DNA of 64,000 nt, taken from IMG/VR virus record IMGVR_UViG_3300009093_000003, positions 1 to 64,000 of that record; one strand, given 5' to 3'. The translations under genes and the position numbers were made by a program. The DNA comes from a virus. Position 1 is the stretch's first letter, and every line of letters begins with the position of its first letter. Of the stretch, positions 1-64,000 are shown one piece after another. The notes beneath the pieces are model-generated. The model was not told the DNA's origin, did not search any database, and was given only the letters and a program-made list of their open reading frames with translations.

Positions 1-2
1 AC

Positions 3-413
3 AGGGGTGCTGCATCTGCGACAGGTTACAGGGGTGCTGCATCTGCGACAGGTGACAGTGGTGCTGCATCTGCGACAGGTGACAGTGGTGCTGCATCTGC
101 GACAGGTGACAGTGGTGCTGCATCTGCGACAGGTTACAGTGGTGCTGCATCTGCGACAGGTGACAGTGGTGCTGCATCTGCGACAGGTTACAGGGGTGCT
201 GCATCTGCGACAGGTAAACACGGGATTGCTATCGCAAACGGCATTGAGGGGAAAGCAAAAGCATCGAAAGGGAATTACATTGTTATTGCTGAATGGGAAT
301 ATAAAGATGAATGGAGCCGGAAAGATGTAAAATGCTTTTTGGTGGATGGAGAAAAAATTAAAGCCGATACCTATTACATGCTTGTTAATGGTGAGGCCAA
401 AGAGACAGCATAG
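3..413 (+). CDS. DUF7666-like repeat protein, 5'-truncated by window edge
   Basis: The reading frame is open at the left edge and ends at TAG 411-413, so the N-terminus is missing. The first 70 residues are copies of a nine-residue unit (GAASATGDS, with D/Y and S/R variants), followed by a unique C-terminal domain with the features GIEGKAKASKGNYIVIAEW, VDGEKIKADTYYMLVNGE. From memory, this pairing of GAASATG repeats with a short 'VDGkkIKADTfYmLkNGe' tail is typical of DUF7666 proteins, which are common in phages and mobile elements and have no known function. The glycine/alanine-rich repeats suggest a beta-solenoid-like stack, which is inference. The alternative frame through the same repeats (MLHLRQV...) is rejected because it lacks the conserved tail. 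Confidence 0.75.
   Translation, partial: RGAASATGYRGAASATGDSGAASATGDSGAASATGDSGAASATGYSGAASATGDSGAASATGYRGAASATGKHGIAIANGIEGKAKASKGNYIVIAEWEYKDEWSRKDVKCFLVDGEKIKADTYYMLVNGEAKETA
6..215 (+). repeat. 27-bp in-frame tandem repeat (7 full units plus 21-nt partial)
   Basis: Units start at 6, 33, 60, 87, 114, 141, 168 and 195 (last one partial). They are nearly identical and differ mainly at the codons for residue 8 (GAC or TAC) and residue 9 (AGT or AGG). The array is wholly inside the coding frame and may extend left beyond the window. Confidence 0.95.
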
Positions 414-444
414 TTTTTCAAACGTTTCTATGCGGTACGCTACG

Positions 445-460
445 GGGGCTTAATTGCCCC
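445..460 (+). terminator. Weak hairpin after the DUF7666-like gene
   Basis: GGGGC, a six-base loop and GCCCC followed by only three T. It could be a weak terminator or a processing hairpin; the T tract is too short to be sure. The rest of 414-559 holds only an AAGGAGG-like site near 507 leading into a five-codon TTG frame, with no supported gene. Confidence 0.3.
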
Positions 461-559
461 TTTGGCGGTGGAAGCCCATCGGGACAATAATTATTAACAA
501 CTAAAAAGGAGGTAACTTTGAACATAGGCATTTAAATTTTGACAAAAAAAATCAATCTT

Positions 560-597
560 CGGCAACCCATCGCTATAAAACAGCATGGGCATTGCCG
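560..597 (+). other. Hairpin upstream of gene at 616
   Basis: CGGCAA-CCCAT at 560-570 can pair with ATGGG-(CA bulge)-TTGCCG at 585-597, giving an 11-bp stem with a 14-nt loop in the presumed leader of the next gene. It overlaps a possible TTG start at 592, which is one reason for preferring the ATG at 616. It has no T tract, so it does not look like a terminator on this strand. Confidence 0.4.
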
Positions 598-615
598 GTT
601 AAAAGGGTATCAATA

Positions 616-813
616 ATGAACGAAAACATCACCGCTGCATCATTTGCAGCAAAAGATCATTGGGCTTGCGCACTGGTGGAGAGGGCCGGGGAACTATGCG
701 ATTTGTGCATCGAGGCACATGACATGGTAAAGGCCTATAAATACAGTGCCATTGTTATAAGGCTTATAAAGTACAGAACCAATTTGCTGACCAGGTATTC
801 GGCTGCGTTATGA
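616..813 (+). CDS. Hypothetical protein, 65 aa
   Basis: Small protein rich in Ala and Cys with a basic C-terminal half (KYSAIVIRLIKYRTNLLTRY). I do not recognise a family. An upstream TTG at 592 would add eight residues but lies inside a hairpin, so ATG 616 is chosen. The stop overlaps the start of the next gene (ATGA at 810-813), so the two are probably co-translated as part of the plus-strand early run. Confidence 0.6.
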   Translation: MNENITAASFAAKDHWACALVERAGELCDLCIEAHDMVKAYKYSAIVIRLIKYRTNLLTRYSAAL

Positions 814-1073
814 AAGAAATCTCAAAAGATTATTTTGAAAAACTTAGAACATCTGCCTATTTATTCAACCAAGATGCAATAGACGCCGTTAAACAAAAGA
901 TTGATAATGACGATAATTTGGATTGGGAAGAAAAGGATTATTTACGTGACTGTCACCGTGAATTATACCAAATGATTGAATTAATAAATCACGTTCCCAC
1001 AAAAAAAGAGATTATAGAATGTGTGGATGAAACAATAAACTATTATCTTCCTCCAAGCAGGCAGAGGAAATAG
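810..1073 (+). CDS. Hypothetical protein, 87 aa
   Basis: Acidic, probably all-helical protein (many D, E, K, L). It starts within the stop codon of the preceding gene (ATGA). No motif recognised. Its place between an unknown gene and a YopX-like gene gives no functional hint beyond membership of the early accessory run. Confidence 0.65.
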   Translation: MKEISKDYFEKLRTSAYLFNQDAIDAVKQKIDNDDNLDWEEKDYLRDCHRELYQMIELINHVPTKKEIIECVDETINYYLPPSRQRK

Positions 1074-1101
1074 AATAATGTATTAACTGGGTTGAAAAAT
1101 T

Positions 1102-1497
1102 ATGAGAGAAATAAAGTTTAGACAGCCAATATTTGACGGCAACGGGGACTTTAAAAAGTTCCATTACTGGGGGCTTATTGGAGATGAGTTTATTAGTCTA
1201 TATTCAATGCGCTATCCAAATCAAGAATTTACCGGCCTACAGGATAAAAACAGCAATGATGTTTATGAGGGGGATGTTTGCAAGGTAATACATAACGAGG
1301 GTATCTCATGGGAGAAAACATATACCGATATTGGAGTAGTTGAGTTTTCCAGAGCGTCCTTTGGGGTTAAGTGCCTTAGCAAACAAAACAGGCTGGCAAA
1401 AGATGAAAGCAAACGATATTTCTTTTTAAGTTTTCATAAAGACAAATCCTTTGAAGTGATCGGAAATATTTACCAAACCCCGGAATTATTAAAATGA
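1102..1497 (+). CDS. YopX-like protein (copy 1)
   Basis: The N-terminus MREIKFR, the central EFTGLQDKNSNDVYEGDV and the C-terminal FEVIGNIYQTPELL match the pattern of the YopX family (PF09643), small phage proteins of unknown role found in Firmicutes and Bacteroidota phages. Length (131 aa) is usual. A paralogue lies at 10207-10593 and shares the same 5' coding sequence (ATGAGAGAAATAAAGTTTA). Its end overlaps the next gene by four bases. Confidence 0.85.
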   Translation: MREIKFRQPIFDGNGDFKKFHYWGLIGDEFISLYSMRYPNQEFTGLQDKNSNDVYEGDVCKVIHNEGISWEKTYTDIGVVEFSRASFGVKCLSKQNRLAKDESKRYFFLSFHKDKSFEVIGNIYQTPELLK

Positions 1498-1817
1498 AAA
1501 CGCAACTAAAAATCACCCCATCAAAATCGGTAATAACAGGTCGTAATGGCACCGTTGCCGGGCTTATGGCATTGGCTCAATCGATTGAAAGGGGTAAGAA
1601 AAATAGAACCATGAAAATAGAAATCACACGCGGCCAGGTTTATAAAACCAAAATGCTGTCCCGGTTTTCTTCCGAAACAAAAACGTTAAGCCCCATTAAG
1701 ATATTGGCGCACGTTGAGGGATTTGTTATCTTTAAGCGGGACAATGAAAAACAGGCCGTTGAAACCAAGTCGTTTATCTCAACCTATTTGAAAGCTTGTA
1801 AATACAAATTATGTTAG
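1494..1817 (+). CDS. Hypothetical protein, 107 aa
   Basis: Basic protein (many K, R, T) starting in an ATGA overlap with the YopX-like gene. The N-terminal half is Lys/Thr-rich with an Ala/Gly stretch; the C-terminal half looks like a small beta domain. No family recognised. Its end overlaps the next small gene (ATG at 1811). Confidence 0.6.
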   Translation: MKTQLKITPSKSVITGRNGTVAGLMALAQSIERGKKNRTMKIEITRGQVYKTKMLSRFSSETKTLSPIKILAHVEGFVIFKRDNEKQAVETKSFISTYLKACKYKLC

Positions 1818-1969
1818 TCACCGAATTAAAAGCCAAAGTAAAGAAGCGTGGGATCCATTACAACAAATGGTTTCCTGTCTATAAATTTAAAGGAGCAACA
1901 ATTCTGTTGCACTACTTTGATGAAAAACTTGAATTTAAATTATCTGAAATTGAAAGAATTGAAGCTTAA
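1811..1969 (+). CDS. Small hypothetical protein, 52 aa
   Basis: The frame MLVTELKAKVKKRG...IERIEA starts seven bases before the preceding stop and ends at TAA 1967-1969. The composition (alternating charged and hydrophobic residues, K/E-rich) and the chained overlap fit the gene style of this region. It replaces most of the N-terminal extension that the next gene would have if started at its first possible codon, and so decides that gene's start. Confidence 0.65.
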   Translation: MLVTELKAKVKKRGIHYNKWFPVYKFKGATILLHYFDEKLEFKLSEIERIEA

Positions 1970-1976
1970 AAAATTT

Positions 1977-2900
1977 GTGCCTTTTCTAATAGCCAGGAAC
2001 CTAAACATTTTAATGTATGGGGGCGGCGTAAATACGTGGGCATTATTGCTGGAAGCCACAGAACTCGGTATAATATTCGACTTTATATTTTTTTCAGACA
2101 CAGGCGGCGAACGCCTGGCAACATACGCTCATGTAAACTACGCCTCTGCATGGTGCGTGGCACATGGGCAACCACCAATAACTATTTTGCGCAAAAGGGA
2201 TAAGAACAAAAAAATATTGACGCTTTACGATGATGTTATATCAAGAGGCGCATTACCGGCCATTGTTTACGGGTATAAAACATGTTCTCAAAAATTCAAG
2301 AAAGCCCCGGCTGATATATTTTTAAACAACAATAAATTAGTAAAATCTTGCTGGGCAAACGGATTTAAGGTTAACAAGTATATTGGTTTTGATGCTGATG
2401 AGGAACATCGTACACAAGATGATTTTACAGATGAGAAGTATAACAACGTGTATCCGCTTGTTATGTGGAACTGGGGGCGCTTTGAGTGTGTAAAAAAGAT
2501 TTTAGATACTGGCGAACCAATGCCCCCCAAAAGTTCATGTACCTACTGCCCATCAATGAAGCCGTGGGAAATTATAGAATTGTATTTAAGCGATCAGAAA
2601 GCCTTTTATGATGCGGTTGAAATGGAAAGAGTAGCAGCACCGAACTTGAATAATATTGATGGCTTGGGGAGGCATTGGTCATGGTGGGATATTATAGTGG
2701 CTTACCGCTACTTCCGGTTTTTCTTAAAAAATCCATTTGGAAAAAAAATCAATCCGCGTATTAAGAAAATGGTTAAAAGAATCCAACGCAGCAGACCGGA
2801 GAAACTTCGCCCTATGATGCAAAAAAATAAAACAGCCGAAAATCTAATTTGTGACATTTTTAAAACTAATGTTGAGGCTTGCCACAACTGTATGACTTAA
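1977..2900 (+). CDS. PAPS-reductase-like (adenine nucleotide alpha hydrolase fold) protein
   Basis: About 307 aa from a GTG at 1977, eight bases after the small upstream gene; ATG 2013 is the alternative. Near the N-terminus is MYGGGVNTWALLLEA, at the place where PAPS reductases and related ATP pyrophosphatases have the SGGxDS PP-loop. It is followed by FDFIFFSDTGGE, the usual strand with an acidic turn. A CxxC pair (SCTYCPSMKPWE) lies in the C-terminal half, as in many phage PAPS-reductase-family proteins. Known members use ATP to activate or reduce sulfur substrates; the phage homologues have no established role. The altered loop (GGGVNT) makes the exact chemistry uncertain. Confidence 0.75.
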   Translation: MPFLIARNLNILMYGGGVNTWALLLEATELGIIFDFIFFSDTGGERLATYAHVNYASAWCVAHGQPPITILRKRDKNKKILTLYDDVISRGALPAIVYGYKTCSQKFKKAPADIFLNNNKLVKSCWANGFKVNKYIGFDADEEHRTQDDFTDEKYNNVYPLVMWNWGRFECVKKILDTGEPMPPKSSCTYCPSMKPWEIIELYLSDQKAFYDAVEMERVAAPNLNNIDGLGRHWSWWDIIVAYRYFRFFLKNPFGKKINPRIKKMVKRIQRSRPEKLRPMMQKNKTAENLICDIFKTNVEACHNCMT

Positions 2901-2905
2901 AAAAA

Positions 2906-3262
2906 ATGAAATTAACAGTAGTTGAATGCCGCGTAATCCTTTATCCATACATTAACCCAGGCAAGGTTGATAAGCGGTATAAATCTGGATACAGAATAAA
3001 GGCACATGCCCAGGTTAAAACCGAATTGGAGTTTACGCTTCAAGAAAAAACAGGTCGTTACCAATTGCATGAGGTGCTTGAAATAATTGGATATGGGCGG
3101 TATATGGTTGTATACCGCGATGGCGAACTCATAAATACAAAAATGGTAAGGGTATCTGATTTTGGATTTACCACTAAGTTTACAATTCCAAAAGAGGTAG
3201 AAGCAATATCGGTTGGACAAGTAGTTTCAGAATCATCAAGTTATGCAACTCCAAAGCTATGA
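2906..3262 (+). CDS. Hypothetical protein, 118 aa
   Basis: ATG 2906 lies six bases after the preceding stop and is preferred to the overlapping upstream codon at 2879. The protein alternates beta-like segments (YRIKAHAQVKTELEFTLQ, GRYMVVYRDGELI) and ends Ser-rich. No recognised domain. Its stop overlaps the next tiny gene (ATGA). Confidence 0.6.
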   Translation: MKLTVVECRVILYPYINPGKVDKRYKSGYRIKAHAQVKTELEFTLQEKTGRYQLHEVLEIIGYGRYMVVYRDGELINTKMVRVSDFGFTTKFTIPKEVEAISVGQVVSESSSYATPKL

Positions 3263-3348
3263 GAACAGTAATGTACATATTGGCTGCCACCACCCGCGAA
3301 AACGCTGATGAAGCCGTTAAAATAGTTTTTTTAAAAGTTAATAATTGA
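3259..3348 (+). CDS. Tiny hypothetical protein, 29 aa
   Basis: MRTVMYILAATTRENADEAV plus nine more residues, starting in an ATGA overlap. The only support is the coupled start and protein-like composition, so it could be a non-functional frame, but such short coupled genes recur in this genome. Confidence 0.4.
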   Translation: MRTVMYILAATTRENADEAVKIVFLKVNN

Positions 3349-3352
3349 GGTT

Positions 3353-3526
3353 ATGGACAAAATGACTTACATCGCCCTACGCCAGCGTCACCCTATCAAA
3401 CCTATAAAAGGATGGGCGGTTTGGCAATCCGGTAAAATCATTTTTGATAGCAACTTTAAGGGCTTATGTGATTATTTCGTTCAAACCAATGCACTTAAAA
3501 ATACATGCGTTAAACCGATAAGATGA
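3353..3526 (+). CDS. Small hypothetical protein, 57 aa
   Basis: The frame MDKMTYIALRQRHPIKPIKG onward starts five bases after the preceding stop and ends in an ATGA overlap with the next gene at 3523. A motif of the type GWAVWQSGKIIFDS suggests a small beta structure. Family unknown. Confidence 0.55.
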   Translation: MDKMTYIALRQRHPIKPIKGWAVWQSGKIIFDSNFKGLCDYFVQTNALKNTCVKPIR

Positions 3527-3717
3527 AAAAGTTAACTTCAAATCCGCAGTTAAACGCACCTTTAAACTTAGTTGCTGCTCATGCTAAATTAACCGGCCTT
3601 GTGTCGTCAAAAGATATTTTCCTGCAAATGCGGGAAGAAGAAGCCGCCCAGGACAAACAACGGGAACAGCAAAACACTTTCGAGCGGTTAAGCGAAACTC
3701 TTTATTTACAACATTAA
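3523..3717 (+). CDS. Small hypothetical protein, 64 aa
   Basis: Coupled to the previous gene by ATGA. The C-terminal half is strongly helical and charged (MREEEAAQDKQREQQNTFER), possibly a coiled coil. No recognised family. Confidence 0.55.
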   Translation: MKKLTSNPQLNAPLNLVAAHAKLTGLVSSKDIFLQMREEEAAQDKQREQQNTFERLSETLYLQH

Positions 3718-3768
3718 GATAATTAACAATAATTTTTAACAATTAAATCAAAAAGGAGAGAACAGATC

Positions 3769-4488
3769 ATGGCTATAATAAAATATTTTATTATATTTGT
3801 TGTGCGTAGTAATCAATCTTTAAATGACAAATATTTTCACTTAAAATATTTCCGGCCAGTAATGGTACTTCTCTCCATTGGATTGATTTACTACGCACAT
3901 TACTGCGCCGGATTATTTCTCGCTATGGCTATCTATTTAGAAGAAAACTGGTTGCCGGTTAAAGGTTTTGAAGGAATATATGAAGTTAGCGATTGTGGAA
4001 ACGTACGAAGCTTAACACGGTTGTATAAAAGTGATAATTTCAACAAAGTTTTTATTGGAGAACGCTTAACAGATTTTAAACAGCCACGTTTTGGTTATCA
4101 CGTTGTAACCTTATATAAAAAGCCATACAGAAAGTGTACGCGCGTACATCGATTAGTTGCACAGGCATTCATTACCAACCCTTATAACCTACCAGAAGTT
4201 AACCATATTGACGGCGATAAAAGCAATAATTGCCTTGAAAACTTAGAATGGTGCACTTCGTCCGAAAATCATTATCATGCATATGCAACTGGCTTACAAA
4301 TGGCTGTTATGGGTTCAAAACACGGACATGCAAAATTAAGCGAACAGGATGTGTACGAAATAAAAATCTTATTGAAGGTACGTACATACTCTCATAAATT
4401 TATCTCAAATATTTATAATATCAGTAGGCAAGGGATTTCAAATATCCATGCAGGACACACCTGGAAACATATTCAATTACAAAAATAA
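3769..4488 (+). CDS. NUMOD4/HNH homing-type endonuclease
   Basis: From about residue 57 the protein reads ENWLPVKGFEGIYEVS, a NUMOD4 DNA-binding motif, followed by an HNH_3-type core (VHRLVAQAFI, VNHIDGDKSNNCLENLEW, SSENHYHAY) and a C-terminal helix-turn-helix-like tail (ISNIYNISRQGISNI). Such free-standing nucleases cut DNA and spread themselves in phage genomes. The Shine-Dalgarno-like AAAAGGAGAG lies just before ATG 3769, but the domain proper begins at an internal ATG 3925 whose first eight bases repeat those at 3769. The intervening 52 hydrophobic codons contain an inverted repeat and may be an insertion. Confidence 0.85.
   Translation: MAIIKYFIIFVVRSNQSLNDKYFHLKYFRPVMVLLSIGLIYYAHYCAGLFLAMAIYLEENWLPVKGFEGIYEVSDCGNVRSLTRLYKSDNFNKVFIGERLTDFKQPRFGYHVVTLYKKPYRKCTRVHRLVAQAFITNPYNLPEVNHIDGDKSNNCLENLEWCTSSENHYHAYATGLQMAVMGSKHGHAKLSEQDVYEIKILLKVRTYSHKFISNIYNISRQGISNIHAGHTWKHIQLQK
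3801..3899 (+). repeat. Imperfect inverted repeat in the HNH gene leader
   Basis: TGTGCGTAGTAATCAATC at 3801-3818 pairs with 3882-3899 with a single-base bulge. It is centred within the stretch between the two ATGGCTAT copies (3769 and 3925), about 24 bases from each. A separate eight-base complement to the ribosome-binding site GGAGAGAA (3755) exists at 3869-3876, so alternative folds could hide or free that site. Confidence 0.6.
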
Positions 4489-4543
4489 AATCAATTCAAG
4501 CAACGGCAACTTTGCCATTTAAAAATGATTAATTAAAATTTCA

Positions 4544-5125
4544 ATGAGTACACAAACAGACGACTTTCTGCCCCAGGGGTATGAAGTCCCAAAAAGTGAC
4601 AGCAGTTATTTAAAATTAGTAGGCGGGGATAACAAGTTCCGCATTCTTTCAAAACCGATTATCGGTTGGGTTGACTGGAAAGACAAAAAGCCATACCGGT
4701 TCCCGATGGATAAAAAACCGGCAGCGCCGTTCAGCCCCACACAAGATATACGCCATTTTTGGGCGTTTGTAGTGTGGGATTATACCGCCAAAAGAATTTC
4801 CATTTTTGAGTTAACGATAAAAGGCATTCAAAATGCCATTGCCGGGCTACAGGCAAATCCCGACTGGGGATCGCCGTTAAACTATGATATCACCATCAAT
4901 AAAGTCGGGACAACAATGGCAGATACAAAATACACTACTGTGCCGTCCCCCCCAAAGCCCGTTCACGCTAAAATAGCGGAACTGTACGCCGAAACGCCGA
5001 TTAAATTAGAGGCATTGTTTGATGGGAAAGACCCGTTTGATGTCAATAAACCAGCGCCGGACACAAATCATAGTTCGCCGGCTGAAATAACTTCTGCCCC
5101 TGACGGGGATGATTTGCCTTTTTAG
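4544..5125 (+). CDS. Putative phage single-stranded DNA-binding protein
   Basis: 193 aa. The body has a compact beta-rich pattern (SYLKLVGGDNKFRILSKP, RHFWAFVVWDY, RISIFELTIKGI) followed by a low-complexity linker and an acidic C-terminal tip DGDDLPF, which resembles the DDxPF-type tails that SSB and functional analogues use to bind partners. In many phages a protein like this lies just before recombination genes, and here it is followed within 2 kb by a RusA-like resolvase. The SSB role is inferred from the tail and context; no OB-fold signature is certain by eye. Confidence 0.55.
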   Translation: MSTQTDDFLPQGYEVPKSDSSYLKLVGGDNKFRILSKPIIGWVDWKDKKPYRFPMDKKPAAPFSPTQDIRHFWAFVVWDYTAKRISIFELTIKGIQNAIAGLQANPDWGSPLNYDITINKVGTTMADTKYTTVPSPPKPVHAKIAELYAETPIKLEALFDGKDPFDVNKPAPDTNHSSPAEITSAPDGDDLPF

Positions 5126-5189
5126 ACCGGATTAACGATTTAACAAATAAGCATAAACGATTATACTTATTTAACAATAACCAATGAGA

Positions 5190-5360
5190 AAAGTAGAGGG
5201 GTAGAGCGCTCGTGTCTTGAAATAATAGACAATTTAACATAGTACGGGTTCGACAAATAGGATGGCTCAAGATGTAGGTTAGGACGAATGCGATAAACAA
5301 GATTAATAATCGGCTAAATTCTATTAACGTTAGGACTACCATAACCCTCTACTTTTTTTT
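5190..5360 (+). ncRNA. Candidate structured RNA or small inserted element
   Basis: A 250-base gap before the next gene holds a terminal stem: AAGTAGAGGG at 5191-5200 pairs with CCCTCTACTT at 5345-5354, flanked by A and T runs. Inside it GGTAG (5200-5204) can pair with CTACC (5336-5340), and short internal hairpins are possible. The 3' arm runs into eight T. Segments look tRNA-like (GGTAGAGCG, GGGTTCGAC) but do not make a tRNA. The nine bases ACCAATGAG occur both just before it (about 5180) and at the start codon of the next gene (5371), as a target duplication would. Confidence 0.5.
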
Positions 5361-5374
5361 AAATATTTAAACCA

Positions 5375-5698
5375 ATGAGCAGAAAATTAACATTACCCGT
5401 TGTTTCATTTAGGCAAACGCCCGAAGAACCAATTTTTATTTATGCCTTGAATAGCGACAGGCAGCCGGAATTAGGCGAATATGTTGATATGCCCGTATAT
5501 GGCAACTTTGCGCGGGTGCAAAAAGTGATATCTCACTCTCAATTGCACAAAGGACACCCTGTTATAGAAGCCTCATCGAACAAAAAATATGGCTTGCCTC
5601 AATTACCGGCCAAATTTGTAGAAGCGTACAATGATTGCCCTGCGGATAACCCGCGCGTTACCTTGTGGCTTGAAGATGTTAAAACAGTAAACCAATAA
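5375..5698 (+). CDS. Hypothetical protein, 107 aa
   Basis: Predicted small beta-rich protein (LPVVSFRQTPEEPIFIYAL...) with no recognised family. It sits between the SSB-like and RusA-like genes, so it may belong to the replication/recombination group. Its start codon region is duplicated upstream of the structured element at 5190-5360. Confidence 0.6.
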   Translation: MSRKLTLPVVSFRQTPEEPIFIYALNSDRQPELGEYVDMPVYGNFARVQKVISHSQLHKGHPVIEASSNKKYGLPQLPAKFVEAYNDCPADNPRVTLWLEDVKTVNQ

Positions 5699-5703
5699 AA
5701 ATT

Positions 5704-6174
5704 ATGGAAACAGATCAAAAACAGGAAACCGGCTTAGTCCTAACCTCAAATAAGCTTTTAAGCCTCGATAAAGCCTCCCTGACGGAGTTTGCCCAGGCGG
5801 TGACAGATAAATACCTTGACGGCTTTAGTAACCCCGCAGAGGGCAAATTACTGGCTAAAAAGATGGGTGACTTCGCCGAACTGGTAAGCAGCAACCTTTC
5901 CGATGCTGCAGCCAGCGAATTAAAACTGGCTAAGGGCGAAAAAAGGGAATTTATGGGCGCAACGGTTACAGAACAAATGTTAGGGACGCGCTACTCTTTC
6001 AAAGAATGCGGGGATCCCATCTGGAACGAGTTAACCGAAAAGATCAAAAAGCGTGAGGACTTTTTAAAAACAATTAACGGCAGCCAACAGGTGCTGATCG
6101 AGGAAACCGGCGAAGTGGTACAAATATTTGAGCCTGTCAAATCAGGCAAACTTGGTTTGGTATTTAAGTACTAA
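5704..6174 (+). CDS. Hypothetical protein, 156 aa (recombination cluster)
   Basis: Mostly helical, charged protein (SLTEFAQAVTDKYLDGFSNP..., ELTEKIKKREDFLKTI) ending in a short beta segment. I recognise the general type as a conserved partner near SSB/RusA genes in Bacteroidota phages but know no function. It starts five bases after the preceding stop. Confidence 0.6.
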   Translation: METDQKQETGLVLTSNKLLSLDKASLTEFAQAVTDKYLDGFSNPAEGKLLAKKMGDFAELVSSNLSDAAASELKLAKGEKREFMGATVTEQMLGTRYSFKECGDPIWNELTEKIKKREDFLKTINGSQQVLIEETGEVVQIFEPVKSGKLGLVFKY

Positions 6175-6190
6175 TAATGGTTAAGCGAGA

Positions 6191-6385
6191 ATGAGTGATC
6201 TGCATAAAATATTTACAGCATTGATAATTAGATACGGTGGTGCGGAAAAATTACATGCAGATTTGCTATTGGAGTTGGACCGGGAATATAAAGACAGCCC
6301 CCGGCAAGCGCCCCCGATGAAAAAACTAACGCAGTATCAACAACGTAAGCAAAATGCGTTTAAAAAAATACTTCAAAATGGCTAA
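6191..6385 (+). CDS. Small hypothetical protein, 64 aa
   Basis: Helical N-terminal half and basic C-terminus (KKLTQYQQRKQNAFKKIL). Its end overlaps the next small gene at 6378. Function unknown; the basic tail could bind nucleic acid. Confidence 0.5.
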   Translation: MSDLHKIFTALIIRYGGAEKLHADLLLELDREYKDSPRQAPPMKKLTQYQQRKQNAFKKILQNG

Positions 6386-6503
6386 GAAAACATTTTACGA
6401 TAAGGAGTTTCCCAACAAAAAGAAGTCAAATTATTCAGACAAGGAGTTAATTTACTATTTGGAAGTATTACCTATTTTAAGGAAATCAGCAATATTAAAA
6501 TAA
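6378..6503 (+). CDS. Tiny basic hypothetical protein, 41 aa
   Basis: MAKKTFYDKEFPNKKKSNYS and 21 further residues, ending TAA 6501-6503, two bases before the next start. Overlap with the previous gene and the close fit between neighbours support it. Unknown function. Confidence 0.5.
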   Translation: MAKKTFYDKEFPNKKKSNYSDKELIYYLEVLPILRKSAILK

Positions 6504-6505
6504 AG

Positions 6506-6736
6506 ATGAAAGCGCCATTTACAGACGAGCAAGTAAAAAACATCAATGAGTACCAGGTTGCAGGATTTTTTCATCCTTTTACCTGCACCACTGGTAGCCA
6601 TGTTTTAGTAGCCGAAACAGACGGGTTGCATTGTCCTCTATGCCCAACCTTTCATCAGGATTGGGTACACGATGGCATGGCAGATGGCAGTATCGTAGCA
6701 CAGGGTAATAGTTTTAGGGGTAAACTTAAAAAGTAA
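6506..6736 (+). CDS. Small CxxC protein, 76 aa
   Basis: Contains FTCTTGSHVLVAETDGLHCPLCPTFHQDW (given here only as features: one CT, then a CPLC pair and two His), which could be a zinc-binding knuckle. Similar short proteins are frequent in Bacteroidota prophages (general recollection). No function known. Confidence 0.6.
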   Translation: MKAPFTDEQVKNINEYQVAGFFHPFTCTTGSHVLVAETDGLHCPLCPTFHQDWVHDGMADGSIVAQGNSFRGKLKK

Positions 6737-6741
6737 AAGTC

Positions 6742-7350
6742 ATGGGCGTAAAATTCACAGAAAAAGACATAAGGGACAAAAACCTCGTTTGGAAAGACGG
6801 CAAATATCAAAAAATTGATGCTGGCACCCCTGCTAATAAGGTCAAGAAAATTGAACCAATATTCTTTAAGCCAAATGATAAAAAGGCGTATGACAGTCCG
6901 AATCTTGAAAGCACCGTTCTTGAAAACATTATGGATTTGGGGATTTCTAAACCAAAAACGCCGGCGCAATTAATGAAGTTGTTTAACGAACAACCCATGC
7001 AATTTTACAAAGAGGTTGTAACCGATTTAACCACCGTAAAAATAAAGCCTTTGACCCAAAATCGGGCATGGAAAGGACGCCGCTTTAAAAGCGACCAGTA
7101 CAAGGCTTATGCCACGGCAGTATCTTTACTGCTGCCAAACGATTTAATCGTTCCTGATGGCTTATTGCGCGTCTATTACGAATTTGGCATGAGTACCAAT
7201 TCTGATTTTGACAATCCCTGCAAAATGTTTACCGATATTTTGCAAACCAAATATCATTTTAACGATAGCCGGATTATGGAGGCTAAAATCAAAAAGGTCA
7301 TTGTCAAAAAAGGTGAGGAATATATTCGTTTTAAAATAGAGAGTTTATGA
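6742..7350 (+). CDS. RusA-like Holliday junction resolvase
   Basis: 202 aa. The C-terminal half carries the RusA pattern: KPLTQNRAWKGRRFKS, then the acidic cluster D155, D157, N158, K161, D165 in SDFDNPCKMFTDIL, then NDSRI at 174-178. RusA enzymes are homodimeric, magnesium-dependent nucleases that resolve Holliday junctions and debranch DNA before packaging. The first 100 residues are an additional, unassigned domain, making this longer than the usual 120-140 aa. The stop overlaps the next gene (ATGA). Confidence 0.85.
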   Translation: MGVKFTEKDIRDKNLVWKDGKYQKIDAGTPANKVKKIEPIFFKPNDKKAYDSPNLESTVLENIMDLGISKPKTPAQLMKLFNEQPMQFYKEVVTDLTTVKIKPLTQNRAWKGRRFKSDQYKAYATAVSLLLPNDLIVPDGLLRVYYEFGMSTNSDFDNPCKMFTDILQTKYHFNDSRIMEAKIKKVIVKKGEEYIRFKIESL

Positions 7351-7598
7351 AAATAGATTGCTCAACTCTCCCGGTAATGGCGGCCAATTGCAAAACCTGT
7401 CCTTTTAAAGATGTTGATGGTAAATGGCAGGACGTTCAATTGGCGAATGAAGTTATTGGCCGTACGTTGTTTAATTCCCAGCAAATATGCCACGGAATGG
7501 AGGGGGCAGGCCGCAAGCCAAACAACAGGTGCAAGGGAGCGTTTGACCACAATATGGAAATATACAGGAGGATGGGATGTGCAGATTTAGTTAAATAA
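7347..7598 (+). CDS. Cys-rich hypothetical protein, 83 aa
   Basis: Five to six cysteines in a spaced pattern (CSTLPV, CKTCPF, CHGMEG, CKGAF, MGCAD) suggest a metal-binding or iron-sulfur-like fold. Coupled by ATGA to the RusA-like gene. No family identified. Confidence 0.6.
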   Translation: MKIDCSTLPVMAANCKTCPFKDVDGKWQDVQLANEVIGRTLFNSQQICHGMEGAGRKPNNRCKGAFDHNMEIYRRMGCADLVK

Positions 7599-7602
7599 AG
7601 AA

Positions 7603-7806
7603 ATGACAGAATTAAAACTCCCGGATCATATCATTAAAAAGTCAGAGACCTGGTACTTTAACGCTAAAACACAAAAATGGTTGCACCGGGATAGGATTGA
7701 GGGATTTTTAAAAACCTATTGGGCAAACAAAACAACATCAAAAAAGCCCAAGGTAAGTTATAAAACCAATTTAAAAGCCGCTAAAAGGCGGTGGGATAAT
7801 GAGTGA
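7603..7806 (+). CDS. Small basic hypothetical protein, 67 aa
   Basis: Lys/Arg/Trp-rich (WYFNAKTQKWLHRDRIEG, KAAKRRWDNE). Its end overlaps the next gene by eight bases. Possibly nucleic-acid binding, from charge only. Confidence 0.55.
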   Translation: MTELKLPDHIIKKSETWYFNAKTQKWLHRDRIEGFLKTYWANKTTSKKPKVSYKTNLKAAKRRWDNE

Positions 7807-8353
7807 AATTATGGATGCAAATAAAAAATGGATGTCAAGCGGTAAAATAGGGTGCACTTTTGCTGCGCTATTCGCCAAAAATCCTGAAAGAGTTGACTGG
7901 GTAACCATCGAAAACCCATCTTATTTTTGGATACCAAAAGATAGCGCCATTGTGTCTTTGCAGTTTACCGAAATAGGGGTTACTGCAGCTGATGTTAGAT
8001 ATTGGGCTTTAAGAAATGGGTTTTATGAAGAATCGCTAACAGAAAGTTTGACCGGACTTAGATATCGAATCGGCAACAATATAGCATGGGTTCAGTATTT
8101 TGGTCCCGACAGTCACGTAAAAACCAGGCAAGCACCAATCCCGGAACTAATGTTATGTGTAAAACTCCCGGTTGTTCAATACATAAAGGTTGGGTTTCAG
8201 GGTATATTACATTTGGCTCATGCCAGTGTACATGGACTAACGCAGCGTAAGGCGGATAAACTTTGGGAAACCAGCCATATTAAAACAGCAAAAGAATTAG
8301 GTCATAATCCAACGCTGATTGAGGCCGCTAAAACAACTTTTATACATGAGTAA
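7799..8353 (+). CDS. Conserved phage hypothetical protein, 184 aa
   Basis: Features include GKIGCTFAALFAKNP, IENPSYFWIPKDS, NIAWVQYFGPDSHVKTRQAP and a His-rich LHLAHASVHGL. I have the impression of a conserved family in Bacteroidota phages but cannot name it. The protein looks globular and enzyme-like. Its stop overlaps the UDG-like start (ATGAGTAA). Confidence 0.6.
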   Translation: MSEIMDANKKWMSSGKIGCTFAALFAKNPERVDWVTIENPSYFWIPKDSAIVSLQFTEIGVTAADVRYWALRNGFYEESLTESLTGLRYRIGNNIAWVQYFGPDSHVKTRQAPIPELMLCVKLPVVQYIKVGFQGILHLAHASVHGLTQRKADKLWETSHIKTAKELGHNPTLIEAAKTTFIHE

Positions 8354-8774
8354 GATATTAATTATTGGTCAAGCGCCACCAGCGGTTAAGCAAATTTTTC
8401 CATATGATACCACCATGTTGTATGATTGGCTGTATGAATGCGGTATAACGAAAGAATGGGCGCAAGAACTATTTGAGTTTGAAGCCATGACAAACACATT
8501 TCCTGGGTTTGATGCTCACGGAGGGCATAAAAAACCCTCGTTAAATGAAATGAGTGCGCATTATGATGAATTTTTGCGCCATAAAATAGGTGTGGCTAAA
8601 AAAATAATTTTATTAGGGAATGTGCCCAAAGAATTTTTAAGAGGAACATCCATTTGGCACAACAATTCAATAAAGATACTTTGCCTTATACATCCATCGA
8701 GGCGAAATTACACGCTTTATATGGCAAATAAATCTAAACTGATCGGTAATTTAAAAAACTTCATCAATAGTTAA
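8346..8774 (+). CDS. Uracil-DNA-glycosylase-like protein
   Basis: 142 aa from ATG 8346. The N-terminus KILIIGQAPPA matches the position of motif 1 of the UDG superfamily (GQDPYH or GExPG in other families). A central strand KKIILLGNVP and the C-terminal HPSRRN match the later strand and the motif 2 loop. UDG-superfamily enzymes remove uracil or mismatched bases from DNA. The catalytic acid is not evident and the protein is short, so it may be a degenerate or distant member. It lies next to recombination genes. Confidence 0.55.
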   Translation: MSKILIIGQAPPAVKQIFPYDTTMLYDWLYECGITKEWAQELFEFEAMTNTFPGFDAHGGHKKPSLNEMSAHYDEFLRHKIGVAKKIILLGNVPKEFLRGTSIWHNNSIKILCLIHPSRRNYTLYMANKSKLIGNLKNFINS

Positions 8775-8777
8775 AAA

Positions 8778-9725
8778 ATGATTATGAACATTCAAAATAA
8801 AATATTTAGCTTTACAGAACTTACCAGCAGCCGCAAACTAACGGTAAAAATTTTTTGTAAAGACATAATTAAAAAAGTCCTCGCTAACTTTTTAACCTAC
8901 ACATTCAACTTTGCGGCTGCGGTGTATGGAAAATTAGTTAAGGGGACTTTTTTAATTATGTTAATCAGAGTAAGCGAAAAGACGATGTACAAGGTTGCCA
9001 AAAACGGCAAAACCTATTACGATGCCTTTTTATTCGTTCTTACCCTTCGCTCTTTTCACCACAACCCCGTATTTCTTAATTTTAAACCACGATTAGCGCA
9101 TTACAGGCGACTTACAGGAATTTCTGATAGTAGGTTCAGAAAATTATTAAACCTCGCCATATCGCTTAATTTGGCTTCATACGATGGCAAGCATTTGCAC
9201 CTCTACTCTTTTACAAAAGAAAAGCGCCAGTACAAAGCCCAGCACCGCCAAGAGATAGCGCTCACCGAACTAAAACCATTTTTTTATTACAGCACATTAA
9301 AACACAACATAATTCAACAGGTAAGTAAGATAAAGTTTAAAGCAGCCTCAACCGTAAAAAATAGGTGCGGTATCAGTGTGGCCCAGGATAATACCATCCC
9401 TTACCAACGTCTTGAAATTAACCCCGAAGTAACACTGTCAGTACGATCAGCAGCTAAAATGCTTGACATCTGCCCCGCTTTCGCCTACGATATACTCCAT
9501 AGCCTAAAGGGATTTGGTTTAACGATTAATCAGAACATCGTGCATATTTCACGCGAAACATTCAGGCATTGTCTTGCCATAGGGCGGCCAAATATTCGTT
9601 TTGACACAAAAACAGGGGTTTACAGCTATGTTAAGGCAGGTTTTGCCACTATAGCAGTTTTTAAAACGTTAGTTGAACCGAAAATTACTAAAGGATTAGC
9701 TTATTACGACAACCCATATTGGTGA
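8778..9725 (+). CDS. Hypothetical protein with HTH-like regions, 315 aa (or 255 aa from 8958)
   Basis: Two starts are possible. From 8778 the first 60 residues are Phe/Ile/Lys-rich and span an inverted repeat; from ATG 8958 (preceded by AAGGGGAC) the protein begins MLIRVSEKTMYKVAKNG, which looks like a natural N-terminus. The body contains TGISDSRFRKLLNLAISLNL and SVRSAAKMLDICPAFAYDIL, both helix-turn-helix-like, so a DNA-binding role is plausible. No named family. It is the last gene of the RusA/UDG group. Confidence 0.6.
   Translation: MIMNIQNKIFSFTELTSSRKLTVKIFCKDIIKKVLANFLTYTFNFAAAVYGKLVKGTFLIMLIRVSEKTMYKVAKNGKTYYDAFLFVLTLRSFHHNPVFLNFKPRLAHYRRLTGISDSRFRKLLNLAISLNLASYDGKHLHLYSFTKEKRQYKAQHRQEIALTELKPFFYYSTLKHNIIQQVSKIKFKAASTVKNRCGISVAQDNTIPYQRLEINPEVTLSVRSAAKMLDICPAFAYDILHSLKGFGLTINQNIVHISRETFRHCLAIGRPNIRFDTKTGVYSYVKAGFATIAVFKTLVEPKITKGLAYYDNPYW
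8864..8960 (+). promoter_or_regulatory. 17-bp inverted repeat enclosing a start codon
   Basis: CATAATTAAAAAAGTCC at 8864-8880 is the exact reverse complement of 8944-8960; looser pairing continues inward. The 3' arm ends with the ATG of the internal start at 8958 and includes part of the preceding AGGGGAC. In RNA this would bury both ribosome-binding site and start codon. Confidence 0.55.
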
Positions 9726-9775
9726 TAATAATAGATAAGCCTAAATGTATGCTCGGTAATTAGTTAATCATAGGG

Positions 9776-9813
9776 TTAAGGTGGTCGCACTCACCCCGCA
9801 GGTTTTACCTTAA
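9776..9813 (+). other. Short stem-loop in leader of gene 9826
   Basis: TTAAGGT (9776-9782) pairs with ACCTTAA (9807-9813), with GGTG/CACC inside. There is no T tract; the role is unknown. Nothing else is seen in the 100-base gap 9726-9825. Confidence 0.3.
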
Positions 9814-9825
9814 TAGTTTGAAAAT

Positions 9826-10047
9826 ATGAATAATGAACAATTTGTTAAAACAAAATATCCTGATGCTACAATAGAAAAGTATCAAACTCACGGATTTAAA
9901 GCCAAAACTTATTATTTGGTGTGGGAAAGCCACATAAGGTGCGATCGTAAACAATTGGGAGAAGGGGCGACTAAAGCCCAGGCATGGAAAGACGCGAAAG
10001 AGTGGTTGGACGATAAAGATATACCTCTTGAAAATATTGAGATATGA
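9826..10047 (+). CDS. Small hypothetical protein, 73 aa
   Basis: Acidic/basic mixed protein with KYPDATIEKYQTHGFKAKTY and a helical C-terminus (GATKAQAWKDAKEWLDD). It resembles a tiny alpha-beta fold but no family is recognised. It couples to the next gene by ATGA at 10044. Confidence 0.6.
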   Translation: MNNEQFVKTKYPDATIEKYQTHGFKAKTYYLVWESHIRCDRKQLGEGATKAQAWKDAKEWLDDKDIPLENIEI

Positions 10048-10199
10048 ACAAGCCAAGCCCCGAAACCAACGCCAACGTGGTAAAACGAGAGCGTCATGCT
10101 ATAATTCGTGTTAAAACCGCTGCCATACGTGCTTATTTAGCACTTAACGGTACTTACCCTGCTTATGCGGGGAAATATTTGAGATATAAATTTATTTGA
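10044..10199 (+). CDS. Small basic hypothetical protein, 51 aa
   Basis: MNKPSPETNANVVKRERHAI and 31 more residues, ending TGA 10197-10199. It is Arg/Lys-rich, starts in an ATGA overlap and ends just before the second YopX-like gene. Function unknown. Confidence 0.5.
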   Translation: MNKPSPETNANVVKRERHAIIRVKTAAIRAYLALNGTYPAYAGKYLRYKFI

Positions 10200-10206
10200 A
10201 AAAGTT

Positions 10207-10593
10207 ATGAGAGAAATAAAGTTTAAAAGGGCATTCTTCTTTGATGAAGCAAAAACAAAGTTTAGCCATTTCGATAGTTGGGGTGTAAATGCTGATGGCG
10301 CAAATTTTAAAAGCCCGTCGAGCAATAATTTTGCCCAGTCCTTTACTGATTTGCAATTCACCGGCCTCCAAGATAAGAACGGCGTTGATATTTATGAGGG
10401 GGATGTTGTTGAGTACGAAACAACCGAAGGTATTTTACGTACAGGCGTTGTTACATGGAGTAGTGAGTTGTGCTGTGTTATGGTTGGAGAAATGCCCTAT
10501 CAGCAGCTTTATCAGTCTGCTTTTATTCAGCCCTCTAAAGTCGTTTTCCTTGTTATAGGCAACCTGTACCAAAACCCCGAATTATTAACTTAA
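10207..10593 (+). CDS. YopX-like protein (copy 2)
   Basis: 128 aa with MREIKFK, QFTGLQDKNGVDIYEGDVVEY and a C-terminal FLVIGNLYQNPELL, all YopX (PF09643) hallmarks. It is a diverged paralogue of 1102-1497; the 5' codons are identical while the middles differ. Two copies 9 kb apart suggest an old duplication or separate gains. Function unknown. Confidence 0.85.
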   Translation: MREIKFKRAFFFDEAKTKFSHFDSWGVNADGANFKSPSSNNFAQSFTDLQFTGLQDKNGVDIYEGDVVEYETTEGILRTGVVTWSSELCCVMVGEMPYQQLYQSAFIQPSKVVFLVIGNLYQNPELLT

Positions 10594-10603
10594 CCAATAA
10601 ATC

Positions 10604-10804
10604 ATGAACAAACCTTTATTAAAAGCAGTGCCTGGTGAGGAGAAAACCAAATTGGATGATCTCACTATGGAGCAAATAATTGGACGCCCTGTAGCCCCCT
10701 CAAAACGCGTCATATTTGATTTTGAAGATGCTAAGGTATCCAATGAGCGGCCAAAGAATTTGTTGAGCCGGATGTTGCACTTAGCTAATAAAAGTAAGCT
10801 ATGA
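10604..10804 (+). CDS. Small hypothetical protein, 66 aa
   Basis: Contains LDDLTMEQIIGRPVAP and a basic helical C-terminus. Overlaps the next start (ATGA at 10801). Unknown. Confidence 0.5.
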   Translation: MNKPLLKAVPGEEKTKLDDLTMEQIIGRPVAPSKRVIFDFEDAKVSNERPKNLLSRMLHLANKSKL

Positions 10805-10911
10805 GCAAGTCCTTTAGAAACGAAAACTTAGGCGTGAGTGCCTATAACTGGTGGAATGCCTTTGCCATTTTGCTCATCTTTTTGATTGTTGCACTTATTT
10901 TAACTGTTTGA
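10801..10911 (+). CDS. Small single-pass membrane protein, 36 aa
   Basis: MSKSFRNENLGVSAYNWWNA followed by a 16-residue hydrophobic stretch (FAILLIFLIVALILTV) to the stop. One transmembrane helix with a polar N-terminus. Coupled start. Function unknown. Confidence 0.55.
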   Translation: MSKSFRNENLGVSAYNWWNAFAILLIFLIVALILTV

Positions 10912-10914
10912 AGT

Positions 10915-11097
10915 ATGGATTATATCTACCACGGCGATAAGTTAACGTGTCCTACGCTTAAAAAGAAGCCCTGTAAGGCCGTCAGGCGTTTGAGCGATGG
11001 AAAGTGCATCCGCGGTAAAAACGGATCAATGCTCGTAGAATTTGACGGCAATACAAGGCATATAATCATTGGCAGGCTTTTAAGAAAATTAAAGTAA
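10915..11097 (+). CDS. Small basic protein, 60 aa
   Basis: Contains GDKLTCPTLKKKPCKAVRRL and VEFDGNTRHIIIGRLL, suggesting a small beta-barrel-like domain. It ends one base into the next start (TAATG). Unknown function. Confidence 0.55.
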   Translation: MDYIYHGDKLTCPTLKKKPCKAVRRLSDGKCIRGKNGSMLVEFDGNTRHIIIGRLLRKLK

Positions 11098-11960
11098 TGG
11101 GAAATAAAACAGATATTCAATGGACAGACTTGACCTGGAACGTCAGCCGGGGTTGTAAAAAAGTTGACGCTGATTGCAAGTACTGCTACATGTACAGACA
11201 GTCGCTCAACAACACCCGCTATCAGGCAGACCAAGTTATTAAAACTAAAACGGTTTTTACGCTACCGTTGCATTACAAAGAAACGAAGTCTCAATGTTGG
11301 GAGGGCAGCCCGTTGGTATTTACCTGTTCCCTCACTGACTTCTTTATAGAGGAAATTGACGCTTACCGGGATGAATGTTGGGACATTATTAGAAAATGTT
11401 CCCACCTAACATTTCAAATACTTACAAAGCGTCCTGAACGAATTAAAGATCATCTACCGGCTGATTGGGGCGATGGATGGCCTAACGTATGGCTCGGCAC
11501 TTCAATAGGTTCAGAGGCGGGTATGGATAGACTAGGAGAATTATTACGCGCACCAAAAGCAGTAGTTAAATTCCTTTCGTTGGAACCGTTGCACGGACCA
11601 CTTGATTTGATGTATCCGAAAGATGTTTTTCCCGATGGTCCCCAAATGTGCTGCGATGGCAGAGAGTGCGGTTGCCGCGGATTACCAATTGATCCACCGA
11701 TTATTTACGGCATAGATTGGGTTATTGTGGGTGGAGAGAGCGGTAATGACATTGGCAAGTATAAATATCGGCCATGCGAAATAAAGTGGATAGAGGACAT
11801 TATTAACGCCTGTCAGTTTGTGCATACCCCTGTGTTTGTTAAACAGGTAGGTACACATCTTGCAAAGCAGTTGGGTATGAGCGAACGGCACGGAGGTAAT
11901 TTTGACGAGTTTCCTGAAAGCATTAAATTTCGTGAATTTCCTAATCCTCCAAAGAAATGA
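11097..11960 (+). CDS. Gp37/Gp68-like (DUF5131) protein
   Basis: 287 aa. The N-terminus TDIQWTDLTWNVSRGCKKVD with C20, C27 and C30 (CKYCYM), then VFTCSLTDFFIEE, FQILTKRPERI, NVWLGTSIGS, KFLSLEPLHGPL, WVIVGGESGN are all hallmarks of the phage Gp37/Gp68 family (PF07505). The C-x6-C-x2-C cluster and barrel-like pattern resemble radical SAM enzymes, so an iron-sulfur cluster is likely, but no reaction is established. A late SER/HGG-containing tail is normal. The next small gene overlaps its stop. Confidence 0.9.
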   Translation: MGNKTDIQWTDLTWNVSRGCKKVDADCKYCYMYRQSLNNTRYQADQVIKTKTVFTLPLHYKETKSQCWEGSPLVFTCSLTDFFIEEIDAYRDECWDIIRKCSHLTFQILTKRPERIKDHLPADWGDGWPNVWLGTSIGSEAGMDRLGELLRAPKAVVKFLSLEPLHGPLDLMYPKDVFPDGPQMCCDGRECGCRGLPIDPPIIYGIDWVIVGGESGNDIGKYKYRPCEIKWIEDIINACQFVHTPVFVKQVGTHLAKQLGMSERHGGNFDEFPESIKFREFPNPPKK

Positions 11961-12121
11961 CCTCAATAACCGACACCCTTTTTAAGCCCACAGCAATCCT
12001 TTGCCAATGTGGCAGAGGACATTTAAACCGGATCGGCAAGATGTTAATTTGTGAGCATTGTGGTTGGTATAAAGTGCATACGGGGGGGGGGCAAATCCTG
12101 AAATTAAAGAACGAAAATTAA
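11957..12121 (+). CDS. Zinc-ribbon small protein with a G10 tract, 54 aa
   Basis: Starts in an ATGA overlap. CQC and CEHC 15 residues apart (ILCQCGRGHLNRIG, LICEHCGWYKV) form a typical four-Cys zinc ribbon, often found in small phage Com-like or regulatory proteins. Immediately after it a run of ten G (about 12082-12091) encodes the three glycines. A gain or loss of one G would change only the short C-terminal tail. Confidence 0.65.
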   Translation: MTSITDTLFKPTAILCQCGRGHLNRIGKMLICEHCGWYKVHTGGGQILKLKNEN

Positions 12122-12125
12122 ATAA

Positions 12126-12956
12126 ATGAGCACCATAAAAGTAACCTCAAAAGGTGACGGAATGGCTATTGAGGCTAATCCGATGATAAAATGCGAACAT
12201 TGGGACGATAAAACATCACCATATTATAAAAAAATATGTTGTTCCGATTGTGAAAGTGACCATTGGGAAAAATTTGACAAAGAGCATCCACCCCTACCAT
12301 TAATCGACCATCAAGGAAATGAAATTAAAGCCACTGGCGAATTTGAGGTGGAAAGGGTTTATTTTGTCAACAAAAACAAAATTTATATCAGTAAGGCGCA
12401 AGCAGAAGTAGCAGCTTTTAAATCAACCCCTGCCTACCGCCTATTATCACAAGTTGATAAAAAACTAAATAACCAAGCAGACGCGCTTGATAAAGTTAAA
12501 AAAGAACTGGAAATAGCGTGTGACACCAATGCTGTATATGGCCCCGGCGATGATAATTATGGCAGGGATAAAAACGTCCCTGTCATCCTTGAACAAGACA
12601 ATTCAAAACAGCCTGACAATCAATCTGAAAAGGTAAATGAAACAACAACGCCAGAGTTAATAATATCAGATGATCCACAAAGCGATAATTTAAAAATAGT
12701 GCGCCACGAATTTAATGATGATGAAGATAGATTTGTTATTATTCTTGGCGATGATAGTAATGATTGCGATGAGGATGCGTATAGAGTTCGGTTTTTAAAT
12801 ATAAATCAAGCTAAAAACGTTATTGCGTTCTTAAATAAAAACATTCCTTACCAACAAGGCATGATTAGCCGCGATAAGGTAGCGGAATTGATTGAAAGAT
12901 TTTTAAAGAACGAAATACACCCATCACAAATTATAACCTTAATCAACCAGTTATGA
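12126..12956 (+). CDS. Hypothetical protein, 276 aa
   Basis: Modular, probably a mosaic. The N-terminal region has CEHWDDKTSPYYKKICCSDC, a possible metal site. The middle has a helical segment (LLSQVDKKLNNQADALDKVKKEL) and an acidic low-complexity linker (DDEDRF, DDSNDCDEDAY). The C-terminus is helical. No family is recognised. Its end overlaps the next gene by four bases. Confidence 0.6.
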   Translation: MSTIKVTSKGDGMAIEANPMIKCEHWDDKTSPYYKKICCSDCESDHWEKFDKEHPPLPLIDHQGNEIKATGEFEVERVYFVNKNKIYISKAQAEVAAFKSTPAYRLLSQVDKKLNNQADALDKVKKELEIACDTNAVYGPGDDNYGRDKNVPVILEQDNSKQPDNQSEKVNETTTPELIISDDPQSDNLKIVRHEFNDDEDRFVIILGDDSNDCDEDAYRVRFLNINQAKNVIAFLNKNIPYQQGMISRDKVAELIERFLKNEIHPSQIITLINQL

Positions 12957-13168
12957 CAATTGAAGAAGCTGCTGAAGGATATTGCAATAGCAGAACTACA
13001 GACCACGATAAAAATATCTTCCCAACATTTTATCAATCATTTATCGCTGGCGCTGATGAAATGCGTAATCAAATCGTTGAATTGCTCAAAACCAAACTAT
13101 ACGCATTAGACTTTCGGGCTGATGAACCCGGCGTTGAAGATATTTTTAAATCAATAGAAAAATTATAG
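12953..13168 (+). CDS. Small acidic hypothetical protein, 71 aa
   Basis: Contains EEAAEGYCNSRTTDH, FIAGADEMRNQIVELL. Resembles small phage proteins that begin with an 'A-xx-Y' helix and a 'FxxGA' turn. No function known. It lies two bases before the receiver gene. Confidence 0.55.
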   Translation: MTIEEAAEGYCNSRTTDHDKNIFPTFYQSFIAGADEMRNQIVELLKTKLYALDFRADEPGVEDIFKSIEKL

Positions 13169-13170
13169 CA

Positions 13171-13554
13171 ATGAAATCAATTTTGATAATAGACGATGAC
13201 GAGATAAATAACTTTATCTCTATAAAATTAATAAAGAAAGCACTTTTAGACACTGAAATAATGGTTTGCCTTAACGGCAAATATGCTATCAATGTATTAG
13301 TTGATATTGAAAAAAAGCAGACCAAATTCCCCGATTATATTTTGCTTGATACGAATATGCCAATCATGAACGGATGGCAATTTTTGGATGAATATAACCG
13401 ATTAGGGTTTGATAAATATCCTACCAAAATTTACATGATAGCATCATCGGTGTTTTCAAACGATATTAATCGCGCCCGTTCTTATCCCGTTTTAAAAGAC
13501 TTTATCTCAAAGCCATTGAATGTTGAAAAAATAAATACCCTATTCAATAACTAA
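13171..13554 (+). CDS. Stand-alone CheY-like response regulator receiver
   Basis: 127 aa, a full single receiver domain: acidic pocket D8/D9, phospho-acceptor D60 in ILLDTNMPIMNGW, S92/S93 in IASSVFS and K114 in FISKPL. All catalytic residues are present. No output domain is attached, as in CheY or Spo0F. In Bacteroidota such single-domain regulators often lie in phosphorelays. Carriage on a phage suggests it could intercept host histidine-kinase signals (inference). Spacing of two bases to the preceding gene suggests an operon with 12126-13168. Confidence 0.9.
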   Translation: MKSILIIDDDEINNFISIKLIKKALLDTEIMVCLNGKYAINVLVDIEKKQTKFPDYILLDTNMPIMNGWQFLDEYNRLGFDKYPTKIYMIASSVFSNDINRARSYPVLKDFISKPLNVEKINTLFNN

Positions 13555-13642
13555 CCAATAAAAACGGTAGCCCAAAACATCCGATATATTGCAAAAAAGA
13601 TATAAAACTAATACATTATTAACCTTTAAAACCCAAAACATC

Positions 13643-14026
13643 ATGAACCATCTCGATCAACAAGAACAAAGACACGCCTTTCTAAAGCAGATCGGCACAA
13701 TCGTAATAATCATAGCACTGCTTGTGCTTGCATTATTAGTGGGCATTCAAAAAGCCCACGCCCAGCCACCAGGTAAACACCTACCGCAAAAAATAACGGT
13801 GGTATTTAGTGACGCCCAACTAACGTCACTGGCCGCAAAGATTGACAGCGTTACAGCGATGCTATCTATTCACAGTGATTTGCCGGCCTCTTTTATCTAC
13901 CAATTCAATCAAAGGCTTTTACAATCATTTTACCCCATTACCCACCAGGTGCAGGGGCAATTGATCGATGATAAAGCGGTTGTGCCTGATACTGTTAAGA
14001 AGAAATCAAAAACAAATAATCATTAA
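13643..14026 (+). CDS. Exported or membrane-anchored protein, 127 aa
   Basis: ATG 13643 is chosen over an upstream codon at 13589. The N-terminus has a charged segment and then IGTIVIIIALLVLALLVGI followed by AHAQPP, which could be a signal anchor or a cleaved signal peptide (AHA-Q). The rest is periplasmic-like with ITVVFSDAQLTSLAAKIDSV. It begins a run of four envelope proteins (13643-15902), possibly related to lysis or superinfection exclusion; this is inference. Confidence 0.6.
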   Translation: MNHLDQQEQRHAFLKQIGTIVIIIALLVLALLVGIQKAHAQPPGKHLPQKITVVFSDAQLTSLAAKIDSVTAMLSIHSDLPASFIYQFNQRLLQSFYPITHQVQGQLIDDKAVVPDTVKKKSKTNNH

Positions 14027-14047
14027 CAATTTAAAAACTCAAAAATT

Positions 14048-14548
14048 ATGAACAAAACAATTTTAATTTTAATCGCATCTGCTGCTTTATTTTTAGCCGG
14101 ATGCAACTTACCCTCTCAATCTGCCGATGAAAAAGATCAATCAAGGCAAGAGCGCATACAGGCAGAAGGACAAGCGCAGGCCGGGTTGCCTGACGTACAC
14201 AACTTTACCGAAAAGAAAATGGTAAAGATGCTGTATGAATTGCGCGACAACCCAAATCTGATAAACTATGCCTACTTGTGGAGCGAAGTTTCCGGCAAAT
14301 GGATTTATTTTGGCAAATGTATCGGCTATGGCATACCTTATTCAACGCAATACTGCAACCCCGAAAAATGGGTAATTAACTTAGGCGTAGATCACACTTT
14401 GCCGCAGGCTGAACCTAACGGGCTATTTATGCCCTCAAGTAGCGAGGGTACATGGATTATGCTTATTAACCCATCCAACCCCAATGACATAAAGCCGGTC
14501 TATGTTGAACCGAAATTAATTGTTACACCTTTTAAACTACCGGAATGA
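14048..14548 (+). CDS. Lipoprotein, 166 aa
   Basis: The N-terminus MNKTILILIASAALFLAGC has a clear lipobox (LAGC), so the protein should be lipid-modified and membrane-bound. A charged spacer (QSADEKDQSRQERIQAEG) precedes a globular domain with YAYLWSEVSGKWIYFGKCIG and CNPEKW, a compact beta pattern. I think similar lipoproteins occur in enterobacterial and other phages but cannot name the family. Coupled by ATGA to the next membrane protein. Confidence 0.75.
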   Translation: MNKTILILIASAALFLAGCNLPSQSADEKDQSRQERIQAEGQAQAGLPDVHNFTEKKMVKMLYELRDNPNLINYAYLWSEVSGKWIYFGKCIGYGIPYSTQYCNPEKWVINLGVDHTLPQAEPNGLFMPSSSEGTWIMLINPSNPNDIKPVYVEPKLIVTPFKLPE

Positions 14549-14868
14549 GATACTTTTTTATCACCGTGGGAGTAATAATAGGATTATTGCTTCTCGACTT
14601 CTTAGGAAATTACTATGGCCTTTTTACCTACGGATTTTTTGCCCCTAAAATGGAAAACGTGCGTCGCAAAACTTTTGAAAACACCCAAAGCTACGTACAG
14701 GGCAAAATACAGGATTTAAGCAACTATAAGTTGCAGTCGGACACAACTAAAGACCCCGACAAAAAAGCGGCTATACGGGCTGTAATTCGCTCCCAGTTCG
14801 CCAACTTCGATATCAATCAATGCCCGGACGGATTGAAAGATTTTTTACAGGCGCAACGTGGATATTAA
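14545..14868 (+). CDS. Membrane-anchored protein, 107 aa
   Basis: One N-terminal transmembrane helix (FFITVGVIIGLLLLDFLG) and a soluble helical domain (RRKTFENTQSYVQGKIQDL...). It is translationally coupled to the lipoprotein upstream. A pair of lipoprotein and inner-membrane protein recalls two-component spanins, but the gene order, sizes and domain type do not prove that. Confidence 0.65.
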   Translation: MRYFFITVGVIIGLLLLDFLGNYYGLFTYGFFAPKMENVRRKTFENTQSYVQGKIQDLSNYKLQSDTTKDPDKKAAIRAVIRSQFANFDINQCPDGLKDFLQAQRGY

Positions 14869-14911
14869 TTATCTTTGCTATTATTTCACCTCTATTAAAA
14901 ATCAAAAACAC

Positions 14912-15478
14912 ATGAGCTTTTTTCAAAATTTACACTACTTTTTCACCAACATCGGAACAAAGGTTTCCAACTGGTTTCAAAAAGAACAGCCTGTAGTGCA
15001 GAAAGCCTACAGCGATGCAAACAACGTTGTCAATATCGTTAAGTCACTTTTGGGATCCGCAACCGGGCAAACGGTGCAATTGATTATCGAGGCATTAGCC
15101 CCCGGCGCGTCTGTACCAGTTTTTACCGCTCTCAACACGTTTTTTAATGCCTGGGGTATTGTGAGTGCCGAAGCGAATAAGCCTGCCGCAGAAATCGCCG
15201 CAGAGGGCTTTAATAAGATAGCCTCAATGACAGGGGATAACAAAACGGTAACATTGCATAGCGTTACTGCCGTGTTAGGACACGCACTGCAAAGCCACGG
15301 TGGCGGTGATGCTACGTTGCAGCAGGCGCTAACTGCGATAGGCCTCGTTCACAATCCAAACATTCTTGACGGACCCGTAACTATTACCACACCTGTAGTA
15401 GATCAATCGCAACAGGCAACAAACTTTGTACAATCAGGAAGCGGTGAAGCCCCCGAAGAACAAAACCCACCAAGCTGA
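14912..15478 (+). CDS. Hypothetical protein, 188 aa
   Basis: ATG 14912 is preferred to 14858, which overlaps the previous gene. The protein has an amphipathic N-terminus (FFQNLHYFFTNIGTKV), an Ala/Val-rich centre (QTVQLIIEALAPGASVPVF) and a Gly/Gln/Pro-rich tail. It could associate with membranes, but no true transmembrane helix is obvious. No family recognised. Confidence 0.6.
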   Translation: MSFFQNLHYFFTNIGTKVSNWFQKEQPVVQKAYSDANNVVNIVKSLLGSATGQTVQLIIEALAPGASVPVFTALNTFFNAWGIVSAEANKPAAEIAAEGFNKIASMTGDNKTVTLHSVTAVLGHALQSHGGGDATLQQALTAIGLVHNPNILDGPVTITTPVVDQSQQATNFVQSGSGEAPEEQNPPS

Positions 15479-15557
15479 ATACGCCGGTGGTGGAATTACT
15501 TTAAAAACTAAAATAAAGTCTTATATTTAACATTTTAATTAATTAAAAACAAAAATC

Positions 15558-15902
15558 ATGTTCAACATCTTCAAAACACATTTCCGAACGCTATTAGCAG
15601 TTCTTTTAGCCTTTGTGATTTTTTCAACAACAACTTTCCAAGTATCAGCAAAACAGCATTATGGCCGCGCCTATCACGCGCCCACGGTCAAGGCCGTAAA
15701 AATAATTGCTTTTAGCATCAATGATACCCATTACGTTTATGTAGCCAGCCTGCCGGCCGAAGTGCCAACAATTTTGAGGATACCCGCGCCGCCCGTTAGC
15801 TATGGCCTGTATGTAAAAAATGAAGCGAAACCTGATAACCTGAATTACCAGCCGATAAAGTGGCGAAGTTTAGGTTTGATCGATGCGCAGAGAAATATTT
15901 AG
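15558..15902 (+). CDS. Secreted protein, 114 aa
   Basis: Signal peptide: basic start, then LLAVLLAFVIFSTTTFQVSA with a likely cleavage at VSA-K. The mature part is small and beta-like with many prolines. It is the last gene of the plus-strand run, followed by a strong terminator. Function unknown. Confidence 0.65.
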   Translation: MFNIFKTHFRTLLAVLLAFVIFSTTTFQVSAKQHYGRAYHAPTVKAVKIIAFSINDTHYVYVASLPAEVPTILRIPAPPVSYGLYVKNEAKPDNLNYQPIKWRSLGLIDAQRNI

Positions 15903-15924
15903 CCAATAATGGCATTTTAAAGGA

Positions 15925-15957
15925 AAGCCTGGTAGCGAAAGTTGCCGGGCTTTTTTT
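15925..15957 (+). terminator. Strong rho-independent terminator ending the plus-strand early run
   Basis: AAGCCTGGTAGC, loop GAAA, GTTGCCGGGCTT (with wobble pairs) followed by seven T. It closes the plus-strand block that starts at the left edge. Confidence 0.9.
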
Positions 15958-16019
15958 ATGGCTTATTAGCGTAATACCAAACGATCACATTAAGAAGTAA
16001 GTTTCACGGCGGCAATCAT

Positions 16020-16103
16020 TCATCTAACAAAGTTAAGGATAAAAACAACGCTAATACCAATGATGATTAAAGCCCTGCAAAAATAAGCAAAGTAGTCTTT
16101 CAT
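16020..16103 (-). CDS. Possible 27-aa membrane peptide
   Basis: On the minus strand MKDYFAYFCRALIIIGISVV plus seven residues, one hydrophobic helix. It lies just downstream of a minus-strand terminator (16140-16167), which counts against it. It is listed because tiny membrane proteins recur in this genome. The rest of 15958-16311 shows no other gene. Confidence 0.25.
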   Translation of the reverse strand: MKDYFAYFCRALIIIGISVVFILNFVR

Positions 16104-16139
16104 GCTTGCTTTTTACGGGGGTTGGTTAGGTAGAGTTAC

Positions 16140-16167
16140 AAAAAAGCCCCGGAACATTTACCGGGGC
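16140..16167 (-). terminator. Minus-strand rho-independent terminator
   Basis: In minus orientation: GCCCCGG, eight-base loop, CCGGGGC, then six T. It lies about 145 bases downstream of the tRNA and probably ends its transcript. Confidence 0.85.
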
Positions 16168-16311
16168 CATCATCTGATCAAATGGAGTTACTGCTACTAA
16201 TACATTTCAAGTATCGTTTCCTATCGGCCTATTGGTAGAGAAACGACAAACCTACCAAAGCACATAATCACTAAATAAAATGTACCATAACCCCTGCGTT
16301 GGGTTGTGTTG

Positions 16312-16384
16312 TAGCGCGAGCCGGATTCGAACCGGCGACCTACGGGTTATGAGCCCATCGAGCTGACCGCTGCTCTATCGCACA
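16312..16384 (-). tRNA. tRNA-Met (CAU), initiator type
   Basis: A complete 73-nt cloverleaf: acceptor TGTGCGA/TCGCGCT, D-arm GAGC/GCTC, anticodon arm GGG-CTCATAA-CCC, T-arm GCCGG-TTCGAAT-CCGGC and discriminator A. Initiator traits are the unpaired first position (T1 opposite T72), A11-T24 in the D-stem, and three consecutive G-C pairs under the anticodon loop. CCA is not encoded. A promoter-like TTTG (16447-16450), 20 bases, CAGATTTG (16419-16426) precedes it on the minus strand, and the terminator at 16140-16167 follows. Confidence 0.9.
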
Positions 16385-16418
16385 ATATTGTAATAAATAA
16401 CTCAACTACTTGATACTG

Positions 16419-16450
16419 CAAATCTGCAAAATAATTCTCATATATGCAAA
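16419..16450 (-). promoter_or_regulatory. Promoter candidate for the tRNA
   Basis: Minus strand TTTG at 16450-16447, 20-base spacer, CAGATTTG at 16426-16419, a seven-of-eight match to TAnnTTTG. The transcript would begin about 25-30 bases before the tRNA. Confidence 0.45.
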
Positions 16451-16477
16451 AAAGCCTCAACTTTCATCAAGGCTTTT
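16448..16477 (-). terminator. Terminator after the DUF3307-like gene
   Basis: Minus orientation: AAGCCTTGATG...TTGAGGCTT hairpin followed by six T, about 30 bases after the stop of the gene at 16506-16844. It overlaps the upstream element of the tRNA promoter. Confidence 0.7.
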
Positions 16478-16505
16478 ATTAACCGCATAAGGAAATCTGA
16501 CTAAC

Positions 16506-16844
16506 CTAATTGGTTAATATTATATAATTACATGCTAAATGAAATGTCATGTCAACCATAAATATCAAATATGTATATAACCAAAAATCGCGTTGCATTT
16601 TTGCCCCAACTTTAAAAAAGTTTGTCCAAAGTCTTGCAATACTAAATTTATCAATAATAAAGTGTGTTGAAAAAATCAATAACATTTGTGATAAATTGCT
16701 ATATGTGGCAAAAAATAGTGAGTAGACTAAACAATGAACAAAACACGCAAACCATCCTTTTGCAGTATATTGATTTTTGTTAATAGCCATCCAATCATTT
16801 TGAAAAACAAAGTCGCCAAATAAATGTGAAATAAATTGTATCAT
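16506..16844 (-). CDS. DUF3307-like membrane protein
   Basis: 112 aa with three to four hydrophobic helices. Features fit DUF3307 (PF11750): HLFGDFVFQNDWMAINK near the N-terminus, HCLVYSLFFA, FSTHFIIDKFSIARLW, and DMTFHLACNYIIL at the C-terminus, with conserved His and Asp in membrane segments. The family is common in phages and bacteria with no known function. A TAATTTTG box (16893-16886, minus strand) about 40 bases upstream may be its -7 element. It is followed by its own terminator. Confidence 0.8.
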   Translation of the reverse strand: MIQFISHLFGDFVFQNDWMAINKNQYTAKGWFACFVHCLVYSLFFATYSNLSQMLLIFSTHFIIDKFSIARLWTNFFKVGAKMQRDFWLYTYLIFMVDMTFHLACNYIILTN

Positions 16845-16933
16845 TTTGTCAGATTTTTACGCCGCCAATGAATTTTAACGGCAATCAAAATTAACAAAAA
16901 TTGGTGAATAAACCATGTTGAACTTTTCGAATA

Positions 16934-17018
16934 ATTGATTTAAAAAGCCATATTTATGTTCCAAATGATTGCCTTTCGACACAATGTTTGTACTGATAAA
17001 TTGGCTTTTTAAATCAAT
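16934..17018. repeat. Perfect 17-bp inverted repeat, 51-base loop
   Basis: ATTGATTTAAAAAGCCA at 16934-16950 and its exact reverse complement at 17002-17018; six more pairs follow inward after a one-base bulge. It lies between two minus-strand genes (stop at 17026, start at 16844). It has no G/C-rich stem or terminal T tract typical of a terminator. Confidence 0.8.
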
Positions 17019-17025
17019 CAATGTT

Positions 17026-17184
17026 TTAATTTATTGAAATTATTCTTATCCGATCAGAATTTGATTTTATCTTAGCCATTTCTGCCGCCGAAATCTTTTT
17101 TGTTTCAGCTTCCTTCATAAGCTGAGTGAAATTAACAGCATCATTACCTGTCAAGATCGGTGTTTCTTTAATTGGCTTTGCCAT
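17026..17184 (-). CDS. Small MAKPIKETP-type protein, 52 aa (antitoxin-like)
   Basis: The minus frame starts MAKPIKETPILTGNDAVNFT and ends TAA at 17026. From memory, short proteins starting M(A/G)KPIKETPVLxGxDAxxF are widespread in Bacteroidota, often near toxin-like or transferase genes, and look like antitoxins; no function is established. A TACATTTG box on the minus strand (17224-17217) lies about 35 bases upstream and overlaps the promoter of the divergent nuclease-like gene, so the two genes are probably co-regulated. Confidence 0.65.
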   Translation of the reverse strand: MAKPIKETPILTGNDAVNFTQLMKEAETKKISAAEMAKIKSNSDRIRIISIN

Positions 17185-17195
17185 AATTGTTTTTT

Positions 17196-17242
17196 GAGCA
17201 TGAGATGCTCTCTTTGCAAATGTAAAAATTTTCGTAGATTTG
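17196..17242 (+). promoter_or_regulatory. Divergent promoter region with palindromic operator candidate
   Basis: Plus strand: TTTG 17213-17216, 18 bases, TAGATTTG 17235-17242, a full Bacteroidota promoter for the gene at 17266. On the minus strand TACATTTG (17224-17217) serves the gene at 17184. A perfect palindrome GAGCAT-GAG-ATGCTC (17196-17210) sits beside both and could be an operator. Confidence 0.7.
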
Positions 17243-17265
17243 GGGAATTAATTACCACGAAAAAA

Positions 17266-17898
17266 ATGAAGTTTACCGAAGCACAATTAGCCACGCATTT
17301 TATTAATACGTACCTCTCTGATTTTGATGTTTATAAAGAAGTCCCATGCGCAGGCATAGTAGATATTTTTGCTGTTAAAAGAAATATTTATACATCCTTC
17401 GAGGCTAAAACTTCCTTTAGTTTTGATGTAATAGAGCAGGCAGTAAAGAATAAATCTTACTCGCATTATTCTTATGTTTTGATCCCTCACACTAAAAAAA
17501 AGTCTTTTGCTTATGAAATATGCAGAGAATATGGAATAGGCATAATAACAGTATTTTGCATGAATGATGGTAGAATGGGAAACCCAATAGAATATTTAAA
17601 ACCACGTTTAAACAGGAATATAAGAAAGCCAAAATTAGCTGATTGGATGAAGTTAAACATTGCCGGTGTCCAATCGGGACGGATAACAACATTTTCGAAT
17701 ACAGTTTCAGAGATAACAGCTTTTTTAAAAAGGCAGCGCAATCAGAGGGCTATAGTAAAAGATGTTTTTACAGGTGTTTCCCATCATTACGGATCACTAA
17801 CATCCGCAACCACTTGTATAATGAATATGTGTAGAAAGGGAGTTATAAAAGATTTTTACTTTGAAAAAGGATACATGATATTAACCGCTCATCCTTAA
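17266..17898 (+). CDS. PD-(D/E)XK nuclease-like protein with C-terminal winged-helix-like region
   Basis: ATG 17266 is chosen over 17194, since the promoter lies between them. N-terminal TEAQLATHFINTYL, a strand with the acidic residue in GIVDIFAV, then SFEAKTSFSFDVIEQA and a later strand SYVLIPH fit the D...ExK core of PD-(D/E)XK nucleases (MmcB- or RecB-like). The C-terminal 80 residues (AIVKDVFTGVSHHYGSL...MNMCRKGVIKDFYFEKGYMIL) look like a winged helix. The role could be DNA repair, restriction or exclusion of other phages. It is followed by its own terminator. Confidence 0.65.
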   Translation: MKFTEAQLATHFINTYLSDFDVYKEVPCAGIVDIFAVKRNIYTSFEAKTSFSFDVIEQAVKNKSYSHYSYVLIPHTKKKSFAYEICREYGIGIITVFCMNDGRMGNPIEYLKPRLNRNIRKPKLADWMKLNIAGVQSGRITTFSNTVSEITAFLKRQRNQRAIVKDVFTGVSHHYGSLTSATTCIMNMCRKGVIKDFYFEKGYMILTAHP

Positions 17899-17927
17899 TG
17901 TGGTAATTAATTATTGACGGTTGATAG

Positions 17928-17950
17928 CCCCGGCAAGTCCGGGGTTTTTT
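17928..17950 (+). terminator. Terminator of the nuclease-like gene
   Basis: CCCCGG, five-base loop CAAGT, CCGGGG, six T, on the plus strand, 30 bases after the stop. Confidence 0.9.
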
Positions 17951-17967
17951 ATTTCAAAAAATTGTTG

Positions 17968-18052
17968 TAGGTTTGAAAACCGAAAGCTCGAACAGGGCCA
18001 GCTTGAAAGAAAGTATAGGGAAAAGCCTTTGCAGTTTGTTAAGGCTTTTTTT
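17968..18052 (+). ncRNA. Possible short RNA: -7 box to terminator
   Basis: TAGGTTTG (17968-17975) matches the -7 consensus; about 70 bases later is a hairpin with seven T (18021-18052). Between them AAGCT...AGCTT can pair and there is no open frame. A matching -33 box is not evident, so the call is weak. Confidence 0.3.
18021..18052. terminator. Bidirectional terminator between opposing blocks
   Basis: AAAAGCCTT (18021-18029) pairs with AAGGCTTTT (18041-18049). Seven T follow on the plus strand and four on the minus strand. It ends the minus-strand late module, whose last stop is at 18051. Confidence 0.8.
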
Positions 18053-18347
18053 ATTTATTGTGCTTTTTAACGTACAAATACAATCTTTCCATTACAAGCA
18101 TCATTGGCAGGTTACAAAGTATCCGCAGTAAAACCGTGTCCCATGTTTGCAGGAAATTGAAATCCCAAAACAGGTAAAAGATTGCTGCTAACCCGTAGCA
18201 CCATATTTTTGAACCAAACAATTCAAGCATTAATAACCGTAGCTTCTCATCTCCCCTCGCCTTTTTAAACTCAATCAAAATAAAGACAGACCTGGTTACG
18301 ATCCACCAAAACAATAACTGGCTTATAATCATTTCTACTGTCATCAT
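18051..18347 (-). CDS. Small multi-pass membrane protein, 98 aa
   Basis: Hydrophobic helices at the N-terminus (IISQLLFWWIVTRSVFILI), middle (IWCYGLAAIFYLFWDF) and C-terminus (LLRILCNLPMMLVM), with a basic tail YVKKHNK. Coupled by ATGA to the gene before it. Position at the very end of the late transcript and neighbouring small membrane proteins suggest a lysis (holin-type) role, as inference. Confidence 0.65.
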   Translation of the reverse strand: MMTVEMIISQLLFWWIVTRSVFILIEFKKARGDEKLRLLMLELFGSKIWCYGLAAIFYLFWDFNFLQTWDTVLLRILCNLPMMLVMERLYLYVKKHNK

Positions 18348-18553
18348 TTTCGATTTTCCAAAAGGGCTTTCAACCCCGATAATATATTGGTGTTTTCCCT
18401 GATGTTGCGATTACTATCATCCATTATCTTTTCGTTGCTCTCCCGCCACTCTTTTCGTTCTGCCCGATGGTCCTTCATAAGTTTTAAAACAAACCACGCA
18501 AGCGCCACTATAACTATTCCGGGGATACCATAGCTGTCAAGGATATTATTCAT
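18344..18553 (-). CDS. Holin-like small membrane protein, 69 aa
   Basis: One N-terminal transmembrane helix (GIPGIVIVALAWFVLKLM) then a charged helical tail (DHRAERKEWRESNEKIMDDS...). This one-helix plus coiled-coil layout is that of BhlA/UviB-like holins and related phage proteins. Coupled at both ends by ATGA overlaps with neighbours. Role by analogy only. Confidence 0.6.
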   Translation of the reverse strand: MNNILDSYGIPGIVIVALAWFVLKLMKDHRAERKEWRESNEKIMDDSNRNIRENTNILSGLKALLENRK

Positions 18554-18789
18554 TTCTTGGCAAGCTGGTTTCTCAGTTCATAAATACTATCCCCCAGCGT
18601 GTCAATCTTTTTTTCAATTGGATCAATACGCTCATTGACAATCTCCTTTAAACGCGCGTCCCGGCTCTCTGAAAAGTATTTGAAAACATAATGGATAGCA
18701 GCATAGCACAAACCAAATATCGTTGCCCAGGGCAACAATTCACCGGCGAAAGAAAACCAATTATTTTGTTGAGGTTCAGGTGCTGCCAT
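18550..18789 (-). CDS. Membrane protein with coiled-coil tail, 79 aa
   Basis: ATG 18789 avoids overlap with the upstream gene; a start at 18819 is possible. One hydrophobic segment (LLPWATIFGLCYAAIHYVF) followed by a coiled coil (RLKEIVNERIDPIEKKIDTL...). Similar in layout to its downstream neighbour, so the two may form a holin-like pair. Confidence 0.6.
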   Translation of the reverse strand: MAAPEPQQNNWFSFAGELLPWATIFGLCYAAIHYVFKYFSESRDARLKEIVNERIDPIEKKIDTLGDSIYELRNQLAKK

Positions 18790-18799
18790 CGTTCTCGTT

Positions 18800-19165
18800 T
18801 TAATCTTGTAAAAATCCATGATTTGTCGCTGCTATCAGTACAAAAATTGTTACTAACATAGTGCCAATATCTACAACCGCCATTAAGTAATAAGGATTAA
18901 GTATTAAAAATCTGTTAACCAATAGTGTTATTACGAAGGTAAAGATAACAACAAAATAGATAACCTGTATTAGTTGCCCCTGCAAGTTTGTATTTCCTCC
19001 AAATCTTTGAAATACATACAGGGCTGATAAAATAAAGGCGTAGTTAAAGGCGCGCCAGTTGCTTTTAGTCAGCTCCTGCATTGGTATGTTCCTTAGCCAG
19101 TAAACAAATACCGTATGGCTTATTAAAAACAATATCAATGCCGCACCGATAAGCCACGTTTTCAT
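18800..19165 (-). CDS. Four-helix membrane protein, 121 aa
   Basis: ATG 19165 is chosen because it forms an ATGA overlap with the upstream gene. Hydrophobic segments: TWLIGAALILFLISHTVFVY, FILSALYVF, VIYFVVIFTFVITLLV and AVVDIGTMLVTIFVLIA. No family recognised. Part of the four-gene membrane cluster 18051-19165. Confidence 0.6.
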   Translation of the reverse strand: MKTWLIGAALILFLISHTVFVYWLRNIPMQELTKSNWRAFNYAFILSALYVFQRFGGNTNLQGQLIQVIYFVVIFTFVITLLVNRFLILNPYYLMAVVDIGTMLVTIFVLIAATNHGFLQD

Positions 19166-19398
19166 GTTTCGGGAACGGCAACACAAACGTTGCCATTGCA
19201 GGCGCAATAATAGTTAGCCAGGCCAACGGCTGGACAGCCGACATGGTCGTGACAATTAGCCGGGGAGCATCCGCCGCCATCTAAAGGCTTAGGTCGCGCT
19301 GTGCCATTCTGATCGGCTTCCATGCAAGCCAATACAAATTCCCTTGTTTCTTCTTCGAGGGATTGTAAATAGGTGAAAATCTGTTTTTGTGTGTTCAT
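19162..19398 (-). CDS. Small Cys-rich protein, 78 aa
   Basis: A helical acidic N-terminus (FTYLQSLEEETREFVLACME) is followed by a Gly/Cys-rich C-terminal half with seven cysteines (CSPANCHDHVGC, CACNGNVC). Without a signal peptide a metal-binding role is more likely than disulfides. It is placed between the tail fibre and holin-like genes. No family recognised. Confidence 0.6.
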   Translation of the reverse strand: MNTQKQIFTYLQSLEEETREFVLACMEADQNGTARPKPLDGGGCSPANCHDHVGCPAVGLANYYCACNGNVCVAVPET

Positions 19399-19409
19399 TG
19401 TTTTATGAT

Positions 19410-22400
19410 TTATAGTTGTGTAATACGCGCCCCCGCATCATATGTAACACTTCCGGCCCCGACTGTCAAATTAGTTTTTACAGTAATAACCGTGCCGTTC
19501 TTTGCCCTTATTGTCACCGGGTTATAATTACTATCCGCAATTGAATTTAACGTTGTGTACGATACTGTTTGAGAAGTATTGTTTTCATCCGTATAAGTTA
19601 CCTGCACCTGGATAACATCGGTTGCGATTGCTGTTACATTTAAATATGCAGAAATGTTAAATGTTGCCGTTGATGACCCTACTGTAAACGTTGTAACGTT
19701 GCCGGCAGTAGTTTGTGCCGTCAGGTCGTTTGACGCTTGCGTTAGTGCTATGGTTGAAGGTGCCGCGGATGCGATAAGTGTTGCTACCTGGCTTGCGGTT
19801 AGTGCTGTCGGAACTGCCGTACTGCCGGTCACATTGCCCAAAATGGTGTTATTCGCCTGTGTTTGTATCTTAGCATAAGTGACAGCATTGCCCCCCAAGT
19901 CGCCGTTAACCACCTGGCTTGAGCTCATAACGTGCGAACTGTTAAAGTGAGCCACGCCAGCGCCCAACGAATTAACCGTAAGCGCATTTATAGCCACTGT
20001 GTTATCATTTAAATCGGGCGTACCAGTACAATAGTAATGTGTGCCATCAGTGCATACAAACGCATATAACTGCCCGTTAGCGGTACGCTGGTTGGCAAGT
20101 GCTAAACCACCGCTAATATTGCCAGTGAAGTTAAATGATGTATTTGCTAACGCGCCCTGTGAAATAGCCGGATCGTTGATTAACACATAAAATATTTGCC
20201 CTGTTTTACCGCCGCTAAAGTTGGCTATAACCGTGGTCGAGCTGTTATTTGTGATAAAGTAATTACCGGCAGAAATAACGGGTGCTGTGCTGTTAACAGT
20301 AAGTGTTGTAGAGGTATTGCCTAAAAATCCGTTACCCTGGCTATAGGCAGGAAGAACTGCGTATTGCTGTACATTCGGCGAAAGTGTCCCGGTGGCGCTT
20401 GCACTTAATCCATTCAGTGTTCCGCTACAAGTGCTTATAACAAGGTTTAGAGGTTTGTTATCGGTGTAAACCGACCACGCCGGTTTGTTAGCAGCTACGG
20501 CTGAATTACTAAACTGGCAGAATTGAAAGTAAGCTGATATACCAACCCCGCTGTAAGAGTTAATATTTACATCTGCATAGGTATTGTCAGTCGTCTCACT
20601 ATTGCCAAAAATGATACAATGCTCAAACATATCCCCACGATTAGCGGTTAGCGTTGTTGTACCGGTAGCAAGCAATATCCCTTCATGCCCATTATAATTG
20701 CTGAAAACCTTTATAAAAGAGTTGCTCGATCCTTCGTCATAAATCCCAACAAGGGTATTCGAGAAGAAGTCACTATTGAAGCAACGTAAAGAGGTGTTGT
20801 TTGTCCATAGGCCATTATTACAGAAAAAGCCACCGCATGTCTCGATATAAGTATCGAGGGCTAAAATATGAAATCCGTCACCGGCGCAATTGTAAGCATA
20901 ATCTGTGTTAAATCGGATGCCGTCTACATTAGGTTGAATTAAAAACCCGTGAGTTTTACCATTTATAACCACAACGTTATCAATGTCTATGCCCGATTGA
21001 ATAACCCCGTTCATGGCGGGACCGCCTGTGCCTACGGTTGGCTGTATAAACTTAATACCCTCACCAGCGGTGGACAAAGCCATATCTATATAAAAGTTCT
21101 TACAATTAGCGTCACTTGGCTGCGTAGCATTGGTCATTGTAGTAAAATCGTAAACTACCGCTGCGGAGCCTAACGAAGATGAGGCGACTAATGTAGATGC
21201 GTTAAAGCCGGAAAAACCTAAAACTGCGTTAACGTTTGCAGTAGGCGAAGTTCCCTCTAATGTTACCCCTTCCAACATCGATATGCTCGAAGATATTTTG
21301 TATCTAACGTTCCGAAGTTTAACAACTCCTATCTTTTTTAAATTGGCTGCCGCGATACAAGCGTTTATTGCCGGGGCATCATCGTGGCTGTTATCTCCTA
21401 ACGCACCGTACCATTCCGGCAACAGGTACGTACCGTCAATAACCCTAAGCCAGTAAAACCCGCCAAATGTGCTGTTAAAAATAATCCCGTTGTCAATTAC
21501 CAACCCAGATGAAGAAACAAGTTTAAATGTTCCTCCTCTATAAACAGTGTCTACCACTATTGTTGTTGCCGGAGAAGTCGTTGCCTGTAATTGTGCAATG
21601 CCTGCTACGTGCGGGACATAAGATGTTGCCACATCAGTACTGTCTGCCAATACCGGATTAAGCCTATATGGGGCTTTTATCGTCATATCAGCCGCTCGGT
21701 TTACCCAAATAGTTCGCCTGTAGGTACTGTTTTTCCAACTTAACCGGTTTAAGCTATCGGGATAAATCTTCAACCTGCCAGTTGTTGATGACGGACTAAT
21801 TGATTGTGAACCGAGATCAATGTACCCCTGTCCACCCTGTCCGGCCGCATAAAAATTAGTAGCATTGAGTGGATTTATAAAATAGAATGGATTGCCAGTA
21901 ACGTTTACTGTGTCTGAATTAAGCCAGTTTACATTCATGGCCAAGAACCCGCTCGGCTGATACCCTGCAATTCCGTTAACACTGGCGGCAAATTGTGCTT
22001 GTGACCCGCCTGTTACATCAGTTAAATAAAGATTGTGCGAGGTAAGCAACCCGTTGAAATTGCCATTTTGAACATTATAGCCGTATACGTTACTTGTCGG
22101 GGTTAAGCTAATCCCGTTATTTGCATTATAAGGAACATACCCTGTTGTTGATAATTTTGCCCACCTCGTATCGCCCTTTGGAAAGAAATTTAAAACCGTC
22201 TGCAATACTGTGCTATCTGCCTTTACAGCACCGCTTGTAGTAATTGTGGTAAAGTTCATGCCATAGCCTGCCGAGACGCTTGTAACACTGCCTGGCGCAC
22301 CGCCTGTAGCAATCAGTTTACCATTTGCATCATAACCCACGCCGCCCACTGGTGTACCGCTGCCAATATTCGGTATCAGCACCTGCCCCCAAACGTAAAG

Positions 22401-23054
22401 TGAGTTTTGAAGCCCCAAGCCTGTAAACATATGGTCAAGGGTATCAACATTTTTTAAGTTTATATTGCCTGTCTTACCAAAGAAAGCCATTTTTGTGAGG
22501 CCGGTAGAATCCTGAAAGTTCCACCTTAACTCCCCCGGTGGTGTTACCGAGGGTGTATTTATTCTTAAAGCCCATCCTCTGAATGCTGTGGTTGATATTA
22601 TACCACCCAACGACCTCAAACCATTGGTGCCCACCAAAACATCAAGCAGATCGCTTGTGGGATGTGCCCCCTGTATCACACCCTGGTTATGAACATATAA
22701 ACCAATACTTTCTGTATTATCTGTGTTTATATTCATAAATGACTTTAACTGTATTGCAGTTGTGGTAGCCAGTGAACCCGGTACTGCGGTATAAGTGCCT
22801 AATACCGTTTGTGGGGTTGGTGAGTTTAAAAGCAACGCCTGTGATTTTAAAGTATAAGGCGCTAAATCCCTTTGCAGCTGCACACTGTCAACATCTTGTG
22901 TCCACCCATACAAAGACCCGTGGTAAGTCCACCAGTTTTTGGTGCTGGGCTCAAAATATTTCGTGTTTGTTGTTATCGGCCCCACCGGCGATATTGGCTG
23001 TGCAAACGCAGCCGCCGATATAAAGAGCAATAAGATAAAGCTTAGTTTTTTCAT
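19410..23054 (-). CDS. Tail fibre/spike with signal-peptide-like N-terminus and pectate-lyase-like domain
   Basis: 1214 aa. The first 19 residues (MKKLSFILLLFISAAAFA, then QP) look exactly like a Sec signal peptide, which is odd for a virion protein. Residues about 20-500 are Thr/Asn/Gly-rich, fibre-like. Around 550 the sequence EWYGALGDNSHDDAPAINAC starts a right-handed beta-helix of the pectate lyase superfamily (Pfam pectate_lyase_3 style). The C-terminal third contains NVTGSTAVPTALTASQVATL, typical of Bacteroidota phage fibres. It probably binds or cuts host surface polysaccharide. Confidence 0.8.
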   Translation of the reverse strand: MKKLSFILLLFISAAAFAQPISPVGPITTNTKYFEPSTKNWWTYHGSLYGWTQDVDSVQLQRDLAPYTLKSQALLLNSPTPQTVLGTYTAVPGSLATTTAIQLKSFMNINTDNTESIGLYVHNQGVIQGAHPTSDLLDVLVGTNGLRSLGGIISTTAFRGWALRINTPSVTPPGELRWNFQDSTGLTKMAFFGKTGNINLKNVDTLDHMFTGLGLQNSLYVWGQVLIPNIGSGTPVGGVGYDANGKLIATGGAPGSVTSVSAGYGMNFTTITTSGAVKADSTVLQTVLNFFPKGDTRWAKLSTTGYVPYNANNGISLTPTSNVYGYNVQNGNFNGLLTSHNLYLTDVTGGSQAQFAASVNGIAGYQPSGFLAMNVNWLNSDTVNVTGNPFYFINPLNATNFYAAGQGGQGYIDLGSQSISPSSTTGRLKIYPDSLNRLSWKNSTYRRTIWVNRAADMTIKAPYRLNPVLADSTDVATSYVPHVAGIAQLQATTSPATTIVVDTVYRGGTFKLVSSSGLVIDNGIIFNSTFGGFYWLRVIDGTYLLPEWYGALGDNSHDDAPAINACIAAANLKKIGVVKLRNVRYKISSSISMLEGVTLEGTSPTANVNAVLGFSGFNASTLVASSSLGSAAVVYDFTTMTNATQPSDANCKNFYIDMALSTAGEGIKFIQPTVGTGGPAMNGVIQSGIDIDNVVVINGKTHGFLIQPNVDGIRFNTDYAYNCAGDGFHILALDTYIETCGGFFCNNGLWTNNTSLRCFNSDFFSNTLVGIYDEGSSNSFIKVFSNYNGHEGILLATGTTTLTANRGDMFEHCIIFGNSETTDNTYADVNINSYSGVGISAYFQFCQFSNSAVAANKPAWSVYTDNKPLNLVISTCSGTLNGLSASATGTLSPNVQQYAVLPAYSQGNGFLGNTSTTLTVNSTAPVISAGNYFITNNSSTTVIANFSGGKTGQIFYVLINDPAISQGALANTSFNFTGNISGGLALANQRTANGQLYAFVCTDGTHYYCTGTPDLNDNTVAINALTVNSLGAGVAHFNSSHVMSSSQVVNGDLGGNAVTYAKIQTQANNTILGNVTGSTAVPTALTASQVATLIASAAPSTIALTQASNDLTAQTTAGNVTTFTVGSSTATFNISAYLNVTAIATDVIQVQVTYTDENNTSQTVSYTTLNSIADSNYNPVTIRAKNGTVITVKTNLTVGAGSVTYDAGARITQL

Positions 23055-23066
23055 TTTCTTTAAAAA

Positions 23067-23630
23067 TTAAGGTTGCACACCTGAAATTAAAATATAGCCT
23101 GTCGTTGCTATAGGGTACCCCCATGTAATTGAAACAATACCGCTTGTTGGATTCCCTGGCGTAGCATAAACATAGTCCGGCGCTGTGCCGTTATCCGGCG
23201 TAAAGCCGCCTAAGCCGTCAGCAACAAATATTTGAACGTAAGGCGTATTCCCGAAACGTGAGTAATAGGCCGTTTGATATGACAGTAAAGCAACTGTGGT
23301 TTGATTTGTAAACGGAAAAGTATCACTATTAACTATTGAACCGGTTGTTGTCACATCAATGATTACTCCCGGATTTTGAGCGTTAGGATCAATAGAACCA
23401 CCTGCATACTGCCCCACAAAGGCGCTTAAACACGCATAGGCTGCTTGAAATGTTGCAGACGAAGTATCACCCAGCGAATATCTGTTTTGTACCGCTAATA
23501 CGCTCCTGTTGCCCTTAATAGCAGTATCCCAATTAACATTCAATGCCCCGTTCTGTAAAGCGGTATTATAACCTAAAACAAGGTTAGCAATTTTCAGTTG
23601 ACCAGTTAATATTTCGTCACTTACTGCCAT
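23067..23630 (-). CDS. Probable tail-associated protein, 187 aa
   Basis: Helical N-terminal half, then a beta-rich Gly/Thr-rich C-terminus (YYSRFGNTPYVQIFVADGLGGF..., GIVSITWGYPIATTGYILISG). The ending looks like a small Ig-like or carbohydrate-binding module. It is placed just upstream of the fibre gene in a tight row (2-13 base gaps), which suggests a fibre attachment or accessory protein. Confidence 0.6.
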   Translation of the reverse strand: MAVSDEILTGQLKIANLVLGYNTALQNGALNVNWDTAIKGNRSVLAVQNRYSLGDTSSATFQAAYACLSAFVGQYAGGSIDPNAQNPGVIIDVTTTGSIVNSDTFPFTNQTTVALLSYQTAYYSRFGNTPYVQIFVADGLGGFTPDNGTAPDYVYATPGNPTSGIVSITWGYPIATTGYILISGVQP

Positions 23631-23631
23631 A

Positions 23632-24111
23632 TCACATTAATTGAGAAACTATATTTTGATTGACCCAATAATTAGCCATAATTATACAGGCGTTTGCCGA
23701 GGCAGCGCCTGCCAACCCTGCAAGGTTAAACCTCAATGCAGCCTGTAGTGACAACTGGCTTTTTTCAAGGTTACAGTTATTCCCCTGGCAACCGCAATTC
23801 GTTGCATTGAATTGTGCAAGATAGGCGTTCCAGTAATATCCCTGTGCCACTATGTACACCGTTGTGACCCACGGCGACCCCGAAACGTTATCGGTTACGG
23901 TACATACAAATTTTAACCAAACATCTGCCGGAAACGTATAGGTAGCCGTCAGGGTTGAACCCATATTTATCGTTTGCAATAAAGTTCCTGCTGAATTGTA
24001 AATGGTGAGTATGCGGGAACTAACAACCCCGTAACTTCCTGTATCTGTATAAATAATACTACCGCCAGTGAGGCTGTTTTCTACTGCGGTTCCACTTGGT
24101 GTACTCGGCAT
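23632..24111 (-). CDS. Probable structural protein, 159 aa
   Basis: Beta-rich N-terminus (SYGVVSSRILTIYNSAGTLL..., YTFPADVWLKFVCTVTDN) and helical Cys-containing C-terminus with CGCQGNNC. No family recognised. One base from the next structural gene. Confidence 0.55.
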   Translation of the reverse strand: MPSTPSGTAVENSLTGGSIIYTDTGSYGVVSSRILTIYNSAGTLLQTINMGSTLTATYTFPADVWLKFVCTVTDNVSGSPWVTTVYIVAQGYYWNAYLAQFNATNCGCQGNNCNLEKSQLSLQAALRFNLAGLAGAASANACIIMANYWVNQNIVSQLM

Positions 24112-24123
24112 GGTTTAAATCAT

Positions 24124-24750
24124 TTAATGGTAGTACAAGGCGTATAGACTGCTGCCGGTTAAAGGCGGCGCTACAGTGGTAATCACATTACCAGCCACCG
24201 TAAAATCAATATTGTAAATTAAAAATACAGTTGGCTGCGTAGACGGTGATGGTGTGTAAATCAACGCTATAGCACCCTTAATAGGCGTATTGGCTAAAGT
24301 AAAAGTTTGATTGCTGCCATTGATTGCACCGGTTGGTATTTCACTGGAAACCAATGTACCAATAACTCCCGCCGAAGCCGATGCTTGTTTTTGCTGCAAA
24401 GATAGCTGCGATTGCGTTACCGGTATTTCAAGCATAACATTTAAAGTATCACTATTAGCTGCGCTGGCCGGAAGATTATTAATACCCCAAACAAATACCG
24501 GTAAGCCATTTGATCTGAACCAGGCAAACTCGTTGTCATTTGGTAAACCTATGGATCCCGGATGCGTGGTGTCGTAAATTTCTTTCAATGAACTTACATC
24601 CAACGGAAAATTATTTACGCCCGAAATGATTAACACCTTGCTAACCACATCCATATTTACTTGGTAGATATCGTTAGAACTTGAAATTAGCACTTCCAAA
24701 ATAGCCTCCTTTTTTATTTGTAAAGATAAATCTTTTTCGTAAATTAGCAT
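24124..24750 (-). CDS. Probable structural protein, 208 aa
   Basis: The N-terminus is a compact alpha-beta segment. The C-terminal part (SSEIPTGAINGSNQTFTLANT...TPSPSTQPTVFLIYNIDFTV) resembles receptor-binding or fibre-tip modules seen in phages, of the type 'iPtGaiNGsNttFtla'. First gene of the fibre group after the HNH insertion at 24824. Host-binding role is inference. Confidence 0.6.
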   Translation of the reverse strand: MLIYEKDLSLQIKKEAILEVLISSSNDIYQVNMDVVSKVLIISGVNNFPLDVSSLKEIYDTTHPGSIGLPNDNEFAWFRSNGLPVFVWGINNLPASAANSDTLNVMLEIPVTQSQLSLQQKQASASAGVIGTLVSSEIPTGAINGSNQTFTLANTPIKGAIALIYTPSPSTQPTVFLIYNIDFTVAGNVITTVAPPLTGSSLYALYYH

Positions 24751-24761
24751 ATAAAATAAAA

Positions 24762-24778
24762 ACGCTGTTGCAGAGCGT
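24762..24778 (-). terminator. Weak hairpin upstream of gene 24750
   Basis: Minus strand ACGCT, seven-base loop, AGCGT and a T-rich tail. A five-base stem is weak, so it may only attenuate. Confidence 0.3.
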
Positions 24779-24823
24779 ATCGAAAATATTAATTGTCCTG
24801 TTTTGGTGTCATAACTGCAACTT

Positions 24824-25375
24824 ATGATTTCCGAAATGGGACTTTTAAATTTTATGCCAAAGAGGCTTTTACCAATAGAAGAAATACTTAAATCTAAGTA
24901 TAAAGAAAACCTTGAAACAGGGTGTTGGGAGTGGTTAGCCGGAAAGAATAAAGCAGGCTATGGAGTGATAGGTCACAACCATACTCCATATTTAGCACAC
25001 AGATTGTCATATATCATCAATATTGGAGAAATTCCTAACGGGTTACTGGTCTGCCATAAGTGCGATAACCCACCATGTATAAATCCAGATCACTTATTCT
25101 TAGGTACACCTAAAGATAATGAAGCGGACGCCCGTAACAAAGGCAGGAAAAGAGCGAAAGAACACCCAAGCCTTGAATGTTATAAGTGCGGTTGTCGTTG
25201 CGACGATTGTAAAAGATTAGAATACGAAAGAAAAAAGAAAGCAAGGTTAAAAAACCCCGAAGTATTTAGTGAAAGAGGAAAAAAGTACTACAAAAATAAT
25301 AAAGACAAGGCCAGTGCTTATGGGAAAGAATACTATCTGCGAAATAAGGAAATAGTAAAAAAAAAGAAGTGTTGA
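24824..25375 (+). CDS. HNH endonuclease inserted against the late operon
   Basis: 183 aa, opposite in direction to all neighbours. The core [61 protein letters not shown] is that of HNH_3-type homing nucleases; a basic C-terminus with [10 protein letters not shown] and several Lys-rich helices probably binds DNA. Start uncertain (24824 or internal ATG 24854). Free-standing HNH genes of this kind behave as selfish elements. Confidence 0.85.
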
Positions 25376-25395
25376 GAATAGAAGGATAAGAAACG

Positions 25396-26667
25396 CTAAA
25401 AAGAAACTCCTATCTTAATGCCTTTGTCAATTTCTTTTTGAATTTCTGAAACTGTGGCGCAGGTTACTTTTACTCGGTAACCCTTTATCTGATCGGCCAC
25501 TTTATTTATTTTAGTAGCGCAATCTTCCAGTGAGTTTCCCGTCATCACCACAACCCCTACACAATCGTTTTTATCTATGGTATTTGGTACGACGTAGTAG
25601 ATTTCATCCACAATTGTATAATTACGCAGTTTAATCCATTTAGCCACCTCTTTAGGGAACGATATGCCCACCCAATGCTCCATAGCAAAATCACATGTAA
25701 TAACTAAGGTCATCGCAAAAGGTTCAGAATATTCCGCATCTAAAAACTCGCCGTTCCCACCAGACCATAGTATTTCTGAAAAATTACTTATCCACTCATA
25801 ATAAGCCTCACTTACTGGCGATGGTTGTCTACAGCAGCAATCAGTAACGTAACCGACACCCTTCTGGGTCACCCTCATTTCCGCACTGAAAAAATTTCGA
25901 TAGTTATTTATTTTAAGTGTTTCAGATATTTTAGTATTAAAATCCTTTATCGGTTCAAATAAAGTGCTGTATGGCTTTATCTTAGCTGCCCAACCCATAT
26001 CCTTAACCTCAAAACCAACCGCCACCTTAGATGGGTATTTACCTCCCACCGTGTAAAGATCGGCAGCCAACTCAATTCCGTCGATAGGTGAAAATACCGA
26101 AAAATCTAAAAGGTTCTTTACGGGGCCTAATTCACCTTCCAATTTGTCAAGCAGAGGGGACACTAAATCATAACTGGCGCTGTGAAAAGTTTCTATCGTC
26201 CCCCTAAATTGCGATACTTTCACATACACATTCTCGTGTTTTTGGAGGTACTTTCTCAAGTCGTCTAAGCCATGAACCTCTGCGTATTCCGGTACAGGTA
26301 ATCCCAACTCTTTAAAGTATTCCAACGTTTCAACACGTTCAAGTTCTAAAGCATCTGCCTTTCCGCTTGCCCATACACGCTTGCCAATTGAAATAAGGTA
26401 ATCGGACCAATCAGAAAAACCGCAGTCCGGGAAAACAAATAGATCAACCGCGTCAATATAATTCCAAAAGTCGTTTACTTTTTCAACGCCCTCTGTTTCA
26501 AGCAAGCCCTCCCCGATTTGCGCGTCATTGAATTTAGGGAAAGCAGTGCGCCAAAATGGGTCGTGGTAGTAAACGTGTTTAAAGTCACGCGCAAGCCGCT
26601 CCGCCACTTTCATGTACATACCTGGCGCCACCACCATTGCTGTTTTTGTCCCTAAATACTCTGCCAT
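25396..26667 (-). CDS. ATP-grasp-like protein, 423 aa
   Basis: ATG 26667 starts four bases after the small membrane gene. The N-terminal domain (GTKTAMVVAPGMYMKVAERLARDFKHVYYHD, DLFVFPDCGFSDWSDYL, GKRVWASGKADALELER) resembles the PurD-like N-domain. The central LGLPVPEYAEVHGLDDLRKY and NVYVKVSQFRGT fit the ATP-grasp ATP-binding lysine region, with later conserved D/E residues (DGIELAADLY, FFSAEMRV, YVTDCCCRQPSP). ATP-grasp enzymes join an acyl phosphate to an amine or thiol. The substrate is unknown; a location in the late operon points to modification of a virion or cell-surface component (inference). Confidence 0.65.
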   Translation of the reverse strand: MAEYLGTKTAMVVAPGMYMKVAERLARDFKHVYYHDPFWRTAFPKFNDAQIGEGLLETEGVEKVNDFWNYIDAVDLFVFPDCGFSDWSDYLISIGKRVWASGKADALELERVETLEYFKELGLPVPEYAEVHGLDDLRKYLQKHENVYVKVSQFRGTIETFHSASYDLVSPLLDKLEGELGPVKNLLDFSVFSPIDGIELAADLYTVGGKYPSKVAVGFEVKDMGWAAKIKPYSTLFEPIKDFNTKISETLKINNYRNFFSAEMRVTQKGVGYVTDCCCRQPSPVSEAYYEWISNFSEILWSGGNGEFLDAEYSEPFAMTLVITCDFAMEHWVGISFPKEVAKWIKLRNYTIVDEIYYVVPNTIDKNDCVGVVVMTGNSLEDCATKINKVADQIKGYRVKVTCATVSEIQKEIDKGIKIGVSF

Positions 26668-26671
26668 AACT

Positions 26672-26833
26672 TTAAATAAACCACCAACAAATACCGGCGA
26701 TTGAAGCCAATAATGTAATTGCAACTATAAATTTAAATACCGATTTCAAACCTTCGGATTTTGTTGTAATAAGTGCCAAATATAACAGTATTGCGACTAT
26801 GCTTTCTATACATATTTTGGCTATGATTATCAC
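26672..26833 (-). CDS. Small two-helix membrane protein, 53 aa
   Basis: GTG start overlaps the stop of the gene at 26830 (GTGA), and the frame ends four bases before the ATP-grasp-like start. Two hydrophobic segments (SIVAILLYLALITT, FIVAITLLASIAGICWWFI) flank a short basic loop. The precise fit between neighbours supports it. Function unknown. Confidence 0.55.
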   Translation of the reverse strand: MIIIAKICIESIVAILLYLALITTKSEGLKSVFKFIVAITLLASIAGICWWFI

Positions 26834-27261
26834 AACGCGTAAATTTCATCTTCGTACTCTTTCCAGCTAACTTTTGCCGAAGCAATCACCGCCATTTCCA
26901 CTGATGTAGCGATAAGGTGCTGATCGCGATAGGGACAATCTACGGCCATTCCTGGTTCTTCTTCGTCATCAACCTCACCACGTTTTCGCTTTTCCTCAAA
27001 TTCAAAATCAAATTTATCAACATCCTCAAAAGTTACTTTTCCTTCATGGCGCAATAGTGCCATTTCAGTAAGCTCATGTATCAACACAGCCATTGCATGT
27101 ATTTCTACCTTCATTTGGCTTATACGTATTTGTAATACGCCGTCAACATCAAAAAAATAGTCGCCTACGGTTTCGTACCGTTGCTGATGGTGTGGGATAA
27201 ACTCAATATTAATTTTGGTCAACATTGGTTTCTTGGTAATTCTTGGTTTATAATCTGCCAT
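26830..27261 (-). CDS. Hypothetical protein with HELTE motif, 143 aa
   Basis: Contains AMAVLIHELTEMALLRHEG, where His-Glu-x-x-Glu and a following His could bind a metal as in zincin-like proteins. A later DCPYRDQHLIATSVEM motif is also His/Asp-rich. The central segment is strongly acidic (EEKRKRGEVDDEEEPG). No named family. Located between the 1807-aa protein and the ATP-grasp-like gene. Confidence 0.6.
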   Translation of the reverse strand: MADYKPRITKKPMLTKINIEFIPHHQQRYETVGDYFFDVDGVLQIRISQMKVEIHAMAVLIHELTEMALLRHEGKVTFEDVDKFDFEFEEKRKRGEVDDEEEPGMAVDCPYRDQHLIATSVEMAVIASAKVSWKEYEDEIYAL

Positions 27262-27266
27262 AATCT

Positions 27267-30200
27267 TTATTTATTTATCTGCATTGCGGGATCGACCACA
27301 ACTGACCTCCCTTTTTCATCAACATTCTTACTTGCAAAGGGCACCCCGCTTTCAAGTTTTTGAATTACATATCTCATCTTCCCTTTTTTAATATTAGGCT
27401 CCCTTTGTTTAGGATCAATAAGTTTAGCAAGTTGCTGCATTGCTGCAGGTTCAACTTCTCCTTTTAATGTTTCTGCACCAAATTTAGTTAAAGCATTTAA
27501 ATTTGTAATGTGCTGTGTCAAGCTAACCAGCCGCTTTATTTCCTCTGCCTGTGGCACACGGTATGCAAGTCCGCTAATCGTTGCCAACCCGGCAGCGCCT
27601 ATAGCATCATCGTGTTTGCCAAACTTAGTTAATAATTGCCTAAAACTTGCGCCAACCTGCGCCGCAAGAAATACCGGGTGCTCGGTTAAAAATTCAGGCA
27701 TCTCTACGCCAAATACCTTTACCTTATTAAAACCAGTCTCTCCAGGTTTTTTTTTATGGCCTGGTTGATAAAACCCGCCAAATGCCTGCGGGTTAAAAAA
27801 GCCAAGCAATAATGCGGCTCCGCCGACGCTGCCTTTTTTTAGATGTTCAAGTATTATATCCGCTTCTTCGGGCTCCAAGTTATCAAATCCCTTTAACATA
27901 GCCCTGCTAAGCCGTGCGATCCCTGATACCGACCCGAATGAGTATTTAGCGCCTTCAAGCACAATATTGGTAGGCACCTTTACAAAAGGTAGTAAAATAC
28001 GAAAGGCGGCTGCTGCTGTTCTTGCTGTAGATGATTTGCTCTTTTCAAGTTTACCAACTGCATTTTCATAAATAGATGATAGTTCGTTGTCGCCCATAAA
28101 AATAGCCCTATCGCCGTCTTTATAAGCACCTAACCTGTTTTGAGCATCAATAACCGGGTCAAGCGGGTCGAGGCCAGCGCGTATCGCCTTTGCCGCACGT
28201 TTGGCATACGACAACTCAAATGCAAAGCGTTTTATCGGAGCTTTTATAGCGCTGTGCAGGTGCCCGAAAAATTCTTTGGCCTCTGACGGCAGGTTAGCGC
28301 CGCGCTCTTTGTATAATGCCGTAAGGTTGCTGCCCCCTTGCGATAGTTCCTGCCACGCATCTTTCATACCTATGGTTGCTGCCCTGGCATACGCCTGCGA
28401 TATGGAACCTACGCTTCCGGTTAAATCCGCGGCTTGTTTCAATTCAGAACGGGATACACTCCCTTCAATTTTTGATAGCTTTGATATTTTTGGCAAAATA
28501 GCCGACCATCCCTTACCAATTGCTTCTGTAAACGGTTTTATACCGGCTGTTACAATACCCGTGGCCGCCAATTTGCCTAATACGGTAACGGAAGCAAGTT
28601 TTGCCTGCCTGCCGTAACGTACGGCTATATCAACCGCTTTCCTGTTCCATGATTTTTTGCTGTTTTCAATATCGTTGATTTTTTTGTTTATCCGTTGCTG
28701 CTCCCGGTTAATTTCAGCCCGGATATTCAAATAATCAACGTCAACTAATATTTTCTTAAAAACTTTTTTCTCATAGTTTTCATCTTTAAGGTTAGCAAGT
28801 TTGGTCTTTTGTAATTTCTTTGCACGGCTAAGCCTTAACTCGTTTTGTTCCCGCAGATAATCATTGAAGCCATCTGCAACCACTGGGATAATATCGTCTT
28901 TAGTTATTCCATCAAGATGATCTTTAAGGTCATTGTAAATTTTATCGGCAACCTGTGCGATAGATATAGCACCATCCAAAACATAGTTTCGCGCCAGCTT
29001 AGTTAACGGCACAATCATTTCAACTGGGATTTTATTAGCCCCGGCAGATGAACGTGCTTTTTTGGCGATTAAATGAAGATCAGCCAATATCCCTTCCCGT
29101 TCTTTGCGCAATGATGCTTTGGTTATCTCCCGTTTTGCATTACGTTCCTCGCTTTCTGCAACCAGCTTAACTTTTGATACGGTTGTTTTATCCTGTAGTT
29201 TACGTATTTCTTCTTCCCGGTCAGCAAGTTTATTTTCCAGCTCCTCAATACGTTTTGTTCGTTTAATCAATTCAGCCTCATCCCTTGCGTCCAATGGCTC
29301 CATATTATTTGCCATCTTTGCCCGCCGCAAGATATTAACCCGCGTATAATCTTCGTCAAGCGCCCCCTGGCGGTCGCCCAACGCCCGGCCTGTTTCGTTA
29401 CCGGCTATTTCGGTTGCCTGCCTGTTTAGTTCAATTAAATCCTCATTACGGGCATACTCAATTTGATTATTGGCAATATTATCAGGATTACTCTCACTAT
29501 CTTTAAATAAAGCCCGTTGTTTAGCGTTTAACTTTGCTTTATGATAACGTAACGCAGATTGCTCCTCGGCGGTTATGGGACGTGGATTATCAATCAAATC
29601 TTTCGCAAATTTATCGGGGTTCATATCGCCGCTATCCACAAGGCGCTTGCCTTCCGCTTCTATTTCCTCACGGGTTTTATGTGTCCTGTCAATGCTTTTA
29701 CCGCGCTCCGCCTCAACATCAGCATTCCTCACCCCGGTTGGCTCACTCGTTTCTATTTTTGAAATATCTTCGGGCTTACCACCTGATTTTTCCCATAGGT
29801 GCTGTAAATGTTCGCGTATCTTTTCGCCAACCTCATCGATAAGCGTTTTGGCAAATTGTTTAAACTCACCTTTGGCCTCTTTAAAAATAAGTCCGGCATA
29901 CTCATAAAATTCTTTATCAAACAATTCCTTTCCGGGAACGCCGGTACGAAAAGTGCCGCTAAACTTTTTACGCAGTTCTACGCGCCGTGCTTCTTCGTCG
30001 GCTGTAAGGATTGGCTTATCCGGTTTCTTAAAAGTTGCTTTGCTCTTTGGGCTTTTGCCTCTTTCAGCGCTTTCGCCTGGTGGATCTTTTCCAGCATTTC
30101 CAACGCCGTCATTTTCGGGTTGTTGAATAGCTTTCTCATCAGTTGAAGCTTTCGCAGGTTTTTGGCTGCCGCTGTTTCGTTCTTCGTGTTCATCTTTCAG

Positions 30201-32690
30201 GTCTTGAATAGATATTCCATGTTCATTTTTTAAAATAGTGTTCAGTTCTGAATGTTCGGCAAGTGGTAGTTTAGAAAGTTTGCCGGTTTCTTCCGCGGTT
30301 AAACCAGCATCACGGGGAAAAAGGTCTGTCCCGGACTTAATCGCTTTTCGTGTTTCTAAACGGGCTTTAACTGCGTCGATATATTTTTTACCGTCTTCGC
30401 TTAAATAATTGTTCCCGTCATATTCGTGTAAATAACCTTTTTTAACTAAGTTTTTGTACGCACCCTTTAGCATGGGTGGTACATCCTCTATGTTTATAGA
30501 GTTAACTGTTCGCCCATCCAATCCAACTTCTTTTTCATCATCTTTCTCAAACGGATCAAAAGCAGGCTTGTCTTTAAATTGCGAAAATAAAATTTCGCCA
30601 TCACTATCTTTCAACCCGTATTTAGCTGAAAGCTCGTTTGATGCTATTTTTTGATTTGCCTTGATTTGTTTGTTTGGCGTAATACCCGGTTCAGTTTTGG
30701 CCTCCCCGGATTTTACTTTCAGTACCCCTTTTTCATCTTTTTGATCTTCTTCATTTCCTTTTTGGGCATCTTGGCCGCTTTGGGCTTCTTCTCCTTTTTT
30801 GGAGCCATCATTTTTGCTTTCATCGCTTTTTGGATTAGTTATTTGATTATTCGTAGTTTCTTCATCAGGCTTGTTACCAGCCACCGCCGCGCCTCCGGGT
30901 GCATTCTCCTGTGGTTGGTCAGGTAATGGTTTCGCATCAGGTGCACTATTTTGGGTTGCCGCAGCATCACGCTCGGTTTTTTCAAGGTCATATCTGCTTT
31001 GTGTAATTTCTTCGCTTTTGCCATTTACTGTTTTAAAAAATAGACCTTCATCATCTCCCGTTCCTTTGCTATAGGTCATTTTGCTGCCCGTAGCCAAGTC
31101 TTTCAACTTGTCGTTAGCTTGTTCTATCTTATCGGTTAATAGTTGCTCCTGTGGTGTTATTTGCTCCTGGAAAGCCGGGTCAAGCGCCTGGCGTTGCTTT
31201 TGTACCTCATTCAACTGCTTTTGCAAGTCATTACGCCCTATAACAAGTTCAACCGCTTTATTAGCTTTTTCAGGCGGTAATCCCTTTGGTAACACTTTGG
31301 TCACTTTAGCCAGTTCATCAACATGGGCATTCGTAGCCTGTATTTCTTCCGGCGACCAGCCTTGTTGCTGCCCCTGTTGCGCAATAAATTCTTTGGTTTT
31401 AGCCACGTTCTCATCACTGCTGTCATGCAGTAAATTATCAACCACCGCATTTTTATACTGGCTAAACGGCGTTAACTTGGTTATGTCGCCTATCGAGCCT
31501 GCCGCGCCGAACATCGCACCCGTCTTTATTACATTGCCCAACCCCTCAACCAAATTACCAGGCGTCTCATTAAACACCGGCTGATCGGTAGTAGCGTCAA
31601 CGCCTTTTTTAAGGGCGAAGTCTGCAACATTCAAAGCACCCAAGTTAACTATGGCATGTTGTGTGTTTTTAAGATAATTTGTACCCGCTTGCAATGCTTT
31701 ATCCTGCCAATCTTTTGCGCCTTTTTTTAACAGGTCGGTAAATCCCTGTGCCGTTATTTCTTTGCCAGCCGCCTCTTTTATGGCATTGGCTGTTATTTCT
31801 GAAACCACATCGTTTTTTAAGCCGGTACCCAATGATTTGAAAATACTACTACCAGCTTCGCCCATTAAAAAACCGTTCACCGCCCCCGTGCCTAAGATAA
31901 AAGCGTTTTTAACAACGGGGTTGATTTTTGCTCCATTCGCTTCGGCTTTGTCCATTGTCTCTTTGCCCTGTCCCATCCCCTGCAAATATAGCGTTGCTCC
32001 GCCTGTACCCTCTGCCGCGGCCATGGCTGGGATATATTCGGCAAGTCCCCCTAAGTTCGACATCACCTTACTATCCTCAACCCGTGCTTGGTCACCTTTC
32101 GACAAAAAATCAGTTGCTGTATCGGCTTTTTTAAAGGCATTATCAAAATCGTGCGTATCCGTAAAGCCTAATCCTGCCTGTGCGTTTTTACCCAACTGTG
32201 CAAGATAGGCCGCGCCCTTAACAACCTGTAACGCACCTTTGGTGGCTTTTTGGGCAATATACTTTGTGGTGTTTACAACTTTGCCAATCGGGGTTTGAGA
32301 ATAGGCGTATGCCTCTTGTTCTGCTTTTGGCGTAGCAACAATACTTTCGGCATCGTGCGCTTGCTGCACCTGCTGATTATGGCTGTTTAACGCTGTTTGT
32401 TCTTGTGGCGACAAACTTTTCCAATAAGCCTGTAAAGATGGGTCAACCGGGATATTTTGGGAATGATTTGAGCCACTGGCAGATTGCTCGGCACCACGCT
32501 GCACATCTTCTAAGGCTTTCTTTTGCTGAATATCCTGTGCAGTAGGTTGATAGCCATGCGTAAAATCGACCGATTGTTGTTTTTTTTTTGGCGATAACAA
32601 TCCTAATGGGTCGGATTGCTTCGCCGGTGGTTTTAGTATCCCTAACGGGTCTTTAACTGGTGGGTCTTGTGTAGTTACGCCGCCGTCCAT
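27267..32690 (-). CDS. Very large internal virion/ejection-type protein, 1807 aa
   Basis: Ala/Lys/Glu/Gln-rich. N-terminus with DPLGILKPP/DPLGLLSPK repeats and low complexity. An early Gly/Ala-rich hydrophobic part (GLAEYIPAMAAAEGTGGATLYL..., AFILGTGAVNGFLMGEAGSS) is followed by a long coiled-coil, charged middle (residues about 600-1350) and a C-terminal part with further Gly/Ala-rich amphipathic helices (GKLAATGIVTAGIKPF, VGGAALLLGFFNPQAFGGFY). This is the profile of ejected internal proteins of short-tailed phages (T7 gp16-like) or crAss-like cargo proteins. No enzymatic domain is certain. Confidence 0.65.
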   Translation of the reverse strand: MDGGVTTQDPPVKDPLGILKPPAKQSDPLGLLSPKKKQQSVDFTHGYQPTAQDIQQKKALEDVQRGAEQSASGSNHSQNIPVDPSLQAYWKSLSPQEQTALNSHNQQVQQAHDAESIVATPKAEQEAYAYSQTPIGKVVNTTKYIAQKATKGALQVVKGAAYLAQLGKNAQAGLGFTDTHDFDNAFKKADTATDFLSKGDQARVEDSKVMSNLGGLAEYIPAMAAAEGTGGATLYLQGMGQGKETMDKAEANGAKINPVVKNAFILGTGAVNGFLMGEAGSSIFKSLGTGLKNDVVSEITANAIKEAAGKEITAQGFTDLLKKGAKDWQDKALQAGTNYLKNTQHAIVNLGALNVADFALKKGVDATTDQPVFNETPGNLVEGLGNVIKTGAMFGAAGSIGDITKLTPFSQYKNAVVDNLLHDSSDENVAKTKEFIAQQGQQQGWSPEEIQATNAHVDELAKVTKVLPKGLPPEKANKAVELVIGRNDLQKQLNEVQKQRQALDPAFQEQITPQEQLLTDKIEQANDKLKDLATGSKMTYSKGTGDDEGLFFKTVNGKSEEITQSRYDLEKTERDAAATQNSAPDAKPLPDQPQENAPGGAAVAGNKPDEETTNNQITNPKSDESKNDGSKKGEEAQSGQDAQKGNEEDQKDEKGVLKVKSGEAKTEPGITPNKQIKANQKIASNELSAKYGLKDSDGEILFSQFKDKPAFDPFEKDDEKEVGLDGRTVNSINIEDVPPMLKGAYKNLVKKGYLHEYDGNNYLSEDGKKYIDAVKARLETRKAIKSGTDLFPRDAGLTAEETGKLSKLPLAEHSELNTILKNEHGISIQDLKDEHEERNSGSQKPAKASTDEKAIQQPENDGVGNAGKDPPGESAERGKSPKSKATFKKPDKPILTADEEARRVELRKKFSGTFRTGVPGKELFDKEFYEYAGLIFKEAKGEFKQFAKTLIDEVGEKIREHLQHLWEKSGGKPEDISKIETSEPTGVRNADVEAERGKSIDRTHKTREEIEAEGKRLVDSGDMNPDKFAKDLIDNPRPITAEEQSALRYHKAKLNAKQRALFKDSESNPDNIANNQIEYARNEDLIELNRQATEIAGNETGRALGDRQGALDEDYTRVNILRRAKMANNMEPLDARDEAELIKRTKRIEELENKLADREEEIRKLQDKTTVSKVKLVAESEERNAKREITKASLRKEREGILADLHLIAKKARSSAGANKIPVEMIVPLTKLARNYVLDGAISIAQVADKIYNDLKDHLDGITKDDIIPVVADGFNDYLREQNELRLSRAKKLQKTKLANLKDENYEKKVFKKILVDVDYLNIRAEINREQQRINKKINDIENSKKSWNRKAVDIAVRYGRQAKLASVTVLGKLAATGIVTAGIKPFTEAIGKGWSAILPKISKLSKIEGSVSRSELKQAADLTGSVGSISQAYARAATIGMKDAWQELSQGGSNLTALYKERGANLPSEAKEFFGHLHSAIKAPIKRFAFELSYAKRAAKAIRAGLDPLDPVIDAQNRLGAYKDGDRAIFMGDNELSSIYENAVGKLEKSKSSTARTAAAAFRILLPFVKVPTNIVLEGAKYSFGSVSGIARLSRAMLKGFDNLEPEEADIILEHLKKGSVGGAALLLGFFNPQAFGGFYQPGHKKKPGETGFNKVKVFGVEMPEFLTEHPVFLAAQVGASFRQLLTKFGKHDDAIGAAGLATISGLAYRVPQAEEIKRLVSLTQHITNLNALTKFGAETLKGEVEPAAMQQLAKLIDPKQREPNIKKGKMRYVIQKLESGVPFASKNVDEKGRSVVVDPAMQINK

Positions 32691-32691
32691 G

Positions 32692-34110
32692 TTATTTTAA
32701 AGTGCCTAATTTTTTTGCTTCTTCAATTTGTTGTTCCGTATAGCCCATTTTTAATAAGTCTTTATGGGAATATGATTTGCCGTCAGTCGCTTTATAAGTT
32801 TGATTTACCGGCACTCCAACATGCTTTTTCCCGCCAGGTGTTTCCAATGCTGAAATATCCACCTTTTCGCCGGTCACCTCATTTATCATTTCATTCAGTT
32901 TGATTTTGGCGTTTTTGTCTTTAGGGTCAATCCAAACAGTTCTTGCCGGAGCTGTTTCTACCCACGCGCTGTTAGCGTTATCCCACTTTCTTTTAGGCGG
33001 GATAGTAAAGGCTATTTGACCTGCTACATTTCTGCCTGTCCCCTTTTCGATCTTTAAATTTCCTGCATACGATGGATCTGCCGCTATTTTAGCCTGCAAT
33101 TGCTCACCGCTTTCAAGAACGCCGTCTAAAATGTCGCCTACAAGTTTTTGCCTGTAGGTCGGCGTGTTAGATTGCCCGGCAACATCGTTTTTAACCGGCC
33201 ACGTTCCGTACTTATTGTAATACTGTATATCGTCGAACGACGGCCTTACCGGGTCCTGCGGTTTGTACCCCTCAACCTCCCTCGTCTTTGGCTTGTCGTA
33301 AAAGCCTTTGTCATCCCCCCTTGCAATCATATCCTGCCTCACGCGCAATGCCAATGTCGTTTTTGGGTCATCTGTAACGATCTGCGGGTATTTGTCATGT
33401 AAATACTTTTGATAGTTAGCATCGGCTGTGGCATAGTTCAATGTATGCTCATAAGCGTCCTGAAACGGCACAATTCTATTTTGAGTAAGCGTGGCCATCT
33501 TCTTGCCCAAAATGTTCTGTACGGGGCTTAAAACACCGTTATCGTAGGTAACGCTTGATCCCTTTAATATCATATCCTTGTGTTTCTGATATTCAGCATC
33601 TATTTTAGCGGGATCAACGCCTCTTTCAAAACCGGTCACATCTTTAATAGTTCCCGGATCATCCCACGGTTTTTGCATTTGCGACTTTAACTGCTGCGCC
33701 GAATTGTCGTCAAGCATATACGGGTTTTTGAAATGCTCCATAGCTACCTGTCGTTCAAAAACGCCTTGTTTCTTACTCCCCTCTGCCCATGCGCCCAAAT
33801 CAGTTAACTGTTGCCTTACCTGCGCCAGCGCCAATGCTTTTTTAGTCGGGTCTTTTTCGTTTTCAGCCTGGATAGCTGAAGTTTTTATATCACCATATTT
33901 TTTGAGGTATTGTTGCCGGTCGGCATCATTACGCAATACAGTAGGGTCATAGCCTTTGGCAAGTTCATCCCCCAACATCTTTACTTCCTGGTCATGCTTT
34001 GCCTGACGTTGCGCCAGTATTTGCCCGTACTGCTGAATAGCAGGATGTGGGTCGAACACCTGGGCTGCCCCCTCACCAATGCCGATATCAAGTCTTCCTA
34101 CGCCCGGCAT
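32692..34110 (-). CDS. Probable internal virion protein, 472 aa
   Basis: ATG 34110 shares its A with the preceding stop (TAATG). Charged, helical protein with many Q, K and D (AQRQAKHDQEVKMLGDELAK, DADRQQYLKKYGDIKTS) and a mixed C-terminal region. Lying between a gp14-like small protein and the 1807-aa protein, it fits the second of three internal/ejection proteins of a podovirus. No named family. Confidence 0.55.
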   Translation of the reverse strand: MPGVGRLDIGIGEGAAQVFDPHPAIQQYGQILAQRQAKHDQEVKMLGDELAKGYDPTVLRNDADRQQYLKKYGDIKTSAIQAENEKDPTKKALALAQVRQQLTDLGAWAEGSKKQGVFERQVAMEHFKNPYMLDDNSAQQLKSQMQKPWDDPGTIKDVTGFERGVDPAKIDAEYQKHKDMILKGSSVTYDNGVLSPVQNILGKKMATLTQNRIVPFQDAYEHTLNYATADANYQKYLHDKYPQIVTDDPKTTLALRVRQDMIARGDDKGFYDKPKTREVEGYKPQDPVRPSFDDIQYYNKYGTWPVKNDVAGQSNTPTYRQKLVGDILDGVLESGEQLQAKIAADPSYAGNLKIEKGTGRNVAGQIAFTIPPKRKWDNANSAWVETAPARTVWIDPKDKNAKIKLNEMINEVTGEKVDISALETPGGKKHVGVPVNQTYKATDGKSYSHKDLLKMGYTEQQIEEAKKLGTLK

Positions 34111-34835
34111 TATATTAATGGTTGATAAAGTGACTGATCTACGCCGTTCCATTGCTTAAACATCCCCGGATAGGGAACAGGCGAAGCGCCACCGAACGGA
34201 TTAGGCGGGGTTGCATTTATATTAGGTGAGCTTGGGTTTGTCGCTGCAATAGGGTCAAGATTATACCGCTGCCCCATTGTTTGAGACGGGTTATTGGCTT
34301 TATAGTTAAGAACCGTTTCACCCAATTGCTGCGCACCGCCTGCTAAATTATTGAAGTTTTGCATCGAAGCGCCACGGTATGCCTGCATTTGATTAAAATC
34401 GCGCGTAAACTTGTCAAAAACATCACTTTGTTGTTTTTGTAGTTCCTGCCCGGCCAACTTCTCATTTTCATTGATAAAGTAACGCTGGTTGGTTTGTCGC
34501 GCCTGTGCGTCCTCTGCGTCCAGCTTGGCTTTCGCTTGGTTACCCTGCCTGTTGATAGCAGCAATAGCGCCACCCGGATTATTGCTGTTTTGCGCCGCTG
34601 CTATGGCTGCAGCCTCGCTTTGATTGATATTACCAACCGCGTTATTATACTGCTGCTGTGGTATCCCTAATTGCGCCATTTGCCTCGCTATCTCACGATT
34701 TTCAAAAAACTCACGGGGTATATTATAAACAGGGTCTTTAGGTTTAATAGCGTTTGCCTTCGCATTTTGCGCAATTCCTTCTCCCGCATTTAGCAGGAGT
34801 CCGGCACCGCCTATTATCAAGCCACCGAGGGGCAT
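34110..34835 (-). CDS. Internal virion protein (gp14-like), 241 aa
   Basis: Starts with a hydrophobic Gly-rich segment (LGGLIIGGAGLLLNAGEGIA) like T7 gp14 and P22 gp7-type ejection proteins. It continues with Gln/Asn/Ala-rich coiled coil (AAAIAAAQNSNNPGGAIAAI, EDAQARQTNQRYF) and ends with a Pro/Asn-rich tail. The likely role is to form a channel in the cell envelope during DNA ejection; based on composition and order only. Confidence 0.6.
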   Translation of the reverse strand: MPLGGLIIGGAGLLLNAGEGIAQNAKANAIKPKDPVYNIPREFFENREIARQMAQLGIPQQQYNNAVGNINQSEAAAIAAAQNSNNPGGAIAAINRQGNQAKAKLDAEDAQARQTNQRYFINENEKLAGQELQKQQSDVFDKFTRDFNQMQAYRGASMQNFNNLAGGAQQLGETVLNYKANNPSQTMGQRYNLDPIAATNPSSPNINATPPNPFGGASPVPYPGMFKQWNGVDQSLYQPLI

Positions 34836-34847
34836 CGTAATAATTGT

Positions 34848-35237
34848 TTAAATGGTTAATAGTGTTAAATTTTCCTTAACTGTCATTCCCTGTTTTATCA
34901 GGTGATCTATTGCCCGGTTATTTTTGCCATGCAATATGCACTCAAACTTAGGCATAATTTTTAATATTTCAGAAAACCATAATTTTAGTATCTCCGGCGT
35001 ACGGTATTCAACGTTTATCCCGAAGCTGTAAAGCAACCCGGTCGATAGTACGGTAAACCCAAAATCACCTACTTTATAACATACCAATGGCATCATTTCG
35101 CTTGTCTTGCAAATCTCATCAAACGTATGCCAGGCAAAATCTTTATCCGAAATATGGTACTTTGGCAACTCAACATCACCGTCAAAGGCTTTTAAAATAA
35201 AAGGCAACAATTCTTCAACGGGGATTTGGGTCAGCAT
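34848..35237 (-). CDS. GNAT-like small virion-module protein, 129 aa
   Basis: The second half has the GNAT pattern: FTVLSTGLLYSFGINVEYR, then a helix and FECILHGKNNRAIDHLIKQG, matching the 'NxxAixfLxkxGF' end of acetyltransferases. T7-like phages carry a similar GNAT-fold protein (gp13) in the internal virion gene block. The acetyl-CoA loop (Q/RxxGxG/A) is not visible, so it is probably not catalytic. Its first ATG overlaps the previous stop. Confidence 0.6.
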   Translation of the reverse strand: MLTQIPVEELLPFILKAFDGDVELPKYHISDKDFAWHTFDEICKTSEMMPLVCYKVGDFGFTVLSTGLLYSFGINVEYRTPEILKLWFSEILKIMPKFECILHGKNNRAIDHLIKQGMTVKENLTLLTI

Positions 35238-35704
35238 TATTGTTTTTGTTTAATCGCGGATACCGCTTGTGATAATCTGAAATTAGGGTCATTAGATGCT
35301 TGTGACATTACCTTTTCCCTTGCTATAAGTGCTTTTACATAATCCCCATCATCGGGGCCGAATACAGGAACCTCTCCGGGCCTGCTAACCGCTCTCTTTA
35401 AAATGTCCTGTACCCGTGGGTCGTTCTGGTACTTAGCCTGTATAATAGCTACGTCCAATCCCGGTATGTTTTGCCCATTCCCATAATGCCCATAATATTG
35501 ATGAAAAACAATTGGATTGGTTAGCGGGTGCGCCCAGCCACCAACATAATCAGCATAGGCATCAAAGTCTTTCCATGCGTACCCGTTTTTATTGGCTTGC
35601 TCAAATTCCTGCCGGGTTATTCGTGCGCCGTGTTTCCCAATCACCACATCAGGGTCATTGGTTTTAGTGTAGTTTGGCGATATGGGGTCTCCCGTTACTG
35701 GCAT
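35237..35704 (-). CDS. Hypothetical structural-module protein, 155 aa
   Basis: ATG 35704 (MPVTGDPISPNYTKT) is chosen, since a start at 35731 would overlap the upstream gene. It contains a central Tyr/Gly/His-rich segment (FHQYYGHYGNGQNIPG) and a helical C-terminus. No family recognised. Confidence 0.55.
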   Translation of the reverse strand: MPVTGDPISPNYTKTNDPDVVIGKHGARITRQEFEQANKNGYAWKDFDAYADYVGGWAHPLTNPIVFHQYYGHYGNGQNIPGLDVAIIQAKYQNDPRVQDILKRAVSRPGEVPVFGPDDGDYVKALIAREKVMSQASNDPNFRLSQAVSAIKQKQ

Positions 35705-35714
35705 AATTATCCTT

Positions 35715-36164
35715 CTACTTTTTTGAACCAAAGGTCACTACTTTGGATATATCGACACCCATATCAATAGCAATACAAAATTTTATTTCATCAATAATTT
35801 GCTTGCGAATTTTATCATCAAGTTCTTTTTTGTTAGATTGGATGGTACTGCGATATTCACGGAAAGCTGTATTTTGGTTTATATCCGGGTTACACATATT
35901 TAATACGCCAATATGACGATAAACAGGGTTTTTTATTGTTTTAACCGTCATAAGAGAAGTGCCGTCATTATTTAGTTTTAAAAAACCAATTCTAACGCAA
36001 TCATTAGGTAGTTCATTATCGCTTGATAAATCTTCTGTCTCTGATATAATTTCACTGCCCTCTCCTTCGTGTGGAGTTGAAAAAAAGTAAATACATTCCT
36101 CAAAGCTTAACGCTTTCAGGTCTGTGTACCCAACGGATTTTGTGCAATTTTCTGTGTATGGCAT
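35715..36164 (-). CDS. Hypothetical protein, 149 aa
   Basis: Mixed alpha-beta protein with an acidic N-terminal part (HEGEGSEIISETEDLSSDN) and charged C-terminal helix (KKELDDKIRKQIIDEIKF). No family recognised; within the tail gene row. Confidence 0.5.
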   Translation of the reverse strand: MPYTENCTKSVGYTDLKALSFEECIYFFSTPHEGEGSEIISETEDLSSDNELPNDCVRIGFLKLNNDGTSLMTVKTIKNPVYRHIGVLNMCNPDINQNTAFREYRSTIQSNKKELDDKIRKQIIDEIKFCIAIDMGVDISKVVTFGSKK

Positions 36165-36179
36165 GATTTTTAAATTAGT

Positions 36180-37130
36180 TTATAAAGGCCTCGAACCCAA
36201 AAATACTGGTTTGCTGCGCACCGATATTGAAAACAAAGTTAATGGAGTTGAGCCATTAAAAGTAATTAATTCAATTATAATGAAAGAACCCCTAAGTCCG
36301 ACGCCATTTGTAATTCCACCATTATCATTTTCATCTCCTAAAAACGAAGCGGAATAAACCCCATCATTTTGGTAGGATATAACTTCTAAACCGCCGTCCT
36401 GTAGTTTTTGCTTTATAAAGTCTGTATCAATCAATGTGCTTATTTGGCCTAAACTTGTCTGCACACCGTCTTCGGTGGTAATCAACAATTGATTTGCCTG
36501 GTAGGTCAATGCCTCAAAATCTTTTACGATCTGCGGGTCTTTGGCCTCGACAAATTTTATTGAGCTCTGAAATTGTGTGCCAAAAAAGTTATTGGTACTG
36601 CCCGATTGGTCGCCGTTGTCAAATGCCCATAAAGCGCCGTTGTTAGCAACTATCGTTCTTGTGTACAATGACCATCCGAAATCAGGATAAAACGTGCGCG
36701 TATCGCTCCATATAGCCATACCGCGCTTTGCTGAATTGGTTGCTGAATAAACAATGGTAGTGCCGGGATTGCTTGAAACTGGTTTTACGTTGAAAAAAGC
36801 GATCACACAATTGGCATCCGAATAAAACTGTAAATTTCCGTCTGATAACGGTGTAATATTTTCTACGTACAACCCTGCTGTTGTCCTGGGAACTATTGTA
36901 GCGCCCGGCGCCACCAACTCTACTTCACCACCACCCGATATGGATTGAACAATAAAACTTACCTGGTATTCCTGACCAGTTTTTACAGGATAGCTTTCAA
37001 GTGTAATATAACCCCCGTTGCACGATGAATGTACCGCTGTTCCATCGCCAGGAACAGACCAACCTGTATCATTGGCTGCAACCAGCAAATTAACTTGTAT
37101 CGGAGTATTTTCTAACGCGCTGTATGACAT
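36180..37130 (-). CDS. Tail protein, apparent C-terminal half of a stabilisation/muzzle-like protein, 316 aa
   Basis: ATG 37130 follows the previous stop with one base between (TGA-T-ATG). The first 130 residues look like a carbohydrate-binding-type beta domain. From there YPDFGWSLYTRTIVANNGAL, FFGTQFQSSIKFVEAKDP, LLITTEDGVQTSLGQI and the end GVYSASFLGDENDNGGITNG...GLRGSFIIIEL follow the layout I associate with the C-terminal end of the single large stabilisation/tail protein in crAss-like and related phages. The N-terminal part of that protein is the gene upstream. Confidence 0.6.
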   Translation of the reverse strand: MSYSALENTPIQVNLLVAANDTGWSVPGDGTAVHSSCNGGYITLESYPVKTGQEYQVSFIVQSISGGGEVELVAPGATIVPRTTAGLYVENITPLSDGNLQFYSDANCVIAFFNVKPVSSNPGTTIVYSATNSAKRGMAIWSDTRTFYPDFGWSLYTRTIVANNGALWAFDNGDQSGSTNNFFGTQFQSSIKFVEAKDPQIVKDFEALTYQANQLLITTEDGVQTSLGQISTLIDTDFIKQKLQDGGLEVISYQNDGVYSASFLGDENDNGGITNGVGLRGSFIIIELITFNGSTPLTLFSISVRSKPVFLGSRPL

Positions 37131-37131
37131 A

Positions 37132-40100
37132 TCACATTGTAAGGCAAATAATTTGTATTGTTGTCGGGTCGTTAACCGTTCCAGTAAAAGTAAGAAAATA
37201 GTCGTTCGGGCCGGTATATAAAACTGAACTAACCTGTACACCGCCAACGAATAGCGCTAAATACGTGTGTCCAGGGAAAGACGGTGTGCCAGTACCGGTT
37301 ACCTTTACGGTTAACCCTGCTCCGCCTGTGGTTGTATATGCAGCATAAATACGCTGCCCGTTGCTCATAGGGAAGCCTGCAAATACCGGTGTGCCCGAAC
37401 AGGTGCCGTTGGCTACCGCCGAAATACCAACGTTGTACTGGCTGTAGATACTGTAGTTACCTGCCGCAGCCGCTAAGGTTGTCGCCGTAAACGTCCCGGT
37501 TTGCGCACCTATGGTCAATGTTGTGCTTACCGAGGTTGAATTGCTTGCACTGGTGGTAAGCCGCACCTGTATACTGTCCCCGGCTACCGTTGTGCCGGCC
37601 GCGCTTGTCCATGCACCACCATTGATGCTGTATTGTCCGCTGCCGCCCGATATGCTAATCGGTACAGCAATATTCGGCCCCGATACCGTCACGTTGTTGA
37701 TACTTGGCTCCACGGTATTCAATGGCTGCCCTGTGATCGCTATGAAGCTAAAAGGATTTACCGTTGTATCACCCGCTATCCAGTTTAAACAATTGTTGAT
37801 TGTGGTTAACGAGCCGCCAGGGGGAGTGAAACTAAACATCGCTGTATCGCCGCCGCTATAGCCCGGCGTTGGGGTATAGGTAACAACCCCGGTAGCGCCG
37901 TTATAGCTTGCGGTGCAATGCGCACCGTTAGGCGTAGCCGAAACATCGCCGGGGGTAATGACATAGCTATTAAATGGGTTCCAATCGGCCAGCGTGAACG
38001 GGAAAAAGAAAAGTTGTCCACCGTCTGCCTCAATGGTTAATACCGCTTCTTCGTAATAATCACTATAGTAAAAATTTATACGTTTTCCCTGTGAGTACGC
38101 CAGTTGCAATAGGTTCTGAAAAAACTTCGTCATTTTACCGCTTATCGGCTCTATCCGGCCTGCAACAATACGGTAAGGCAATGATTTATTAGGGTCAATA
38201 AAATACATGGTACTATATCGCCTGCAATATGCCTTTGTTAAGCCTATGCCAACGTTTTCGTTATCGTACCGCCCGTTATTAAGCAATATTGAACTTATGG
38301 ACTGGCCTGTAAGTTCATCGTTCAATACCGTATACGCTTCATTAACCGGTATCCTGAAAACGCCTAATTCCTGCAATACCCATAGTTCCTGCCCCACTTG
38401 GTCCATAATTTGAATACCGCCCTTGCTTGATGATGTTTGCCCGTTATTGTTGCCGTAAATATGCGCGGGATAAGCCCTGTTTAGCCCGTTTATGCGGCTC
38501 CCCAAAACATATGGCTGCCCGGTAATTATCAGCGCCTGTTGCTCGCTTTGCTCAAGCACATCATAATAGGTTCGTACCCGCCCATAGGAATGATAGTTCG
38601 ATTGGTAAAAGTCACTGTAATTTAAGTCTGTTGCCAAAACGCCTATCGGTGGATTTGTATATGGCTTTATCGGGTCAGGGAACTGCCTGGTCTTATAATA
38701 AGCGCCTACGCTAATATTAAATGCAGTTTGGGTAATTACGCCGTTTACAACCGGTATCGGTTCACCGATCTCAAACCACTCTGTGGTGTTAAGCGCAGTG
38801 CTTGCCGTGGCTGATTGCGGCGCAAGGGAATAAAGCCGCATAAATATTGCCCGGCCATCGATCTGAAAACCGTTGTAATAAATATGCCCGTTGTTAAATG
38901 TGAACGCTGCTGAATTTTCAACCTTTACCAAATAAGTCCCGGCATCATAGCCTAAAACGGCTAAGTCAACACACGGCTGATTGAAAAAGTTGTTCCCATT
39001 GGTTACTAAGGATACGATTGTTAATGACCATCCGGTGCCGCCTGTTACCGTTCCTGTGAGCACATCACCCACGGTATAGCCACTCCCAGCGGTGGTTATC
39101 ACAACGCCTGTTACAACGTTCCCGGCCACTGTTACCGTGCCTATCGCGCCAGTCCCGGTACCGCCTGTCAATGATACGTTAGTGTATGTTCCATTAGTGT
39201 ATCCGGTTCCGGGTGTAATGCTAAAGGTATTTACAGCGCCGATAGATGCGATCCAGTAATGCAGCGTACACCTGTCGCCAGGCGCAAAGTCATACACCAA
39301 ATTGGTGCTTACTCCCTGCTGTGAATATTCGGCGTTTAATAGCGATAATGAGTTGAGGCTAAAAACCAGTATGCCGCCCTCTGCCGTAGCAAGATTGCCG
39401 AATGTCTTTGGTAGGACAGCGTAGTATTGCCCCGCTTCCGCACCTCCGGTAGTCCCGCCCACATTGGTAATGTAGTCACCCGTATTATAGGTATCATTAT
39501 GCCCAAGGTTAGTGTAATCCGCTCCGGCCACGACAAGGTTTGCCGGGCTTGCCGGGGTTGTTATTTGGTAGGTGTCGCCAATGTTCCCGCTATTTATAGC
39601 CAAACCGGGGCTATTGGTACGCGCATCCCAGCTGCCCTTAAATGTTACCAGGGTAGAGATAACATCCAAAACCTTCAATACGTTTGGCTTAGTAACCATT
39701 ATCTGCCCGAAAGCCGCGCCTGCCGGGGCTGCTGTTGTATTTATAGTAAAGTTTAGTTGTGTGGCATTACCGTTCTGCTGCGCGTATGAGGGTAATGTAA
39801 CTATATTGCTGTTGTCTGTTGTTACCGGCATTGGCCTCATCTTATAGTCGAACCAGCCTATTGCCGTTTGTACCGAGCAATTGTCAAGCATGGTCGGTAT
39901 GGAGTTGGCTACCGAAGCACCGGCGAAATAAAGTTCTACCGAAAAGGTTTGCAACCCGAAATATGGTGCATCCGTCCAAAATATCTGGTAGCCCCCGCCC
40001 GGCGCTGTTTGATAACTACCGCTCAATGTTTCTGCAATAGAGGTCACCACGGCCAGTAAATTGCCATCCTGCGCTATCGGTACAGTATATGAAAAATTTC

Positions 40101-41427
40101 TTATGGAGCTTGCGTTTCTGATGTCTGCATCAATAATAACCACCACGTCATTTGTATGCGGCGTACCCGTTAAAATTATCCACATATTCCTGCGATGGTT
40201 CCCGGCGCCGCTACCTGATGCACCGGGGAATGATGGGCCTGCCGTCAGCGGATCGGGATAGGTATTTGCCGGGATAGCAATATTCGGATTATAGCCAACA
40301 CCGGCCACGGTAACAGGCGTAACGGGGCGTGGATAAAGCATTTTCCAGTCGCCCAAAGCCGGGATATTGCCGTTAAGCAGCGCCCCCGCGTTCGCCGGCC
40401 ATATCACATCATAAAGCAGGTCGGTAAAATTACTGTCAACCGGTATGGTAACAGTATTGTTGTAAAACGTAAAATAATAGGTACTTGTGCCGGGGTCGTA
40501 TGCCTCGTGTATTTCTGTAGATACGTCAACCTGCGTATTAGGCAATGATTTTATGTAAGCAACATCAACCGATTTTATGATTTGGAACTGGCCGCTGTCA
40601 TCAAACTGCATAGCAACGTTAATGGTTACCAACCGGGTTGACCAAAGTTGAACGGCTACCACGATGTAATTATTTTGCGATACCGCCGCGCCAAGCGTTG
40701 GGGTATTTTCCTGGTATGGCGTAAACCGCTTGCCGCGCGTGCCCGGCGCTGAATAGTTAAAGTCAGCATTTATTCCATAAACTAAAAACTGCGGTAGCTT
40801 TGAAAAAAGCAGGTTTGCGGGTTGCCCCAGGTCGCTGCCGTAACCGGATGTAATCACGTCAGGGCTTGTGGCATTGGGAACAGGCACAATAGGTGCCATA
40901 TTCTGCGGTTTTAACAGTGATAAATCTTCCCATATCACTGTCGGGCCATAATCACCTGCAGCCAGCGTTTGCAAGTTGCAATAACCCACTTCAAGGTCTT
41001 TAGCCCACCATATCAAATAAGTTTTATTGATTAAAATTGCTGTTACCTGGTTCTGCGGGTTGAGTGGTAATAATGTTGCGCCACCGCTATCGGTAATATC
41101 GGTGTAAATAACGCTGTAGGTATTGGTTGCGTTGCTGTAAAGGATTATTTGGCAGTTCCCGGCACTGTTGTAACGAAAACCAACAATTTCTCCAACGTCA
41201 TCAAATTTTCCGCCGCCAATGACCGAATTTATGCCGGGAAGTAAAGATCCGGAAAGTTCAATGGTTGATTCAATATTTGTGTCGTAGCCTAACTCTTGGC
41301 CTTTCGTCCCTACGTTTCTCAAATTGACACGACTGACGGCATCGCGCGGGTCGATGTCTTCAAATGCACTTTCGGTGTCCATGCCACCGGCATTTCCAGT
41401 TCGCTTGTAATTGTCGGTTTGAGCCAA
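37132..41427 (-). CDS. Large tail protein (stabilisation-type) with inserted Ig-like and Gly-rich modules, 1431 aa
   Basis: Predicted start is TTG 41427. The N-terminal 600 residues form a beta-rich domain (GTKGQELGYDTNIESTIELS, ILINKTYLIWWAKDLEVGYC). A 75-aa Gly-rich module (SITPGTGYTNGTYTNVSL...) is encoded near 39000-39225, and the propeller-like segment QVGQELWVLQELGVFRIPVN follows. The C-terminus carries Ig/cadherin-like stretches (VVTYTPTPGYSGGDTAMFSF, VPISISGGSGQYSINGGAWT) where related phage proteins would have the part found here in the next gene. It is probably a neck or tail hub protein. Confidence 0.6.
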   Translation of the reverse strand: MAQTDNYKRTGNAGGMDTESAFEDIDPRDAVSRVNLRNVGTKGQELGYDTNIESTIELSGSLLPGINSVIGGGKFDDVGEIVGFRYNSAGNCQIILYSNATNTYSVIYTDITDSGGATLLPLNPQNQVTAILINKTYLIWWAKDLEVGYCNLQTLAAGDYGPTVIWEDLSLLKPQNMAPIVPVPNATSPDVITSGYGSDLGQPANLLFSKLPQFLVYGINADFNYSAPGTRGKRFTPYQENTPTLGAAVSQNNYIVVAVQLWSTRLVTINVAMQFDDSGQFQIIKSVDVAYIKSLPNTQVDVSTEIHEAYDPGTSTYYFTFYNNTVTIPVDSNFTDLLYDVIWPANAGALLNGNIPALGDWKMLYPRPVTPVTVAGVGYNPNIAIPANTYPDPLTAGPSFPGASGSGAGNHRRNMWIILTGTPHTNDVVVIIDADIRNASSIRNFSYTVPIAQDGNLLAVVTSIAETLSGSYQTAPGGGYQIFWTDAPYFGLQTFSVELYFAGASVANSIPTMLDNCSVQTAIGWFDYKMRPMPVTTDNSNIVTLPSYAQQNGNATQLNFTINTTAAPAGAAFGQIMVTKPNVLKVLDVISTLVTFKGSWDARTNSPGLAINSGNIGDTYQITTPASPANLVVAGADYTNLGHNDTYNTGDYITNVGGTTGGAEAGQYYAVLPKTFGNLATAEGGILVFSLNSLSLLNAEYSQQGVSTNLVYDFAPGDRCTLHYWIASIGAVNTFSITPGTGYTNGTYTNVSLTGGTGTGAIGTVTVAGNVVTGVVITTAGSGYTVGDVLTGTVTGGTGWSLTIVSLVTNGNNFFNQPCVDLAVLGYDAGTYLVKVENSAAFTFNNGHIYYNGFQIDGRAIFMRLYSLAPQSATASTALNTTEWFEIGEPIPVVNGVITQTAFNISVGAYYKTRQFPDPIKPYTNPPIGVLATDLNYSDFYQSNYHSYGRVRTYYDVLEQSEQQALIITGQPYVLGSRINGLNRAYPAHIYGNNNGQTSSSKGGIQIMDQVGQELWVLQELGVFRIPVNEAYTVLNDELTGQSISSILLNNGRYDNENVGIGLTKAYCRRYSTMYFIDPNKSLPYRIVAGRIEPISGKMTKFFQNLLQLAYSQGKRINFYYSDYYEEAVLTIEADGGQLFFFPFTLADWNPFNSYVITPGDVSATPNGAHCTASYNGATGVVTYTPTPGYSGGDTAMFSFTPPGGSLTTINNCLNWIAGDTTVNPFSFIAITGQPLNTVEPSINNVTVSGPNIAVPISISGGSGQYSINGGAWTSAAGTTVAGDSIQVRLTTSASNSTSVSTTLTIGAQTGTFTATTLAAAAGNYSIYSQYNVGISAVANGTCSGTPVFAGFPMSNGQRIYAAYTTTGGAGLTVKVTGTGTPSFPGHTYLALFVGGVQVSSVLYTGPNDYFLTFTGTVNDPTTIQIICLTM

Positions 41428-41447
41428 TTTATTTTTTATTATATTTG
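41418..41447 (+). promoter_or_regulatory. Plus-strand promoter facing a nearby terminator
   Basis: TTTG 41418-41421, 18 bases, TATATTTG 41440-41447: a perfect Bacteroidota promoter with the same spacing as the one at 17213. It points away from the minus-strand gene 41427 and into the gap before 41519. Confidence 0.6.
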
Positions 41448-41453
41448 TGGACT

Positions 41454-41520
41454 TTTGTATTTCATTTTAATACTTAGTGTTGTATAAAAAGCCCGATTTG
41501 CGAGAAAGAGGGCTTTTTTT
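41454..41520 (+). ncRNA. Candidate small RNA (about 65 nt), promoter and terminator bounded
   Basis: Between the promoter at 41418-41447 and the hairpin AAAAGCCC...GGGCTTTT (41487-41515, T tract to 41520) there is no frame longer than a few codons. The terminator has seven T on the plus strand but five on the minus, where it also serves the gene ending at 41519. The result would be a short RNA transcribed opposite to the late operon. Confidence 0.4.
41487..41520. terminator. Bidirectional terminator between ring-like gene and large tail gene
   Basis: AAAAGCCC, 15-base loop, GGGCTTTT with T runs on both sides. For the minus strand it lies directly after the stop at 41519 and would reduce readthrough into the 1431-aa gene. 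Confidence 0.75.
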
Positions 41521-42292
41521 ATGCCCTTGCTACTAATTTGGTATGGTATCGAAAAACTTTTTCCATTTCTGAAATCCTAACGGGATTTAGCCTTAATTTT
41601 GCCATTTTCTTCTCACGTGCGAAATCCAATCGCAACCTCTCTTTTTCACCACCACTAACACCCTTTTTGTCGATGTTATCTTTCCACCGTAGCCATGCCA
41701 TAAAAGCATCGGCGGCAAAAGTATGTATCATATACTGATTACAGTCACAGTCAAAGCCATTGGTCAAATACTCCACTAAAATACTATCGAACGGGAAGCC
41801 GGGATTAATAAGAAAACACCTTGCATTATCGTCAACGCTAAACTCACCGTAGCGCGGTGCGCCGCCGCCAAAACCATACAAATGATAATATTCGCTCCCA
41901 TCCTGGTAGTTGAGCCAAAACAAAGGCCATCCGGGCGCGCTTAATTGATCGATAAAGCCGGGAATGGTAGGTACACCCACCTGGCTATTTTGAGAGGCTA
42001 TAAACGCCTGTTTTATGGGTATAATATCCTCATTGTGCCATAGTGGTCCACCTTCGCCACACTCGTTGACAATGCCAACCATTGCATAATCCAAATAATC
42101 TGATGGAAAAGGAACTGTACCGTTAGAGTTTATTTGGAGCAATTGAGTACGAAACGAGCCAGTAACATCCATCTGAAATTTGCGCATACCCTGTAAACGT
42201 GCAATATTATACAGGCGGATAAAACGATCAGAACCTTCGTCTTTTGAGCCCAAATACTCCATTACCAATTGCTTAACGCTGATTTTACTCAT
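41519..42292 (-). CDS. Connector/ring or tail-tubular-like protein, 257 aa
   Basis: The N-terminus ISVKQLVMEYLGSKDEGSDRFIRLYNIARLQGMRKFQMDV resembles neck or gatekeeper proteins of short-tailed phages. A beta-rich middle (TVPFPSDYLDYAMVGIV, YYHLYGFGGGAPRYGEFSVD) and a helical C-terminus follow. It overlaps the next upstream gene by four bases. Assignment rests on position between MCP and the large tail protein and on helix/beta layout. Confidence 0.5.
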   Translation of the reverse strand: MSKISVKQLVMEYLGSKDEGSDRFIRLYNIARLQGMRKFQMDVTGSFRTQLLQINSNGTVPFPSDYLDYAMVGIVNECGEGGPLWHNEDIIPIKQAFIASQNSQVGVPTIPGFIDQLSAPGWPLFWLNYQDGSEYYHLYGFGGGAPRYGEFSVDDNARCFLINPGFPFDSILVEYLTNGFDCDCNQYMIHTFAADAFMAWLRWKDNIDKKGVSGGEKERLRLDFAREKKMAKLRLNPVRISEMEKVFRYHTKLVARA

Positions 42293-42933
42293 GATACTGG
42301 CTCCCCTGTTGAAATATTTTGTTGTTGTATCTTGTAATCCATTGCAAGTTCATTAAGGAGTTCAAGCATAATATCATCCTGTACGTCCTTTGGAACGTTT
42401 AGCACACTGTCAAGTATAGTCGTTCCCGGTGGGACTGCACCGACTAACTTCATATTTACCGGCCCAGTTATAATCGACGGTAAGTTTTCAAAAACGATAT
42501 TGCCATTTTCAACTTTAAAAAGCTGTATCCCCTCTTGCGCCGGGATTGGTGGCAATCCATTTTGCATAAACTCATACCGATTGCTCATCGGCACACACCA
42601 CACGTTAGGATAGCCCGTAAATGATATTTGCGCTATTTCCCGCCCTAATGGTAGCCCGGCTGGCGTGGCCGGCATAACAGCGTATTTGTTCCCCGTGGAA
42701 CTATCGGTGAGCAATGGGCAGTTGTTGAAAACACTTATAAATTGGTCATTCGCGTAGGTGGCCTCTGATAAATTTGAATTGCCATAGGCTGATTTTACCG
42801 CTGCTTTAGCAACCTTCATCGCTGTGCGTTCGGCAATAAAACGCTCACTTATTCCCGATTCTGCCGTGGGATAAGCATCGTAATGCGCCTTTATGACGAT
42901 CTGGCTAAACTTACGGTAGGTTACTTGTGCCAT
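42289..42933 (-). CDS. Connector-type structural protein, 214 aa
   Basis: Helical N-terminus (IVIKAHYDAYPTAESGISER...) and beta-rich C-terminus with YPNVWCVPMSNRYEFMQNGLP and VNMKLVGAVPPGTTILDSVL. One base overlap with the previous gene. No family name, but size and order fit a head-tail connector. Confidence 0.5.
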   Translation of the reverse strand: MAQVTYRKFSQIVIKAHYDAYPTAESGISERFIAERTAMKVAKAAVKSAYGNSNLSEATYANDQFISVFNNCPLLTDSSTGNKYAVMPATPAGLPLGREIAQISFTGYPNVWCVPMSNRYEFMQNGLPPIPAQEGIQLFKVENGNIVFENLPSIITGPVNMKLVGAVPPGTTILDSVLNVPKDVQDDIMLELLNELAMDYKIQQQNISTGEPVS

Positions 42934-44108
42934 TATTGTTGTGTTTGTGCTGATTTTTCAGCGAAACTCGTTAATTCCTTATCACGCGCCGAAATTGCGG
43001 CATCGGCAAGCGCTATATCAATAATTGTACTGATATCATCATTATTCCACTTTGGCTGCACTGACGTGTTCGGGTCATATATCGGTCTTATTGAACCAGG
43101 CACAAGGCTTGACACAGTTATTGAAAAGCCTGAACCAGTCCCGCCAATATTGCCGTTTGAGGCTGATAAAGTGTCCCCGTTTTTATAAATCTTTCCCGGA
43201 TTGGTAAGCGTAACGCTTGTTACCGCATTGCCCGAAACTACGATTGTTGCCAATGCGCCATTCCCGGCGCCGCCAGTTAACGGAACGTTAGTGTATGTAC
43301 CATTAGTGTACAAACTGCCGCCTACAAGCCCGGTCAGTGTTGCAATATAGCCGTTTAGTGTGTAGCCCCAAAAAGACCAAACCGGCTGCTGCAAGTAAAC
43401 CATTTTTACCACACCAACATTTATGGGGTAAAAACCAAAATAATCGGCATATTGCGTATAAATGGCAAATTCCTGCGTTGGCGGTTCAAACTCGCTTGAA
43501 AGATGCTTGGCAATTTTATTCTTTTCTACACGCTCTATGGCTTTATCGGTTGTGCTATTCAGTGTATTAACCACCAATCCCCACCCGGTGCCGGTCAAAC
43601 CTAACGTAGCCTGTAATGCGTCTGTAATGGCATATCCTGTCCCTAACTTAGTAAATATCACCGTTGTCACCGCGCCATCTGCCACAATAACGTTAGCTAC
43701 CGCCCCGGTGCCTGTTCCGCCATCAAGTTCAACATCGGTATAAGTGCCGTCAGTATAACCGCTGCCTGGTACAATGGTTATGGTGCCTATTACGCCAGTA
43801 TCGGGTTGCGGGAGATAAGAACTTAGGCTATCCACATGAAGCAAATTCATGTCTGTAAAAAATGGCAGTTTCCCCGTAGCGTCAACCTGTAGCCAAAGCG
43901 GATCACTCATCCACTTGCTGATACTGTCGCTTATTGTTTGCTTGCGGTAGTACTCATCATACCGGGTATTGAAAAACTTTAATTCAGCGCTCTGCCAAAA
44001 CCTATTGAATTTATCAGGCGTTACGTTTGACGACACGCCGCGCGTCCCCGCCCGGTCGTTAAAAAGTTTTTTGGCGTCATCAATGTTGTATTGCACTGGC
44101 ATGCTCAA
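42933..44108 (-). CDS. Structural protein with two Gly-rich beta modules, 391 aa
   Basis: Helical N-terminus (NIDDAKKLFNDRAGTRGVSS, WQSAELKFFNTRYDEYYRK) and two insertions of about 75 residues each: VPGSGYTDGTYTDVELDGG... and SLYTNGTYTNVPLTGGAGNG.... The same module occurs once in the 1431-aa tail protein. The C-terminus is helical again. The rest resembles a ring or adaptor protein. The modules are probably surface decorations that could bind host glycans (inference). Confidence 0.6.
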   Translation of the reverse strand: MSMPVQYNIDDAKKLFNDRAGTRGVSSNVTPDKFNRFWQSAELKFFNTRYDEYYRKQTISDSISKWMSDPLWLQVDATGKLPFFTDMNLLHVDSLSSYLPQPDTGVIGTITIVPGSGYTDGTYTDVELDGGTGTGAVANVIVADGAVTTVIFTKLGTGYAITDALQATLGLTGTGWGLVVNTLNSTTDKAIERVEKNKIAKHLSSEFEPPTQEFAIYTQYADYFGFYPINVGVVKMVYLQQPVWSFWGYTLNGYIATLTGLVGGSLYTNGTYTNVPLTGGAGNGALATIVVSGNAVTSVTLTNPGKIYKNGDTLSASNGNIGGTGSGFSITVSSLVPGSIRPIYDPNTSVQPKWNNDDISTIIDIALADAAISARDKELTSFAEKSAQTQQ

Positions 44109-44199
44109 AGATATAAAATAAAATTATTGATTTTGTCAAAATAAAAGAGGGGGCAACCAACCCCCTCTCAACCAATTTATAAACCTAAATTATGAACAT

Positions 44200-44505
44200 T
44201 TAATACAATCCTGCTTCGGTGTCAAGTTGCTTTTCGTATACCGGGTCGATACCAACCCGCACCTTCAACTTTTTGTACGCCGATAACAATTGGTCATACT
44301 TCGCTTGTGTTACCGTCACTGGCGGTTCTTCCGTTGACGCTTGTTCTGCGGGTGGCGCTGGAGGTTCGGGTGTTTCTTCAACGGGTGTGTCAACTACCGG
44401 CGTTTCAACCGGGTCCTGCGCCAACGTTTCGTCAACAACCGCTGGTTGCTCCGGTGCTACATATCCCGGATCTCCGGGCAATAAATTTCCTTGTTCGTCT
44501 GGCAT
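44200..44505 (-). CDS. Acidic Pro/Glu-rich small protein, 101 aa
   Basis: Low-complexity N-terminal two thirds (PVETPVVDTPVEETPEPPAP) and a helical C-terminal segment (AKYDQLLSAYKKLKVRVGID). This is the composition of small scaffold- or tail-assembly-like partners. It follows the 371-aa protein in the transcription order. Confidence 0.5.
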   Translation of the reverse strand: MPDEQGNLLPGDPGYVAPEQPAVVDETLAQDPVETPVVDTPVEETPEPPAPPAEQASTEEPPVTVTQAKYDQLLSAYKKLKVRVGIDPVYEKQLDTEAGLY

Positions 44506-44513
44506 GGCTTTTA

Positions 44514-45629
44514 TTATTTAATTTCTGTTTCCAATTGTTCCAATAACTCCAACACCACCTTTTCCTTGTCAATAGCCCTGGAGGCTATCTCATCGGCAAC
44601 CGATATTTTGCCTTCAAGCTCAAAAATAGGCGCTTCCAACTTTGCCCAGCTTAACTTGCCGGGATATTGCTCTGTCGATAATATCCCGCGTAACAAGCCC
44701 TGATTTACCAAATACTTGATTTTGGTAGTCGGGTTGTTGATGATCGCGGCAAACTGCTGCAACGCCTCTTTCGCCTTAGCATTGCGCGGGTCGTACTTGG
44801 CTTTGGCAAGAAAAGCATATTTTATCCTGTTTAAGCCTGCCGGGGTGGTATCATCGATGTTTATACCCATCAGTGACGATACGGCAAGCATTTCGGTAAC
44901 AGTGCAATTTCTTGCCTGTGTCATTGTCCTGTACGCAATATCATCAATGTCGTTGCCTTCCTCAATAATAACATCCGGGTTATTGAGTTTAAAGCATTCG
45001 ATAGGCGGGCGCCTTGTGCGTGGCTTAGGATTGTCAATATTGTAGTCGGAAAGGGTCAGCGCCTGTATGGTCAGTTGCCCGTTAGCGTCGCCGCGAACAA
45101 GCAATTTGCCGTCCTTAAATTCAAGGTCGTTCCCGGCATCGCCGAGCATCCGGTCAATTTCTTCTTTTTCGTAGTCCTTCAATTCGGGCTGTTCGCTTAC
45201 AAAGCAACCGGGTTGCCCCTGTATGTATCGCCATTTCTCCCAATCGCCTTTGCCGCCTTTCGCTGCGGGGTTCCAGGAAATGCCCTGGTTAGGGAATGAG
45301 GTTGAAGCCCGGTACCCGGTGCCAATAGGCAGCCCGGTGGCTTTATCTACCGGCCTGTTGTTGTTTCGTATTTCTTCGGGGATATTGAGCTCAAACTCAT
45401 AAAGTTTATCCTCTTGTACTACGATCTGGCCTTTCTTCGGGCGGTACGGGGCAATTTCTGCTACTGTGGCTTCCATATTTTTTTTTATTGGTTGTTGTAC
45501 TTGTGGCTGGTGCATCGGCGGCGTTGGTGCGACTGGCGTTGCTACAATGCCCTTACGCTGCTCTGCCATTCTCGCATAATGCGCCAACTGCTTTTCAGAC
45601 GGTGCTTTTTTTTCTTTTGTTGCTGGCAT
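44514..45629 (-). CDS. Hypothetical head-module protein, 371 aa
   Basis: Basic Ala/Gln-rich N-terminus (KKAPSEKQLAHYARMAEQRK) and then a globular domain with QIVVQEDKLYEFELNIPEEI..., DGKLLVRGDANGQLTIQALTL and a helical C-terminus. Located directly downstream of MCP, where crAss-like and similar phages carry conserved head proteins. I cannot assign it. Confidence 0.5.
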   Translation of the reverse strand: MPATKEKKAPSEKQLAHYARMAEQRKGIVATPVAPTPPMHQPQVQQPIKKNMEATVAEIAPYRPKKGQIVVQEDKLYEFELNIPEEIRNNNRPVDKATGLPIGTGYRASTSFPNQGISWNPAAKGGKGDWEKWRYIQGQPGCFVSEQPELKDYEKEEIDRMLGDAGNDLEFKDGKLLVRGDANGQLTIQALTLSDYNIDNPKPRTRRPPIECFKLNNPDVIIEEGNDIDDIAYRTMTQARNCTVTEMLAVSSLMGINIDDTTPAGLNRIKYAFLAKAKYDPRNAKAKEALQQFAAIINNPTTKIKYLVNQGLLRGILSTEQYPGKLSWAKLEAPIFELEGKISVADEIASRAIDKEKVVLELLEQLETEIK

Positions 45630-45641
45630 ATTATTTTATTA

Positions 45642-45670
45642 AGCTGCCCCCGCTATAATCGGGGGCAGCT
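45642..45670. terminator. Strong hairpin after the major capsid gene
   Basis: AGCTGCCCCCG, seven-base loop, CGGGGGCAGCT, an 11-bp perfect stem. The T tract is better on the plus strand (ATTTTTTG), weaker on the minus strand (TTAATAAAAT). In the late direction it lies 12 bases after the MCP stop and may partly terminate or protect the MCP transcript. Confidence 0.75.
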
Positions 45671-45681
45671 ATTTTTTGTTA

Positions 45682-47028
45682 CTAACCTTTTTTGATATAA
45701 ATACCCTGGTTTGCTCCCTGAAAGGTCAGGCCGGGGTACTCAATCTGTGCGGTGTTTTTCTGCATTGTGCCGGTTTTACCGTTTGCAGAAAGCGCGCCGA
45801 ACTCCCATGCGTACACCATTTGTCCTTCGATCAACTGGAAACGTTTGATAAGCTGCGGCATATCGTTCTTCGACATATCCCCGCTAAGGTCGCGCTTCCC
45901 GGTCGGCAGGATATAACCCGAATTTTGGTTCAGGTTGCCGGCCGCTACCGCGCCGTACATGGTTTCGTCTGAAATCGGTACGTACTTGGTAACAGAAAAC
46001 TCGCGGAACATCGGGGTGTACTTTTTAAAGCCCCGGCGCAGGTCGCTCATATCATACACAATAGCGCCGTTGATGAACTCGTTACCCAACGAAAGGTTAA
46101 AGTCACCGTTTTGGTAAGTGTCCTGCAGCCAGTCCATGCTCATCGGCGCGCCCTGCGCGGATAGTTTACGCTCAATGTCAAAAAAGGTGGACTGCACGTT
46201 GAACGACGGGTAAGTGATATTGATACCGTAGTTCTGTATCCATTGCTTTAAGCCCAGTGTACCGCTATCGGCGGTCATGTTGGTGGCAAGGTTTGAATCC
46301 AGCAGCAGCAATTCGGCTTCCTGTATCCAGCGGTCACGGTCGTTTCTTTTCATCATAGCCATATAATATTGTTGGCCGTTAAAAATAAGGTCGGTTTTCT
46401 CGATCATCGCCAGGTCGGTGATGATGTTGTCAATACGGTGCTGTGTACAGTAATTGATGTATTTGGCAATGTTACGCACCTGCGGGGTGGTGGGTGTTGA
46501 TGCTTCGCCCAAATACTTATACCCACGCGATTGCAGTTCCTGCCCGGCAAGCCCGGCAACATCTGTACCGGCAACGGTAGGGGCAATCACAAAACTAAAG
46601 TTAAAAGGCGTATTGGTATTTACCGAAACAACGTAAGATTCAACGCCGGTTTGCGCATTGTACATCACAAGGCCGGGTGCTGGTATCATACGCGTGCCGT
46701 TGGCAGAGTATGAGCCGGTGGTGATATTTACGGTCGCGGTAGTATTAACGCCGCTTGATGTAAAGTTGGCAGAGGCGGTCACGTAACCTAATGCGCGGCC
46801 AAAATCCTCGTAGTGATAAAATTGTTTGTTGGTTGTCTCTTTGGACTTGATCCTCAACTTGCCGCCGCCCAACTGGACAAGCAGCATATAGGGGTTCCAA
46901 CCGAACTTCTGAAAAAACTCCAGGTGGTTGGTTACATTGATGATATTTAACTCACTGATAAGGGTACTGCCCCTGGTTATATCCGGGGTTGAGTAGCCGT
47001 TGGGAGTGGTTACCGGTACGTTTGGCAT
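45682..47028 (-). CDS. Major capsid protein
   Basis: 448 aa. The N-terminus lacks a cleavable-like peptide; the body has the mixed alpha-beta pattern of HK97-fold capsid proteins with a long helix (NIAKYINYCTQHRIDNIITD), then ERKLSAQGAPMSMDWLQDTY and a beta-rich end (MVYAWEFGALSANGKTG). Evidence from context is strong: it lies between a scaffold-like gene and connector genes, downstream of terminase and portal, and is followed by a strong hairpin, as expected for the most abundant protein. Sequence-only identification is moderate. Confidence 0.75.
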   Translation of the reverse strand: MPNVPVTTPNGYSTPDITRGSTLISELNIINVTNHLEFFQKFGWNPYMLLVQLGGGKLRIKSKETTNKQFYHYEDFGRALGYVTASANFTSSGVNTTATVNITTGSYSANGTRMIPAPGLVMYNAQTGVESYVVSVNTNTPFNFSFVIAPTVAGTDVAGLAGQELQSRGYKYLGEASTPTTPQVRNIAKYINYCTQHRIDNIITDLAMIEKTDLIFNGQQYYMAMMKRNDRDRWIQEAELLLLDSNLATNMTADSGTLGLKQWIQNYGINITYPSFNVQSTFFDIERKLSAQGAPMSMDWLQDTYQNGDFNLSLGNEFINGAIVYDMSDLRRGFKKYTPMFREFSVTKYVPISDETMYGAVAAGNLNQNSGYILPTGKRDLSGDMSKNDMPQLIKRFQLIEGQMVYAWEFGALSANGKTGTMQKNTAQIEYPGLTFQGANQGIYIKKG

Positions 47029-47053
47029 GACTTTAATTTTTTAAATAAGTGAT

Positions 47054-48271
47054 TTAATCTGCTTCTTCACGTTCCACATTATTTTCCTTTGCCCTCATCT
47101 CCTGTAATTTGGCCGCCATAGCTTCTTCCAGCGTGTTGTACGCCTGTGGTGGGCTGGGGGCGACATAATTAGGGTCAATCCCCTTGATCTTCGCCATGGT
47201 AGCGCGTATGGCTTCGGTTTTTACCTGTGAAGCGACCGACGCGATGATTTTCTTATGGTCACGCAGTAATCGCACACCTTCGGCGATTTTGTCCGGGTTC
47301 CATGTTCCATCTTTGTTAGTCCACTGTTCAGATTCCATCCATTTGAAAATGTTGAAGTCTTTCATTTCCGCTACCTGTGCCGCTTTCTCATCATCAGTCC
47401 AGACATATTCCACTCCCTTGTCGTCTATGTCTATCTTAAAGTTTGAAAGTTTAGGAACGGTTTCCTCAACCTTTTTCTGCCATTTGGCGATACGTTCGGC
47501 TGCCTGGTCAGGGGTTTCCTGGGGTGCCTGTGTACTTGTTTCTGCTTTTTTTAGTTCGGGTAATATTAGTTTGCTTTGTTTATCAATCATCGCTACACGC
47601 TTGTCAAAAGCATGCATCTGCAATAATTCAAGATTTTTTTCAACCTCCCGGTTATGGGCGTTGGCCTCTTTCAGTTCCTCTTTATCTACTTCCGGGTCAA
47701 GGCCATCGGTATCAATTTTTTCAAGGTTCGTACCGTATTTGTGACGCAATTCCAGGTCGATACGCTTTGCGTCCCATGCGGGATTTTCGGCCTTTAAAGC
47801 GTTTTTCATAATATCCACGTCGGACATCGACTTATAGTCCTTTTCCTTTTCGGAGATATAGTCTTTCAGCGCCTTTGTGCCTTCTTCAGATTGGACCAGT
47901 TCAAACCATGCCTTAGCCTCGTCATTCTTGAATTTTGGCACGGCTGATTCAAGTTCTTTAGCACGAACTTCAATACTGTCGTAGTTTTTTACTTTATCCA
48001 GGGCGGCAATAAAATCAGCTTCTGTTTTGAAAAGGCCGTCAGACTTTGTGGCAAGCCATTCGTCATAGTTTACGGCAGGCGGCGCATCGGCGGGTGGTGG
48101 CGGGGTGTTCGCTCCAGGCGCAGGTGTGGTGTCATTAGTATCGGCAGGTGGCTGGTTCTCGGTGTTGATAATCTCGTCAAACTTAATTTCAGGAACTTCC
48201 GATACCGGTTTAGCCTCTTTTATTGCTTCGAGTAAAGCCGGGTCATCAAAGTTTATTTCGTCTACGTCCAT
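47054..48271 (-). CDS. Probable scaffolding protein, 405 aa
   Basis: Acidic Pro-rich N-terminus (PADTNDTTPAPGANTPPPPA) and long charged coiled coils (ELESAVPKFKNDEAKAWFEL, EKDYKSMSDVDIMKNALKAE, LPELKKAETSTQAPQETPDQ), with high K/E/D/A content. This is the usual composition of phage scaffolds, and it lies directly before the MCP gene. No protease is recognised. A minus-strand promoter-like pair (TTTG and TACCTTTA) lies upstream, weakly matched. Confidence 0.7.
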   Translation of the reverse strand: MDVDEINFDDPALLEAIKEAKPVSEVPEIKFDEIINTENQPPADTNDTTPAPGANTPPPPADAPPAVNYDEWLATKSDGLFKTEADFIAALDKVKNYDSIEVRAKELESAVPKFKNDEAKAWFELVQSEEGTKALKDYISEKEKDYKSMSDVDIMKNALKAENPAWDAKRIDLELRHKYGTNLEKIDTDGLDPEVDKEELKEANAHNREVEKNLELLQMHAFDKRVAMIDKQSKLILPELKKAETSTQAPQETPDQAAERIAKWQKKVEETVPKLSNFKIDIDDKGVEYVWTDDEKAAQVAEMKDFNIFKWMESEQWTNKDGTWNPDKIAEGVRLLRDHKKIIASVASQVKTEAIRATMAKIKGIDPNYVAPSPPQAYNTLEEAMAAKLQEMRAKENNVEREEAD

Positions 48272-48329
48272 AAAGTATTTTGAATAGCGTAAAGGTAAAT
48301 TGGAATAAACAATTTATTGCAAACAACAT

Positions 48330-48365
48330 TTTGTTTATGATTTATCATTTATTTTACTATATTTG
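48330..48365 (+). promoter_or_regulatory. Promoter candidate for the plus-strand XRE cassette
   Basis: TTTG 48330-48333 and a perfect TATATTTG 48358-48365, but 24 bases apart, four to six more than the usual spacing. The start codon follows 14 bases later. The intergenic region is also the leader of the divergent scaffold gene. Confidence 0.45.
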
Positions 48366-48378
48366 AATAAAAAACAGT

Positions 48379-48567
48379 ATGAATTTTTCAGATGATAAAG
48401 AAAAAATACAAGCGAGAGAAACTTCTTTACGCTTAGCGATACAACTTAACTCATCGCGTGGGGTATACAACCAAGGACTGGCCCAACAAAGCCATGTAGA
48501 AGCACCATCTATTTCAAAAATACTTGGCGATGCTGATAAAATTTATGAATGGCTAATAAAGGACTAA
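48379..48567 (+). CDS. Small hypothetical protein of the XRE cassette, 62 aa
   Basis: Charged protein (NFSDDKEKIQARETSLRLAIQL) that could be helical. The stop shares a base with the start of the XRE gene (TAATG), so the two are coupled. Function unknown; possibly a partner of the regulator. Confidence 0.6.
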   Translation: MNFSDDKEKIQARETSLRLAIQLNSSRGVYNQGLAQQSHVEAPSISKILGDADKIYEWLIKD

Positions 48568-48755
48568 TGGCTACAATCGGGGAACAAGTTACATCAAAAC
48601 GAAAAGAGTTAAAGCTAACTCAAATGCAACTCGCCACAAAAGCTGGTATTTCATTAGACACGCTTAGCCGGATTGAAAATAACAGGAGTGTTAACCCCAC
48701 ATTGGTCGTGATTAACCTACTTCAAAAGGCATTGGGTATTAAATTTGAAATATAA
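48567..48755 (+). CDS. XRE-family transcriptional regulator, 62 aa
   Basis: ATG 48567 (MATIGEQVTSKRKELKLTQM) is chosen over 48549. The protein is a single HTH_3 (Cro/C1-type) domain: LKLTQMQLATKAGISLDTLSR, ENNRSVNPTLVVINLLQKAL, IKFEI. Usual length for a one-domain regulator. It is the second gene of a plus-strand cassette and may control it or other phage genes. The next ATG overlaps its stop. Confidence 0.85.
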   Translation: MATIGEQVTSKRKELKLTQMQLATKAGISLDTLSRIENNRSVNPTLVVINLLQKALGIKFEI

Positions 48756-49171
48756 TGGAAGTGCTTGAGCAGACAAAGCATACCGTAAGCAAATACCAAA
48801 TGCTTGAAAGGTTACAATTTAGTAAAAACTTACAAATTGCTATTAAAGCGAATCAATTGCTTCTTGGTGAAATCGGTGAACAGGATATAAAGGGGTTGTT
48901 TCTTGACGCGGTTTGCCGTAATGATTATGCTGATGCTATAAAACGGGCCGACGATCATAATTTAGCCGCTATAAAAGCAAAAGATTTTTCTGTCGGAAAG
49001 TTTATGTTTATCCACCCCGATAAACTCGGATATGTCACAGGTGAAAAATATTACTTAAAAATAAAGACCGTCAATGGCTATATTCAGGTTACTCCGCCTG
49101 TTAATTCAGATGCTACAGAATTAATTTATCCAAATTTCTCTAAGTTTTTCTATGACTTTAAGTCAATATAA
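48755..49171 (+). CDS. Hypothetical protein, 138 aa
   Basis: Helical N-terminal part (SKNLQIAIKANQLLLGEIGE) and beta-rich C-terminal half (FMFIHPDKLGYVTGEKYYLK, NGYIQVTPPVNSDATELIYP). ATG overlaps the stop of the XRE gene. No recognised family. Part of the cassette. Confidence 0.55.
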   Translation: MEVLEQTKHTVSKYQMLERLQFSKNLQIAIKANQLLLGEIGEQDIKGLFLDAVCRNDYADAIKRADDHNLAAIKAKDFSVGKFMFIHPDKLGYVTGEKYYLKIKTVNGYIQVTPPVNSDATELIYPNFSKFFYDFKSI

Positions 49172-49173
49172 GT

Positions 49174-49365
49174 ATGGTAACAAAACAATATATGGCTGAT
49201 AAAATAAAGGCGCTTCACGAAAGAGAAGATGAATTAAATCGCCGTAACGGTGAACTTGATAAACATATCAGAATACTTAAAAACGAAAAACATAAAATAG
49301 CCAAAGCTATCTCAAGATTGGTATTGTATAGAAATGGACAGGTAAAATTTTGGAAATCATTATAA
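49174..49365 (+). CDS. Small coiled-coil protein, 63 aa
   Basis: Strong heptad-like content (ALHEREDELNRRNGELDKHI, LKNEKHKIAKAI). A short coiled coil with a basic end. Two bases after the previous stop. Function unknown. Confidence 0.5.
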   Translation: MVTKQYMADKIKALHEREDELNRRNGELDKHIRILKNEKHKIAKAISRLVLYRNGQVKFWKSL

Positions 49366-49375
49366 ATAGTAAACC

Positions 49376-49579
49376 ATGAAAATACTCGACACTTTTGAAC
49401 CCGCTTTTTTCAATAAAAAAATTATTGATGAAAAATTTACAGCGAACCTTGACATCGACTTAAATTGTAAAAGAGCTATTTTTCAGGATTATAATAAAAA
49501 CGAATTTTTTTATGAAAAAGGTCTGATACGTTCATTCAAATCGAATATACCAAAACCAACCGAATTAACCCTTGTCTAA
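49376..49579 (+). CDS. Small hypothetical protein, 67 aa
   Basis: Mixed charged protein with DTFEPAFFNKKIIDEKFTAN, DLNCKRAIFQDYNKNEFFYE. No family. The next gene starts two bases after its stop. Confidence 0.5.
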   Translation: MKILDTFEPAFFNKKIIDEKFTANLDIDLNCKRAIFQDYNKNEFFYEKGLIRSFKSNIPKPTELTLV

Positions 49580-49580
49580 T

Positions 49581-50057
49581 ATGACCAAATTGGAACAAAT
49601 AGACCAACTACTTTCTATTTACCCTGAATATCTTAAATATTACATTGAAAAAAGGGTACCCGAAATTACCTATGCACAAGATTTAATGCGTGGGTATAGG
49701 TTGACAGGGAATATGTTTTATCATTATGAAGAATGTAATGGGATACTTTCATTTGATGAATGGTTGGCTAAAAGAAGAATACCGGTGACAGAAGTGTGTA
49801 TCCCTGAAACAGTGCTTATTGAAGGGAAAAAATATTATAAACTAAAATGCAGTTGTCCGTGCCATACACCAAATCGCGCTATTATCCACTTTATTGCTTG
49901 TTGTAATGACGGATTTAATTATCGGCCAGTGAATAAAAACGAAATTGATTTAAGCAGTTTAACGATTGTTGTGCCAAAATCATTCATTGAATTTCAACAG
50001 AAATATCCAAACGCTAAGAATTGGCGACATCCCCCAACAGAACCGATTGATTGGTAA
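49581..50057 (+). CDS. Hypothetical protein with Cys/His pairs, 158 aa
   Basis: ATG 49581 is chosen (an upstream TTG frame would add three residues). C-terminal half has LKCSCPCHTPNRAIIHFIAC, with several Cys and His that could bind a metal. The rest is helical with aromatic residues. The stop at 50057 converges on the portal gene stop at 50061. Unknown function. Confidence 0.55.
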   Translation: MTKLEQIDQLLSIYPEYLKYYIEKRVPEITYAQDLMRGYRLTGNMFYHYEECNGILSFDEWLAKRRIPVTEVCIPETVLIEGKKYYKLKCSCPCHTPNRAIIHFIACCNDGFNYRPVNKNEIDLSSLTIVVPKSFIEFQQKYPNAKNWRHPPTEPIDW

Positions 50058-50060
50058 ACA

Positions 50061-52511
50061 TTAAGCCGCTACCGGCTGTTCTTGCTGTGGTGGGATTTGT
50101 TGTTGTCCAGGCTGCGCTTGTGGTGGTGGTTGATTTTGCTGATTTCGTTGCGCTTGTTGCTGCATGGCCGACAGCATAAATTGTTTTTGAGTTTCTTCGA
50201 CTATTCCCAATCCACTCCAAACAAATTCTGGAATATCCGCAATGGTGGCTCCCGGTTGACTTAATATAGCATCAGCAACCTTTTCTTTTAATACACCAGC
50301 CCATGTGTATGAAGCCTTCACGCCCTCGTTAGCTCCCTCCTGCTGCATTTGCTCTATCTTGTTTTTATGCGATTGTTGCTCCAATTCCATATCCCCCTTC
50401 GCCTTAACTTCCGCAGCGGCATTGGCCTGTGCAACATTGTTAGCTGAATTTTTCCTTGCCGTTTCTTCGTCTTCGGCTTTCTTTTGTTTGGCATATTGTG
50501 CCAGCATAAACGACCGGTATGTTGGATCGTCTATTAGCGATAACTCTGCCACGGCTTCCAAACCTATTTGCCCTTGTTCCAATGCTATCTCAATTAGATG
50601 ATCCCACTTCTCCTGATCGGCTTTATCCAGTACAACTTCGATTTTTGTGTCGAAGAGCAGTTGAGCAATATCTTCGCCCATATCCCTCATATACTTAATA
50701 TCATCCTCTCCTAATGCCATATTGTACCCGTCAAAGCTATCATCTTTCAAGAAAAATTTATCAAGCAACAGTAACTCCACATTCTTAGCAACACCCTTTT
50801 TAATGTTTAAAACGGTTTTGTAAACATAGTTTGACGGTTCTGCAGCAATCTCCCTGGCATCATTCAGCGTTGCGTTAGCGGTTGCCTGGTTGGTGATGTT
50901 ACCGCTTGCAAGGTTATTGTCCCCGGTTACGATTTGCAACTTTTTATAGGTTGACCAGAATTGTTCTTCCAGTTCTTTTAACTTTTGGCTTGCCGGGTGC
51001 GTATTTGGCTTTATTGGCGGTTCCTGCGGCCTGTCGTCGCCCTCTATGTCGCGGCCCATGTAATATTGATTACCTGTTTGCAGGTAGATACCCAAAAGCT
51101 GCATAGGCGATAGTACACCTAACCCCTGTCCCATGTCGATATTAGCTATGCCAAGCGTGTCAATACTAAAGCCATCCGGTGCCGTCATAGCAATTATAGC
51201 CTGCGACTTGCACCAAATGTTTTGCAGCATATCGATCATCGGCATCATTGTCTCAACCAATGATTTGTTGTTGCAATGGTGGTTATTGTGCATGTGTATG
51301 GTGTACGGGCTTCTTATCTCCACCAAATTATTATTTGGTTTCAGCATATCCTTAGCCAGTCCCCATTCCAGCACAATGTTGACGTCACCCTCTACAATGC
51401 CAACGCCGTGATAAGCTACATAATAAGGCTTAGATTGCTCTTTTCTTTCGGGTGGCAAAGCCTCTAACCTGTCCTCATACAGTTTGTCCCTGCCAAAACC
51501 TACCTTTTCCTTGCGATACGTGAGGTTATACAGCGTTTTATAGTACAAATCGACTATAGGTACGCTCACCGCGTCATAAGGCCGTGCAAGGGCTGTATTG
51601 TAGCTATAATCCCAATCACACGTCATATCGGTGGCATTGCCATAACTGCCAATAAACGTTTGCGATATTTCCCATAATTTTTCTTCGGTTACTACCGGGC
51701 TGCCGTCCGGCTTTGTGCGTCCGCTCGTGCGCAGCCTGACTTCTGATATGGCTATGTTTCGCGCTTGCCCCTGCCATTGCCAATCCTCGAAATTATCAAG
51801 TTCACTGTAAGAGCTAATAAAGCATTCGGGCTTTACCACCGGCGTTTTTATCCATCCGTTGCCGTTTAATTCAGTCAGGCAGCATGCCCAGCCGCAGCAA
51901 AAGGTATCCCATATCAAACGCTTTTTTATCACATCGTCCCATTCGTTCTGCTCAAAGACTATGTTTTCGGCCATTTGCATGATCGTTTCTTCACGAAGCG
52001 GCTTTATTTTAAACCTTACGTCGAGTTCGCGTTCTGATTTTGGGTCGTGATCTGAAAAGTGCTCTAATTGCAAACCTGATTGTTCCTGTAACCCTTGCAG
52101 AACCGGGCGGTAATTCATTTTAAACCTGGCTTCGTCTTTTTCCTTTTTCTTTTTGTCGGAGGCAAGCTGGCCGGAAGCACGGCACTTTATTTTTTCTATT
52201 CGTTCAAGGTATCGGTCGGTTTTGGCGTTGAGCAATGGGGTTGCTATGGCAAGAGGGGAATAGTCGATGTTTAGCACAATCGGCGTTCCCTCAATTTTTA
52301 TCAGGTCACGGTATTGATCTTCCGGCTGCTTGCCCATCGCGTATAAACGAGACTTTTCGTAGCGTATCATCCTGGCCGCGTATGTTTCCGCACCGTAGCC
52401 GCTTTTCCACCGGGCATAACATTGGCGAAGCACTTTTAAGCCGAAGTCGTAACTGTCTTTCCTTTTATCGGGGGATAGGGGATTTTCGGTGAGTGGTGAT
52501 TCCGGGTACAT
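50061..52511 (-). CDS. Portal protein, 816 aa
   Basis: The N-terminal part is helical and basic (LRQCYARWKSGYGAETYAAR). LNIDYSPLAIATPLLNAKTD is followed by the central acid/Trp-rich domain (IWDTFCCGWACCLTELNGNG, FISSYSELDNFEDWQWQGQA) and a helical stem (NLVEIRSPYTIHMHNNHHCN, PSNYVYKTVLNIKKGVAKNV). The C-terminus is a Gln-rich tail (QQQAQRNQQNQPPPQAQ). This corresponds to large portal proteins of crAss-like and similar phages (about 750-850 aa). Position next to TerL and before scaffold/MCP supports it. Confidence 0.8.
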   Translation of the reverse strand: MYPESPLTENPLSPDKRKDSYDFGLKVLRQCYARWKSGYGAETYAARMIRYEKSRLYAMGKQPEDQYRDLIKIEGTPIVLNIDYSPLAIATPLLNAKTDRYLERIEKIKCRASGQLASDKKKKEKDEARFKMNYRPVLQGLQEQSGLQLEHFSDHDPKSERELDVRFKIKPLREETIMQMAENIVFEQNEWDDVIKKRLIWDTFCCGWACCLTELNGNGWIKTPVVKPECFISSYSELDNFEDWQWQGQARNIAISEVRLRTSGRTKPDGSPVVTEEKLWEISQTFIGSYGNATDMTCDWDYSYNTALARPYDAVSVPIVDLYYKTLYNLTYRKEKVGFGRDKLYEDRLEALPPERKEQSKPYYVAYHGVGIVEGDVNIVLEWGLAKDMLKPNNNLVEIRSPYTIHMHNNHHCNNKSLVETMMPMIDMLQNIWCKSQAIIAMTAPDGFSIDTLGIANIDMGQGLGVLSPMQLLGIYLQTGNQYYMGRDIEGDDRPQEPPIKPNTHPASQKLKELEEQFWSTYKKLQIVTGDNNLASGNITNQATANATLNDAREIAAEPSNYVYKTVLNIKKGVAKNVELLLLDKFFLKDDSFDGYNMALGEDDIKYMRDMGEDIAQLLFDTKIEVVLDKADQEKWDHLIEIALEQGQIGLEAVAELSLIDDPTYRSFMLAQYAKQKKAEDEETARKNSANNVAQANAAAEVKAKGDMELEQQSHKNKIEQMQQEGANEGVKASYTWAGVLKEKVADAILSQPGATIADIPEFVWSGLGIVEETQKQFMLSAMQQQAQRNQQNQPPPQAQPGQQQIPPQQEQPVAA

Positions 52512-52541
52512 ACGAAAAAATTTACCAAATATATAAAATAA

Positions 52542-54656
52542 TTAACCTGTATTTTTAAAAGCTAAACTTACGCCGCCGCGGGCATGTATGGGCAATATTT
52601 TCAAATTGTTCTTTTTAACTTCGTTTTTAACCTTAACACTTTCGCTCAATGCCATCAAAGCATATCCCCATGCCATACATGCGTCATATTTAGTCCTGTT
52701 ATCCGGGTCAAAGTCCCGCATATCGGTAAGAAGCCTTTTAAACCGTATTTTATGAATGTTATTAAGCGCATACTCTACCATGAATGAAAGATGCTGCTCG
52801 ATAGTGTCCTTGCTTTGCTGGCTCGGCTTGCCATATACTTCCGTCCCATCCCACCTTTTTGTTGTAACCAGGTAGCCATGCTTAACCACGCTTTCCTTTG
52901 GCGAAGCCAGTCGCCTTGACGGGCTTGTAAACCAATCTTCCCATGATGTTTCAGCACGTTCGGCAAGCATCTTTATCCCGTAATATTCGATTCCTAAAGC
53001 GATTTGCTGGTGAAAATCTTCTTTTGATTCCGGGTGTCCCAAAAACATCGCTACAGGGGCGTACGAATTGATATTAAAAGGATCAAGCGCCTTTTCGCGG
53101 GTGTGTATCATTAAACAAGCATCCGACCCGTCCTCAATAGCCGATTTCGAGTGCATGTAACTATCCATACCCGACGCACCATAAATTACATTATCAGGGC
53201 ATTTAATGTTGTTTTTATAGACGTAGCGATTATTATTTTCAATAAGTTCTAAAATATACCACATTCCGGCAGGATCGTCTTCCGGCATAGACTTTCCTTC
53301 AAGGTTGCGCCTGAATGTCATTCTTCTGCCCATTTCCTTAGCGCCTGTTTCTTCAAGTATTTCCTCAATTTTTGCTAATTGGGCATTAACATCATCAAGT
53401 TTAAATTTACACTTGTTGTTGGCTCCCTGAAAACATTCCCTCCATTCAAAAGGATTGTTCCGCATTTCTTCGGCAAGTTCTTCGGGATCCGCGGCTTTCA
53501 TATCGCGGGTCACCTGTAACCATTGTTTAGCTCCGATATATGGGTCAGGGCATGTTTCCCACTGCTTGGTAACAAAGTTCCAGTATTTGTGTGTTTTAAG
53601 CCATTCTATTTGCTGTTCGGTTGGATTTTCAATAATACTCTCACCGTATTTTCCAACATATCCCAAATAACCACGATAAGCCGGCAAGAAAAATCGCTTT
53701 AATTTTGTTTTGGTACGGCCATACTTATCTACCTTTCCTGTTATATGGTCCGAGCCATCCCATATTTCCCTAAAGTTATCACCGCCTTGGTCGCCTTTGT
53801 TTACCGTGCTGAATACCGATACCTTTCCAACAACCGTAGTACCAGTTATCAGGGTATCGCCTATTTTGTTTAAACAGGTTTTTACATTGACCTTTTTCCA
53901 CTTAGCCGCTTCATCAATAGTTACGTGACGCATTGGTCGTCCGTCATAGGCAGTTTCAGAGGTATCAAGATAGTTAACCCGGTTATTCTTTCCCCTGTCT
54001 GCCGAAAGAAACTTATTGTTCTTGCTGATACGCGGCACCTGCTTTGCTATCCAAATTTCGCTGTCATTGGCTGCGGCAATCTCCGGCATCAGGAACGGTG
54101 GAACGTTTTCAAGGCATTTACGTACCATTAGGTACATTTCAAACGCATCATCACCAGTTTTAGAGACAATCCCTGAAAGTGTATCGTTATCCAATAATGC
54201 AATAAGCACCTTTATGGAGGCCGACATTGAGGACAATCCGACACGCCGCCCTTTTATTCCTATATCTCCGAAGCAAAACCTGTCCTTTTCACACAACTCA
54301 AAAAACCGGAAATATTCAAGGGATGTTTCTTTAAATGTTGGCCGGTGCCCGTTAAGCAAAATACACCATTGATGAAAGAAATAACAGTAATTATTGAAAT
54401 AAACCGGCTCCCCTTTTATCATTATCCATGAGCCCACGTGCAAACGCTCTACTTCTTCTTCATACCATTTCAACTGATCGGTGAACCATAATTCTTGCGC
54501 AACTGTCCAATCCCATTGTTCATAGGTGGTGTCTCGAACCCAAACTTGATCTGATATTTTATTGGAAGAACGGCGTATACTGGATTGTTTTGGCGTTTTC
54601 GGGCATTCGTAACGCATACCCTGAACCTCAACAACTATTACATCACCTTGTGCCAT
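52542..54656 (-). CDS. terL: Terminase large subunit (TerL), 704 aa
   Basis: ATPase motor and nuclease. A Walker A-like motif (residues about 133-143, GIKGRRVGLSS) and Walker B (about 244-250, HVTIDEA) are separated by TGDDAFEMYLMVRKCLENVP. The nuclease part contains YGASGMDSYMHSKS, GSDACLMIHTRE and a C-terminal YDACMAWGYALMA with conserved acids. The motor packages DNA through the portal and then cuts it. The length and Arg-rich A motif resemble crAss-like TerL. Its start overlaps the TerS candidate by 14 bases. Confidence 0.9.
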   Translation of the reverse strand: MAQGDVIVVEVQGMRYECPKTPKQSSIRRSSNKISDQVWVRDTTYEQWDWTVAQELWFTDQLKWYEEEVERLHVGSWIMIKGEPVYFNNYCYFFHQWCILLNGHRPTFKETSLEYFRFFELCEKDRFCFGDIGIKGRRVGLSSMSASIKVLIALLDNDTLSGIVSKTGDDAFEMYLMVRKCLENVPPFLMPEIAAANDSEIWIAKQVPRISKNNKFLSADRGKNNRVNYLDTSETAYDGRPMRHVTIDEAAKWKKVNVKTCLNKIGDTLITGTTVVGKVSVFSTVNKGDQGGDNFREIWDGSDHITGKVDKYGRTKTKLKRFFLPAYRGYLGYVGKYGESIIENPTEQQIEWLKTHKYWNFVTKQWETCPDPYIGAKQWLQVTRDMKAADPEELAEEMRNNPFEWRECFQGANNKCKFKLDDVNAQLAKIEEILEETGAKEMGRRMTFRRNLEGKSMPEDDPAGMWYILELIENNNRYVYKNNIKCPDNVIYGASGMDSYMHSKSAIEDGSDACLMIHTREKALDPFNINSYAPVAMFLGHPESKEDFHQQIALGIEYYGIKMLAERAETSWEDWFTSPSRRLASPKESVVKHGYLVTTKRWDGTEVYGKPSQQSKDTIEQHLSFMVEYALNNIHKIRFKRLLTDMRDFDPDNRTKYDACMAWGYALMALSESVKVKNEVKKNNLKILPIHARGGVSLAFKNTG

Positions 54657-55014
54657 TTATTTTAGCCTTTACTTTTTTGCTGGCTTCTTCAAAGGGATTT
54701 CCAGTTGTTTTTACAATTTCAACCTCCGCTTCTTCAACTGTTTTTTCGCCAGTGGTGGGTAAAGATAATGATAAAGCAAGAAAATCTTTTTTGTTTTTTA
54801 CTACAGCAAGAAAGTTTGCAAAGGTCTGCCCATCTCCATTAAGCAATTTAAAATCTTCTTTTTTACCGCCCTCGGCTAATAATTCAAAATCATCAGCAAG
54901 TACATCACATACATGGGCGAGTTCAAGCTGTAGCTTTGATACACCTCTCCCCTCTAAATAATCAATATAGGCAAGTATTTCAGCCGATACCTCTGATAAA
55001 TCAGGTTTTTTCAT
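54643..55014 (-). CDS. Terminase small subunit candidate, 123 aa
   Basis: Helical protein directly upstream of TerL, with its end overlapping the TerL start by 14 bases. LSEVSAEILAYIDYLEGRGV and FANFLAVVKNKKDFLALSLS are long amphipathic helices typical of oligomerising TerS proteins, and the C-terminal tail is basic (KVKAKINGTR). No sequence family is certain; assigned by order, length and shape. Confidence 0.5.
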   Translation of the reverse strand: MKKPDLSEVSAEILAYIDYLEGRGVSKLQLELAHVCDVLADDFELLAEGGKKEDFKLLNGDGQTFANFLAVVKNKKDFLALSLSLPTTGEKTVEEAEVEIVKTTGNPFEEASKKVKAKINGTR

Positions 55015-55693
55015 TTGCTTTTATTCTTTTAAATTCTTCCTGGTCAACAAAAACGCCCTTTGTCGATCCGTGCATCGGCGGCAGCATGCCCCCGCCCTGC
55101 AATAACCGGCGCTGGTGCCGCGTCAAATATACCTTTCTGAAATAAGCGCCGTCCTCAAAATTAAATGGTGTTAGCTTACCGGCCTTTAATTCGGCCATTT
55201 TCTTATCGTAATACTTCTCATAGTCGGCTTCCAGGTCTTTGCCACGCTGCGTTAGCACCCATGCATTACGCGGACGCATTTTAATTTTGCCCGGCACTTT
55301 CGTTTTTAAAACATATCCGCCTTTTTCCAATTCTTCCAAAATTTCTACAACTGGCTTTCTTAAATAATTTCGGTTGTACAACTTAAAATGTTGCCTCAAA
55401 AATACGCCAACATAGCTTATAATAATCAGCACCTCCGCCTCTAATGCTGTTATCCCGTTAAGTGCATAAAACCGCCTGAAAAGCAAATGTCCGCTAAAAG
55501 AATAGTAGTAGTCGGGCTTTTTATCGACAAAGGTATATTCGTCAAATGACTTTTGCAGTTCTTTTGCTTTCGCCTCGGCTGCCTGCGCCCGTTCTTTCCA
55601 TAGTTTACGCTCTGCGGCCATGTGCATGAGCTTTATGCCCTGTTTCTTATGCGCCGCCAGTAACTCACTGTATGTAAACTTACGAAGCCCCAT
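55001..55693 (-). CDS. Winged-helix (MarR-like) protein with N-terminal coiled coil, 230 aa
   Basis: Residues about 1-50 form a charged coiled coil (YSELLAAHKKQGIKLMHMAA, ERAQAAEAKAKELQKSFDEY). Then LNGITALEAEVLIIISYVGV...PVVEILEELEKGGYVLKTKV...AWVLTQRGKDLEADYEKYY gives the helix-turn-helix and wing of a MarR-like fold. The C-terminal 60 residues are Pro/Gly/basic. It overlaps the TerS candidate. In many phages a winged-helix protein of this kind binds DNA in packaging or late-gene control; the exact role is unknown. Confidence 0.6.
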   Translation of the reverse strand: MGLRKFTYSELLAAHKKQGIKLMHMAAERKLWKERAQAAEAKAKELQKSFDEYTFVDKKPDYYYSFSGHLLFRRFYALNGITALEAEVLIIISYVGVFLRQHFKLYNRNYLRKPVVEILEELEKGGYVLKTKVPGKIKMRPRNAWVLTQRGKDLEADYEKYYDKKMAELKAGKLTPFNFEDGAYFRKVYLTRHQRRLLQGGGMLPPMHGSTKGVFVDQEEFKRIKANEKT

Positions 55694-56605
55694 TTAGCTA
55701 ACCACCCCGATAATAATATCCATATTTAAAATGCACTGCCTGTTAGGCAAGATACAGCCGTGGTTACGGTACACAAGCAATTTGTCGCCAACTGACATTC
55801 GACCTGGCTTTACCTTGTCGCCGATAGCAAGTACACTGGCGTACGTAAACCGTGGTTCCGGCGTTTCAAGATGCTTTGGATAGAGTGTCCGGGCGTGCGC
55901 CTTGTCAAGATGCGGATAGTGCTTGTCAACATATTCTTCCCGCGCATCCTCGTTAGCTATCTTCCATTGCTCCCAAGCCGGATCGGGCAAATACTCCACC
56001 AATACAACATCGCCAACCGGTAAATAACCATCATTGGTTTCAATGCCTACGATTTCCCGCTCATCAACCTTGATATACTTTTGCCCGTTGTAAATAAGGT
56101 CGTACTGAAAGGCATCGACGGTGATAACAACCGTTCGAATATCTACCAATGGGTTGCAATCTTCCGGCAAATACTTTATTTTGATTTTTACCGGTTCTTT
56201 GGTTTCCAGCGACGTCGATAAAATTATACCCGACGAAGTTCTTTCATATTCACTGTGTACCTCGTCGCCAAGATAAGTTCCCGGCATACACCGGATGGGG
56301 TCAACAAGAAATAAGATCATTTTTGCCGGTATCGCAGCGCGTTCCTCGTCAATCCATTTAGCCACTTCAAACGCGCCATAGTGAACGAACGCTCGGTGGC
56401 CTGCGTACCCATCAGACAATATGTCAACCACCTTCGGATTGATCTTTCTGCGGTCGGTAGTTACGCCCCAGGCAGTATCGGCATCCTCGTCCCCTTCCTC
56501 AATCACATAACGCTCCGGCACAAACAAACCACTGTCCTGCTTAACCAGCGCTGACGATTTATCATACTCGAATTTAACTATTATATTTCCGTTGGTTGGC
56601 GTCAT
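55694..56605 (-). CDS. GroES-like (co-chaperonin-fold) protein with repeated domains, 303 aa
   Basis: The middle section SGIILSTSLETKEPVKIKIK..., then RTVVITVDAFQYDLIYNGQKYIKVDEREIVGI (cited as features: VDAF, YDLIYNGQKYIKV, EREIVGI) matches the second half of GroES, where the family has a strand, a GTEVxxDGxxY turn and an ExDIxAI end. Similar strands occur near the N-terminus (NIIVKFEYDK, GLFVPERY) and the C-terminus (KVKPGRMSVGDKLLVYRNHG, CILNMDIIIGVV). So it looks like two to three GroES-type barrels in one chain. T4 gp31 is a known phage co-chaperonin. A role in capsid or tail folding is inferred. Confidence 0.5.
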   Translation of the reverse strand: MTPTNGNIIVKFEYDKSSALVKQDSGLFVPERYVIEEGDEDADTAWGVTTDRRKINPKVVDILSDGYAGHRAFVHYGAFEVAKWIDEERAAIPAKMILFLVDPIRCMPGTYLGDEVHSEYERTSSGIILSTSLETKEPVKIKIKYLPEDCNPLVDIRTVVITVDAFQYDLIYNGQKYIKVDEREIVGIETNDGYLPVGDVVLVEYLPDPAWEQWKIANEDAREEYVDKHYPHLDKAHARTLYPKHLETPEPRFTYASVLAIGDKVKPGRMSVGDKLLVYRNHGCILPNRQCILNMDIIIGVVS

Positions 56606-57585
56606 CTTGCTATCTCAATTAGTCGGGTTTCCCTTAGTTTGTTAATTTTACTCAAAAGTAATTCATCGCAAATAAATTCCCAACTATCATCATGGGCACT
56701 TTCTAAAACATACTGATATTGTCCACTCAACATTTTAGGTAATTCAACTAATGGCAAAATACCCGGCTTGTTAAATTCAGGAAATTCTTTATTGCCGAAA
56801 TATGCCGCACCCGAAAAAATGCTTTCTAACCAGCTGCAATTAGATTTAGCCCGGTTAAACTGGCTATCGGTTAACGGATAAAAAAATACCTGTGGGTTTA
56901 TGTCGTGCATCATTTTATAAAATTGCACAGTTGACCCGCCCGGATTATGAAAAAAGTTCCCGTATTTAACACGGTACTCTATCCATTCAAATTTTTGTCC
57001 AAGCCAATAAAAATGCCATTTTTTATTACTGTTGACTAATTTTACAATCCATTCTGCAACGCCAGGATAATAAATATCCCCCATATGGCTACCACCACCG
57101 CGCCACATTATCCGCTTATTTTTACCAAACGGCATTTTATCCTTTACCGGAAAGACAATTTCATTATGCGCATTCGGGATAACATGGATATTTTTATTGA
57201 ATAGTCTAAAAGAGTTCTTTATGCCCTCCGTTGCTACCCAAATTTCATCAAGAAGCGCCAACCCTTTTAATGTGTGCTTCTTGTCCCCGTTATAAACGCC
57301 AAACATGGGGTTGGTTTCCGGCACGTGCAGGCAGTCGTCGTCAAAATCACCTATGACTAACTTATGCATGTCCTTAGCCATCTTTATCAGGTTTAGATGA
57401 GATTCCGACGACGGCCTTGAAATTATAACAACATCATAGGGGTTTAAAAGATGTGATTTTATGTCGTGTTCTGTTGACCGGGTAATGGTAAAGTTTTTAT
57501 TTTTAAGATAATCCAACGGCATCATACGGTAGTATTCGGTAGCCGACTGCCAGTGATCGAAATATAAAACTTTTGTTACGCTCAT
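56602..57585 (-). CDS. Glycosyltransferase-like protein (GT-B type), 327 aa
   Basis: N-terminus with TKVLYFDHWQSATEYYRMMP and a DVVIISRPSSESHLNLIKMA alpha-beta pattern; VIGDFDDDCLHVPETNPMFG and then LDEIWVATEGIKNSFRLFNK, NIHVIPNAHNEIVFP (acceptor domain end). The second half has FGKNKRIMWRGGGSHMGDIY, SNKKWHFYWLGQKFEWIEYR and SNCSWLESIFSGAAYFGNKE, the usual donor-site helix with conserved Glu/Ser. Part of a chain of genes with four-base overlaps. Probably adds a sugar to a virion or cell-surface acceptor (unknown). Confidence 0.7.
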   Translation of the reverse strand: MSVTKVLYFDHWQSATEYYRMMPLDYLKNKNFTITRSTEHDIKSHLLNPYDVVIISRPSSESHLNLIKMAKDMHKLVIGDFDDDCLHVPETNPMFGVYNGDKKHTLKGLALLDEIWVATEGIKNSFRLFNKNIHVIPNAHNEIVFPVKDKMPFGKNKRIMWRGGGSHMGDIYYPGVAEWIVKLVNSNKKWHFYWLGQKFEWIEYRVKYGNFFHNPGGSTVQFYKMMHDINPQVFFYPLTDSQFNRAKSNCSWLESIFSGAAYFGNKEFPEFNKPGILPLVELPKMLSGQYQYVLESAHDDSWEFICDELLLSKINKLRETRLIEIAR

Positions 57586-58295
57586 TTCCTTTTCATTACC
57601 CTAATGTGTTCTATATTAAAAACAAAATCCCATTTTTCGCCATGTTCCTTCATATAATCAAGGAATGCATCAGTCACTGGCTGTATCCCTGCAAAATGAC
57701 CTGTAGGAGCAAAATTAAGATCGTTGCAACAATCGTCCATTACCAAAAAACCGCCACGATATACTAACGGAGCATAATTGTTAAGGTCGGCCTCTACATC
57801 GTTATACTCATGCGACCCATCAATATACACTATATCAAAAAGCGAATTTTGATTTGCAAAATTTACCGCTTCTTCTTCTTGAGAAAAACCGCGGTATAAG
57901 TTCGGATATTCAATGTTAAACTTGTCGTGTAGTTTTTGTATGTCTCCCTGGTAATCATCTTCTGTCCACCCGGTACCAGCGCCATTCATTGGTGTGATAC
58001 CGAATATATTAGCATTTTTACTGGCTCTGTTTGATAAAATTCGGATAAGGCTTATAACCTGGCACTTGTGGCAGCCGATTTCCAAAAACCTAAAATCATT
58101 TCGCATTTCATCCACTAAAAGTTTCCACACCCAATGAAAGGCGTCCTCTCCCATCCCGAAAACATGGTCACGAACCCATTTTCTATGCGTGCTCAACTCT
58201 GTATCATCGGCGACTAATTGCGATAACAAATGTTTTAAATGATAATGCGATTCCGGCGTATCGAGCCATTCTTGTTTTAATGTTTCTAAAGTCAT
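57582..58295 (-). CDS. Class I SAM-dependent methyltransferase, 237 aa
   Basis: FRFLEIGCHKCQVISLIRIL matches the Rossmann motif I (xxExG-x-G, here GCHKC). Later FDIVYIDGSHEYNDVEADLN (the IDG(x)H loop typical of Methyltransf_24-type enzymes acting on sugars and natural products) and GGFLVMDDCC are seen. The preceding helix DAFHWVWKLLVDEMRN is a common cap. Coupled by ATGA to a 27-aa membrane peptide and to the GT-B-like gene. Substrate unknown; a glycan is likely from the neighbours. Confidence 0.75.
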   Translation of the reverse strand: MTLETLKQEWLDTPESHYHLKHLLSQLVADDTELSTHRKWVRDHVFGMGEDAFHWVWKLLVDEMRNDFRFLEIGCHKCQVISLIRILSNRASKNANIFGITPMNGAGTGWTEDDYQGDIQKLHDKFNIEYPNLYRGFSQEEEAVNFANQNSLFDIVYIDGSHEYNDVEADLNNYAPLVYRGGFLVMDDCCNDLNFAPTGHFAGIQPVTDAFLDYMKEHGEKWDFVFNIEHIRVMKRK

Positions 58296-58375
58296 TTCTT
58301 TGTTTTAAAATAGACATATTGAGAATAGGCGAATGCATAAAATGAACAAATCAATGCTATTATCGGTGACGTCAT
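58292..58375 (-). CDS. Tiny membrane peptide, 27 aa
   Basis: MTSPIIALICSFYAFAYSQY and YVYFKTKK at the end. ATGA overlaps on both sides exactly fit it between the methyltransferase (start 58295) and the glycosyltransferase-like gene (stop 58372), strong evidence that it is translated. A single short hydrophobic helix; function unknown. Confidence 0.55.
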   Translation of the reverse strand: MTSPIIALICSFYAFAYSQYVYFKTKK

Positions 58376-59019
58376 AATTTTATCAATTCGTTAAATTTTT
58401 CATCAACTGTTTTTCCGTTAAGGTGAATAAAGCAGGGTTCATTTCCAAATATTTGCACCCGGTTATTATCATAAGTGTATTCTCCAGCAGCTATAAAACT
58501 ATGTGAATTGAAAATAGATTGCCCATAATCCGGCCTTATTTTTTGATGTTTTTCGTTCCCCTGCAACAAAAAACAAATGTTTAGCCATAATTGGTCATCT
58601 ATCTCATAAAATGGTGGGTAATATTCAAAAAGTTGTATAAATATCTCTGATTTTGCGTAATACAAACCACTATTTGGAAAGTTAAACCCATGTCCAAAGT
58701 CCGCATACTCATTTCTAAATGGTATCATTGACGGCGGCCACAGATTCTTTTCACAAGAAACTACCATTTGATCCGTTATCCACAATTTACTTTCAAATTC
58801 ATCAGGGCCGGCCAGCGCAACAACATCATGAGCGTCACAAAAAATAAATCGGTCAACCTCGGGATGCGATTTTAAATACTCATAGGTCGCAATAAGTTTT
58901 GTTCCGAACCCTTTCCATTCAGTTACAATAGCAACCCCATCCCACTTGTGTTTTCTAATGGAATCTAACAAGGTTTTGGCGAGCGAAATATCATTTGTTA
59001 CTGTGATTACCCTAAGCAT
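58372..59019 (-). CDS. Glycosyltransferase-like protein (PLOD/GT-A type), 215 aa
   Basis: The core DRFIFCDAHDVVALAGPDEFES carries the metal-binding DxH/DxD-like acids; then VSCEKNLWPPS, YADFGHGFNFPNSGLYYAKS (NSGLY) and DDQLWLNICF fit procollagen-lysine (PLOD-type) galactosyl/glucosyltransferase domains, also found in large viruses and phages. The enzyme probably transfers a hexose from a UDP-sugar. Coupled at both ends to neighbours. Confidence 0.7.
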   Translation of the reverse strand: MLRVITVTNDISLAKTLLDSIRKHKWDGVAIVTEWKGFGTKLIATYEYLKSHPEVDRFIFCDAHDVVALAGPDEFESKLWITDQMVVSCEKNLWPPSMIPFRNEYADFGHGFNFPNSGLYYAKSEIFIQLFEYYPPFYEIDDQLWLNICFLLQGNEKHQKIRPDYGQSIFNSHSFIAAGEYTYDNNRVQIFGNEPCFIHLNGKTVDEKFNELIKL

Positions 59020-59635
59020 CTCTACGCCTCCATAATCCTTTTTTAAAACCTTTTTTTATACACTCAAACCTATCGCCCATGTGTTGTTCTACCAATTCGA
59101 TAGGAATAAAATCAGATGTAATATCATCTATGCAAAGTATTGCGCCGGGAAGCATCCGGTCAGAAAACCAATCCACCTCATGATTAACGGATTCTACCGA
59201 ATGTGGCCCATCTAAATGAACAAAACTATAACCTGTACAGCCTATCTCATCAATATTGTAAATTGGCACAAAATCACCAAACCTTTCAAAATATTCATCG
59301 TCTGTCATACAGAAATAATGAAAGTCAACCGGGTTTTCAGCTACGTAAGCCCATAGTGCAGCCAGCGTTTCCGCTTTCATTTGATTGGTGTAATCGAGCC
59401 GGCAGGCTTCCATGTGTTCGCGTGGCTTATACAAAATTGATCCGTATGGATCGACCGCCACAACCGTTTTACCAGGGCAATATTGCCGGACAGCATCAAT
59501 AATAGTCTTTGTTCCCAAGCCGCGGCGAAGGCCAATTTCAATGCACATTCCCGATACATATTTGCTTAGTTCGACCGATTCGGTCAAAAATTCGTATTCG
59601 CCGCTGTCGCCGCTTATTTGGTAATTATTCCCCAT
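59012..59635 (-). CDS. Class I methyltransferase-like protein, 207 aa
   Basis: VSGMCIEIGLRRGLGTKTII is a Rossmann motif I (EIGLRRGLG), TVVAVDPYGS its second strand, YSFVHLDGPHSVESVNHEV (the DGxH loop) and MLPGAILCIDDI the end of the fold. The layout is like the methyltransferase at 57582. Overlaps by eight bases with the downstream glycosyltransferase-like gene and by 11 with the upstream GT2 gene. Substrate unknown. Confidence 0.7.
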   Translation of the reverse strand: MGNNYQISGDSGEYEFLTESVELSKYVSGMCIEIGLRRGLGTKTIIDAVRQYCPGKTVVAVDPYGSILYKPREHMEACRLDYTNQMKAETLAALWAYVAENPVDFHYFCMTDDEYFERFGDFVPIYNIDEIGCTGYSFVHLDGPHSVESVNHEVDWFSDRMLPGAILCIDDITSDFIPIELVEQHMGDRFECIKKGFKKGLWRRRDA

Positions 59636-60371
59636 CGTAATAATATGGCAATTCGCCTTTTTGTATCATTTCCATGTAAACCGAGGCTTCGGTAAGCCAA
59701 ACACTGGCTTCCTTTTTCTTCCATTCGGTGTAATCAGTTCCACCCCGATCAAGATTTGTGATTTTGATGTGCGGTAAAAAAGCGTTTCTAAATCCTGCAG
59801 CAATAGACCTAACGCAATAAATACTATCATCAAATCCGTACAAACTCGGCTGCGAAAGTCCGCCGCATTTGTCCATCATCAGCGGATTATACGCGGTACA
59901 AGTTCCAATAATATCAGGGCATATTTCAAGTTTGCCCTCCATTTTTGTACGATAGTGAATGTTTTCGTGATCGGGCCGTTGCCAAATGCCATAGCGTTTT
60001 AATCCCAGAATACCAATGTCAGGATGTTTTTTTATTTGCGCTTCCAATTGTTCAACCCAGCCGGCTATTGACCATGTAAGATCATCGTCACATTTTATAA
60101 CCACCTCTCCAGGCTCCCGCGCATACAACCCTTTATTTATCCCTTTTGCTGTGCCAATATTTTGTTTTAAATGCAAGATGGTCACATTTAAGCCATCTGT
60201 TGGCAAACTATCGAGATATGCTTCTGTTTCAAGTGTACACGAATTATTTACGATTATCCAGCGATGTTTTTTAAGGTCAACGGTATTCATCAAAGATGTG
60301 AGGCACTCTTTGACAATAGGCAATTTCTTATTGTCTTTCGTTGCGAAAATGCATTGAACTATGAGCGACAT
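59625..60371 (-). CDS. Family 2 glycosyltransferase, 248 aa
   Basis: GT-A fold: N-terminal VQCIFATKDNKKLPIVKECL, IIVNNSCTLETEAYL, HLKQNIGTAKGINKGLYARE and the DxD-type EVVIKCDDDLTWSIAGW; C-terminal FDDSIYCVRSIAAGFRNAFL with EDxx-like acids. Typical of GT2 enzymes that use nucleotide-activated sugars. First full enzyme of the glycosylation cassette in the direction of transcription. Confidence 0.85.
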   Translation of the reverse strand: MSLIVQCIFATKDNKKLPIVKECLTSLMNTVDLKKHRWIIVNNSCTLETEAYLDSLPTDGLNVTILHLKQNIGTAKGINKGLYAREPGEVVIKCDDDLTWSIAGWVEQLEAQIKKHPDIGILGLKRYGIWQRPDHENIHYRTKMEGKLEICPDIIGTCTAYNPLMMDKCGGLSQPSLYGFDDSIYCVRSIAAGFRNAFLPHIKITNLDRGGTDYTEWKKKEASVWLTEASVYMEMIQKGELPYYYDGE

Positions 60372-60610
60372 ATTTCCTCCATCATTGATTTTGCGATTTT
60401 GTTAAGGTTTTCCAACGATGAGCAAAAGGCTATATCTTTTTTGTAACGCAGATAAGTTGCCGTGTCAAAATAACCAACGCCAATACTTTGCGATGCGAAT
60501 TGGCCGATCAATTTTTTTGGCTTATCCAGTTTGTCTATGTCAGCAATTGCGCTCATAATTTTAAAAAAGCTCATCCATCCCAAAATGCGAAGACAGCGCA
60601 AGCAAATCAA
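60359..60610 (-). CDS. Small hypothetical protein leading the cassette, 83 aa (or 65 aa from 60556)
   Basis: The end overlaps the GT2 start by 13 bases. IADIDKLDKPKKLIGQFASQ and SSLENLNKIAKSMMEEIC are helical. The first 18 residues (MICLRCLRILGWMSFFKI) may be real or leader; ATG 60556 (MSAIADIDKLDK) is an alternative start. An inverted repeat GCAAGCAAA/TTTGCTTGC (60598-60671) lies around the upstream start. Function unknown. Confidence 0.5.
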   Translation of the reverse strand: MICLRCLRILGWMSFFKIMSAIADIDKLDKPKKLIGQFASQSIGVGYFDTATYLRYKKDIAFCSSLENLNKIAKSMMEEICRS

Positions 60611-60711
60611 GACATTGTACCGGGATGAATGAGTATGTTTTTGGTAAAGTACACGTCACTATTGTTTGCTTGCTACGCCAAAATTAAAACTAATAATCCA
60701 TACTACCAAAT

Positions 60712-60738
60712 AAAAAAATGCCGCCCGGTTGAGCAGCA
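60712..60738 (-). terminator. Terminator after the orphan gene 60775-61083
   Basis: Minus strand TGCTGCTC, loop AACC, GGGCGGCA (with G-T pairs) followed by seven T. It isolates the small gene upstream from the glycosylation cassette, which must then have its own promoter. Confidence 0.8.
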
Positions 60739-60774
60739 CTTTCTTTTTATGGATACGTAACAGAAGTTGAAAGG

Positions 60775-61083
60775 TTATAAACCGGCTTGAACGGTAGCAA
60801 CGCTTTCGGTAACGATGATTGTTGATACCTGGCGCATAGCGCCTGTAAAATACTGCACATCAATTGCGCAATTTCCTTTTAGGTACGCACCTGGTGTGTA
60901 GAGGTAAGGGCCTCCCACAATATTTGCCGTCAATAGCGTATATGCCGGTGTAGGTGACTGTGGAAAAGGGTCTGCTGCGGTGATCGCCCCGCAAGGGGGG
61001 AATGGGCCTGCGCCTATTGTTGCTCCCTGCACACCGTTTACGGTTGCGGCAAGGTGTACTGTTTGTTGTCCTGCTAACGCCAT
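60775..61083 (-). CDS. Small beta-rich orphan protein, 102 aa
   Basis: Ala/Thr/Gly/Val-rich with GVQGATIGAGPFPPCGAITA and IIVTESVATVQAGL; no charged coiled parts. The composition resembles head-decoration or other small virion proteins. It stands alone between a promoter/operator region (61126) and a strong terminator, an arrangement that fits a highly expressed single gene. No family identified. Confidence 0.55.
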   Translation of the reverse strand: MALAGQQTVHLAATVNGVQGATIGAGPFPPCGAITAADPFPQSPTPAYTLLTANIVGGPYLYTPGAYLKGNCAIDVQYFTGAMRQVSTIIVTESVATVQAGL

Positions 61084-61125
61084 GATGTTTTTTTTTGATA
61101 AAGGTAAATTGTTCCTTTTAAATTT

Positions 61126-61159
61126 AAACTATATATTTTTCTATAGTTTATTACTTTTG
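61126..61159. promoter_or_regulatory. Palindromic operator and -7 box between divergent genes
   Basis: AAACTATA (61126-61133) and TATAGTTT (61142-61149) form a perfect eight-base palindrome with an eight-base spacer. TACTTTTG (61152-61159) matches TAnnTTTG on the plus strand, so the XRE transcript would start close to its GTG (61164). The XRE protein is the natural binder (inference). Confidence 0.6.
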
Positions 61160-61163
61160 TTAA

Positions 61164-61367
61164 GTGGAAATAAAAGAAAAACTTAGTTTAGGTGAGCAGC
61201 TGAAACAGGGGCGGGAGGCAAAAGGTATGACCCAGGAGGCTGTACATCAAATGTCAGGGGTAAGTGTTTTTGTCATTTCAGGATTAGAAACCGGCAGGAT
61301 TAAAAATACCAGCACCCATACGTTGAGGGGATTGCAGTATGCCCTTGATATAATATTTGAGATTTAA
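61164..61367 (+). CDS. XRE-family regulator, 67 aa
   Basis: GTG start at 61164. HTH_3 domain: LGEQLKQGREAKGMTQEAVH, QMSGVSVFVISGLETGR, then RGLQYALDIIFEI. The short gap to the -7 box implies a nearly leaderless message. It is divergent from the orphan gene 60775-61083 across a palindrome, the classical layout for a self-repressing regulator. Resembles the XRE protein at 48567 in its C-terminal end (IxFEI). Confidence 0.8.
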   Translation: MEIKEKLSLGEQLKQGREAKGMTQEAVHQMSGVSVFVISGLETGRIKNTSTHTLRGLQYALDIIFEI

Positions 61368-61462
61368 GCCACTTTAGCCCCCCAACCACCCCCAAGTATC
61401 ACCGAATCAAATAAACTTCACCACAGGCGTTAAAATCGCGTCATATGGGTGGTTTAATGGTT

Positions 61463-62170
61463 TCATATCAAAATTAATTTAGCTTGGTTTTTATTAGCTT
61501 CAAATTTTTTCAGATAATCATTATACCGATCTTCCTGCGCGTTGAAATAGTCCCCATCCAGTTCTGTAGCATAAAAATCAAATCCAAGTCCATGTGCAGC
61601 TAAACGGTGGCTACCACTTCCTAAATGCGTGTCAAGTATGTTATATCCCGGCTGCGCGTATTTTGTCAGGCACCAGCGATAAAGTTGAATTGGTTTTTGT
61701 GTTGGATGTATCCTAACTTCATTGGTAGATTTATTTCCGTTGTTTAATTTTCCATCTGCAGTACTTCCCTGCATCATACCGTTCCACATGAAAGAAAATT
61801 TACGAACACTTGATTTAAAGTTTGTCCATGCCAGTTCGCAATCGGCAAAATTAGTTCCAATATTGCATTTGTCCCAAACTATAAAACATCTGGTTGCGCC
61901 TAAATAGTCCAGAAAGTAATTACCGCCCCAAATTATCTGATGTTCTGATACCCGGAATAGTTCTTTAAAATAATCTTCTGAAGGTATTTCGTAATCCCAA
62001 AATTCCTTTTTGTACATTTTGGTTTTTGCAAGCTTTGATCTGCTGATGTTGCGATGGGCGCTTTCTTTTATCCCGTAAGGCGGATCTACAATTGCAAGAT
62101 CAAAAAACTTATCAGGATACCTTGCCATCATACCCATGCAATCCTCATTTGTTACTATACTTTTACTCAT
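61463..62170 (-). CDS. Adenine/cytosine-N DNA methyltransferase (beta-type motif order), 235 aa
   Basis: Motif IV DPPYGI (residues 29-34) comes first; the SAM site LDTHLGSGSHRLAA lies near the C-terminus with FDFYATELDGDYF after it. The order IV...I fits beta-class N6-adenine or N4-cytosine enzymes. HPTQKPIQLYRW, between them, is typical. No recognisable restriction partner is nearby, so the enzyme is probably solitary, protecting phage DNA or affecting its regulation. Its end lies next to a 96-base gap with no gene; start overlaps the D12-type gene by four bases. Confidence 0.85.
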   Translation of the reverse strand: MSKSIVTNEDCMGMMARYPDKFFDLAIVDPPYGIKESAHRNISRSKLAKTKMYKKEFWDYEIPSEDYFKELFRVSEHQIIWGGNYFLDYLGATRCFIVWDKCNIGTNFADCELAWTNFKSSVRKFSFMWNGMMQGSTADGKLNNGNKSTNEVRIHPTQKPIQLYRWCLTKYAQPGYNILDTHLGSGSHRLAAHGLGFDFYATELDGDYFNAQEDRYNDYLKKFEANKNQAKLILI

Positions 62171-62877
62171 ATCAATTCAAGTTTTTGTTGAATGTTGTTG
62201 AAGTGGGTGTGATAATTTGTCCAAATAACCTCTGAATGTTTACCTGTTAAAACCTGTTGTGTCACCATTGGTAAAAATGGCAACCATGTCGCCTTATCAT
62301 TTTCACAAACTATTGCCTGCCCTTCCCGGGACCTGCACCAATCTGCCAAACTATTAAAATCTATTTTTTTTGACGAATGAATGTAAGCCTGTCCACCAAC
62401 AGTGTATGGCGGGTCAATAAACCATGTCACAACCTGATTTGGTATTTCATCATAGCATCCCTCCATAATTTTCCAATGCCTGATTTTAAATAATTGTGAG
62501 GCTATTTTTTTGATGGTATAATTTTGTTGATTGGGCCTATGCCTTGCGCGTGGCGTTGCAATTTTTCGTGGATGAATAAATCCAAAACCAACCAAAAAAC
62601 CGACTAAATATCGTTGGGCATCGCAATCATAGACGTGATTGTTAATATTTTCTCCGGCTTTAAAACGGGGTAATGACAAAATATCCTGTTCACTACATTG
62701 TTGCAGCCATTTCCAAATCTCTGTAATAACGGGATATTTATCAACTAATAAGACATCTTTTTCCCAATATTTTAAAGCGTACCTTGCTGTACCGGCAAAT
62801 GGTTCAATAATTTTTTCATGAACAGGCGCAGGGTATAAATCAATAATATTTGTCTTTGCTCCGTAATACGACCACAT
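62167..62877 (-). CDS. D12-class (Dam-like) N6-adenine DNA methyltransferase, 236 aa
   Basis: SYYGAKTNIIDLYP at the N-terminus and IIEPFAGTARYALKYW (motif I), with VTWFIDPPYTVGGQAYIHSS (motif IV) at about residue 150, are hallmarks of the D12 family (Dam, T4 Dam, DpnM). The C-terminal VCENDKATWLPFL and KHSEVIWTNY match the family ending. Probably methylates adenine in a short target. Translationally coupled to the second methyltransferase. Confidence 0.9.
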   Translation of the reverse strand: MWSYYGAKTNIIDLYPAPVHEKIIEPFAGTARYALKYWEKDVLLVDKYPVITEIWKWLQQCSEQDILSLPRFKAGENINNHVYDCDAQRYLVGFLVGFGFIHPRKIATPRARHRPNQQNYTIKKIASQLFKIRHWKIMEGCYDEIPNQVVTWFIDPPYTVGGQAYIHSSKKIDFNSLADWCRSREGQAIVCENDKATWLPFLPMVTQQVLTGKHSEVIWTNYHTHFNNIQQKLELI

Positions 62878-62886
62878 TTCAAAAAA

Positions 62887-63060
62887 TCATTTAGTACCAA
62901 TAAAAATCAATTTACCATTAAACCACACCTCAACGGCAGTCTCACGGCTTAGTTTTATTTTTTTAATAACGCAGTCGGTTCGACCTTCTGCCCATGCTAA
63001 TAAATCCGTGTCAGAAAGGTGCGTCTTTTCCGGTTGTTGGTGTAAGTTCTCCTGTTCCAT
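62887..63060 (-). CDS. Small hypothetical protein, 57 aa
   Basis: A frame nested across the end of the helicase gene: ATG 63060 (MEQENLHQQPEKTHLSDTDL), ending TGA 62887-62889. It overlaps the helicase C-terminus by 50 bases and has a plausible beta-like second half (TAVEVWFNGKLIFIGTK). It fills the gap before the D12 gene. Function unknown. Confidence 0.55.
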   Translation of the reverse strand: MEQENLHQQPEKTHLSDTDLLAWAEGRTDCVIKKIKLSRETAVEVWFNGKLIFIGTK

Positions 63061-64000
63061 TTTCTCTTATGTTGGCTATAAATTTAAAATTGTCAATTAC
63101 TTGTTCTTTGATAGGTTCAGAATAATTTAATGACACCTGTTTAGGCGTTGGTATTAACCAGTTTGAATTATCCCATTCTCCATACATACCGCAAAACCGA
63201 CTATTATTAATGTTGTATCTCACATTACACGACCCCTGCTTTCCTAAATGACAATATTTCATTTTCTGAACATGTATTTCACTAAGTCCGGTGGTGTAGT
63301 TTCTATAAAAAGTTACGCCAATATCAGGCTTATTAAACCAGTTGCTTGACCCCGATATATCATACAAATTAGGAATTTCAAATGCCCCGGACTTGTCTTT
63401 CCTTATTTTTGTGGGATGGGCGATCACAATAGATAATATTCCATGCCTCTGGTCAAATCTTATTATTTTATCCAATTGCTTTGAAATATACATCGTTTCA
63501 TTATCCCCCTTTTCAAAATTATGTTCCAATTTATTCCATGGATCAATCAATAATCCTTTGATACCGTATTTTACTACCAAACTTTTTGCTTTAGAAATTA
63601 TATTATCCAGTGTTACATCATCATCCTCTGGCTGAATAAAATAAAAATGCTCGTTTATAAATGCTTTAGCCAATTCTTTTTCCCTACTTGAAAATATTGT
63701 TCCTTTTCTAACATGCTTACCTAATAGGCATTCACAAATCATTACGATAAAAACAGGTAGCGGTTTATGTTCCGGTGTAAATAAACCCCACTTATAGCCG
63801 TGATTTATTGAAAGCGCGCACATGACCATCAGGGCAAATGGACTTTTACCATGATTTGGTATTCCTGTTAGCACCATCATGTGGCCGGGAACAAAGGAAA
63901 CCATTTCATCAAATTCTTTTAACATACCCGTTGTATCTCCCCTCGGCAATCCGCTTTCAATATAATGCTCTACATCGTCCCAAATAGAATTTACTGTTAT
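63011..64000 (-). CDS. Replicative helicase (DnaB/T7 gp4-like), 5'-truncated by window edge
   Basis: The reading frame continues to base 64000 and beyond. A start at TTG 63949 is unlikely because the sequence upstream (ITVNSIWDDVEHYIESG) is protein-like and in the same frame. FVPGHMMVLTGIPNHGKSPF carries Walker A (GIPNHGKS), and then YKWGLFTPEHKP and GIKGLLIDPWNKLEH (Walker B). LSIVIAHPTKIRKDK fits the RecA-like sensor with a His, and the C-terminus has GSSNWFNKPDIGVTFYR. This is the pattern of T7 gp4/Twinkle-type helicases. The missing N-terminus may hold a primase domain. Confidence 0.85.
   Translation of the reverse strand: MTVNSIWDDVEHYIESGLPRGDTTGMLKEFDEMVSFVPGHMMVLTGIPNHGKSPFALMVMCALSINHGYKWGLFTPEHKPLPVFIVMICECLLGKHVRKGTIFSSREKELAKAFINEHFYFIQPEDDDVTLDNIISKAKSLVVKYGIKGLLIDPWNKLEHNFEKGDNETMYISKQLDKIIRFDQRHGILSIVIAHPTKIRKDKSGAFEIPNLYDISGSSNWFNKPDIGVTFYRNYTTGLSEIHVQKMKYCHLGKQGSCNVRYNINNSRFCGMYGEWDNSNWLIPTPKQVSLNYSEPIKEQVIDNFKFIANIRENGTGELTPTTGKDAPF

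What the first reader, a model, noticed from the sequence alone, without database searches (positions are those of the whole stretch)
56602..60371. Coupled glycosyltransferase and methyltransferase cassette just upstream of the packaging genes
Five enzyme-like genes (GT2, methyltransferase, PLOD-type glycosyltransferase, methyltransferase, GT-B-type glycosyltransferase) plus a 27-aa membrane peptide are joined by overlaps of 4 to 13 bases. They run straight into the GroES-like, winged-helix, TerS and TerL genes on the same strand. Overlaps and gene order are visible in the sequence; family calls are by motif. Late expression with the virion genes suggests a sugar carrying methyl groups is put on a virion protein, on DNA, or on the cell surface. 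I know of no described system with this exact composition.
Basis: partly seen in the sequence, partly recalled or inferred. Interest (0 to 1): 0.65.

Follow-up and report, generated by a model that had tools for sequence, protein, structure and literature searches.

The report
Phage locus for methylated glycans
A group of uncultured bacterial viruses carries, next to the genes that pack DNA into new particles, a compact set of sugar-adding and sugar-methylating enzymes whose middle genes are swapped between viruses, most likely so that each virus coats its particles with its own methylated sugar chain.

Summary
Five minus-strand genes (GT2, methyltransferase MTa, PLOD-type GT, methyltransferase MTb, GT-B GT) overlap by 4-11 bases and run without a gap into the GroES-like, wHTH, TerS and TerL genes. 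Pfam supports four family calls; the fifth has a GT-B fold model (Z 23.7). MTb's best structural matches are mostly sugar O-methyltransferases. The PLOD enzyme keeps the Mimivirus R699 active-site residues.

The block is a recurrent unit: in 67 non-redundant PLOD loci, GT2 is nearby on the same strand in 59/59 testable cases and MTb in 57/63, upstream of terminases of three PHROG families. PLOD-GT and MTb are fused in three contigs. GT2 and GTB follow phage phylogeny, whereas MTa and MTb (strongly) and PLOD (weakly) have moved between phages. Two relatives replace PLOD with sugar-nucleotide or transaldolase genes. The nearest established analogue is chlorovirus A064R/A061L.

I read it as a strain-variable glycan locus making O-methylated sugars, most likely on a virion protein; the acceptor is inferred. 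The 27-aa peptide is not conserved. DNA hypermodification is disfavoured (no thymidylate-synthase-family enzyme in 25 genomes).

The parts
59625..60371 (-). GT2: GT-A fold family 2 glycosyltransferase, first gene of the locus
   Evidence: PF00535 1.9e-12; DxD (D95, D97) invariant in 33 phage homologues; no strong hydrophobic segment
59012..59635 (-). MTa: class I SAM O-methyltransferase, Methyltransf_24 family; optional in relatives
   Evidence: PF13578 3.5e-9; acidic residues D142 and D170 invariant in 19, D171 in 18 of 19
58372..59019 (-). PLOD-GT: collagen-glucosyltransferase-type GT, R699/LH3 family
   Evidence: PF25342 1e-11; family profile vs Mimivirus R699 3.4e-35 and human LH3 about 1e-29; R699 active-site residues conserved in 34 homologues
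58292..58375 (-). 27-aa hydrophobic ORF between PLOD-GT and MTb; probably not part of the conserved locus
   Evidence: absent in L032, L033 and L035, where PLOD and MTb overlap by 4 bases
57582..58295 (-). MTb: O-methyltransferase of the MeT1/MycF/SpnH structural type, presumed sugar methylase
   Evidence: PF13578 4.4e-10, PF04989 RMNT_CmcI 4.9e-5 just over cut-off; model pLDDT 94; best PDB matches SpnH, MycF, MeT1, NovP; D159, D187, D188 invariant in 34; fused to PLOD-GT in three contigs
56602..57585 (-). GTB: GT4-like GT-B glycosyltransferase, last gene of the locus
   Evidence: phrog_7162 1.9e-16; model pLDDT 94.3; Z 23.7 to BshA, similar to HepE and PimB'
55694..56605 (-). GroES-like/head morphogenesis-like gene, conserved next to GTB
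   Evidence: phrog_931 0.0058 only; present in cassette-plus and cassette-minus relatives
55001..55693 (-). winged-helix-like gene, variable between relatives
   Evidence: PadR 0.05, below cut-off
54643..55014 (-). TerS candidate
   Evidence: position and size; no convincing family match
52542..54656 (-). TerL
   Evidence: phrog_6681 1.2e-68
50061..52511 (-). portal protein
   Evidence: phrog_6547 5.4e-39

Best explanation
This is a strain-variable glycan-assembly locus of an uncultured podovirus-like group. GT2, PLOD-GT and GTB add sugars one after another from nucleotide sugars in the host cytosol. MTb, and MTa where present, then O-methylate sugar hydroxyls; PLOD-GT and MTb work as a pair on the same sugar or on neighbouring ones. 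The genes are joined to the packaging genes, so the product is probably made during assembly. The most likely acceptor is an abundant virion protein (head or tail), giving particles a methylated glycan coat whose structure changes when middle genes are exchanged. Shown here: gene content, operon layout, folds, conserved active sites, co-occurrence, fusions, exchange of middle genes. Inferred: sugar identity, order of steps, acceptor, late timing, benefit (altered adsorption, or shielding from recognition or proteases).
For: Five enzymes with conserved catalytic residues. MTb's top structural neighbours are mainly sugar O-methyltransferases (SpnH Z 19.6, MycF 19.3, MeT1 19.1, NovP 18.9). PLOD-MTb fusion in L116, L138, L139; GT2 plus MTb-type fusion in Dethiosulfatarculus, Rhodobium and megaphage LR756501. 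GT2 near PLOD on the same strand in 59/59, MTb in 57/63 testable loci. The block sits upstream of TerL of phrog_6681, phrog_2 (two groups) and phrog_9, and upstream of a phrog_10 major head gene in L125. Variants put a HAD phosphatase/sugar-1-P nucleotidyltransferase or a transaldolase in PLOD's place. Portal, GT2 and GTB keep the clade window+L032+L033, while AU tests reject GTB- or portal-supported clades for MTb (p 0.0002, 0.0005) and MTa (p 0.0001, 5e-5) and weakly for PLOD (0.018). Cyanophage S-8S53 has a GT25+PLOD-GT protein and 2OG oxygenase genes beside its tail-fibre gene.
Against: No acceptor was found. The one candidate, a repeat insert in virion protein 42933-44108, does not track the cassette strictly. 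No collagen-like Gly-X-Y tract in proteins of these loci, so the collagen acceptor of the R699 relatives does not apply. Position next to packaging genes is not proof of a virion target. No transcript or proteome data.
Confidence: 0.55

Rival explanations
1. The locus modifies the host's surface glycan (LPS, capsule or a lipid-linked precursor) late in infection, to stop superinfection or to stop new particles sticking to debris.
For: GT2 also weakly matches the GtrB-like PHROG (4e-4); phage serotype conversion by GTs is a known kind of system; GTB has PimB'-, TarM- and HepE-like structural neighbours, some of which act on membrane or cell-wall acceptors.
Against: No strongly hydrophobic segment in any of the five enzymes and no flippase- or polymerase-type gene seen among them. 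Placement is in the packaging operon of several lineages.
Confidence: 0.27
2. The locus hypermodifies the packaged DNA: sugars on a hydroxymethylated base, further methylated, to resist restriction.
For: Phage DNA glycosylation with diverse glycans is known (Pyle 2024, cited in PMC12619734); the block lies next to packaging genes; MTb matches a PHROG labelled 'DNA methyltransferase'.
Against: No thymidylate-synthase-family hydroxymethylase in any of 25 genomes, with the control positive in 9 of 14 genomes; no Tet/JBP match, although that control did not ring. MTb and MTa are of the O-methyltransferase type, whereas real DNA methylases lie separately at 61463-62877.
Confidence: 0.08
3. The enzymes make a small methylated glycoside or modify a host protein or RNA, with no link to the particle.
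For: TrmR, a tRNA methyltransferase, is also among MTb's structural matches (Z 18.6); the R699 relative can make free kojibiose (PMC11838735).
Against: Repeated joining to packaging and head genes in lineages with different terminases and exchange of middle genes fit a surface-exposed product better.
Confidence: 0.1

Closest known systems
Chlorovirus PBCV-1 A064R and A061L (major capsid protein N-glycan; PMC9614988)
   Same: Virus-encoded glycosyltransferases plus two sugar O-methyltransferases, one of them fused to glycosyltransferase domains; loss or change gives antigenic variants of the capsid.
   Different: Eukaryotic algal virus; A064R fuses two rhamnosyltransferases with a methyltransferase, while here separate GT2, PLOD-type and GT-B enzymes are used. 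Homology was not tested directly; no A064R structure was listed in the PDB searches with the GT2 and PLOD profiles.
Glycosylated mycobacteriophage virions (Freeman 2023, cited in PMC12619734)
   Same: Phage glycans on capsid and tail tube subunits, with an effect on antibody recognition.
   Different: No homologue of the cassette proteins found in Mycobacterium phages; no PLOD-type enzyme known there to me.
Mimivirus R699 and human LH3/PLOD glucosyltransferase (PMC11838735, PDB 9dyt)
   Same: Same GT domain; the R699 active-site residues are conserved.
   Different: R699 and LH3 act on collagen hydroxylysine sugars. Here there are no collagen repeats and no PF13640 hydroxylase in 25 genomes.
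Sugar O-methyltransferases MeT1, MycF, SpnH, NovP
   Same: Best structural matches of MTb; conserved acidic residues as in the metal-dependent type.
   Different: Only 13-18% sequence identity; sugar specificity unknown.
Cyanophage Kanaloavirus S-8S53 / S-CAM9 PLOD-GT proteins
   Same: PLOD-type GT in a phage, beside a tail-fibre gene.
   Different: Comes with GT25 (shown in S-8S53) and 2OG oxygenase genes and no MTb; GT domain about 31% identical to the L116 fusion.

Membership tests
GT_PLOD / R699-type glucosyltransferase domain | Domain profile match and conserved donor/acceptor residues (R699 K62, E114, W118, N138, D162, D163, Q164, H216, N218) | tested here: met
   PF25342 above cut-off; R699 3.4e-35; K, E, N, D, Q, H, N invariant in 34, D141 in 33, W in 23 and Y in 11
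GT_PLOD / R699-type glucosyltransferase domain | Collagen-like Gly-X-Y acceptor encoded nearby | tested here: not met
   Longest Gly-X-Y run is 5 units, inside TerL, over all ORFs of the fetched loci
GT_PLOD / R699-type glucosyltransferase domain | Partner lysyl hydroxylase | tested here: inconclusive
   PF13640 absent from 25 genomes, control positive in 2 of 14; other hydroxylase families not searched
Metal-dependent sugar O-methyltransferase (MycF/SpnH/MeT1 type) | Fold and conserved acidic triad | tested here: met
   Z about 19 over 184-192 residues; D159, D187, D188 and H162 invariant in 34
Metal-dependent sugar O-methyltransferase (MycF/SpnH/MeT1 type) | Activity on a sugar hydroxyl | not testable with these tools
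   Only indirect: fusion to GT domains
GT4-like GT-B glycosyltransferase | Two Rossmann-type domains with the GT-B arrangement | tested here: met
   Full-length match Z 23.7, rmsd 3.2, 300 residues
Virus-encoded virion glycosylation | Glycan covalently on a virion protein | not testable with these tools
   Needs MS of virions
Virus-encoded virion glycosylation | Glycosylation genes linked with virion genes | tested here: met
   Same strand, upstream of terminase or head genes in several lineages
Phage DNA hypermodification by glycosyltransferases | Hydroxymethyl-base pathway gene in the genome | tested here: not met
   PF00303 absent in 25 of 25 genomes, several of them fragments; Tet/JBP result uncontrolled
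Gtr-type serotype conversion | Membrane GtrA flippase and membrane-anchored GtrB | tested here: inconclusive
   No cassette protein has a clearly hydrophobic segment; GtrA not searched by profile

The most novel reading that the evidence does not exclude
A phage counterpart of a bacterial capsule or O-antigen locus: conserved end genes (GT2 and GTB) hold a swappable middle (methyltransferases, PLOD-GT, sugar-nucleotide or transaldolase genes), so that phages with nearly the same capsid genes make different methylated virion glycans, i.e. phage serotypes kept diverse by some recognising partner (host, phage-sticking matrix, or grazer).
Probability: 0.4. Interest if true: 0.8.

Novelty: new variant of a known kind. 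Interest (0 to 1): 0.62.

Why it matters
Virion glycosylation is known in only a few phages, and why phages do it is open. This locus is common in uncultured phages of several terminase types, absent as a set from annotated phage records, and evolves by exchange of single enzymes on little-changed capsid genes. If it decorates virions, it gives a natural series of phages that share a capsid but differ in glycan, which would make the purpose of phage glycans directly testable. It also supplies compact PLOD-GT/O-methyltransferase pairs and fusions for glycoengineering.

Tried and rejected
(1) Repeat insert in virion protein 42933-44108 as the glycan acceptor: it looked linked to the cassette in the first relatives but is missing in several cassette-bearing genomes (L040/L045, L046, L051, L070, L071, L082), and the protein is long in cassette-free L012, so dropped. 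(2) Collagen-like acceptor: no Gly-X-Y tracts. (3) DNA hypermodification: PF00303 absent. (4) 27-aa peptide as a component: not conserved. (5) Host by cellular copies: the PLOD pattern search of genome contigs found nothing; the MTb search found only distant cellular methyltransferases. (6) Bacteroidetes-type promoter at the cassette: pattern at chance level; sigma-70-like and terminator-like counts also at chance, so expression timing stays inferred from gene overlap. (7) GTB and MTa profiles against PDB sequences: no convincing hit; MTa was not modelled. (8) Literature: searches for phage gene clusters of this kind, or for methylated phage capsid glycans, gave no match, in an open-licence library only. 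(9) Clades not significantly rejected: GT2 L037+L039 (p 0.09), MTb window+L032+L033 (p 0.49), PLOD L037+L039 (p 0.054), MTa window+L032+L033 (p 0.20); so the low MTb identity between window and L032 may be fast change, not replacement.
Full report
What is there. The window is 64 kb of a 74.7-kb IMG/VR virus record. TerL belongs to phrog_6681 and is about 25% identical to TerL of Cellulophaga, Maribacter and Flavobacterium phages. The portal is phrog_6547 and gene 36180-37247 carries the crassvirus muzzle C-terminal domain, so this is a distant relative of those podovirus-like groups. On the minus strand, GT2, MTa, PLOD-GT, a 27-aa ORF, MTb and GTB overlap by 4-11 bases and continue without a gap through the GroES-like, wHTH, TerS and TerL genes.

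What the proteins are. Pfam places GT2, both methyltransferases (Methyltransf_24) and PLOD-GT above curated cut-offs. GTB has no Pfam match, but its model (pLDDT 94.3, 38-sequence alignment) is a full-length GT-B/GT4 fold, Z 23.7 to BshA and 22-23 to HepE and PimB'. A profile of 34 phage PLOD-GTs matches Mimivirus R699 at 3.4e-35 and human LH3 at about 1e-29. The residues that R699 uses for donor and acceptor (listed in PMC11838735) are invariant or nearly so, except the tryptophan, which is Tyr in 11 of 34. The MTb model (pLDDT 93.9) is closest to sugar O-methyltransferases: SpnH, MycF, MeT1, NovP, Z 18.9-19.6, with the tRNA enzyme TrmR close behind; the acidic triad D159/D187/D188 is invariant. 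MTa keeps acidic residues at the equivalent spacing. None of the five has a convincing membrane segment.

It is a recurrent unit. Scans with TerL, GTB and PLOD alignments brought in over 100 loci. Across 67 non-redundant PLOD loci, GT2 lies nearby on the same strand in 59 of 59 testable cases, MTb in 57 of 63, GTB in 56 and MTa in 19 of the 67. Order varies: GT2-MTa-PLOD-MTb-GTB here, GT2-PLOD-MTa-MTb-GTB in L009, GTB-x-GT2-PLOD-MTb in a second large group. The block lies upstream of terminases of phrog_6681, phrog_2 (two groups) and phrog_9, and upstream of a phrog_10 major head gene in L125. It is missing from the locus, and PLOD is missing from the whole record, in relatives such as L004, L011, L012 and L016, so it is optional. 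Among 50,697 annotated phage records only single distant relatives turn up: MTb in a 735-kb megaphage, MTa in Pelagibacter phage HTVC027P, PLOD-type GTs in Synechococcus phages, weak GTB hits in two phages and a weak GT2 hit in one contig.

Fusions. PLOD-GT and MTb are one protein in L116, L138 and L139. MTb-type domains are fused to GT2 in Dethiosulfatarculus and Rhodobium and in the megaphage. These are independent pointers that MTb methylates what the partner GT adds, or its acceptor.

Exchange of the middle genes. Among window, L032, L033, L034 and L035, whose portals are 69-84% identical, GTB is 54-76% and GT2 55-79% identical, while MTb is 39-59% and PLOD ranges from 41 to 72%. Portal (100), GT2 (99) and GTB (94, not starred) keep the clade window+L032+L033; PLOD rejects it weakly (AU p 0.018). 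MTb rejects L037+L039 (p 0.0002), L014+L046+L051 (0.005) and the five-member portal clade (0.0005); MTa rejects L037+L039 (0.0001) and L014+L051 (5e-5); GT2 rejects none of the clades tested. With about sixteen tests, the PLOD results (0.016-0.018) and the MTb 0.005 result would not survive a strict correction, the four smaller MTb/MTa values would. All trees were quick-mode. Two relatives keep GT2 and GTB but replace PLOD: L023 has a 193-aa protein plus a HAD phosphatase/sugar-1-phosphate nucleotidyltransferase fusion, L025 a homologous 193-aa protein (57% identical), a 167-aa protein, a transaldolase and a longer Methyltransf_24 protein. Sugar-nucleotide-type genes in that slot are what a glycan locus predicts.

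Mechanism. Best reading: the three GTs build a short glycan in the cytosol from nucleotide sugars and MTb/MTa cap it with methyl ethers, during assembly, most likely on a virion protein. PBCV-1 is the clearest precedent: A064R adds two rhamnoses and one methyl, A061L a second methyl, and mutants are antigenic variants of the capsid (PMC9614988). In cyanophages S-8S53 and S-CAM9 a PLOD-GT protein (with GT25 in S-8S53) and 2OG oxygenase genes sit directly after the tail-fibre gene, which supports a virion-protein role for phage PLOD enzymes in general. Shown: genes, folds, active sites, linkage, fusions, exchange. Inferred: sugar identity, step order, acceptor, timing, advantage.

Rivals. DNA hypermodification is unlikely: PF00303 is absent in 25 genomes with a working control (the Tet/JBP control did not ring), and proper DNA methylases lie apart at 61463-62877. 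A host-surface target cannot be excluded; against it stand the apparently soluble enzymes and the conserved place among packaging genes. Small-molecule or RNA targets are less likely.

Novelty. Virus-encoded glycans with methyl groups are known, so this is a new variant of a known kind; its gene set, its spread and the exchange of middle genes are, as far as these tools show, undescribed.

Noticed in passing
window 52542-54656: TerL looks replaced: phages with portal 71-84% identical to the window's (L032-L035) have TerL only 27-30% identical to it, while phages with distant portals (L014, L003) share 59-60% TerL identity.
   Followed up: partly
window 42933-44108: Virion protein with a roughly 75-aa glycine-rich repeat domain inserted twice (once in L005, L006, L009; absent in L003, L004); the domain resembles parts of tail-fibre and baseplate PHROGs.
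   Followed up: partly
L254 3362-5227; L255 3368-5209: Synechococcus phages S-8S53 and S-CAM9: a protein with a PLOD GT (in S-8S53 GT25 plus PLOD GT, annotated as 2OG oxygenase) with two 2OG-Fe(II) oxygenase genes between it and the tail-fibre gene, like a collagen-type hydroxylysine glycosylation set.
   Followed up: partly
window 36180-37247: Crassvirus muzzle protein C-terminal domain (PF25729, 1.8e-6) in a genome whose other tested virion proteins gave no crassvirus family match.
   Followed up: no
window 61463-62877: Two adjacent DNA methylase genes (N6_N4 type and D12 type) absent from the pieces examined of three close relatives.
   Followed up: no
L253 5170-6714: 735-kb megaphage LR756501 encodes a GT2 plus Methyltransf_24 fusion protein related to MTb.
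   Followed up: partly
L138 9217-10005; L051 7067-7927: GIY-YIG homing-type endonucleases inserted between cassette genes; a possible vehicle for exchange of the middle genes.
   Followed up: no
L012 4796-5407: Cassette-free relative with a Tad6-family (Thoeris inhibitor) gene upstream of its terminase.
   Followed up: no
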